IMG/VR virus record: IMGVR_UViG_3300044718_000056
Location: 1-29,524 of that record
DNA: 29,524 nt
From: a virus
Strand: one strand, 5' to 3'
Below the pieces are notes generated by a model that saw only the letters and a program-made list of their open reading frames with translations, was not told the DNA's origin and made no database searches. Below are positions 1-29,524 of the stretch, piece after piece; the stretch's first letter is position 1; each line of letters begins with the position of its first letter. Both the position numbers and the translations under genes were made by a program.

Positions 1-192
1 CGTTTGGTAGGCGCTTTGGGGTGAGGGCTGGGGTGAGGGTGCGGTTTGTGAGGGCAAATCATCTGACGGCTGAATCGCATTCAGCAAATCCGAGTTCGAT
101 TCTCGGTGGCTCCAGTCGGGACGGTTTGGATCTTCCAAACCGTCCCTTGTCGGAAATGAAGTTTCAGGTGCGGCGTCAGTCGGGTCTTGCAT
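1..192 (-). CDS. Replication initiator, N-terminal part (continues at 29397 across the circular junction)
   Basis: This is the 5' end of the gene whose body is at 27925-29524. Reading the minus strand from the ATG at 192-190, no stop occurs down to base 1, and the frame is exactly that of the long ORF. The first residues are MQDPTDAAPETSFPTRDG; the total on the circle is 554 aa. The start lies inside the end of int (int stop at 176-178), a 17-nt overlap suggesting translational coupling from int to rep. Codons 27-42 are the antisense of a tRNA 3' half, the presumed attachment core, so integration would sever this segment from the rest of rep. No strong Shine-Dalgarno stands before the ATG. 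The alternative is that rep starts at the TTG at 87 (=29484) inside the core and this segment is untranslated. Confidence 0.75.
   Translation of the reverse strand, partial: MQDPTDAAPETSFPTRDGLEDPNRPDWSHRESNSDLLNAIQPSDDLPSQTAPSPQPSPQSAYQT
18..39 (+). other. G-quadruplex motif, tandem 12-bp G-rich repeat
   Basis: Two near-identical 12-bp units (17-28 and 29-40, differing only in the last base) give four G-tracts separated by loops of 3, 2 and 3 nt: GGGG-TGA-GGG-CT-GGGG-TGA-GGG. This fits the canonical intramolecular G4 pattern with short loops. It lies 25 bp from the attachment core, on the template strand of rep, where it encodes the Ser-Pro-Gln-rich stretch of the Rep N-terminus. It is repeated at 29415-29436 because of the contig overlap. 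Whether it folds, or is only a low-complexity coding duplication, cannot be told from sequence. Confidence 0.6.
64..114 (+). other. attP: Attachment site attP core: 3' part of a tRNA-Ala(CGC)-like gene
   Basis: On the plus strand, 69-114 folds as the 3' part of a tRNA: anticodon stem GCTGA/TCAGC around the loop ATCGCAT (U33 present, anticodon CGC, A32-U38 as in bacterial tRNA-Ala), a 4-nt variable loop, T-stem CCGAG/CTCGG with T-loop TTCGATT, acceptor strand TGGCTCC and discriminator A. T70 would allow the G3:U70 identity pair of tRNA-Ala. No D-arm or 5' acceptor precedes it, so this is not a full gene. A partial tRNA 60 bp from the end of a tyrosine integrase gene is the standard layout of attP. 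The anticodon stem-loop is a usual core, so the 7-bp loop 74-80 may be the overlap region. A tmRNA 3' end is the main alternative. Confidence 0.85.
118..146 (+). terminator. 13-bp perfect hairpin directly after the tRNA 3' end
   Basis: Arms GGGACGGTTTGGA and TCCAAACCGTCCC are separated by TCT. It begins 3 nt after the tRNA discriminator base and is followed by TTGT only, so it is a weak intrinsic terminator by the U-tract rule. In the integrated state it would sit just downstream of the reconstituted tRNA-Ala and could end or protect that transcript. It also lies within the N-terminal coding part of rep (codons 16-25) between int and rep. Arm-type integrase or excisionase binding is another possibility. 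Confidence 0.5.
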
Positions 193-1348
193 GCTGGGTA
201 TCCATCTTTCCAGGCTGGGTGAGGTTCGCGGCCGCATCCGTGCGGTCGTAGGTAATCGTCGGGGCGGACGGCAATCTCTCGATAACTCTTCTCCGCGCTT
301 CTTCGGTGCTATGGGCGTAGCGGGAGGTCATTGCGGCCGTGCGGTGTCTGGCGAGTTTCTGCGCCTCCGGAGGCGTGGCCTGGTGATTGAACAGGTCACT
401 AATGAACGTGTGGCGCAGGGCGTGGAAATCGGCAAATCCCTCGGCGGTCTTGTACGGGATGCCCGCGGCTTCCAAATCCTCACGCAAGCTCCGCATGGCG
501 TTGCTCTTCGGCCGGCGGAAAAGTTCAGTGTCTCTCCCGACCGTCGCAAGGTAGGTTCGAAGCATCGCCGCCACGTCGGCGCGGAGCGGGACGGTTTCCT
601 TGTGTCCGTTCTTTGCGTACGCGGCTTCGATGCACACTTGCGGCGCGCTGTCCAGGCGAAAGCTGGCGCTGGTGAGACTTTGCAGCTCAGCGGATCGCAA
701 CCCGGTGGTCGCGGCTTGCAAGTATCCCATCGCACGCTCGTAACCCGGGATGCCGGCGATCGGCTTGGCGGCGTTGGCCGCGGCGATCAGTTTCAAGAAC
801 ACGTCGTGCGGCAACGGCCGGCGCGGGCGGCGGATGTCGGCTTCGGCTGGAAACGGCTTAAGCGGCAGACATGGCGATCGGTTGGCGCGGTAGTCGGCAA
901 CCATCCAATTGCAGAATCCCTTGATCGACGCGAGGTAGTGATTTACGGTCGAAAGGGAAAGGGTGGCGCGAACGCGCTGGACAATGTCCACGTTTCGGAT
1001 TGGGCGCGGCACGATCAGACAGTTGAGCGCGGTCTGAATTGCCGACGGCGTGAGTTGGGCCCACAAACCAGCCCGACAAAGGCGCATGATCAGCCGTGCT
1101 TCCCGCACTTTCTGTCTCACGTGCTTTTCACCACTTCCTTTGGCGCCGAGCGCCTTGCGGAAGTCCACCAGGTGAACCGGCAACGGCGTGCGCTCGTGTT
1201 CCCAGATCCGGCGCTTTGGCGCGTCGAACAGCATTTCACTCAAGGCGTTGATCTGAGCAGACTGCTGTTTGAAGAGGTCAAGGATTTCCGCGCGCGATTC
1301 TCCGCTAGTTGCGGGCGGCACGACGGGAGCGGTGGGTTTTTTCTTCAT
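176..1348 (-). CDS. int: Tyrosine recombinase (phage integrase)
   Basis: 390-aa site-specific recombinase that would integrate and excise the phage at the tRNA-like core. The C-terminal catalytic domain shows the full residue set: Arg218 in TTGLRSAEL, Lys247 in YAKNGHK, the HALRH box (His309, Arg312), His335 in LARHRT and the nucleophile Tyr344 in SRYAHS. Residues about 60-160 look like the SAM-like core-binding domain. I chose the ATG at 1348 (preceded by AAAGGG) over upstream starts because the longer N-terminus reads into the palindromic control region and is antisense to the divergent regulator. The last 17 nt overlap the rep start. Its probable promoter overlaps a 26-bp palindrome, so it is likely repressed by a DNA-binding protein, perhaps the neighbour at 1452. 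Confidence 0.95.
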   Translation of the reverse strand: MKKKPTAPVVPPATSGESRAEILDLFKQQSAQINALSEMLFDAPKRRIWEHERTPLPVHLVDFRKALGAKGSGEKHVRQKVREARLIMRLCRAGLWAQLTPSAIQTALNCLIVPRPIRNVDIVQRVRATLSLSTVNHYLASIKGFCNWMVADYRANRSPCLPLKPFPAEADIRRPRRPLPHDVFLKLIAAANAAKPIAGIPGYERAMGYLQAATTGLRSAELQSLTSASFRLDSAPQVCIEAAYAKNGHKETVPLRADVAAMLRTYLATVGRDTELFRRPKSNAMRSLREDLEAAGIPYKTAEGFADFHALRHTFISDLFNHQATPPEAQKLARHRTAAMTSRYAHSTEEARRRVIERLPSAPTITYDRTDAAANLTQPGKMDTQHARPD

Positions 1349-1369
1349 AGCCCTTTTGTCCGGCGACTT

Positions 1370-1387
1370 GCGCGGAATGTACCGCGC
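1370..1387. promoter_or_regulatory. Dyad over the putative int -10 box
   Basis: Arms GCGCGG and CCGCGC enclose the 6 bp AATGTA, which on the minus strand reads TACATT, the best -10 candidate for int. It abuts the palindrome at 1388-1413 with no gap. A protein bound here would block int transcription. Confidence 0.45.
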
Positions 1388-1403
1388 ATTTTTGGAATTG
1401 CAA
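1376..1403 (-). promoter_or_regulatory. Putative int promoter
   Basis: On the minus strand a -35-like TTGCAA (1403-1398), a 16-bp spacer and a -10-like TACATT (1381-1376) precede int by 27 nt. Each hexamer matches 4 of 6 consensus bases, so this is moderate support. In the circular form it would also serve rep and the early genes downstream. Confidence 0.4.
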
Positions 1404-1413
1404 TTCCAAAAAT
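1388..1413. promoter_or_regulatory. 26-bp perfect palindrome between int and the divergent regulator
   Basis: A perfect, gapless 26-bp palindrome centred on 1400/1401 with core GGAATTGCAATTCC and A/T-rich ends. It overlaps the -35 of the putative int promoter and lies 3 bp upstream of the -35 of the divergent regulator promoter. It is the best candidate operator for the lysogeny/excision switch. The ribbon-helix-helix product of the 1452 gene is an obvious candidate ligand, by position only. Confidence 0.7.
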
Positions 1414-1415
1414 TA

Positions 1416-1444
1416 TTGACTTTCGGGGTATGACCCGATAAAAC
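1416..1444 (+). promoter_or_regulatory. Putative promoter of the ribbon-helix-helix regulator, possibly leaderless
   Basis: TTGACT (1416-1421), a 17-bp spacer and TAAAAC (1439-1444). The expected start point is at or beside the ATG at 1452, and no Shine-Dalgarno lies between, so the mRNA may be leaderless, as lambda cI mRNA from PRM is. A further dyad, GGGT-ATG-ACCC (1426-1436, within 1424-1437), sits in the spacer and could be a second operator. Confidence 0.5.
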
Positions 1445-1451
1445 TCCTAAC

Positions 1452-1688
1452 ATGGTGGCAGCGATGGCTGATAAACCTCGTCCCGTTGGCCGGCCGCGGA
1501 AGTTCAAAGCTGGCGCGGTTAAATACATGTTCCTCATGCCAGAGGATCTCCACGGCGCAGTGGAGAAACATCGTGTTGATCGTGGATTGTCCGACCGTGC
1601 CGATGCACTTCGTGAGTTGCTTCGAGAAGTCGCGGAGTCACGCAAGCTGTTCCGGCACGCGGACGCGGGGTCAAAAACGCGTCCTTGA
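1452..1688 (+). CDS. Ribbon-helix-helix-like DNA-binding regulator
   Basis: 78-aa protein transcribed divergently from int. The pattern is GRPRKF, then a beta-strand-like segment VKYMFLMPEDL and two helices around RGLSDRADALRELLREV. This fits the ribbon-helix-helix (Arc/CopG) fold common in small phage and plasmid repressors, excisionase regulators and antitoxins. There is a second possible start at 1464 (MADKPRP). Flanking dyads and its divergent position make it the likeliest repressor or switch protein for int. No cI-like or XRE-type repressor is seen elsewhere. The fold is inferred from pattern, not from a database match. Confidence 0.65.
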   Translation: MVAAMADKPRPVGRPRKFKAGAVKYMFLMPEDLHGAVEKHRVDRGLSDRADALRELLREVAESRKLFRHADAGSKTRP

Positions 1689-1712
1689 CGGCTGATACTT
1701 ATTCAGCCGTCA
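1686..1712. repeat. Inverted repeat resembling the attachment core
   Basis: Perfect 10-bp arms TGACGGCTGA and TCAGCCGTCA around the 7-bp spacer TACTTAT. The left arm and the first five bases of the right arm are the same as at the attP anticodon stem (TGACGGCTGA at 64-73 and TCAGC at 81-85), also 7 bp apart. Only the spacers differ. It follows directly on the stop of the regulator gene and could be a simple terminator, but the match to the core suggests a second integrase binding site. Confidence 0.6.
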
Positions 1713-1747
1713 TGTTATCCGGACCTTCCCAACCCCGGAGTTTGCCA

Positions 1748-2173
1748 ATGGGACTGCTCAAGCGTCTGATCGTCGGTTTCGTGCTTTTGATGGTTTTAGG
1801 GTTCGGGCTGTTGGCCTGGGTGATGCGATCCGGTGGATCTTCCGAACGCGCGCCTGCTCAATCTTCATCGCGTCCGTGGAACTGGCCGGCGTCATACGAC
1901 CCGGGCGCAGACAAGAAGACAGCGCGGAACCAACTCGTGGACGAATGGTTTGGCAAGAAGCACTCCCTCTTCAGCGATCTCAAAGGATCGTCGGTTGTCA
2001 TCGGCCCCGATTTCTTAAAAGCTACCTTCGAGCAAAAGCAACAGTTCTCGTTTGTGCTTTATTGCTGGGTTCTCGATCGGCAACCCGACTGCGCCGGCCT
2101 CACCTTCTACGAAGAGATCAACCACAAGAAGTTTGGCAAGTTTGTCACTCCGGGCATTCTAACGATCGATTGA
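1748..2173 (+). CDS. Small single-pass membrane protein, unknown function
   Basis: 141 aa. The N-terminus is a typical anchor: MGLLKRLIVG, then about 20 hydrophobic residues to LLAWVMRSGG, followed by a soluble domain with two Cys near the C-terminus (LYCWVLDRQPDCAGL). The ATG at 1748 has GGAG 8 nt upstream, better than the upstream ATG at 1685. It sits with the lysogeny regulator on the only plus-strand stretch, so it may be expressed from the prophage; superinfection exclusion or another conversion role is possible but there is no direct evidence. It overlaps the next ORF by one base. Confidence 0.6.
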   Translation: MGLLKRLIVGFVLLMVLGFGLLAWVMRSGGSSERAPAQSSSRPWNWPASYDPGADKKTARNQLVDEWFGKKHSLFSDLKGSSVVIGPDFLKATFEQKQQFSFVLYCWVLDRQPDCAGLTFYEEINHKKFGKFVTPGILTID

Positions 2174-2349
2174 TGAAACGCATCTTCACCTGGTGGCGGC
2201 GCTGGCTCTTTGAGGATCTTCCATCCTTCCTCTCCGTTGTTCCCATTGCGCGCGTTCACCAGGACGATCCGGATCCGGCCCGCGGCTTCGAAGTGGTTCC
2301 GTCTAAGTCTTCACCGTCCGGCGCTTTTCGGCCGGTCCCTCATCCATGA
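2173..2349 (+). CDS. Short ORF coupled to the membrane protein gene
   Basis: 58 aa beginning MKRIFTWWRRWLFEDL, with its ATG sharing the A of the preceding TGA (TGATG), a layout typical of translational coupling. The N-terminus is rich in Trp and Arg, then Pro-rich. Its end overlaps the 3' end of the convergent gene at 2303-2692 by 47 bp. No family recognised; it may be a chance ORF. Confidence 0.35.
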   Translation: MKRIFTWWRRWLFEDLPSFLSVVPIARVHQDDPDPARGFEVVPSKSSPSGAFRPVPHP

Positions 2350-2692
2350 TCTTCCGCAGTCCCTGGACAATCAGTTCCGCCCGCTTCATCTTGTGACGGC
2401 GGGCGTAACTATCGACTTGCTCAAGGAATCCCCGTTCCAGCGTCACGCCTACGACCTTGGCGCCCTGGCCGATCTTCGGCCGGCCGGCGCCTGGCTTGCG
2501 CTTGCGCCCCACGGCCCGCTCGAACTGGGCGCGTTCGGCCGGCGTCAAGGGACTCGTCTCCGAAAGTGGAACCTCGCGACTGAAGAATTGCTCCACCTTC
2601 TCCTGGTCCGCGGGGCTTAGCGCTTTCAGTTCCTCCGGCGTCGAAAACGGCGGGCATTGCAGCTTTGGCTTTTTCAGTTTTTTAGTTTTCAT
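2303..2692 (-). CDS. Ribbon-helix-helix-like protein, candidate antitoxin of the BrnT-like cassette
   Basis: 129 aa. The N-terminal part is Lys-rich and then helical (LKALSPADQEKVEQFF). After a basic GAGRP linker, the C-terminal 45 residues fit a ribbon-helix-helix unit (strand VVGVTLERGF, helices LEQVDSYARRHK and AELIVQGLRKI). It is last in a three-gene minus-strand operon headed by a BrnT-like toxin, with its start overlapping the preceding stop (ATGA). In known BrnTA modules the antitoxin BrnA also has an RHH DNA-binding part and autoregulates, so this is the natural antitoxin candidate. It is longer than BrnA and separated from the toxin gene by one ORF. Confidence 0.6.
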   Translation of the reverse strand: MKTKKLKKPKLQCPPFSTPEELKALSPADQEKVEQFFSREVPLSETSPLTPAERAQFERAVGRKRKPGAGRPKIGQGAKVVGVTLERGFLEQVDSYARRHKMKRAELIVQGLRKIMDEGPAEKRRTVKT

Positions 2693-3075
2693 AAGTGTTC
2701 TCGTTTGAGTGCTTCCTGCATTTCACCACGTCTCCAGGTCGGTCCAGTCTTGGCAATACGAACCGCTTCTTCGAGCGTCGCCGCCATCCCCCAGCAAGTC
2801 GATCGATCCCACGCTCCACCGTCCAGGCACCTCACGTCATAGCGCATCCCGCTTGGCCATGCCTTCAGCCATTCCGGACCCGTTCCCGTCTCAGTCTCGA
2901 TGTAGGGTCTGTCCCACCACGCACGCTGTCGGTCTGACCGCGCATCATTCGGCGTGTCGTCGAAACTCACGCCTAGCTTTGGATTCACCGCGATGCCGTC
3001 GACGACCTGCTCGCACTGAAAAACGAACTTCTCTTTGTCACCAAAGCAGTCTTCACCTTCGATGCTGACTTCCAT
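2689..3075 (-). CDS. Hypothetical protein in the BrnT-like operon
   Basis: 128 aa, acidic N-terminus (MEVSIEGEDCFGDKEKF) and several Trp and Cys residues. It ends TLEEAVRIAKTGPTWRRGEMQEALKREHL-like, a short amphipathic tail. The ATG at 3075 follows GGAGACCAAA; longer starts overlap the BrnT-like gene. It lies 26 nt after the toxin-like gene and overlaps the RHH gene by 4 nt, so the three genes form one translation unit. Not recognised; a third toxin-antitoxin component or an unrelated passenger are both possible. Confidence 0.6.
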   Translation of the reverse strand: MEVSIEGEDCFGDKEKFVFQCEQVVDGIAVNPKLGVSFDDTPNDARSDRQRAWWDRPYIETETGTGPEWLKAWPSGMRYDVRCLDGGAWDRSTCWGMAATLEEAVRIAKTGPTWRRGEMQEALKREHL

Positions 3076-3101
3076 TTTGGTCTCCTGTGTGGCCAACCCG
3101 T

Positions 3102-3359
3102 TCAGATGGGCATGGCGTGGTAGATGTAGATGTTGTCCCAGCGGTCGATGAAGAACAGGACTTGGAGCGTGCGGTTGCTGTTGGTGCGGCCCTTGACGAT
3201 CCAACTGTTGCTCTTGCTTTCCTCGTTCCATTTGTATTTCCGGGGAAACGGGGGCTTGGCGAACCGCACCACGTGCTCGGCCTCGTACTCACTGACGCGG
3301 TGCATGGCGATCTTCGCGCGGTTGTAGGCGTCCCAGCGGAAATCCCTGTCCTTCTTCAT
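3102..3359 (-). CDS. BrnT-like toxin family protein
   Basis: 85 aa. The shape follows BrnT, the RelE-fold ribonuclease of type II BrnTA modules: the N-terminal FRWD with basic residues and His in the helix (YNRAKIAMHRVSEYEAEHVV), a central strand ending in GRTNSNRTLQVLFFI, and a C-terminal strand IYIYHAMPI where BrnT proteins usually end in I-x-A-R-x. Assignment is by recalled pattern and is weaker in the middle. The ATG at 3359 is preferred to that at 3395 because the sequence between is a strong promoter (3367-3395); the mRNA would then start at the ATG. The gene heads an operon with an RHH protein. Phage-borne toxin-antitoxin modules can serve prophage maintenance or anti-phage defence. 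Confidence 0.6.
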   Translation of the reverse strand: MKKDRDFRWDAYNRAKIAMHRVSEYEAEHVVRFAKPPFPRKYKWNEESKSNSWIVKGRTNSNRTLQVLFFIDRWDNIYIYHAMPI

Positions 3360-3366
3360 GTAAATA

Positions 3367-3395
3367 AATATACAATGAATAAGGTGGGGCGTCAA
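3367..3395 (-). promoter_or_regulatory. Strong sigma70-type promoter for the BrnT-like operon, leaderless
   Basis: On the minus strand TTGACG (3395-3390), exactly 17 bp, then TATATT (3372-3367). The -10 ends 7 nt before the ATG at 3359, so transcription should start at about the initiation codon. The surrounding 3360-3416 is strongly A/T-rich in a GC-rich genome, with TATTCTT repeated just upstream of the -35. Confidence 0.75.
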
Positions 3396-3413
3396 GAATA
3401 AAATATAAGAATA

Positions 3414-3650
3414 TTAAGCCGTCTCGACGCTGCGGAGATTGAGCACTTTCCACCCCTCACCGAGTTCGAAGGATTTCTGCAACCGGCGCAACTGCTGCCG
3501 CGCAGCCTGGCGAGTTTGCTGGTCGCGGTGGCGCGTCGTGTTGCGCGAGCGCCGTTCACCGAACTGACTGGTGGCGAGCATCTCCAGCATCAACACTCCG
3601 GCGGTCCAGTCGAAGAACGCAATCACGTAGCTTCCGCGGTCGTGCGACAT
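3414..3650 (-). CDS. Small basic hypothetical protein with its own promoter
   Basis: 78 aa: a hydrophobic first third (YVIAFFDWTAGVLMLEML) and a basic middle rich in Arg and Gln (RDQQTRQAARQQLRRLQKSF). It is preceded by a good promoter (TTGACA-17-CAAAAT) whose -10 ends 6 nt before the ATG, and by a TGTTGTC/GACAACA dyad, so it appears to be an independently regulated single gene. No family recognised. Confidence 0.5.
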   Translation of the reverse strand: MSHDRGSYVIAFFDWTAGVLMLEMLATSQFGERRSRNTTRHRDQQTRQAARQQLRRLQKSFELGEGWKVLNLRSVETA

Positions 3651-3656
3651 GGGCGG

Positions 3657-3695
3657 ATTTTGGCATCGATGACGAATGTTGTCAAAACGACAACA
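3657..3695 (-). promoter_or_regulatory. Promoter and overlapping operator-like dyad for the 3414-3650 gene
   Basis: On the minus strand, consensus TTGACA (3685-3680), a 17-bp spacer and CAAAAT (3662-3657). The 7-bp inverted repeat TGTTGTC/GACAACA (3677-3695, 5-nt loop) overlaps the -35, the place where a repressor would act. The predicted start point is at the ATG, a third apparently leaderless promoter in this module. A short GGGG/CCCC hairpin at 3709-3721 upstream may end the preceding gene's transcript. Confidence 0.6.
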
Positions 3696-3737
3696 AAAGA
3701 CTGAGCACGGGGTTTCGCCCCTGGTGATCGGCGGCGG

Positions 3738-4154
3738 TCATTTGATCTGGTCGGCCAGCCGTCGCACTGCATCCACGAGTTGCACGTCGGCGTTGGCTTT
3801 GCGCTTCACGTATAGCTTCGGCGGCGTCTTTGTCTTGTTCGCGATTTCGTCGATCGCGTCCAGACTTAGGAACGTCTTCAAGGGATCGTTGCGCACCGTG
3901 AGTGCGCTGAGAAACTGCTGTCGGTCGATCTCTCCGGCTTCCCACATTTCCAACAGCCGCGCCGGCGGCACGCTGGTCTGTAGGCCTCCAGGCACGAGCA
4001 GGCCGACAAAGAAATCAGCCTCCACGTTCCTGATGTCGTTTTCGAGCATCCGGCCCTTGACCAGGCCGCGCAGCTTCTCGGCGTGGTGCGTTTCGAGCTC
4101 GTCAACGAAACCGATCTGGTCTACGCGCGCGTCGCGCGAAATGATCTGGTCCAC
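3738..4154 (-). CDS. Hypothetical protein after the tail operon terminator
   Basis: 138 aa from the GTG at 4154, chosen because GGGGG stands 5 nt upstream, the ribosome-binding site typical of the late genes; the longer ORF start lies beyond the terminator hairpin at 4179-4206. Rich in charged residues with an AIDEIANKTKTPPKLYVKRK segment near the C-terminus; no signal or membrane segment. No family recognised. It could be part of the late unit by read-through. Confidence 0.6.
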   Translation of the reverse strand: MDQIISRDARVDQIGFVDELETHHAEKLRGLVKGRMLENDIRNVEADFFVGLLVPGGLQTSVPPARLLEMWEAGEIDRQQFLSALTVRNDPLKTFLSLDAIDEIANKTKTPPKLYVKRKANADVQLVDAVRRLADQIK

Positions 4155-4178
4155 GCTTTCCCCCTTTGAATTGAAAGG

Positions 4179-4206
4179 CCGATGCCCCGGATGATCGGGG
4201 CATCGG
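4179..4206 (-). terminator. Hairpin terminator at the end of the tail operon
   Basis: 11-bp perfect stem CCGATGCCCCG/CGGGGCATCGG with a 6-nt loop, followed on the minus strand by CCTTTCAATT. The T-tract is short, so termination may be partial. It lies between 4276 (last tail-cluster gene) and the GTG at 4154. Confidence 0.6.
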
Positions 4207-4275
4207 CAACCTGTGCGCAACTTGGTGCGCAGTTGTGTGGTGACAACATACCGCAACTCAAAAGCCGGTGGAAGC

Positions 4276-4533
4276 TTACGATTTTTCCGGGGGTTCGTCG
4301 TTGAACCCCCCTCGTTCTCGAGAGAACGCGCGGTCCAACTCGGCGTTGAGCGCGGCGTCGGCCCGGTTCACGGCCTGGTCGATGCCGGCGATGGCGTCGT
4401 CCAGGTCGGACGCGGCGTCGTTGGTCTCATCCATCGACGCTAACGCATCGGAGGCCTCGACCACCTTGCGGCGGGCGGAGCGCAATGCTTCCAGGGCGGT
4501 GGTCAACAATTCATCCTCTGCGATGCTGGGCAT
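4276..4533 (-). CDS. Small helical hypothetical virion-cluster protein
   Basis: 85 aa, almost wholly Ala, Asp, Glu and Leu-rich helix with heptad-like spacing (residues 5-70), suggesting a coiled coil. The ATG at 4533 follows GGGGGGAAAA. It is the last gene of the tail cluster before the terminator, 21 bp after the large tail-tip candidate. Function unknown; a small structural or lysis-associated role is possible. Confidence 0.6.
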   Translation of the reverse strand: MPSIAEDELLTTALEALRSARRKVVEASDALASMDETNDAASDLDDAIAGIDQAVNRADAALNAELDRAFSRERGGFNDEPPEKS

Positions 4534-4554
4534 TTTTCCCCCCGTTTCAAGCGT

Positions 4555-6084
4555 TCAGTCAAAGCCACCCGTGACGTCCCAATCAACGATCATCAGTGAT
4601 GATCCGATTGACCACCCGGCGCCACCTCCCGGTGGAAGAGGTACGAACCCACCGGCGGAAGGATCCGAGAAATCTGTCGGGAACGCGGGAGAAAAAACCG
4701 ATCCGTCATCGGTCAGGGTCGTAGTGGAAGCTCCCGGTATTTGGTGCCACTGATGATACAACACGCCGTCGCCAAACGCGTCGAACTTGTTGATCGGCGG
4801 TCCCACTAAATCTTGCGGCGCGTCGTTCACTGCCTGAGCCCACACCCAAAAGCTAACCGTCCGGCTCAATGCGGAGACGGGTGATTGAGGTATGGCGCCG
4901 AAGTTGCCCCGCCTGCTGCTGGCTACAATGATGTCCCACGCCTCCCCCAGTTGTGTGTTGTGAAGGACGGATTTGCCCATGCCTCCCGGGCTTCCGGGGT
5001 GAGCAATGCTCGGATGTCCGATTCCGCTCGCGTAGTCGGCCTGGGCGTCGGCGGCGGTGAACGGTCCGAAGCCCGCATCGGCGTGGCCGGTGGCGTTCTG
5101 TCCATCGTCGGCGATCCCGATCGTTTGGACGCCTGAAACCGCATCCACCGCAACCACGCAAAACGTGGTGAGCGTCGCGCTGGCTAGTTGCGCGATGCCG
5201 ACGACGACACCTCCCCCGACCGTTCGCGTCATCATGTCGACCGCGTCCCTGAGCCGGTTGAGCCAGACGCCGTCCGGCAGGTCGTCGGTCCAGCAAAAGC
5301 TTGCCAGTGTCAGCGCCGTTGATGGCGCTAACCCGGTTCCGCCCGCATTCTGGTAGTCGGCCAAATCCTCGTGCAGATAATCGACCCCTGAATATTGATC
5401 CTCTGACACGGCCCAACCAGGATCACCCGACATAGCGGCATGGCCGGCGCCGTCCGTGTGAGCAACGTACTCCATCGTAACCCCACTCAAATGCTGTTGA
5501 TCATCTGGCGTTGTCGCGGTCTCTCCAAACAGAGGATCGGTGGCAGGGTGGGCCCAGAACGCGGTCCCGAGCCTGGCGGTGAATCGGGCACGCTGGCCGA
5601 TTGTCCCGGTGGTGTCGAGCTTCCAAATCTTCCGCGACCAACTGCGGTACCAGCCGGTCGTCGGCGGGAAAAGAATCGGTCCGGAGTCATCGGCGGTGAG
5701 TGACGGGAGGAAGCTCGCGCCCTCGATCACGAACGCGGACCCGTCCGCGTTTTTCGTCCTCGCGAAGTACGGCGCCATCAGGACCACCAGCGCCTGCAGC
5801 TTGGCCCAGCATTGTGTTTGGTATGTGGCGCCGTAGCTGAGAGTCAGCGGGTATTGGATCGAGGTATCATCACTGCCGTCGATCGGACTGACGATGATCG
5901 CGCCCCCGCTTCCATCGGGCTTGACCGTCGCAGCCAACGGCGCGAAGGTGGATCCGACCGCGTAGCAGCGTTGCAATATTTTGCGGGCGAACATGTTGTA
6001 GGCGCTGATGCTCTCATCGGTGGCGGCGTTGAACATGTCGACGCTCACCTGGTCGCGCCAGTCGCTAGCCCAAACGAAGCTCAT
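4555..6084 (-). CDS. Putative distal tail / receptor-binding protein
   Basis: 509 aa, rich in Gly, Ser, Thr, Asp and aromatic residues, with no signal peptide or membrane segment, as expected for a beta-rich virion protein. Position is the main evidence: it lies after the tape measure and two further tail genes, where siphophages encode tail-tip and host-recognition proteins. Two segments (about 165-215 and 395-470) contain many Trp and Gly. I do not recognise a family and no lytic domain is visible. Confidence 0.6.
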   Translation of the reverse strand: MSFVWASDWRDQVSVDMFNAATDESISAYNMFARKILQRCYAVGSTFAPLAATVKPDGSGGAIIVSPIDGSDDTSIQYPLTLSYGATYQTQCWAKLQALVVLMAPYFARTKNADGSAFVIEGASFLPSLTADDSGPILFPPTTGWYRSWSRKIWKLDTTGTIGQRARFTARLGTAFWAHPATDPLFGETATTPDDQQHLSGVTMEYVAHTDGAGHAAMSGDPGWAVSEDQYSGVDYLHEDLADYQNAGGTGLAPSTALTLASFCWTDDLPDGVWLNRLRDAVDMMTRTVGGGVVVGIAQLASATLTTFCVVAVDAVSGVQTIGIADDGQNATGHADAGFGPFTAADAQADYASGIGHPSIAHPGSPGGMGKSVLHNTQLGEAWDIIVASSRRGNFGAIPQSPVSALSRTVSFWVWAQAVNDAPQDLVGPPINKFDAFGDGVLYHQWHQIPGASTTTLTDDGSVFSPAFPTDFSDPSAGGFVPLPPGGGAGWSIGSSLMIVDWDVTGGFD

Positions 6085-6086
6085 TT

Positions 6087-6554
6087 TTAAGATCCTGAAT
6101 GAAAGCCGGGGTAATCCACGATCCAGCCGCCGACGGGCGTCAAGTCGTCCCCGATTTGTAGAACCTTCCCGCGGCCGGTTGCTGTAGGCAAGGCCGGCAG
6201 GAACCGGAAATAAGGTGTCCCGTCCGAATCGAACGACTGAAACATTCTCACGATGGTTCCGCTGGTGTTCACAATACCCGACTCAAACAAGGCGGTGGCA
6301 AACTTGGTGGTGGTCGTCCCGCTGCGACCTCCGGTTTTGTCGGTCAAGTCGCCCTCGCCGTCTTCGGTCTGCTCTGTCCAGGCGTACTGCGTCGGCGTTC
6401 CTCCGTCGTTGTCCCCCAGCTTGGCCGGGAATTCGCGGTTGCTGTACGATCGCTTCTGCGACCCTTGCCCACGGCGGCCGTCTGGCGCATCGAGGACCTG
6501 GTTGACCGCTTTGACGATCTTCTTTGCTCCAGCGCTTGTGAATTTGGCGGCCAT
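6087..6554 (-). CDS. Hypothetical tail-cluster protein
   Basis: 155 aa. Lys-rich N-terminus (MAAKFTSAGAKKIVKAVNQV), then a polar Gly/Thr/Asp-rich part and a C-terminal part that looks beta-rich (TIVRMFQSFDSDGTPYFRF). The start overlaps the stop of the preceding gene by one base (TGATG). Its size and place suggest a minor tail or baseplate component. Not recognised. Confidence 0.6.
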   Translation of the reverse strand: MAAKFTSAGAKKIVKAVNQVLDAPDGRRGQGSQKRSYSNREFPAKLGDNDGGTPTQYAWTEQTEDGEGDLTDKTGGRSGTTTTKFATALFESGIVNTSGTIVRMFQSFDSDGTPYFRFLPALPTATGRGKVLQIGDDLTPVGGWIVDYPGFHSGS

Positions 6555-7483
6555 CAGGATAACCCATCGAAAAGCCCGCTCAGATCTGCTTCGTCGGGGC
6601 TGTAGAAGTCGAGATACTCAGGATCGGCGTCGGCATCGAGCTTGGCGCCCATTCCGTCCAGGCGGGCTGGCGCTGACAGCAACTGCCCGTCTGTATCCAT
6701 CAACTGCTTGATCTTCGTCGCGTCGTCCGGATCGATTTCGTAATAACCCTGGTCGAGCACGTGCTCAACGAATGTGTCATCGCGGCCGATCAGCGTGATT
6801 TGCACTTTCCAGACGGGCGTGGAGTCATCATCCAGCTTGAGCGTGGTCGACATGCTGATCTCATCGCAAAGCAGTTGGCGGGCGTCGTAGGTGCGCGACA
6901 TCCCCTTAATGTCGAAGCTCACGCCGCTATCGTTGACCTTGCCTCGCAGGCCGGCAAAAGTTCCGCTGTCGGCGCTGGTCGTGTTGTAGGAGATCTCGAT
7001 GATCTCGTCGTAGTGCGTTTCGGGAATCGAAGGGTCGAACGGTTGCTTGGCTGAGTTCACGACGTCGATGGGGTTCCCGTCTGAGTCCTTCGACTGATAC
7101 ATGGTCTGGGTGACCTTCTGTCCCTTGATCGAGATATCGATGTTCCACTTCGAAGTGTCCGGCGGCTGGAACACGAACTTCCGGGTGAACTGCACCTGCA
7201 CCTCGAACACATACGGGCTTTCGGTGGATCGCCGCGGAGTGGATTGCGTGCATTTGAAACCGGCCTGGCCATCGACGGTGTAGAGGCTCCCTGGCAACGG
7301 CACGAAGTTTCCACTCATGATGCTGGCGCTGGCCGCGGCGAGAATGGCCGGCTGCGCTCCGGTCGCGTCGTCGACGACGATAAAAGTGCGCAGAAGCTGT
7401 TGCGTAACATTCCCCTGGTCGTCGGACGTGGTGGTGGCCTGGTCCTGGCGCTTGGTGTCGTAATAGATTTTGCTCCAGGCCAT
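6554..7483 (-). CDS. Putative minor tail protein following the tape measure
   Basis: 309 aa from the ATG at 7483 (GGGGG 6 nt upstream). A beta-rich sequence with repeated segments of the type FVFQPPDTSKWNIDISIKG and WKVQITLIGRDD. It starts 10 bp after the tape measure stop, the slot of distal tail or tail-tip hub proteins in lambda-like tails. No family match recalled; the assignment rests on order. Confidence 0.55.
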   Translation of the reverse strand: MAWSKIYYDTKRQDQATTTSDDQGNVTQQLLRTFIVVDDATGAQPAILAAASASIMSGNFVPLPGSLYTVDGQAGFKCTQSTPRRSTESPYVFEVQVQFTRKFVFQPPDTSKWNIDISIKGQKVTQTMYQSKDSDGNPIDVVNSAKQPFDPSIPETHYDEIIEISYNTTSADSGTFAGLRGKVNDSGVSFDIKGMSRTYDARQLLCDEISMSTTLKLDDDSTPVWKVQITLIGRDDTFVEHVLDQGYYEIDPDDATKIKQLMDTDGQLLSAPARLDGMGAKLDADADPEYLDFYSPDEADLSGLFDGLS

Positions 7484-7493
7484 GCCTTGCCCC

Positions 7494-9248
7494 CTATCCG
7501 GCGTCCACAACCTCGTCCGCGTTCTGGTCTGCGTTCATCTGGTAGCGATAGATCTCCTGCAAGTAGAAAGTGGACTTCTTCACGTCCTCCTGCTGCATTT
7601 TGCTGGTGCGCACCAGGTCCTTGATCGGATCGGCTTTCTCCGGCTCTTTTGCTGGGCCCTTAAAATCAAACCGTCGCGTCTCGGCGCCGGTTTTCTTGTC
7701 GGCGGTGAGATCCTTGAAACTCGATTGCAGTTCCTTGTTGGCTTTTCCCACGCCGTCGGCGTAGGCCTTGGCATCGAGCAAGCCCTCGCCCTGCAACTTG
7801 TCGAGTTTGGCAAGCTGGTCCTGGTATTTGTCCAGAGGTCCCCGCGCGTCCTCGATCAGCTTCTTGGCCTCTTCCTGGTCTTTCTTAAAATCCTCCAGGT
7901 GCTTGAGCTGCTCGGAGAGGGCGTTTGCCTTGGCGATGTCGGCCGGCTTGGCGTTGAGCGCTTTGAGCTCGTTGATTTTCTTCTCGGCCTCGGTCAGTCC
8001 GAAACCCGATACCTCGGCCTGCATCCCTTTGATGATCTCATCGATCTTCTTTTGCGCGATGCCGAACCCCTCGGCGATCGGGCTGGCAATGTCGGCCTTG
8101 TGCGCGGCGATGTGCTGGGCGGTCTCATCGTGCTTCTTCTTGATCCCGTCAAAGAACGAATCGACCTTGTCCTGGTTGCTGCCGATGCTGGCGGCGGCAT
8201 CACCCGTCTGCTTTTCCAGGCCTTGGCGCGTCTGTTTCACGACGTCGATCGCTTCGCTGATCCATGCGGGTTTCTCCCATTTGGTTTTGCTCAGCTTATT
8301 GTGGACCCACACCAGGCCTTCTGCGACGGCGCCCACACCGCGCAGGATTAGTTCCATGCCTCCCACGATGATTGTGGCCGTCGCCAGCACACCTGTCTTG
8401 AGCACAAGGTACGCATCCATCACGATCGCGACACCCTTGGCGATGTAGTGCAGACCGGTGGAAATCTTTTCGGCCATCGCGTCGGCCGGCGGCACAAGCC
8501 CGACGATTTTCTCAGCCAATTCTGAAATGAGCGGCGCCACCGCGATCGCGATTTTGTTCTGCAAACCCTCGAAGGCCATGTTGATGTCTTCGATCTTCTC
8601 ATGCGCCTCGACCAGCTTGGCGGCATCGGTCTCCGACAGTGCCAGCCCGAACTTGTGCGCTTTGGCCGCGGCCTCCTCAAGGCCTGCCCCGCCGGCGGCG
8701 AAAATCGGATGGAGCTTTTGGCCTTCTTTCCCGAAGATCTCAAGTTCGGCCCGTGCCTGGGCAAGCGGGTCCTTGATGCCGTGTATTTTCTCGGCGATCA
8801 GTTTGAAAACTTCATCGGGTTTTTTTCCCTCCAGGTCTTTGGCGCTGATGCCGATTTCCTTCAATGCGTCGGCGGCGGGCCCGGCGCCCTCGCGCGCCTC
8901 GGCCAGCCCCTTCATCATGTGCATCAGCGCATGGTTGAATTCCTCGGTATCCAGTCCAGCCATGCGGCCGGCAACCTGCAGCTCCTGCAAACTGGCGGTG
9001 GTGATTCCCAGCGACGCGCTGGTGCGGTACGCGGCCGTGCCGGCTTTGATGACTTCCTCGGTGACGCTCTTGAGTTTCTCCAGGGCGATGGCGAACCCCA
9101 GCGCTTCGAAGGCATGTTTGAAGTTTTCGCCCAGATTCTTAGCGTGCTCCCCGGTTTCCTTCATCTGCTTGCGCGTCTGCTCAAGCCCCTGCTTCAGCTC
9201 CGCGTTCTGGGCTTCCATCTTCAGGATGACTGAACCCATCGTTCCCAC
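7494..9248 (-). CDS. Tail tape measure protein
   Basis: About 584 aa. The N-terminus is helical and coiled-coil (KMEAQNAELKQGLEQTRKQM), followed by Ala-rich helices with the features typical of TP901/lambda-type tape measures (ASLGITTASLQELQVAGRMAGL, then EEFNHALMHMMKGLAEA). A hydrophobic segment lies at about residues 275-315, and the second half is rich in Lys and Glu helices. It is short for the family, implying a short tail tube if length scales as usual. Start: the GTG at 9248 stands 6 nt after GGGGG; the ATG at 9239 is the alternative. It follows the frameshifted chaperone pair, as in lambda. Confidence 0.9.
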   Translation of the reverse strand: MGTMGSVILKMEAQNAELKQGLEQTRKQMKETGEHAKNLGENFKHAFEALGFAIALEKLKSVTEEVIKAGTAAYRTSASLGITTASLQELQVAGRMAGLDTEEFNHALMHMMKGLAEAREGAGPAADALKEIGISAKDLEGKKPDEVFKLIAEKIHGIKDPLAQARAELEIFGKEGQKLHPIFAAGGAGLEEAAAKAHKFGLALSETDAAKLVEAHEKIEDINMAFEGLQNKIAIAVAPLISELAEKIVGLVPPADAMAEKISTGLHYIAKGVAIVMDAYLVLKTGVLATATIIVGGMELILRGVGAVAEGLVWVHNKLSKTKWEKPAWISEAIDVVKQTRQGLEKQTGDAAASIGSNQDKVDSFFDGIKKKHDETAQHIAAHKADIASPIAEGFGIAQKKIDEIIKGMQAEVSGFGLTEAEKKINELKALNAKPADIAKANALSEQLKHLEDFKKDQEEAKKLIEDARGPLDKYQDQLAKLDKLQGEGLLDAKAYADGVGKANKELQSSFKDLTADKKTGAETRRFDFKGPAKEPEKADPIKDLVRTSKMQQEDVKKSTFYLQEIYRYQMNADQNADEVVDAG

Positions 9249-9262
9249 TGGCCACCCCCTTT

Positions 9263-9616
9263 CTATTCCCACGTCAAACCTAGCGATTTCACGGCGTTAT
9301 TAACCTGGTTCTGCACGACCGCGGCCGCCGCGGTGGGATCGGCCGCGGCGTCGCGCCACGTTCTGCCCCAGTCCATCATGAAATCCGATGCCGCGAAGGC
9401 CTCGGCGTTCTTGTCCCGGTGGATGTTAGCCAGCGTCTGCGCGACGATCGCGTTGGCCAGTTCTCCCCGCGCGGCGCTGTCGATCGGCTCCAGGCGGTCG
9501 AACGCTTCCCATTCGGCAAGTTCCCCGCTATCCGTTTCCTCCAGCAATCTTCTGACGGTCATCTTCAGCGCCCGGGCCAGCCGGAAGTAAAACAGCCGGC
9601 CCGGCCGCTTCAGGAG
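9263..9616 (-). CDS. Tail assembly chaperone, -1 frameshift extension (lambda T-like)
   Basis: This is the -1 frame reached from the slippery site at 9622-9616. It continues LLKRPGRLFYF and then MTVRRLLEETDSGELAEWEAF, which matches the lambda T/DUF4035 type (R-ELL-E-DS-EL-EW-A---LEPI, then LANIHRD, then DFM-DW). The fusion product would be 231 aa. An internal ATG at 9562 could give a separate 99-aa protein. In lambda, G and G-T bind the tape measure and recruit tube protein in a fixed ratio; here the next gene is the tape measure and the tube gene lies upstream. Confidence 0.85.
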   Translation of the reverse strand, partial: LLKRPGRLFYFRLARALKMTVRRLLEETDSGELAEWEAFDRLEPIDSAARGELANAIVAQTLANIHRDKNAEAFAASDFMMDWGRTWRDAAADPTAAAAVVQNQVNNAVKSLGLTWE

Positions 9617-9957
9617 TTTTTTGTCAGTTCGTCCACATCCTGCTTGGTCAGCCCATTGACCTTGGCTGCCAGCGTGTAGAGTCGATCGAGTTCCCGGCTG
9701 TCCATCTCCGACAACTGGACGATGTCATCCTCGGTGAACACGCGGTCCCCCTGGTCATCGGACAACGTCTTGACCACCAGCTTGGCCCGGAACTGTTCCT
9801 TGACCATTTTGCCGTCATTGTAGACTTGTCCCTCGAACTGATCGCGCTCGGTTCCGGTCATGACGCGGATATTGCAAGCCACACCCCACGCGAGCGTGGG
9901 TTCCAGCTTGTTCTTGTTCGCGATCGCGGCCGCGAGGATCTGATCTTTAAGGCTCAT
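9610..9957 (-). CDS. Tail assembly chaperone, zero-frame product (lambda G-like)
   Basis: 115 aa from the ATG at 9957 (GGAG 9 nt upstream); it ends TKQDVDELTKNS at the slippery site. A small, charged protein with a TGTERDQFEGQVYNDGKMV segment, as in siphophage GpG-type chaperones of the tail-accessory families. It is cytoplasmic, binds the tape measure during tail assembly and is absent from virions in characterised phages. Frameshifting at its end yields the longer G-T form. Confidence 0.85.
   Translation of the reverse strand: MSLKDQILAAAIANKNKLEPTLAWGVACNIRVMTGTERDQFEGQVYNDGKMVKEQFRAKLVVKTLSDDQGDRVFTEDDIVQLSEMDSRELDRLYTLAAKVNGLTKQDVDELTKNS
9616..9622 (-). promoter_or_regulatory. Programmed -1 ribosomal frameshift site, A AAA AAC
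   Basis: On the minus strand the last sense codons read ACA AAA AAC TCC TGA, giving the slippery heptamer A AAA AAC in the correct zero-frame phasing four bases before the stop. About 11 nt downstream the RNA can form a GC hairpin (CCGGGCC with GGCCCGG, enclosing GCCGG with CCGGC). After a -1 slip the frame is open and joins the T-like ORF at 9562. Confidence 0.85.
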
Positions 9958-10033
9958 TCGCTGCTCCGTGTAAAGAAAACTCAATTCGACCGGCTCCCCG
10001 GCTCGGCCGCGATCTGGGCGACGGCGGAAAATC

Positions 10034-11158
10034 TCAGGCCGGGGCGTGCTCGGCTGGCTGCGCTGCCGGCGGATCTACAATGCTCGTCCCCGTTTCCGTC
10101 ACGTCCGGATTCTGATTCGGCGCTTTGGCGAACATGGGCTTGAGCGTGATCCCGGCTTTGGTCCGCTGGCGCACATTTCCCGTGAGCGTGGCGCTACTGT
10201 TCCCGTCCACCGTGATATCGGTCTGGCCCTCGTCGACGACAAACGTGTTATGGTCGATGCTGGCGCTGACTCCCTGCTTCACCGCGATGTGCGGGTCTTT
10301 GTCCAGGGGCATCGGGAAAACGTTCCCGCTGACCGTGATGGACGCGTTGGTTCCAGCGCGCGTTCCTTTCGACTGCCCGGCCCGCATGTAGGGGAGGATC
10401 TTGTTCCCGCTGATTGTTGCTTGGCCCATCCGGATCGCGATGGCTTCCTTGTTGTAAGCGTTGCGGTCATTGCCCACATAGTTGGCCTGGATGATCGCGC
10501 CGGTTGGGATGCGGCCGTTCTGGTCAACGTCGCTGCGCAGGCAGTCTTCCCCGATGCTGCCCTCGAAGTGGCTGTTGGTGATCTTGATTCGGTCAGCCAT
10601 CCAGTAGACCGTCACGCCGTTGGTGAGTCCGCAAGTTACCTTGTCCACCTTGGCGTCGGATCCTCCGATGTCGCACAGCAACAAAGTATTGATCCCGGTT
10701 CCCGCGGCCGCGTTCACGTCGGGCACGATTAGGTCGTGCAGGTAGGTTCCCAGCGCATAGGTGCGCACACACACGACACCGCGCTTGATGGTTCCCCCGT
10801 GCAATTCGAAGTTAATGCCGTTCACCCGGATGTCGCTGGTAGCGTCCGGCGGCGGGAACATCGCTAGAACCGCTCCATTCAGGTTCAGGCTGACATTGTT
10901 GGCTTTGACGACCGGAAGGCCGTTCATCGCCCATTGTCCCGGCTCAAGGGTAATGACGGCGTTATCGTGGGCGCTGTTCAGGGCGGCGACCAGGTCGGAA
11001 CCGAGTGGCAGCAATGGCACTGGTGCCGGCGTGGGCGTTGGTGTTGGTGTGGGGACGGGAAACCATGCGGCTTCACAAGCAATGCAGGCGTGCTGCCAGC
11101 CGGCGTTGAACTCTGGGCTTTGTCCGGCGGGCACGGTAGGCAATGTGGTCGGATTCAT
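10034..11158 (-). CDS. Right-handed beta-helix (pectate-lyase-like) virion protein
   Basis: 374 aa. A short N-terminal domain (about 35 aa, with Cys25 and Cys28) is joined by a Pro-Thr repeat linker (residues 35-47) to a domain of short repeating strands with N-ladder-like turns (NNVSLNLNG, RVNGINFELHGGTIKRG, KITNSHFEG, TISGNKILP, TVSGNVFPM, SIDHNTFVV, TLTGNVRQR). This is the pattern of parallel beta-helix proteins such as tailspike depolymerases and pectate lyases. A capsule- or polysaccharide-degrading or binding role is likely. Its place between the tail tube and the chaperone genes is unusual for a tailspike. Confidence 0.75.
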   Translation of the reverse strand: MNPTTLPTVPAGQSPEFNAGWQHACIACEAAWFPVPTPTPTPTPAPVPLLPLGSDLVAALNSAHDNAVITLEPGQWAMNGLPVVKANNVSLNLNGAVLAMFPPPDATSDIRVNGINFELHGGTIKRGVVCVRTYALGTYLHDLIVPDVNAAAGTGINTLLLCDIGGSDAKVDKVTCGLTNGVTVYWMADRIKITNSHFEGSIGEDCLRSDVDQNGRIPTGAIIQANYVGNDRNAYNKEAIAIRMGQATISGNKILPYMRAGQSKGTRAGTNASITVSGNVFPMPLDKDPHIAVKQGVSASIDHNTFVVDEGQTDITVDGNSSATLTGNVRQRTKAGITLKPMFAKAPNQNPDVTETGTSIVDPPAAQPAEHAPA

Positions 11159-11227
11159 GGCGTGTCTTTCGAGAGAGGAGAAAGAAAGAAATTGAACGTT
11201 TCGCGAATGGCTGAACGATCGAGCGTT

Positions 11228-11878
11228 TTACGTACCGCTGACGGCGCCGGCCAAATCTCCCAACTGGTTGGCCAGCTTGGCGGCTGCCGGCGGAAGCGCC
11301 GGCGCGAGTCCAGCGGCGGCGGTTTGAACGACCTTGGCGACTCCAGGAACGTTCTGCGCGGCGGGATGATTGAGAAGATCAATGATGGCGGGCGCAATGG
11401 CGGCGCCTGCGGTAATGATGCTGCCGGCGATGGGACTGCCGGCCTGGGTGACCAGGTTACTGACTTCCGGAGCAGCCGCGGCAATCGTGTCCTCGGCGGC
11501 GTCGGCCCGGCTCTTGTGGCTCGCGCGGCTCCAGGCGAGTACTCCGGCCGACAGTGCGAGGATCGCATTCAGCGCCAATGAGCCGTATGGCACCATCGAC
11601 ACCAGCGCGCCGATAACGGGATTGCTTCCTCCGGTGGTGATGACGGTGGCTAATTCACCCGGCACGTTGCGCGGCGTGGCCGGCGACGCCGGCGTGGCTG
11701 GCTTGGCCGGCGGCGTCGGCGGCGTGGCTGGCTGTGACGTCGGTTGCGTGGTGGCGGCGTGTGGCGCGAACTCCGGCGCAGCCTGGTCGAGGGCTGCGCA
11801 GCCTGGTTCGCAGAACAGCACGGCAGCGCCCGCGATAAGAGCGAGCGCGGCGAATAAGACGATGGATCTGAGCTTCAT
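11228..11878 (-). CDS. Signal-bearing Ala/Pro-rich membrane-associated protein, possible holin or spanin-like
   Basis: 216 aa from the ATG at 11878 (GGGGGGAACC just upstream). The N-terminus MKLRSIVLFAALALIAGAAV is a signal peptide or anchor, with two Cys following but no proper lipobox. Residues 40-70 form a Thr/Gln/Pro/Ala-rich linker; then come two hydrophobic segments (about 93-116 and 145-165) and an Ala-rich tail. Export is likely. It lies between the tail tube and beta-helix genes and could be a lysis protein or a membrane-acting virion protein; the sequence does not decide. Confidence 0.55.
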   Translation of the reverse strand: MKLRSIVLFAALALIAGAAVLFCEPGCAALDQAAPEFAPHAATTQPTSQPATPPTPPAKPATPASPATPRNVPGELATVITTGGSNPVIGALVSMVPYGSLALNAILALSAGVLAWSRASHKSRADAAEDTIAAAAPEVSNLVTQAGSPIAGSIITAGAAIAPAIIDLLNHPAAQNVPGVAKVVQTAAAGLAPALPPAAAKLANQLGDLAGAVSGT

Positions 11879-11930
11879 GGTTCCCCCCAAAAAAAGTGAC
11901 GGCAGAAACGTGCGCAAAGCTGCGCATGAT

Positions 11931-12347
11931 TTATGATAATGTGAAGACAGCGTCGCCGCTGACGGTGAGCTTGAAGTCGCAGCTCATTTCCTGCTTAAGT
12001 GGCGTCTCGTCCCCCAGCTCGCTCATGAAGGCGGCGAACGCGCTGGTGCTGGTCCCGTCCGGACGGACGAACTTCCAGAATTTCGGGACACCCACCATTG
12101 CTTCGAGCGCGACGCGCTTGTCCTTGTCGTAAACCACCTTCACGTCCCAATCCCCCACGTCCTTCCAGCCGGGGATTTTTTCGCCGAACAAATCGGGCGA
12201 GTCATTGCGTTGGATGACGATCTTCTCGACGACTTTTTTGCCCGGCTTCAAATCCAGGATCTCCGCGATCGGAGCGTAGGTTCCTCCGGACGTGGCGCTG
12301 GATGAAAGTGCGTACCCAAACCCGATTGCTGCTTTTGTCGCGGCCAT
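11931..12347 (-). CDS. Major tail tube protein
   Basis: 138 aa, start ATG at 12347 after GGGGGAAAT. Sequence such as EILDLKPGKKVVEKIVIQRNDS and KIPGWKDVGDWDVKVVYDKDKR fits the lambda gpV/phage tail tube fold: beta-sandwich strands with the G-W-x-D-x-G-D-x-x-V motif that lies in the long loop of tube proteins. The gene follows the tail terminator, in the conserved order terminator - tube - chaperones - tape measure. Monomers would stack in hexameric rings. Confidence 0.85.
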   Translation of the reverse strand: MAATKAAIGFGYALSSSATSGGTYAPIAEILDLKPGKKVVEKIVIQRNDSPDLFGEKIPGWKDVGDWDVKVVYDKDKRVALEAMVGVPKFWKFVRPDGTSTSAFAAFMSELGDETPLKQEMSCDFKLTVSGDAVFTLS

Positions 12348-12356
12348 ATTTCCCCC

Positions 12357-12773
12357 TCAGTCGGTCGTGTACCAAATGTTGAATGAACACTCGCGCACGA
12401 AATACAGGATCTCTTCGGTCTGTGGCTCAGTGATGACGTCGTCACTGATGCCGTCTTCCTTCAGGAAGCTCCCCTGGACTGTGATCCCGCTCCAGACTCC
12501 TTTTTGCGAATCAAGCACGGCCTCCAGCGCGTCGGCGATCTCGGTGGCGGCTTCGTGCGTCTCCGCGATCGCAGCAATGACGATGTCGCAATTGCGCAGG
12601 CCTGTCGGCCCGTCGTTGGCGGTGAGATTGGTCTGATTCTGCACCTTGTACACGGCCAGCGGGTAATCCTTGTTGTTCTGCCGGTCGTACTCCGGAAACA
12701 GCCGGTCGACGATCAACGCGGCGATGTCTCCGTCTGCCAGCAACTTCGCGACTACCGCGGCTTCAATGCTCAC
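12357..12773 (-). CDS. Tail terminator / completion protein (DUF3168-like)
   Basis: 138 aa, beginning SIEAAVVAKLLADGDIAALIVDRLFPEYDRQ and continuing YPLAVYKVQNQTN, the usual profile of DUF3168-type tail completion proteins (lambda U-like position). The GTG at 12773 overlaps the stop of the previous gene (GTGA) and has GGAGG upstream. It would cap the tail tube at the head-proximal end and interact with the head-tail joining proteins encoded just before. Confidence 0.85.
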   Translation of the reverse strand: MSIEAAVVAKLLADGDIAALIVDRLFPEYDRQNNKDYPLAVYKVQNQTNLTANDGPTGLRNCDIVIAAIAETHEAATEIADALEAVLDSQKGVWSGITVQGSFLKEDGISDDVITEPQTEEILYFVRECSFNIWYTTD

Positions 12774-13213
12774 TTGCCGCCTCCGGCTTTCAGTTCCTCG
12801 TCAGTCAATTGCTTCCAGGCGTCGATGGTTGTCTGTGCGGCCTCGTCGCTCGATTCGTCGAACGCGCGCTTCAGAAAATCGTTGGCCGGCACCATCTTCC
12901 TGGCGTCTCCCAGCGCTCGGCGGCCGACCCGGTGTCCGTACAACACGAACGATGCGTAGAAGGCCTCGCCCGCGTAATCCTTCGCACTCACCCCCACGGT
13001 GATCGTCGTCTTGTCCTTGCTGCGCTTGCCGGCCCGCACCTTGATATTGCGCTTGGTGCGGCCGCTCCAGGATGGCGCCTCCCCCTGCGATGCGCTCTTC
13101 AACACTTGTCCACCGGCACGAAGGCCCTTGCGGATGATCTTGCGCTCCATGGCCTTGTCCAACCTGTCGAGGTTGGCGATGGCTTCCTTCATGCCGGTGA
13201 GTTCCGCTTTCAT
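12770..13213 (-). CDS. HK97 gp10-like tail-head joining protein
   Basis: 147 aa. A helical N-terminus (MKAELTGMKEAIANLDRLDKAM), then RKGLRAGGQVLKSAS and TGRLKRNIKV-like SGRTKRNIKVRAG, and a later GHRVGRRALGDARKMVPANDFLKRAFDE: the typical HK97-gp10 (neck/tail completion) profile, including the pattern of a buried VGVSAKDYAGEAFYASFVLYG strand. The start overlaps the stop of the adaptor gene by 4 nt. It stands in the conserved connector order gp6 - adaptor - gp10 - terminator - tube. Confidence 0.85.
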   Translation of the reverse strand: MKAELTGMKEAIANLDRLDKAMERKIIRKGLRAGGQVLKSASQGEAPSWSGRTKRNIKVRAGKRSKDKTTITVGVSAKDYAGEAFYASFVLYGHRVGRRALGDARKMVPANDFLKRAFDESSDEAAQTTIDAWKQLTDEELKAGGGK

Positions 13214-13644
13214 CCTGGCACGCTCGTTCCTTCAACCATCTGGAACCGCTTCTGGGCATCGAGTTCGATGATCGCGGAAATCCGGTAATGCGTCGGTTTC
13301 TCGGCCGGCGCTCCCGTCATCGATAGCAAATCCTCGGCGGTGAGCGCGGCGAGTTCATCGGCCGTCAGGTCCAGCAAGTCGTCAGCCAGCGCGCCGTACC
13401 GCAACCGGTGTTTGACGGTCAGTCCCGCGAAATAGCGGATCACGATCGTCGTGTGTCCGACGTTGGCCCGGGTCCCGGCCTGCTGAATCGAAATTGTCTC
13501 ACCACTCTTGTCTTGGATCTTGGCCCACCTCATCCCCACCAAACCCCAGTTCTGCTGCACCTGGTTGTGGCTGTCGCGCGACTCACTGAGGACTTTCTCA
13601 ATGTAGATCCGCTGGCGCAGTTCTCCGATGTTCGGCAGATTCAT
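13210..13644 (-). CDS. Head-tail adaptor (SPP1 gp16 / HK97-type stopper-like)
   Basis: 144 aa from ATG 13644. The N-terminus GELRQRIYIEK, the central WAKIQDKSGETISIQQAG and VGHTTIVIRYFAGLTVKHRLRYG strands fit the phage head-tail joining family; THYRISAIIELDAQKRF near the end is the usual last strand pair. Between these lies an unusual insertion of about 30 residues with repeated L-T-A-(D/E) units. The longer ORF start upstream overlaps the small membrane protein gene and is unlikely. Confidence 0.8.
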   Translation of the reverse strand: MNLPNIGELRQRIYIEKVLSESRDSHNQVQQNWGLVGMRWAKIQDKSGETISIQQAGTRANVGHTTIVIRYFAGLTVKHRLRYGALADDLLDLTADELAALTAEDLLSMTGAPAEKPTHYRISAIIELDAQKRFQMVEGTSVPG

Positions 13645-13649
13645 TGCTC

Positions 13650-13871
13650 TCACCGGTGTTCCAGGATCTTCATCACCACGGCCACCAGGCTGGCGATCGA
13701 TGCGCCAACCGCGGAGCGCGTCCACCAGGTCCGACGCTTGTCGGTCTGTTCCAGGCGGTCGACGCGCACGATCAAACCCTTGGCGGGGTCGGCTGCTGTC
13801 CCGCAAACGGTCTTACGAATTTCCGCCACGTCATCGCGTATGGCTCTCAAATCGGCTCTGATCTGTTCCAT
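13650..13871 (-). CDS. Small coiled-coil membrane protein, XhlA/holin-like
   Basis: 73 aa. An N-terminal amphipathic helix (MEQIRADLRAIRDDVAEIRKTV), a second helix VDRLEQTDKRR, then a single C-terminal membrane segment SAVGASIASLVAVVMKIL. This is the build of XhlA-type hemolysin/holin partners and of many small phage holins. The ATG at 13871 has GGGGGAGG just upstream; a GTG at 13898 overlapping the preceding stop is an alternative. A lysis gene inside the head-tail connector cluster would be out of place, so the function is uncertain. Confidence 0.6.
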   Translation of the reverse strand: MEQIRADLRAIRDDVAEIRKTVCGTAADPAKGLIVRVDRLEQTDKRRTWWTRSAVGASIASLVAVVMKILEHR

Positions 13872-13894
13872 GGCCTCCCCCTCTCCCCCTGTAC

Positions 13895-14497
13895 TCACCC
13901 CACTGGCACCTGACGCGACTTCAACCTGTAGAACGCTTCCAGCGAATGCGGCACGGCCGTGATCGTGCGGTCGGTGGCTGACTGCCTCTGCTCATACATC
14001 AGCCCAACGTGCACGCGGATGGCCTGCATGATGTCTGCCGGCACGTTTGTCGCTGCGTCTCCAAATCCGGCCTGGTAGACCACGGCGAGCGATCGGCGCG
14101 GCAACTGCTGAATGACCGGGTAATTGTCCCAAATGGCCATGTAGGGCATCGGCAAGCGCCAGCTCGGGCAAATGATCTGGTCGTACCGGCCGTAGCGCTC
14201 CAGCGTGTAACCCGGATGGGCGCCGTCCTGGTCGGTGACGCTGGTGATGCTCTGCACCGGCCCGCGCGGCAGCGTCAGACTTGGCCCATCGTCCAGGAAG
14301 AACGTCGCGGTGATCGTGCGCGTGACCAGGCTGGCGTAGAGCGCTTCCTCGGCGTACTCGGTCGCTGCGGCAACCAGCGAGTTCACGTAATTCTGCTCGG
14401 CAGTCAGCGCTTGCACGTCCGAGTCGATGCGCAAGTGGTACGCGATGTCGCTGAACGCGAAGAGCGCTGAACCTGGAGCGGTCTGCGACCATTTCAC
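13895..14497 (-). CDS. Head-tail connector protein (HK97 gp6-like)
   Basis: 200 aa, GTG start at 14497 behind GGGGCCGGAA. The N-terminus has the gp6 pattern of helices (AYHLRIDSDVQALTAEQNY, then VNSLVAAATEYAEEALYASLV), a middle part with LPRGPVQSITSV strands (the typical L-P--PV-SI-SV of this family), and a C-terminal helix PADIMQAIRVHVGLMYEQR. It would form the ring docking onto the portal after packaging. First gene after the strong terminator that follows the capsid gene. Confidence 0.85.
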   Translation of the reverse strand: MKWSQTAPGSALFAFSDIAYHLRIDSDVQALTAEQNYVNSLVAAATEYAEEALYASLVTRTITATFFLDDGPSLTLPRGPVQSITSVTDQDGAHPGYTLERYGRYDQIICPSWRLPMPYMAIWDNYPVIQQLPRRSLAVVYQAGFGDAATNVPADIMQAIRVHVGLMYEQRQSATDRTITAVPHSLEAFYRLKSRQVPVG

Positions 14498-14517
14498 GTT
14501 CCGGCCCCTTCCGTTCT

Positions 14518-14559
14518 AAAAAAAACCAGACCTGCGCGGCAGATGGACTGCCGCGCAGG
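14518..14559 (-). terminator. Strong intrinsic terminator after the capsid gene
   Basis: On the minus strand a perfect 12-bp stem (CCTGCGCGGCAG/CTGCCGCGCAGG, 5-nt loop, 14559-14531) is followed, after TCTGG, by eight T (14525-14518). It lies 40 bp after the major capsid stop and 20 bp before the connector gene. It should reduce expression of connector and tail genes relative to capsid, or end the head operon entirely. Confidence 0.9.
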
Positions 14560-14598
14560 ACCTGGCGGGCTTCCCCCCCTGGCGGTCTTCCCCCCGCT

Positions 14599-15939
14599 TT
14601 ACGAAATCGCGGTCTTGGCCAGACGCATCCCGTTGGGGATGAACTGGAAATCGCCGTTCTCGAACAACTCGAAACCGATCTGGTCGGGCTTCGTCGGCAG
14701 ATTCGAATAGCGCGCCAGTCGCTGGTTCTGGATGTCCAGGATCTTCAGCGCATCGGCCGAGCAGAACGCGCCGACCACGGTGTTGGCCGCGACGGCGCTG
14801 AGCGCGTCGCACACAAGCACGGGCTTTCCGTGGATCCGGCCCTGGAATGTGTTGGTTGGATCCTGGTCGAAAATCGGCCGATGTTGGTCGTCTTTGATGC
14901 CGCGCATCACTTTGAACAAAGAATCCGCGAGCACAAAGCAGGCGTCGGCTCGGTAAGCGACCGGCAACGAGTGTTCCCACGTGAGCAACTCGTCATAGGT
15001 CATCGTGATCGGGCTGGCCGTCGTCACACCCAGCGTCCCGCTGGCGAGAATCGATGCGGTCCATAGCGTCTCTCGCTGTTTCTCGACGCGCTTCTGCGCC
15101 ATGGGCAGCGTGAACCCCAGCACGTCGAAACTCTGGCCCAATACCATGGTGTTGCTGTACCAGAATTGCTTCGACGAATAGAGATTGGGCGTGAAGCTCA
15201 AGCTGGCATCGGTCGGATCCAACTCGGTTCCGCTGGTCGAGGTTTGCGACTGTGCCTGGCCGGAGTTGGCGGAGTCGTCGGCGACGGGCAGGCTGAATGC
15301 ATGCATCTCGGTGGGCGTCATGGGCACGCCACCGAACGCGATCGCGGCCGCTCTCCAGGCGTTGTAGTTGCGCCGGATCGTGACGGGCTGCAATACTTCC
15401 TTGGGCAGGTAGGCGCCGCTGCCGGTGGCGGTGCTGACCGTGAAGAGTTCTTTGGGGATCTGGCCAGTCCGCGCGTACTGGTTCATCTGGTTCTTGTAGC
15501 TGTCCAGGTCAAAGCTTCCATCGGCTTTGCGGAACATCTTGGACGCGGCGCTTTCGACGCGCTCCATCTCTTCTTTTCCGGGCATCGTCTGCTCGCGCGT
15601 CACCTCCCCCTTTGCGAAAGCTATCCCCACCAGCTTTTGCTGCTGCTCCAGGAGCGTCTTGATCTGACCCATGCGGGTGAAGCGCTTCGTCTGCTCGGTG
15701 GTTACCTCCGGCTTCATCTCGCGCTCTTCTTTGGCCGCGGCTTCGAGCGCTTGCGTGGCTTCATCGTGCAGCCGGTCAAACTCTTCGCGCAACTTGGTAA
15801 ACCCGTCGGATTTTCCACCGGTGGGCGGATTGTCGGCCGGGTCCTTGAAGTGGCTGAAAATCGGAAACAGTCCGGCGGTGACGGCGGCGATCGCGGCGGT
15901 CATGGAAGCGCGACGACTTCGGCGGCTGAAGCGGTACAT
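14599..15939 (-). CDS. Major capsid protein, HK97 fold with delta domain
   Basis: 446 aa, ATG 15939 behind AGGGGGAATCC. Residues about 45-115 form a long charged coiled coil, the delta (scaffolding) domain, linked by a Lys/Glu-rich and then SGAYLPKEVLQPV stretch to the HK97-fold body, ending with the usual GRIHGKPVLVCDAL, then GFELFENGDFQFIPNGMRLA segments. The U35 protease encoded just upstream would remove the N-terminal domain. The first 31 residues are odd: Arg-rich, then a hydrophobic stretch (MTAAIAAVTAGLFPIF), resembling a signal peptide. A strong terminator follows the gene. Confidence 0.93.
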   Translation of the reverse strand: MYRFSRRSRRASMTAAIAAVTAGLFPIFSHFKDPADNPPTGGKSDGFTKLREEFDRLHDEATQALEAAAKEEREMKPEVTTEQTKRFTRMGQIKTLLEQQQKLVGIAFAKGEVTREQTMPGKEEMERVESAASKMFRKADGSFDLDSYKNQMNQYARTGQIPKELFTVSTATGSGAYLPKEVLQPVTIRRNYNAWRAAAIAFGGVPMTPTEMHAFSLPVADDSANSGQAQSQTSTSGTELDPTDASLSFTPNLYSSKQFWYSNTMVLGQSFDVLGFTLPMAQKRVEKQRETLWTASILASGTLGVTTASPITMTYDELLTWEHSLPVAYRADACFVLADSLFKVMRGIKDDQHRPIFDQDPTNTFQGRIHGKPVLVCDALSAVAANTVVGAFCSADALKILDIQNQRLARYSNLPTKPDQIGFELFENGDFQFIPNGMRLAKTAIS

Positions 15940-16013
15940 GGATTCCCCCTGGGATGCAGAACTTGGAATTGCGGCCGGACCGGTGAAATCGTGCTATCTG
16001 GCGAAAACTCTGC

Positions 16014-16685
16014 TCACCAGCGCAGTTGATCCAGCTTTAAGCGACTGAGTTTGAGGGCTTGATTCACTCTGGAATACCCCTCCCCCTCACCTTCAACGTC
16101 ATCATTTGTAGCGTCGTCCTTCTCCGAAGGCAAGAGATTTATGCTGGTCTGGGTGAAAGCGGGATCCACCAGCACACTCACCTCGTCGACGGTGAACTTG
16201 GTGACGTTCAAAACGCGCTGGTTTCCTTCTGTGCTGGCGAACGATTGCTCGAAACCGTTCATCATGGAGAAGCTCATGCCCTTCACGTCGCCGCGCGCCA
16301 CCAGCACGGCCGTGTTGCGGCCGTAAGTGGTGTTGGGTAGGTCGATCTCCACGGGAATGCCGATTTCGTCCGGTGCGCCAATGCGCAGGGTCTTGGCGCT
16401 GTTCGTGCCGAGCACCTGGCCCCAATCGTGATCGTAGAGGGCGGCGACGGCGGCAAAGAAGCAGGCGCTCTGGGGCATCAGGCGCACGCTGTAACCTCCG
16501 CGGTCGGTGGACAGCACGTTCCAGACAATCGGGTAACCGGTCATCGTGCCGATTGTCAACGATTCGTCGGTGGCACCTGCTGCCGGCGGCGGCGCCGCCT
16601 TGAAGGTGATGCGGTTGGAATTGGTCGCGACTCCGCTGACCTTGGCGAAAAACCGAATGCGCTTTTTCTCTGGCTTGATGATCAC
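16014..16685 (-). CDS. Prohead maturation protease (HK97 family U35)
   Basis: 223 aa, GTG at 16685 (GGGGGAAAC upstream), overlapping the portal stop by 4 nt. The domain shows the family landmarks: GYPIVWNVLS at 50-59, the catalytic His in YDHDWGQVLG (about 86), the strand GIPVEIDLPNT, and the Ser region RGDVKGMSFSM (138/140), followed by VDEVSVLVDPAFTQTSI. The C-terminal 45 residues are acidic then basic, usual for the part that is self-cleaved. It cleaves the capsid delta domain inside the prohead. Confidence 0.9.
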   Translation of the reverse strand: MIIKPEKKRIRFFAKVSGVATNSNRITFKAAPPPAAGATDESLTIGTMTGYPIVWNVLSTDRGGYSVRLMPQSACFFAAVAALYDHDWGQVLGTNSAKTLRIGAPDEIGIPVEIDLPNTTYGRNTAVLVARGDVKGMSFSMMNGFEQSFASTEGNQRVLNVTKFTVDEVSVLVDPAFTQTSINLLPSEKDDATNDDVEGEGEGYSRVNQALKLSRLKLDQLRW

Positions 16686-18211
16686 GTTTCCCCCGGGTTA
16701 AAGAAATTCTCACACAACTGTGGCAGCGTTGCCACTGTACCATCGGCGGCACGCTTGCGGATCGCCGCGGCGTAGCGCGTCGCAAGTTGCTCGACATCGA
16801 TCTTGCGGCCGGCCAGCGTCTCGGCGGCGACGGCCAGACCGGTGAACAGCTCGCGCACGTAACCGGCCTGCTCTTCGGCAAAGACGTTGGCCCATACCGT
16901 CTCGGGTTTGTTCCCTTTGCGATCGAAGGCCTTGGCGGTCTTGCTTTCGATCCTGCCGGCGGCGTCGTCGAGCAGCGGCTTGATCACCGCGAAATGAGCG
17001 CTGCTCTTCACCGGCACTGTCGCCGGCGTCGCACCTGGCTTGGGCGGCGTTGTGTCCCCGGCGGATTTGAGCTTGTCCGATTCCGGATCCGGATTCGGCG
17101 GCAGTCCAAGGACCTTGCGCCCTTCATTGCGCGTGCGCACGCCACCCTGCACCTGGGCAATGGTTTGATCGCTGATCGACTTGCTGTCGCCCAGCTGCAG
17201 CACGGAAGGATCGAGGCGGATCCCGTAGCCGGCGATGCGTTCCTGGTCGCTGAGCAGCTTGTTGTCCAATTCGTCCTGGGCAAGCAGGATCCACGGCCGG
17301 AAGCTGTAGCGCACGACGTCATCACCGGCCATCTCGATCGAGTTGTTGTAACGCGAATCGCTGAGGTCGTAGAGAAACTGCGGCGGCACACCGAGCAGCT
17401 GCGCAATTTGCACCGACGTGTACTTCACCTGCTCGATTAACTGAGACTGCTGCGGGTTCAGCGTGGCGTTGTTCAACGTGGCGCCGTCGCTCAATACGAT
17501 CACGTCGCGCTCGGCGTTGGGTCCTACGAACTGATCGCGGATGGTTTTGATCACGCTGTCGACCTGGTCTTTGCTGGCCCCGGCCGGGATTTGAATTGCG
17601 CCGCGCATCATCGTTCCGCGCATGAGGAAGCGCGTCATGTACTGGTCCTGGGCGCGGCCGCGTTCGAAAGTGGACTTGTGGATCAGGATCGGATTCAGCC
17701 CCGCCATGCCGTCGTAACTCAGGCCGGTGACGTGGATCATGTCCGCGGCCGCGATAACCGTCTTGCGCGAGTGGATGTAATAAAATTGCTCAAGGCGCAA
17801 TTCCCAGTCGTCATCCACCGCGCCTTCGCACCAGCGGAACGGCGTCACGTCTCCGGGCATCAGGTTGTAGATGCCGGCGATGGCATTGCTGGCGATCGAC
17901 TTGCGGCGGATCCACCCGTAGGCGTTGTGCAGATGAACCGCGTGGAAGAAGAACGTGCGCCAGAAGTTGGTTGAGTTCTGCAACTGGTTCGGCCGGATCT
18001 TTAAGATCGGATCCAAGCGGTGGGGAACGTCCAGGGCTTTGCTGTCCAGGTGAACGGCGCGCGGGAAGGTCGCCAGATTCTCCGACAGGAAGTTGACGCC
18101 GCGCCAGTAAGCGGGAATCGACAGGACGGCGTACTCGTTGATCGTCTGCGGGCCTAGCGGCCCGGGAATGTTGGTGTCGTAGATCTGTAGGTTGCTGCCG
18201 GTGATGTACAT
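16682..18211 (-). CDS. Portal protein, HK97 family
   Basis: 509 aa; ATG 18211 behind GGGGGAACA. The N-terminal part (VLSIPAYWRGVNFLSENLATFPR, then NAYGWIRRK) and the central region (GMAGLNPILIHKSTFERGRAQDQYMTRF, VIKTIRDQFVGPNAERDVIVLSDGA, VPPQFLYDLSDSRYNNSIE) are characteristic of the HK97-type portal. After the core a Pro-rich linker (about 375-400) leads to a helical C-terminal extension of about 100 aa. The dodecameric portal forms the DNA channel; it is flanked by terminase and protease as expected. Confidence 0.93.
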   Translation of the reverse strand: MYITGSNLQIYDTNIPGPLGPQTINEYAVLSIPAYWRGVNFLSENLATFPRAVHLDSKALDVPHRLDPILKIRPNQLQNSTNFWRTFFFHAVHLHNAYGWIRRKSIASNAIAGIYNLMPGDVTPFRWCEGAVDDDWELRLEQFYYIHSRKTVIAAADMIHVTGLSYDGMAGLNPILIHKSTFERGRAQDQYMTRFLMRGTMMRGAIQIPAGASKDQVDSVIKTIRDQFVGPNAERDVIVLSDGATLNNATLNPQQSQLIEQVKYTSVQIAQLLGVPPQFLYDLSDSRYNNSIEMAGDDVVRYSFRPWILLAQDELDNKLLSDQERIAGYGIRLDPSVLQLGDSKSISDQTIAQVQGGVRTRNEGRKVLGLPPNPDPESDKLKSAGDTTPPKPGATPATVPVKSSAHFAVIKPLLDDAAGRIESKTAKAFDRKGNKPETVWANVFAEEQAGYVRELFTGLAVAAETLAGRKIDVEQLATRYAAAIRKRAADGTVATLPQLCENFFNPGET

Positions 18212-18221
18212 TGTTCCCCCG

Positions 18222-20204
18222 CTAAATTAGATAGACTCCGCCTTGCCACTTCTTCTCTGACTTTGGGAAGCTGTGCTTGCGCGCTTCAGTCAATGCGGTG
18301 ACCAGGGCGGTGATGCCGTCGATCTTGGCGCTGCGCTTGCCGGCATACTTCCCCTTTTGATTCGGCTTCACCGGCCAGAAGTTTCCCCGCTCGTCACACT
18401 TCACCTCCACGTTGGCGGCGCACATGCGCAGCACGGGATTGGCGGTGATGTCGATCGATCCCTCTTTCAGGCGGCGGTTCAGTTCAACACACCCCGGACT
18501 GAGAGTATACCCTTGCGCCACGGGAATGCAGGGAATTTGCAACGCCTCGAGGGCGGCGATCACCTCGTCTGCTTTGTAGCGATCGTAACCAATGGCCTTG
18601 ATCTTCCCGGCTGTCTGGGCCCGGCCGGCGATCGCGGCGGCAATCCGGGCTTTCACTGCGGCGTTGATCGTCGTCTCTTCGATGATCTCAATGGCGCCCT
18701 CTCGTCCCCAGCGTAGATACGGCACCGAGTTTTGCTCCTGGTACTCCTGGGCGGTTTGCCCGGGAAGCCAAAAGTGAGCGTCGATGTAGAAACGATCTGG
18801 TGAAACCCAGACGTCCACTTCGGCGCATAGGTCGTCTCCCTGGCTCAAGTCCACTCCGATGTACAGCGGCAGTTCCTTGAGCTGCTCGGGCTTCAGCGCG
18901 TCGGCCGGGCAGCACGTGTCCCAGCGGCGCAAGTCCAGCCATTTATTCGCGCCCTGGACCCACAACGTCATGTAGAGTCGCTTGAACCGCGCGGTGAGTG
19001 CGGGATTGAGCTGCGCCCGTTCACACTCTTCGCGCACCTTGTCCAGGGCAATCGTCACACCTATCAGCGGGTTGGCGTCTCGCCATGCGGCCGGGTCGGT
19101 CATGTCGGCCTTCTCGTCGGCGGCAAAGATCACTGGGTACATCGTGCTGTGCGGGTTTCGCCTGCTCAGCGCGGCGACGGCTTCTTGGTGCATCTCCCAG
19201 CAAAATGTTTCACGGCTCTCGGCGGCGTTGGTCCCCAGAATGAAGAGCGGCTGCCGGCGTTTGCCCATTCGGCTCTGCAACGAATCGTACATCTTGCGAT
19301 TCGGCCATTCGTGCACCTCGTCTCCCAGCACCACCGACGGCCGCATACCGGCCTTGGGTTTGCCGCGGGCGATCTTCCAGGTCGATCGGCTCTTTGGGTG
19401 GCTGATGCAGAATTGAGTCACCCTGAGACGTTTGGAAAGCTCTGGCGACTGTTCAATGAAGGCCTTCGCTGTTTCATAGATCACCGCGGCCTGGCTCGAC
19501 TCCAGCGCGGTCGTAAACACTTGGGCACCTGGCTCACCGTCCGCCATCAAACCGAATAATCCCAGCGCAGCCATCAACGGCGACTTGCCGGCGCCCACAC
19601 CTGCTTCCATCCACAGGTGATTGAAGCGGCGGAAGCCGGTGGCGCGGCGTTTCCACCCGTACACGTCGCGCACGATCTTCTTTTGCACGTCGTGGAGAAT
19701 GAACGGCTTGCCTGCGTGCGCGCCTTCGTAGTGTTTACAGTAGCGCTCGATGAAGTTGATCGGGCGTTCGCCGGCGACGGCGTCGAACACATAGTCCTGC
19801 GTCTCGACCAGGTTGAGCATCCCGCGCACCTGGGGCGCGTTGGCCGCGGTGACGCTGCCGGCTTCAATGGCACTATGGCACGGCTGGCACACCGCAAGAA
19901 GGTTCTCCCGCGCGAGCTTTTCCTCGGGCTCACATTCAGCCAGTGGCTTGATATGGTGGACGTGCTGAGCGAACGTTTGCTGACACCGCTGACACACCGG
20001 TGTGTCGGCCAGCACGTTGTCACGGCAGCGCAACCAGCCCGATGAGTTGTAGAAGGCTTTGGCGTCCTGGTCGCGCCCGTGCTGGTCATAGACCTGGCGG
20101 CGCGTCGCTTCAACCCGCGAGGCCTCGGCGGCGTGCGCGACGCAGTACCCGGGCGCGTTGATTACCGCGCTGCATGTCGGATGTTTGCAATGAAACGATG
20201 GCAA
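18222..20204 (-). CDS. terL: Large terminase fused to an N-terminal HNH endonuclease domain
   Basis: 660 aa. Residues 6-110 hold a Cys-rich start (CKHPTC, YC) and an HNH domain: CQRC at 71-74, VHHIKP at 82-87, Asn101 and CQPCH at 106-110. Residues about 130-655 are a terminase large subunit: Walker A GVGAGKS (202-208), Walker B VVLGDE (291-296), and the nuclease-domain Asp in YIGVDLSQGDD (about 452). Length equals HNH plus a normal TerL, so this is a true in-frame fusion. Start: the TTG at 20204 has GGGGGG 4 nt upstream; the TTG at 20219 is the other option. In HK97-like cos phages a separate HNH protein beside the terminase stimulates cos cleavage. Confidence 0.92.
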   Translation of the reverse strand: MPSFHCKHPTCSAVINAPGYCVAHAAEASRVEATRRQVYDQHGRDQDAKAFYNSSGWLRCRDNVLADTPVCQRCQQTFAQHVHHIKPLAECEPEEKLARENLLAVCQPCHSAIEAGSVTAANAPQVRGMLNLVETQDYVFDAVAGERPINFIERYCKHYEGAHAGKPFILHDVQKKIVRDVYGWKRRATGFRRFNHLWMEAGVGAGKSPLMAALGLFGLMADGEPGAQVFTTALESSQAAVIYETAKAFIEQSPELSKRLRVTQFCISHPKSRSTWKIARGKPKAGMRPSVVLGDEVHEWPNRKMYDSLQSRMGKRRQPLFILGTNAAESRETFCWEMHQEAVAALSRRNPHSTMYPVIFAADEKADMTDPAAWRDANPLIGVTIALDKVREECERAQLNPALTARFKRLYMTLWVQGANKWLDLRRWDTCCPADALKPEQLKELPLYIGVDLSQGDDLCAEVDVWVSPDRFYIDAHFWLPGQTAQEYQEQNSVPYLRWGREGAIEIIEETTINAAVKARIAAAIAGRAQTAGKIKAIGYDRYKADEVIAALEALQIPCIPVAQGYTLSPGCVELNRRLKEGSIDITANPVLRMCAANVEVKCDERGNFWPVKPNQKGKYAGKRSAKIDGITALVTALTEARKHSFPKSEKKWQGGVYLI

Positions 20205-20220
20205 ATTTCCCCCCTGCAAA

Positions 20221-20568
20221 TTACTCCGGCAGCAGCACTATCCAAATCTGGCCGCAGTCGCACTGGCCGATGAATGCGTTAATGTAGCGCGTCCCCTCAA
20301 CCTTGGTCCCATCGCTCCTCTTGTAGCGTATCCCGTGTCTGAACGTTTGAAACGTCAGGTGGGCAACCCTAATTTGGGAGTCGGGGTCGACCTTGTTAAG
20401 GTCGGGCTGACATGCGGAGCACCTGATTGTAAGTGCTCGGACGTCGTCACTTTGGATGCGCATTTCAACGACATTGGGCGTGACGTCTGATGGACGAAAC
20501 ATCGCGGCGAATTCGCGGCAAAACTCGTCGCTCGGTGTTCCCCAAAATTCACGGGTTGGTAGATTCAC
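20221..20568 (-). CDS. Zinc-ribbon-like hypothetical protein between terminase genes
   Basis: 115 aa with two Cys pairs, CSAC (residues about 50-53) and CDCG (about 103-106), spaced like a zinc ribbon with a 49-residue insert. The start overlaps the small terminase stop by 4 nt and its stop lies 16 nt before the TTG of the large terminase. Nucleic-acid binding or packaging help is a guess from context; the family is not recognised. Confidence 0.65.
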   Translation of the reverse strand: MNLPTREFWGTPSDEFCREFAAMFRPSDVTPNVVEMRIQSDDVRALTIRCSACQPDLNKVDPDSQIRVAHLTFQTFRHGIRYKRSDGTKVEGTRYINAFIGQCDCGQIWIVLLPE

Positions 20569-20927
20569 AGGTCTAGATCTCCCTCGTCTTCGGTCTTGGC
20601 TTTGAAGTTTCTAGCTGCCGGCGTCAATCCCAGATCTCCAAACGTGCTGCGGAGCATGTTGGCTGTCTCTTTCATGACTTTGTAGAACGGTCCAGGTCCT
20701 GGAACACCGTTGGGCCACTTGATGACCGCGCCGAAGCGCTGCACGGCCTCGGTGCACTGGCGATAAACCGCCCATGTTTGGCAGTGTATCACCATGATGC
20801 CTCGATCGACCTTGTCGAGCATCCCCAGCGCGTCGAGTTCGTCGGAAATCCGGCCCCATTCGAGCAAGGCCTCTCCGTCCAACTCCTCCGGAGCAGTTGG
20901 CCGCTGCGTCTTGGTTTTCTCGGTCAT
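20565..20927 (-). CDS. terS: Small terminase subunit, P27 family
   Basis: 120 aa. P27-type pattern: APEELDGEALLEWGRISDELDALGML, then DRGIMVIHCQTWAVYRQC, and NPLFKVMKETANMLR-like GPFYKVMKETANMLRSTFGDLGLTPAAR near the end. ATG 20927, with GGGGGAATG upstream. It would recognise the packaging site and load the large subunit. P27-family small subunits accompany HNH-containing cos-type packaging modules, matching the HNH fused to the large subunit here. Confidence 0.9.
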   Translation of the reverse strand: MTEKTKTQRPTAPEELDGEALLEWGRISDELDALGMLDKVDRGIMVIHCQTWAVYRQCTEAVQRFGAVIKWPNGVPGPGPFYKVMKETANMLRSTFGDLGLTPAARNFKAKTEDEGDLDL

Positions 20928-20930
20928 GCA

Positions 20931-21677
20931 TCATTCCCCCTCTTCCCGGCCGGTGAGAAGTTCCCCATCGATCCAGCCGCGGTGAAACGCGTACAGTTCC
21001 GCGCACCGCGTTAACACAAACTGCTCGACGTTCTTGCACGATCGCAGATTCGCGCTGCTTTCGCACACGTAGCACGTGCCATCGGCCATCCTGGCCAACA
21101 GCAGCTTGGCGTGCGTGCGCATCGCGAGGACCCGGTGTCCGCGTTCCTTGAGCTGCGGTACCAGGCAATCGTAAATCGGCCTGCTCTGGGCTTTGAAGAA
21201 ATAGCTGATCAGCAGTCCCGCCCGTTTCACCTGGCCGTCGTCCAGCAGTCCAAGCAGATCTGCGGCGTTGGCCTTGCTGAAGCTCAGCGTTGCCAGCATC
21301 AGGTCCTCGATCTTCTGGCCGGTCCGCTCGATCAATGCCGGCACCAGGTCCCACAGGGCATACTTCCCACTGATGATCCCGTGCAAGCTCTCACCTTCTC
21401 CAGGAAGTGGATCCAGATGCTTATACGCGTTCATGTTGGCGCGGTAGTCCACGAACAACCGGCGCGACGGCAGACGCTTGTGTGCCAGATCTGCTCGCAG
21501 GCCAGCACTGACGTTCACCTCCGGGTCTGCGGCGGCGTCGAAGGTCGGCGCATCATCGAACGGTTGCGCAAGCTCGGCGGTCCAGTCGGCCGCTTCCAGG
21601 AGCTGGTCGGCCCATTTCCCGACCTCGGCCAATTCGGCAAGGTCCAAGGCTCTCAGGTTGTGCGTGGCGCTGGCCAT
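20931..21677 (-). CDS. Phospholipase-D-like (single HKD) protein
   Basis: 248 aa from ATG 21677. The C-terminal half carries one HKD motif: His189-x-Lys191 in THAKLLLARM, Gly200, then the ESSANLRSCKNVEQF segment (206-220) with the Ser-x-Asn and Asn-x-Glu of Nuc-type PLD enzymes. The motif Asp is not at the canonical spacing (LLARMAD). Single-HKD proteins act as dimers; members include nucleases and lipases. It lies 3 bp before the small terminase gene, so a role in DNA processing or packaging is possible. Catalysis is not certain. Confidence 0.7.
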   Translation of the reverse strand: MASATHNLRALDLAELAEVGKWADQLLEAADWTAELAQPFDDAPTFDAAADPEVNVSAGLRADLAHKRLPSRRLFVDYRANMNAYKHLDPLPGEGESLHGIISGKYALWDLVPALIERTGQKIEDLMLATLSFSKANAADLLGLLDDGQVKRAGLLISYFFKAQSRPIYDCLVPQLKERGHRVLAMRTHAKLLLARMADGTCYVCESSANLRSCKNVEQFVLTRCAELYAFHRGWIDGELLTGREEGE

Positions 21678-21801
21678 CGCGTGGGATACCCCCCCTTTGA
21701 AAATTCGAGGTCGAAAAATGCGCGATGGAGGGGGCGGTCTGGAAAGGCGCGGCCGTTTTTCCTTTTGGCCTCCCCCCGGTGCAAAATTTCGCCGCGCTCG
21801 G
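21678..21801. other. Intergenic region before the packaging module
   Basis: 124 bp without a convincing gene, the longest gap in the middle of the genome. On the minus strand it has GGGGGGAGG (about 21777-21769) with no start codon after it, an A/T-rich patch with the dyad TTCGA-cc-TCGAA (21704-21715), and GGGGGGG before the ATG at 21677. This is where a late promoter might lie, but I see no clear -35/-10 pair. Confidence 0.35.
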
Positions 21802-22770
21802 TCACACTCGACTAAATTCCAGGCTGGCAAGAACCGCGTCGGCAACCGCGCCGGGCGTCTCCCATCCCTCTGCGACAAACTGCATGCGGCCTGGGTTCAC
21901 TTGCTCCATGCGCGGGAACAAGTTCCGGCTCCCCGATTGCTCTTCACGAAAGACGATCATCCTGGCTCCCACTGTGGAAGCAAGGTGACTGGCGCCGCTG
22001 TCGGTTCCGACGTACAGCCGGCACGACTGGAGCAACTCCACGGCCGCGTCGGTATCATAGTCGCCGCTGTGGCACGTCTGGCCCTCCAGGTCGAATGATG
22101 TCGATCGATCCCCAATCACCGCGAACGTTGCGCCGGCCGCGGTCACGGCGTCGGCCACGTGTTGCCAATGTTGCCAATTGCGTTCTGGGCAAAACGAACG
22201 TCGTCTCACCCCCAGCACGACGTCGGCGCCTAGGCCTCGGCGTTCGGGCGTTAGTCGAAGGCGCTGTTCGGGGTTGACCGCAATTAGTTGCTGCGCGCGT
22301 GTAAGATCGTGATTGAAGATCCAAGGCACACCGGGGAAGCGATCATTCAGCCGCGCGAAGTACGCGCGGAAGAAATCTTCCTTCAATCCCGGCATGGTCG
22401 CGACGCGCTGAAAATCTGCAATTGGATCCTCCCAGCCGGTCACGTGTGCGCAGGCACTGGGAAACAGAACCTGCTCACCAGGGCGGCAGCAAACGATCTT
22501 GGCTGCTGATTTGTGGAAGTGAACCAGCCGCATGTGGCTCATGACCAGGTGACCGAATTCCCCCAGAAACGGCAGGAAGACCACCGGCCCGTTGGCGTTG
22601 GCGTTCAGGCGATCGAGGAAATGAATTACGTGCGAAGGCAGTTTGTCTGTCTTAGCGGCGACGTCTCCAATGATCCACAACTCACCAATGGCGTCGTCGA
22701 CTTCGTAGACACCTCCCGCGCGGAAGCGCTCCCTGCCGGCATTAATCGACTGACGCATTTCGACGAACAC
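21802..22770 (-). CDS. Glycosyltransferase family 9-like (heptosyltransferase-like) protein
   Basis: 322 aa from the GTG at 22770, chosen for GGGGAG 4 nt upstream; longer starts overlap the neighbour gene. GT-B architecture is suggested by an N-terminal part (VVFLPFLGEFGHLVMSHM) and a C-terminal part with VVLGVRRRSFCPERNWQ, TFAVIGDRSTS and the donor-site stretch LYVGTDSGASHLASTVGAR, typical of GT9. In bacteria GT9 enzymes transfer ADP-heptose to lipopolysaccharide. In a phage such an enzyme may alter the host surface or modify phage DNA or virion proteins. Placement in the virion module rather than beside int argues for lytic-cycle use. Confidence 0.75.
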   Translation of the reverse strand: MFVEMRQSINAGRERFRAGGVYEVDDAIGELWIIGDVAAKTDKLPSHVIHFLDRLNANANGPVVFLPFLGEFGHLVMSHMRLVHFHKSAAKIVCCRPGEQVLFPSACAHVTGWEDPIADFQRVATMPGLKEDFFRAYFARLNDRFPGVPWIFNHDLTRAQQLIAVNPEQRLRLTPERRGLGADVVLGVRRRSFCPERNWQHWQHVADAVTAAGATFAVIGDRSTSFDLEGQTCHSGDYDTDAAVELLQSCRLYVGTDSGASHLASTVGARMIVFREEQSGSRNLFPRMEQVNPGRMQFVAEGWETPGAVADAVLASLEFSRV

Positions 22771-22790
22771 GTTGCTCCCCAAGGAAGAAA

Positions 22791-23120
22791 TCAGGCTGGC
22801 ACCGGTGCAGTCACGGTGACAGTCCCATCTGAATTGAGCGTGTAGCTCCATCCCTTTGGTATTGGGCTGGCCGGTGCGGTCCCGGTGTAGCTTTGAACCA
22901 TCGTGCGGTATGCGCTGCTGCATTTGAATAAGTCAGCAGCGTCGGTCCCGAATGCGTTGAGCACCGACTGAGGATCTTTGTCCTTCCAGATGAAATACCC
23001 CAGCGACTCGAACAGCTTGGCCAGTTCGTCCCATTTTGATTGGAGTTGCTTCTTGTGTTGAGCGGCGCGCCGTTGGAGTGGTGATGGTCGCGTCGGCGTC
23101 TTGGCGTCAATGATTGGCAT
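22791..23120 (-). CDS. Hypothetical protein of the fibre cluster
   Basis: 109 aa; a Lys/Arg-rich helical N-terminus (PLQRRAAQHKKQLQSKWDELAKLFESLGYFIWKDK-type, residues 14-48) and a Thr/Val-rich tail. The ATG at 23120 is preceded by a duplicated AAGGGG-AAGTTC ribosome-binding segment. No family recognised; it lies between a coiled-coil protein and the glycosyltransferase. Confidence 0.6.
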   Translation of the reverse strand: MPIIDAKTPTRPSPLQRRAAQHKKQLQSKWDELAKLFESLGYFIWKDKDPQSVLNAFGTDAADLFKCSSAYRTMVQSYTGTAPASPIPKGWSYTLNSDGTVTVTAPVPA

Positions 23121-23149
23121 GAACTTCCCCTTGTGAACTTCCCCCTTGA
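23121..23149. repeat. Duplicated ribosome-binding segment
   Basis: Two near-identical copies, GAACTTCCCCTTGT (23121-23134) and GAACTTCCCCCTTGA (23135-23149). On the minus strand each supplies an AAGGGG(G)AAGTTC Shine-Dalgarno segment, so the gene at 23120 has two ribosome-binding sites in tandem. Confidence 0.85.
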
Positions 23150-23189
23150 GCTTTGTTTTATGAATCCGCGCTTTGTTTTATGAATCCGC
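23150..23189. repeat. Tandem 20-bp direct repeat over a stop codon
   Basis: Two exact adjacent copies of a 20-bp unit (23150-23169 and 23170-23189). On the minus strand the unit encodes the last codons and TAA of the 23178-23663 gene; the second copy is an untranslated duplicate. It adjoins another tandem duplication (23121-23149), so this gap has been shaped by short duplications. Confidence 0.9.
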
Positions 23190-23663
23190 CGTTTTATCCG
23201 CGCGTGCGTTGGCCAGTTGGCTCGTCAATGACGCAATCTGAGCATCTTTGGCTGCGGCTGCGGTCGTCAGCGTTGCTATGGCGGCGTCCTTGCTGGCGAG
23301 TTGCGCGTCCTTGTTTGCGCCGGTCGAAGTCAGTGAAGCGACCTGCGCCGTCTGGCTGGCGATGCTTGCGTTCTGCTGATCGATCGTCTGCTGTTGAGCG
23401 AGCATGGCGGCGCTGATCAAATCGGCCAACGGTGTTCCGCTCGTTGTCGGCACGAGAGATGCGGGCAACACTCCTGTCGACGTCTCCAGGGTATTTCCCA
23501 GCGCGTCAAGACTCTTCAATCGTATCTCGAAGTTTGCGGCCTTTATGATGCCAAACGTTCCCGGCGCGCCGTAGTCTCCTCGGATGAGGACTTCATAAAC
23601 GCACCCTGAGAGCGATGGCGTTGCGGCGAGCGCTGCTTGCGCTTTTTGCAAAAGATTGTCCAT
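23178..23663 (-). CDS. Coiled-coil protein of the fibre cluster
   Basis: 161 aa. N-terminal domain to about residue 85 (VYEVLIRGDYGAPGTFGII), then an uninterrupted helical repeat region (IDQQNASIASQTAQVASLTS, KDAQLASKDAAIATLTTAAAAKDAQIASL) with seven-residue periodicity, a probable trimeric or dimeric coiled coil. It follows the fibre-like gene with 16 bp between, so a fibre-associated or chaperone role is likely. The end of the gene and its stop are duplicated in tandem. Confidence 0.65.
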   Translation of the reverse strand: MDNLLQKAQAALAATPSLSGCVYEVLIRGDYGAPGTFGIIKAANFEIRLKSLDALGNTLETSTGVLPASLVPTTSGTPLADLISAAMLAQQQTIDQQNASIASQTAQVASLTSTGANKDAQLASKDAAIATLTTAAAAKDAQIASLTSQLANARADKTADS

Positions 23664-23679
23664 GGATGTTTTCCCTTCC

Positions 23680-24744
23680 CTAGCTGGCTACGGCGATTCC
23701 ATCTCCGGTGAACCACCCGCTGCCGTCTGCCTCGACATCGCGGCCGGTACCTGCGCCTGTCGTCTCTCCCGGCTTGAGCGCGTCACTGGCGTACGCTTCT
23801 GCCCCGGCCACTGGGGATGGCAGCGTCCCAACCGTATAGGCCTTGCGCACGATCGGCACATTAAAGACCGCAGTCCCGTTCGATGGTTCGTACCTCAGCG
23901 TTTTGGAATAACTGGTGTCCAGGGCGAGCACTCCCCCGTTGAGGCCGAACGCGCCTGATGGTCCGTCCAACTGCGCGGTGCGGATCCCGGCTAGCACGGT
24001 CGAGTTCAGCGTGACGTCCCCGACGTTTAGATTTCCGATTCCTGTGCTCCCGTCCGTGATTTTTAGCGTATTGCCGATGCTGGCGCTGCGCATTATGGCA
24101 ACGTCCGGCGTTCCGAAGTCGGTTGCGTCTGAGCTGAACGCGATCTTGCTGGTTGATGGAACGGTCAGCATACCGGTACCGGCGGATGGAGTGGCCCACG
24201 TCGCGTCCTCGCGCAAAAACTTCGACGTACCGGCTGATGCGCCTGGGTCGGGCACCAGGCCGGCGGCATGCGTCGATCCGCTGCCAACCATCACACTCAC
24301 GGCCAACGTGAGATTTCCGCTGAGCGCGCCTCCACCAGTCATCGGCGCGGTTGTTGAAACGGTCCGACTCGCGGGCACAGCGCCGGCTTGCGCGGCGGTG
24401 ACGCTGTGCGGGTTGCTCGTGTTTGCCGTGTGTGCGCTGAGGCTGCCTCCCACCGAACCGGCCGCGCCGCTTGCATCGAAGCTGGCAGGGCTGTAAGTTG
24501 AATCGACAACGTTCCCTCCGCTGTCCAGGCTCGCGAAATGGCCGGCGGTCGGCGTGGGTGCTTTGGCGGATTTCCCGTTTTGCAGCGCTGTGATTAAACC
24601 GTTGGCGGTGCCGATCGCGGCGTTGAGCGTGGTAATGAGCGTCGAAACCGCGCCGAAGTTTGAATCGACCGCTTGGCCGGCATCACCTGTCGGTGTGGCA
24701 ACCAATCTCGCAATTCCATTGGCATCGGATGAGAAGTTCGGCAC
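23680..24744 (-). CDS. Tail fibre-like protein
   Basis: About 354 aa of low-complexity Gly/Ser/Thr/Ala-rich sequence, with the tail-fibre repeat motif SLSAHTANTSNPHSVTAAQ (about residues 103-121), the common H-x-x-x-x-x-NPH-x-VT-x-x-Q form, followed by LVPDPGASAGTSKFLREDATWA, also typical of fibre modules. The C-terminal part may bind the receptor. Start: GTG 24744 stands 9 nt after GGGGG. An upstream ATG (24843), coupled to the previous stop, would add 33 residues and cannot be excluded. It is encoded before the packaging genes, apart from the tail cluster. Confidence 0.75.
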   Translation of the reverse strand: MPNFSSDANGIARLVATPTGDAGQAVDSNFGAVSTLITTLNAAIGTANGLITALQNGKSAKAPTPTAGHFASLDSGGNVVDSTYSPASFDASGAAGSVGGSLSAHTANTSNPHSVTAAQAGAVPASRTVSTTAPMTGGGALSGNLTLAVSVMVGSGSTHAAGLVPDPGASAGTSKFLREDATWATPSAGTGMLTVPSTSKIAFSSDATDFGTPDVAIMRSASIGNTLKITDGSTGIGNLNVGDVTLNSTVLAGIRTAQLDGPSGAFGLNGGVLALDTSYSKTLRYEPSNGTAVFNVPIVRKAYTVGTLPSPVAGAEAYASDALKPGETTGAGTGRDVEADGSGWFTGDGIAVAS

Positions 24745-24844
24745 AGGAATGTTCCCCCGGTTTTGTTCGCGGGGAAAATGAGGGTCAGCCGGCGTCCCGG
24801 ACCTGACCCGCGTTCCCCCCATAGCACCGAAACGAACAGCCATC

Positions 24845-25081
24845 TTAGCCTTGGCTGTGTACGGTTTGCAAGGCTTTTCGTTCGGCGGCGTTCCATTCCC
24901 CCACATAGAACGCAGCCTTAACCCCGGCTCGATCGGCCGGCCCGCGCCTCGCGAGCTGGTCCAGGGCGACCCATCGTTGAAGCTCCGGATCGTTCACCCG
25001 GTCCACCGCGATCTCGACGATCTGGCTGCCGACCGGCCGGCCATCGGCCATGAACACGATCGTGCAACGTTGGTAATTCAC
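24845..25081 (-). CDS. Hypothetical protein
   Basis: 78 aa, begins MNYQRCTIVFMADGRPVG. Mixed strand-helix appearance with an Arg/Ala-rich centre (LDQLARRGPADRAGV). Its ATG overlaps the stop of the previous gene by 4 nt, and its stop is one base before a possible ATG of the fibre gene. Not recognised. Confidence 0.6.
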   Translation of the reverse strand: MNYQRCTIVFMADGRPVGSQIVEIAVDRVNDPELQRWVALDQLARRGPADRAGVKAAFYVGEWNAAERKALQTVHSQG

Positions 25082-25353
25082 GTCGCGCCTCCGTCCGGAC
25101 GCGGACCGATGATGGTGTCCTGACCGATCCCGCGCACGTTTGGCAGGGGGATGTTTCCAAAGCGCTGCCTCGCACCTTCTCGAAATGTTTTGAACTCGTG
25201 GTACATTTCAGGGCCGTTGGCGCTCGGGTTGTCAATCTTGGATGCGATCTCCGACAGCGCGTAATCGAATCCCGGATGTTCGACGGCCAGCGCCGCAAGC
25301 GCCATCAGGATCAATTGCCTCTGCGATTCGTCGATGGTGATGTTGGTCTGCAT
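25078..25353 (-). CDS. Hypothetical small phage protein
   Basis: 91 aa. The N-terminal half (NITIDESQRQLILMALAALAVEHPGFDYALSEIA) is a two-helix unit I have seen as a common small phage protein of unknown role; the C-terminal part FKTFREGARQRFGNI is basic. The gene follows a 55-bp gap that breaks the chain of overlapping early genes, and overlaps the next gene by 4 nt. Confidence 0.6.
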   Translation of the reverse strand: MQTNITIDESQRQLILMALAALAVEHPGFDYALSEIASKIDNPSANGPEMYHEFKTFREGARQRFGNIPLPNVRGIGQDTIIGPRPDGGAT

Positions 25354-25408
25354 TGCGTTTCAACACCCGGTCGGGCGCCATCCATGGCCACCGGCCTGGC
25401 TCCAAAGT

Positions 25409-25681
25409 TCACATGATCGTCATTGAGATCGACACGTCTGGCCAATCCATCAAACTTCGATGACTCCTAGATGCGCCGGCCATTGTCACCAGGACGTCGG
25501 CGTGTACCCGGCGCGGCAGGGTCAACGGTCGATCTGGGATTTGAAGCACGTGTCCTGTCGAGACGTGCAGTAACTCTGAATCATCCGGCACACGGATAAC
25601 GTGCGTGACTTCAGGAATTGGCTCGCACGTGTCCTCGTGATACCACCATCTGCCGTCAATTTTATGAACGGTGACAGTCAT
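25409..25681 (-). CDS. Hypothetical early protein
   Basis: 90 aa, mainly beta-like with an acidic and Pro-rich character (HKIDGRWWYHEDTCEPIPEV). Last of the unbroken chain of overlapping genes that starts at int/rep; its ATG overlaps the previous stop by 4 nt. Function unknown. Confidence 0.6.
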   Translation of the reverse strand: MTVTVHKIDGRWWYHEDTCEPIPEVTHVIRVPDDSELLHVSTGHVLQIPDRPLTLPRRVHADVLVTMAGASRSHRSLMDWPDVSISMTIM

Positions 25682-26187
25682 GGCGTTTCATCCTTTCTTG
25701 CTTCGACCATGCACGGCGGCGTAGACCCGATCGTGATGGCCAGCGCGCAGCCGTGGAACTCGCGCGGCATGGCGCTGATTGAATTCCAGTGCGCGATCGA
25801 GTTGAGCGAATCGGCAAAACCGGCTCGGTGGATCTCGCGCCATCCGAACGGCTCATCCTTCTTCGTGACGATGCCAAAGAACCAGAAGCGCAGGCCGGCC
25901 TCGGTCGGCGCTTCCGGCGGCACACGGTCCGTAGTCGCTTCGCGCACCAGGCGGCAGACCACTTCGACGGCTTCGAGTCCCAGCGGCTTGAAAAACTCGA
26001 TCCGGTTGGCGACGCTCAAATCGTGCACGTGCGCCACGATGAACGTCCGGTTCCCCGGCCCTGGACAATCGATGTTCAGCATGACCAGGCCATAGTCCGC
26101 GCCCGGTTCGCGCGTCAGGCGGTAGGTCGCAGCGGGCGAATGCTTCGTTGCTGCCGTGGTGATTTTGTGGATCTCGATGCTGGTCAT
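25678..26187 (-). CDS. Hypothetical early protein
   Basis: 169 aa from the ATG at 26187 (GAGGAATC upstream); the longer ORF overlaps the neighbour and is a frame extension. Mixed alpha/beta, with His-containing strands (TFIVAHVHDL) and an aromatic stretch FWFFGIVTKKDEPFGWREIH. Overlaps its neighbours by 4 nt at both ends. No family recognised. Confidence 0.6.
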   Translation of the reverse strand: MTSIEIHKITTAATKHSPAATYRLTREPGADYGLVMLNIDCPGPGNRTFIVAHVHDLSVANRIEFFKPLGLEAVEVVCRLVREATTDRVPPEAPTEAGLRFWFFGIVTKKDEPFGWREIHRAGFADSLNSIAHWNSISAMPREFHGCALAITIGSTPPCMVEARKDETP

Positions 26188-26450
26188 GATTCCTCCGCGG
26201 TTGAAACCATCATCGCGCCACCCTGCATGATCCATCCGCTGGCGGCGCCCGTTGCATAGCACCACAGCGCCATGGCGGTGCGATCGACGGCTGCGAGATT
26301 CCCGCGCGCGTCCAGGATCGACTGGCGCAACGTTCCCGTCGCAAGATCCAGGTCCTCCAACAGCTTCGGCAATCGCAGCACGAGTTCGGTCTCGCGCGGC
26401 TTGCGCTTGCGAGGCCTCGGCTTCGGCCGGATCTTCATTGAGCTTCGCAT
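26184..26450 (-). CDS. Small basic early protein
   Basis: 88 aa. The N-terminus is very basic (MRSSMKIRPKPRPRKRKPRE), then one or two helices (LRLPKLLEDLDLATGTLRQ) and a Met/Ala-rich end (CYATGAASGWIMQGGAMMV). The basic tail suggests nucleic-acid binding. It overlaps the previous gene by 16 nt. Unknown family. Confidence 0.55.
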   Translation of the reverse strand: MRSSMKIRPKPRPRKRKPRETELVLRLPKLLEDLDLATGTLRQSILDARGNLAAVDRTAMALWCYATGAASGWIMQGGAMMVSTAEES

Positions 26451-26947
26451 CGCGAACCTCCTTCACTGTGGAAGACGTGGCAATGAGCGCAGTACAGATT
26501 CGACACGTCATTCGGGTTCCAACTGACCATCAGGCATTTGAGGCACTGAATCCCCGTGGCGCATTCTTTCTTCACGATGATGAATTTCTCCCCCGCCTCG
26601 CGCCGGCCGATGGCATCGGCCTCCGTTAGCGGCCGCGGACTGACTTTCGTCCCCATCTCCGGGTGGAATCTCAGGTCATGTTGGAACTTGGGCCGCGCCA
26701 TGGTCTCTTCAATCGGCTCACGGCCGTCGGCGTTCGGCCGGCCGCGGCAAGCAAAACGCGGCTTGTCCTCGGCAGTCGCGCAGCGATCGCACAACACGAT
26801 CAGTGCGCCATCCAGCGGCAGCTCGCACACGACGCATCCCCACCCGTGGCCTGGGACGGCGCAACGTCGATCGAGAAACCCGATGTTGCGCACCGTGTCG
26901 ATTATTTCCTCGCATGCGCAGCACGGGCCAAATGAATCGCGTTTCAT
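26435..26947 (-). CDS. Double zinc-ribbon early protein
   Basis: 170 aa from ATG 26947. Two Cys clusters: an N-terminal one (CCACEE at 9-14, then CAVPGHGWGCVVCEL and CDRC) and a C-terminal one (IQCLKC, then NPNDVSNLYCAHCHVFH). The C-terminal unit is the familiar small phage zinc ribbon of the form C-x-x-C, NPNDV, YC-x-x-CHxFH. An internal Met at about residue 83, followed by a region of different composition, suggests a fusion of two small proteins. Likely nucleic-acid or protein binding; role unknown. Confidence 0.65.
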   Translation of the reverse strand: MKRDSFGPCCACEEIIDTVRNIGFLDRRCAVPGHGWGCVVCELPLDGALIVLCDRCATAEDKPRFACRGRPNADGREPIEETMARPKFQHDLRFHPEMGTKVSPRPLTEADAIGRREAGEKFIIVKKECATGIQCLKCLMVSWNPNDVSNLYCAHCHVFHSEGGSRCEAQ

Positions 26948-27390
26948 CGTGCGCTCTCTTCCGAAATTTCGTGTACGCAACCAGGGCACACCATCCGGCT
27001 TTCGATCTCGACCAGGTCGACGTCGAGGGCGCCGCACACCACACACGCGCGCGGCTCGATCCGAAAGCCCGGCGCGAACGATTCCAGGTCTGCCGGCAGG
27101 ATGCCCGCGAAGTTAGCGACGCGCGGGCGCGGTTCGTTGGTGATATAGGGTGTGAGTTGTGACGCGTGGCAACTGGCCCACGTCCCATCTCCCTTTTTCA
27201 CGCTGACCAGGTCACCGCGCACTTCGGTGATGATCGCGCCGTTGCTGTCGGGCACCTGCACCAGGTCGCCCCGCGCGGGAACGTACGATCGCGGATCCGG
27301 GTCGTCCACGAGACGCATCGGCGGGCGATCAGGCACCAGTGCGGAACGCGGCGGCATCGGGAAAAGGTCTTGTTGTCTTTCAGGGTTCAT
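26944..27390 (-). CDS. Zinc-ribbon early protein
   Basis: 148 aa. The N-terminal half is Pro-rich with a small beta unit (DLVQVPDSNGAIITEVRGDLVSVKKGDGTWA-type, SH3-like in look), and the C-terminus holds a four-Cys ribbon (CVVCGALDVDLVEIESRMVC, then PGC). Overlaps of 4 nt with both neighbours. Probably DNA or RNA binding by composition; no known family. Confidence 0.6.
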   Translation of the reverse strand: MNPERQQDLFPMPPRSALVPDRPPMRLVDDPDPRSYVPARGDLVQVPDSNGAIITEVRGDLVSVKKGDGTWASCHASQLTPYITNEPRPRVANFAGILPADLESFAPGFRIEPRACVVCGALDVDLVEIESRMVCPGCVHEISEESAR

Positions 27391-27716
27391 TGCGGTTCCT
27401 TGCGGTAGACGGCGGGGCTCATCGTTTCATCGATCAGTATGCACTGCACCTCGGGCATGAGACGGCGCACTTGTTCGCGTAGTCTCTCCGCGACGTCGAC
27501 GGTGAACCGTCCGTGAAAGTGAAGGATCAACTTGTCTCCAGGCCTGACGGGAATTGGCGTCATCACGTGCGCGGCCAATTCCCTGACCAGGCTGGCCAGC
27601 GCCATCACTTGGTCGCGAAGATCCCAACCTGCCTCCGTGGAATCGAGGCTCATCACCGCGTCTTGAATATCGCGAACGGTCTCCACGATCTGCTCGGCCG
27701 TGAGTTCTGGTTTCAT
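27387..27716 (-). CDS. Hypothetical early protein
   Basis: 109 aa. N-terminal helices (LTAEQIVETVRDIQDAVMS) and a C-terminal alternating part (DKLILHFHGRFTVDVAERLREQVRRLMP, then IDETMSP) that looks like a small beta-alpha-beta unit often seen in phage genomes without assigned role. Overlaps both neighbours by 4 nt. Confidence 0.6.
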   Translation of the reverse strand: MKPELTAEQIVETVRDIQDAVMSLDSTEAGWDLRDQVMALASLVRELAAHVMTPIPVRPGDKLILHFHGRFTVDVAERLREQVRRLMPEVQCILIDETMSPAVYRKEPQ

Positions 27717-27928
27717 GGCGTCTCCAAAAGCGCGAGTTCGGTTTCCAGCGAAAGAATCAACTCCACGAGCTCGTGGCGCTGAAGGCGTACCAGGGCGTGA
27801 GCGCTTGCGCCGTCGCTCACGCTGACGAGCAACTCGGCGTTGTCTGGCTCGATCATGACGATTCCGCCGGCGTCCAGCATGAACGCGGTGGCTACTCCCC
27901 CAAAATTCACCGGCTCACAGGTTTTCAT
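27713..27928 (-). CDS. Small hypothetical protein directly after rep
   Basis: 71 aa, a beta-rich start (GGVATAFMLDAGGIVMIEP) and a C-terminal helix (QRHELVELILSLETELALLE). Its ATG overlaps the rep stop by 4 nt, so it should be made along with Rep. Not recognised. Confidence 0.6.
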   Translation of the reverse strand: MKTCEPVNFGGVATAFMLDAGGIVMIEPDNAELLVSVSDGASAHALVRLQRHELVELILSLETELALLETP

Positions 27929-29524
27929 GGTTTCTCCAGTTGCTGAACGACCACGCCGCGCAAGATTCGTCCCAGCGGCACGTGGGATGACCCATGTGTG
28001 ATTTCAGCCGCGGACATCCGGCTGTACATGCCCTGCATGGTTGCCGGCGCGGTAGCGATCGCGGCGGCGATCGCAACCTGGAGGCGCTCCGGATCTGCGG
28101 CCTGGACCGTTGAGCGGTTGGGGGCGTCGTTCAGTTCGAACACGACGCGTTGGCGGATGTCGTGGATGTGTTCGAAGCCCCCCCGCTGCTGTGCATTCAG
28201 CAAATCTTCGACGTGGATCTGAAATCGGGCGCGGTCCAGCGCCGTTATCGCTGTCGTGGCCAGCGCGGTTAATGCGCGTTGCAGGACGTCGGCCGGCTCT
28301 TTACGCAAACGATTGAGCCAACCGGCTTGCTCAATGGTGGTTTGGGGCGTCGACGCGGCATTTTGCGAGCTAAGGGGGTTTGTGCGGGCTGCGACCTTTG
28401 GCGGGACTGGCCATTCTCGTTCCAGCGCTTCGCGGATGAAGCCACCGGGGTTGTCGCACTTACCGCGGCTCTTCCGGACCTCCGCAAGCTCGATGACTTC
28501 CTTGAGCCGCGCGAGGCTATAGGACGATGTCATCCATTCGGCCGTGGATTTGTCGATCGCGTATTTCTCCACGAGCAGCAGCACGATCCCCGTGCCGTCC
28601 AAAGCAACAGCAGCGTGCTTAGTTTCGTGCGTAAGTTGTTGGCTTGCGCGCGCTTGTGATTCCGCTGCTGCTTCTTCTAATTCCCCTTCATCTGCTGCTG
28701 CTTCATTCGCGTGCGCGGTTGATAAGGAGTGCAAAACCTGTTCGTTGCTAACTGGTTGGAGTACAGCGCGCGCGCCATTGGAGTTCGAGACTCCAACTGG
28801 TTGGAGTACAGCGCGCGCGCCATTGGAGTTCGAGACTCCAACTGGTTGGAGTACAGCGCGCGCGCCATTGGAGTCTGAGACTCTAACTGGTTGGAGTGTA
28901 GCGCGCGCGCCATCGGAGTCTGAGACTCTAACTGGTTGGAGTTTCCGCTTTCCGGATCGACGGTTTTGCTCGCGCGAAGATGGTGAATCCACCCCATCAG
29001 CTTCATCTTGGGCGGCATGAAGTAGGTAACCGGTCTTCCAGTTTTCCTCGTCGTCGAACAGCCTCTCCGGATCGCGCCGGCGTGTAGGCACGTTACGGCG
29101 TACGCGTTCAAGCAAACCATTCCGTTTCAATTCACCGATCGCAAGATTGAGCATCGCGAGTTTAAGCCCGGTCCGCTTCATGATGCTGGTCTGCTTCGGC
29201 CACGCGAAGACCTCCCCCGTTTTTTCGAAATGCAGACCGTTCATACGACTGGCTAAGTGGATGTAGACGCGCAGGCTGCTAGGCCTTAGCTGCTTGGCAA
29301 TCCCCTTGCTTTCGAGGCGGTACATCAACTCACCAAAGGCGGCGCGGTCGTCTTTGAACTGGATGCCTAGAACGAAAGGACGATCAGACCCGATCTTCGT
29401 TTGGTAGGCGCTTTGGGGTGAGGGCTGGGGTGAGGGTGCGGTTTGTGAGGGCAAATCATCTGACGGCTGAATCGCATTCAGCAAATCCGAGTTCGATTCT
29501 CGGTGGCTCCAGTCGGGACGGTTT
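27925..29524 (-). CDS. Replication initiator protein, main part (start is at 192 across the junction)
   Basis: On the circle a 554-aa protein. After a disordered N-terminus (to about residue 65), residues 70-190 resemble a winged-helix initiator domain (RPSSLRVYIHLASRMNG, WPKQTSIMKRTGLKLAMLNLAIGELKRNGLLERV). Then comes a linker of four 15-residue repeats (about 217-281) whose DNA is a set of iteron-like repeats, an Ala/Glu-rich spacer, and a C-terminal domain with the CDNPGGFIREALEREWPVP segment seen in plasmid and phage initiators. It is the only replication gene found, so it probably recruits host replisome proteins. The ORF is open at the window edge. The TTG at 29484 is a possible secondary start within the attachment core. 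Confidence 0.8.
   Translation of the reverse strand, partial: NRPDWSHRESNSDLLNAIQPSDDLPSQTAPSPQPSPQSAYQTKIGSDRPFVLGIQFKDDRAAFGELMYRLESKGIAKQLRPSSLRVYIHLASRMNGLHFEKTGEVFAWPKQTSIMKRTGLKLAMLNLAIGELKRNGLLERVRRNVPTRRRDPERLFDDEENWKTGYLLHAAQDEADGVDSPSSREQNRRSGKRKLQPVRVSDSDGARATLQPVRVSDSNGARAVLQPVGVSNSNGARAVLQPVGVSNSNGARAVLQPVSNEQVLHSLSTAHANEAAADEGELEEAAAESQARASQQLTHETKHAAVALDGTGIVLLLVEKYAIDKSTAEWMTSSYSLARLKEVIELAEVRKSRGKCDNPGGFIREALEREWPVPPKVAARTNPLSSQNAASTPQTTIEQAGWLNRLRKEPADVLQRALTALATTAITALDRARFQIHVEDLLNAQQRGGFEHIHDIRQRVVFELNDAPNRSTVQAADPERLQVAIAAAIATAPATMQGMYSRMSAAEITHGSSHVPLGRILRGVVVQQLEKP
28750..28942. repeat. Four 45-bp direct repeats plus a partial fifth inside rep: candidate origin iterons
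   Basis: Units 28750-28794, 28795-28839, 28840-28884 and 28885-28929, then AACTGGTTGGAGT (28930-28942). Units 1 and 2 are identical; 3 and 4 differ by a few bases. Each has TTGGAGT twice in one orientation and, except where mutated, ACTCCAA inverted (hairpin TTGGAGT-TCGAG-ACTCCAA), and a GCGCGCGCGC tract with Z-DNA potential. The unit length keeps the rep frame (15 codons). Iterons inside the initiator gene are known from lambda ori in gene O. An alternative is a simple coding repeat with no origin role. Confidence 0.75.
29398..29524. repeat. Terminal direct repeat, right copy
   Basis: Second copy of bases 1-127. It carries the same GGGGTGAGGG duplication (29415-29436), the tRNA-like attachment core (29461-29511) and the first bases of the hairpin that is complete only at 118-146. 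Features in this segment are duplicates of those described at the left end. Confidence 0.95.

Follow-up and report, generated by a model that had tools for sequence, protein, structure and literature searches.

A tRNA-Ala-like putative attachment site between the int and rep genes may place the replication and lytic genes of a tailed phage under excision control

We propose that the first 192 nucleotides of the viral record IMGVR_UViG_3300044718_000056 hold an attachment site (attP) located between the integrase gene (int) and the replication initiator gene (rep), such that integration parts, and excision rejoins, int and its control region on one side and rep and the lytic genes on the other. 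We give this proposal a slightly better than even chance of being correct, and by analogy with the archaeal virus SNJ2 (PMC13107129) it would probably represent SNJ2-like gating of an operon in a tailed phage. The proposal is built on the sequence of the window (the whole 29,524-nt stretch that was analyzed), its topology, the identity of the tRNA-derived core and the directions of the genes. It further supposes that the core is used as attP, that the crossover is positioned within it, that rep has no other promoter and that transcription would read through the core. The operon-level effect is independent of the position at which rep starts and does not require Rep itself to be cut. If excision does link the control region with rep and the lytic cluster, then the lysis-lysogeny decision in this group would depend on recombination as well as on repression, and a replication switch that has so far been shown in SNJ2 would extend to tailed phages.

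Results

Gene order on a circular molecule

Bases 1-127 are identical to bases 29398-29524, and this exact 127-bp terminal repeat indicates a circular molecule of 29,397 bp. Almost all of its genes are on the minus strand (Table 1), with the plus strand used only at 1452-2173 where the gene for an RHH-like small protein and one other gene diverge from int. Read around the circle on the minus strand, the order is control region, int, a hairpin, the tRNA-like core, a 63-base arm and rep, which is followed by early genes, terminase, portal, protease, capsid and tail genes down to 2303. Gene packing is tight, with 18 of the 39 intergenic gaps being zero or negative. The region from which int and the RHH-like gene diverge contains a perfect 26-bp palindrome (1388-1413) that is a likely operator candidate.

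The Rep protein is weakly identified as a winged-helix, lambda-O-like initiator by an HTH_36 match (1.4e-4) whose 22 bits fall short of the cut-off of 25, and by a match to phrog_270 (replication initiation, 2.6e-4). The lambda O gene contains its own origin iterons, and rep likewise has repeats inside the initiator gene, in this case 45-nt tandem repeats that appear iteron-like and would place a replication origin within rep. We found no Rep relatives in viral contigs, phages or plasmids, nor in 13 records that have related integrases. A blastn search with two 8-kb pieces against phages found no close phage relatives, and searches of viral contigs with the terminase and Int, each as a single query, also found no close relatives. 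An alignment search with the terminase returned 80 remote matches, none of which has int or Rep homologues.

Table 1. Positions of the features discussed in the text
Feature	Position	Strand	Evidence or remark
Left arm of putative attP	1..63	.	direct repeats TGGGGTGAGGG at 17-27 and 29-39
Core of putative attP, tRNA-Ala(CGC) 3' half	64..114	+	Rfam, fold, complete tRNA-Ala genes sharing the 3' end
Perfect 13-bp hairpin in the gap between core and int stop	118..146	.	-24.2 kcal/mol; T-tract on neither strand
Tyrosine integrase (int), 390 aa	176..1348	-	Pfam Phage_integrase 5.8e-16; phrog_1 1.2e-28
Divergent control region, int (-) versus small RHH-like gene (+)	1349..1451	.	presumed regulatory role
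RHH/CopG-like small protein, candidate repressor	1452..1688	+	weak: Pfam RHH_1 0.06, phrog_4738 0.0097
Other early and structural genes, all sharing the strand of rep	2303..27716	-	
Capsid	14599-15939	-	
Protease	16014-16685	-	
Portal	16682-18211	-	
Terminase	18222-20219	-	
First gene after rep	27713..27928	-	start overlaps rep stop (ATGA)
Rep body, winged-helix initiator-like	27925..29524	-	frame runs on past the junction of the circle, as far as 327
4.3 in-frame 45-nt tandem repeats within rep	28750..28942	-	TTGGAGT-N5-ACTCCAA palindromes

A tRNA-Ala 3' half adjoins the integrase gene

The tRNA-like core at 64-114 that had been noticed in the original prediction proved to be real. Specifically, the Rfam tRNA family RF00005 matches positions 50-114 on the plus strand, perfectly in register along the 3' half, at a score of 20.1 bits that falls below the family's gathering score of 29. 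The core is composed of a GCTGA/TCAGC stem, an anticodon loop (ATCGCAT) that reads CGC, a T-arm (CCGAG-TTCGATT-CTCGG) and the acceptor strand TGGCTCC followed by an A, with no CCA encoded. The T-arm and acceptor end, CGAGTTCGATTCTCGGTGGCTCCA, is also present in complete tRNA-Ala genes elsewhere, and this identity together with the CGC loop marks the core as a tRNA-Ala(CGC) 3' half without encoded CCA. There is no complete tRNA within the window. The core is located 62 nt beyond the int stop, with the tRNA 3' portion adjoining an intact tyrosine integrase gene.

The flanks of the core contain additional sequence features. The left arm has an 11-nt direct repeat, TGGGGTGAGGG, which is reached within 63 nt by only 1 of 2000 single-base shuffles and whose copies are possible arm sites for the integrase. 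On the opposite flank, the hairpin in the gap before int is a possible terminator for either the tRNA side or int. A palindrome, TGACGGCTGA-TACTTAT-TCAGCCGTCA, is also present at 1686-1712 where it overlaps the stop of the RHH gene, and shares TGACGGCTGA..TTCAGC with the attP core (64-85) at identical spacing; it could be a second core-like site for the integrase or else a chance terminator. A 14-nt match to the core inside rep (28193-28206) was attributed to chance. Finally, the break point of the record, as marked by the 127-base end repeat, spans the entire core, for which a random break has a chance of about 77 in 29,397. The core may be present elsewhere in the sample, in host tRNA genes or integrated copies, and thereby have broken the assembly graph at this point.

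A scan of 84,980 genomes with two patterns found no host tRNA matching the core, and the same scan yielded neither an integrated copy nor attL/attR, a host or an attB tRNA. This would fit a tRNA-like stretch that is not a working attP, either as a relic or in a phage that integrates elsewhere or rarely, but we consider this very improbable given that the stretch adjoins an intact tyrosine integrase gene, has the correct 3'-half architecture and has counterparts arranged in the same way in five phages whose integrases are related.

Integration would sever rep from the int control region

When a tyrosine integrase uses a tRNA gene as its target, integration restores the tRNA beside int and moves the other side of the attachment site to the far end of the prophage. 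In this phage the integrase would recombine inside the tRNA-Ala 3' half, so that the restored tRNA gene of the prophage would adjoin int. The opposite end, facing host DNA and severed from the int control region, would carry rep with its internal origin together with all of the lytic genes. Excision would join the control region, int, core, rep and lytic genes in a single direction, and by virtue of this joining the replication genes would be readable from the int side in the circle only. A rep gene that is translated from upstream of the core would itself be cut by integration, and with translation from downstream only the operon would be cut.

The topology that underlies this mechanism had been predicted and holds on the circle. 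Int and rep are on opposite sides of the core and have the same reading direction, thus after integration int would remain, together with its promoter region, beside the restored tRNA, and rep would be at the other end along with all of the genes that follow it. The further claim that excision rebuilds an int-rep-early operon is supported in part, by the precedent of SNJ2 (PMC13107129) and by the same gene order in four of the five phages that combine a related integrase with a recognizable core. No promoter-like site near int or rep passed our scan, which is a weak one that has hosts with other promoters outside its range, and a private rep promoter is therefore possible in the left arm or in the host flank. 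What also speaks against gating is that the hairpin at 118-146 could halt int transcripts ahead of rep.

The open frame across the core and the start of rep

The minus-strand rep frame was confirmed on the circle to be open past ATG 192, across the core (64-114) and on to the TGA that ends at 27925. This frame opens at 327, inside int, and is bounded upstream by a stop at 330-328. An ATG is indeed present at 192, with the described 17-nt overlap with the int stop (176-178), but it is not the first start of the frame as ATG 237 precedes it, and numbering that begins at ATG 192 places the core at codons 27-43 rather than codons 27-41. The original prediction took the open frame as support for a split initiator, and this argument does not hold. 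Openness through the core is not remarkable, being no more than expected by chance: 56% of dinucleotide shuffles are open over 189-115 and 70% over 63-1, two of the three antisense frames of the fixed core are open, and in 40 of 43 distinct tRNAs one or more antisense frames run open over the 3' 51 nt. Open frames over antisense tRNA cores are routine, and we caution that by themselves they are no proof of a split gene; the frame found here neither shows nor refutes that rep is cut.

Candidate starts for rep are ATG 237, ATG 192, TTG 138, TTG 87, TTG 57 and ATG 29325, which have Shine-Dalgarno (SD) energies of +0.4, -3.5, -4.5, -3.0, +0.4 and -2.8, respectively. The corresponding value for int is -3.2 and the median of the other genes is -5.4, a control set in which 4 of 25 starts were misplaced and are not start codons. 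SD-like pairing does not decide among the rep starts. Codon statistics favor a start at or after 29394, as the stretch 192-58 scores -0.12 bits per codon in the codon model versus 0.27 for real genes (lowest 2.5%) and the stretch 63-1 scores -0.31, with the cumulative score going from +2.9 for a start at 29325 down to -9.0 for a start at 192. A single-sequence AlphaFold model of the Rep N-terminus, with a pLDDT of 40 that makes it a weak hint only, has its first strand at about residue 50 of the 532-aa reading. The ATGs ahead of this predicted fold are all upstream of the core, and a start at ATG 29325 would cut the first helix predicted by this low-confidence model. A helix also precedes the HTH in the distant, O-like Rep of L109, one of the phages with a related integrase, according to a weak alignment that BLASTP does not detect. 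Together, the predicted fold and the L109 helix speak against ATG 29325 and would be compatible with starts at 237, 192, 138, 87 and 57.

If translation of rep begins at ATG 192 (or TTG 138) and proceeds through the core, then integration would cut the initiator gene and full-length Rep would be made from the circle only. The frame is open throughout, the SD energy of ATG 192 is close to that of int, and the other standard starts before the predicted fold are ATG 237, with its SD energy of +0.4, and the TTGs at 87 and 57. Tight gene overlaps are also common in this phage, as described above, and in SNJ2 the attP-spanning orf26 is translated and required for replication (PMC13107129). However, the openness matches chance, the codon scores of 192-58 and 63-1 are poor, the 29-nt perfect palindrome would fall in the coding part, the rep-like protein of L109 has 35 residues before HTH_36 versus about 99 here, and a rep gene across the core is conserved in no relative. 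On balance we regard translation through the core as unlikely. We are more doubtful still of the broader hypothesis of a split initiator gene in a tailed phage, in which full-length Rep and the coupled lytic operon would exist only in the excised circle with excision as the lytic switch.

A position of attP without regulatory effect would result if rep starts after the core, at TTG 57 or ATG 29325, under a separate promoter, located in the left arm or the rep 5' region, that the phage repressor controls in both the integrated and excised states. Codon statistics favor a start at or after 29394, attP beside int is the usual layout, and open antisense tRNA frames are common. Set against this are the absence of a promoter-like site there, in what is a weak scan, and the presence of an obvious control region with a palindromic operator upstream of int. 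In addition, TTG 57 has no SD and ATG 29325 cuts the predicted first helix. We hold this alternative to be improbable, and prefer gating of the operon by excision, which would operate with either start.

Gene order in phages with related integrases

Integrases that are 26-40% identical to Int are present in other viral contigs, and five such phages (L099, L104, L111, L103 and L109) have a recognizable tRNA 3' half antisense to int. The core is 150-165 nt past the int stop in L099, L104 and L111, 392 nt past it in L103, and inside the 3' part of the int open reading frame (ORF) in L109. Conservation of an open frame through attP had been thought informative about a split rep. The int-strand frame is indeed open through the core in all five phages, but the next gene is rep in none of them, indicating that the open frame is the rule and no mark of a split rep.

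In four of the five phages (L099, L103, L109 and L111) the genes past the core have the same direction as int, and two of these four include a rep-like gene; L104, with minus-strand genes past the core, is the exception. In L109 the gene after int overlaps the int stop (GTGA) and the row reaches an HTH_36 initiator (9038-10210) that is akin to phage O proteins. In L103 the row past the core consists of an exonuclease, RecT and a second exonuclease followed by a phrog_270 match, and in L099 and L111 the in-line order comes from ORF calls with most genes having no family match. Use of the L109 rep as a further query found loci, none of which have related integrases. The int-core-early layout is not universal, since L098/L102 has its primase upstream of int. 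Its recurrence among related integrases nevertheless makes gating testable across several genomes.

Two of these contigs have additional features at their tRNA sequences. L102 is a prophage contig with an intact tRNA-Tyr whose 3' end is towards the int end, which is the arrangement expected of an attL side from the logic of tyrosine integrases. In L109 (5467-7143) the int ORF traverses the 3' half of an antisense tRNA-Met(CAT), extending Int past its catalytic domain, and this extension would be altered by integration.

Discussion

Replication operons that are created by excision are already known from SNJ2, and related switches are known from phage BPs, Tn916 and ICEKp1. Genetic analysis in 2026 showed that int and the replication genes of SNJ2 form one operon only after excision, and that replication depends on orf26, a translated ORF that lies across attP immediately after int (PMC13107129). 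As in SNJ2, int of the present phage would be joined to replication genes over attP only in the circle, with rep within the joined operon, and an open frame that may be translated spans attP just after int. The two viruses differ in that SNJ2 is a haloarchaeal pleolipovirus, a membrane virus whose rolling-circle Rep is encoded at the distal end of the operon and in which orf26 rather than rep spans attP (PMC13107129), whereas the phage described here is tailed, has a putative lambda-O-like initiator directly after attP and would be gated as judged from its gene arrangement. The statement in the original prediction that no such system has been described therefore stands for the initiator as the split gene, of which we found no description in the open-licence literature, but not for excision-made replication operons.

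Mycobacteriophage BPs and its relatives exhibit integration-dependent immunity, with attP inside the repressor gene (PMC4557955). The likeness is that attP lies in an ORF next to int, so that integration alters the encoded protein in BPs and might do so here. In BPs it is the repressor that is split, with the C-terminal cut giving a stable active form (PMC4557955), whereas the putative target here is the N-terminus of an initiator. For the conjugative transposon Tn916, transfer transcripts that run through the joined att site require circularization, as cited in PMC6540685; the genes concerned there are transfer genes as opposed to the replication and lytic genes of this phage. In ICEKp1, integration into a tRNA gene changes the promoter that reads the gene beside att, but the switched gene is int itself, which changes promoter with integration state and is driven by the host tRNA promoter (PMC13023037). 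Phage Ms6 similarly has a tRNA-Ala 3' end as its attB, differing in a crossover located in the T-loop and in having no link to a replication gene (PMC1762012).

Additional observations

The terminase large subunit has an HNH endonuclease domain in its N-terminal part (residues 76-118); in the L105 record, the HNH and TerL matches are in two separate adjacent frames. A minus-strand gene at 21802-22923 codes for a glycosyltransferase family 9-like protein (Pfam 8.2e-5, barely above the cut-off).
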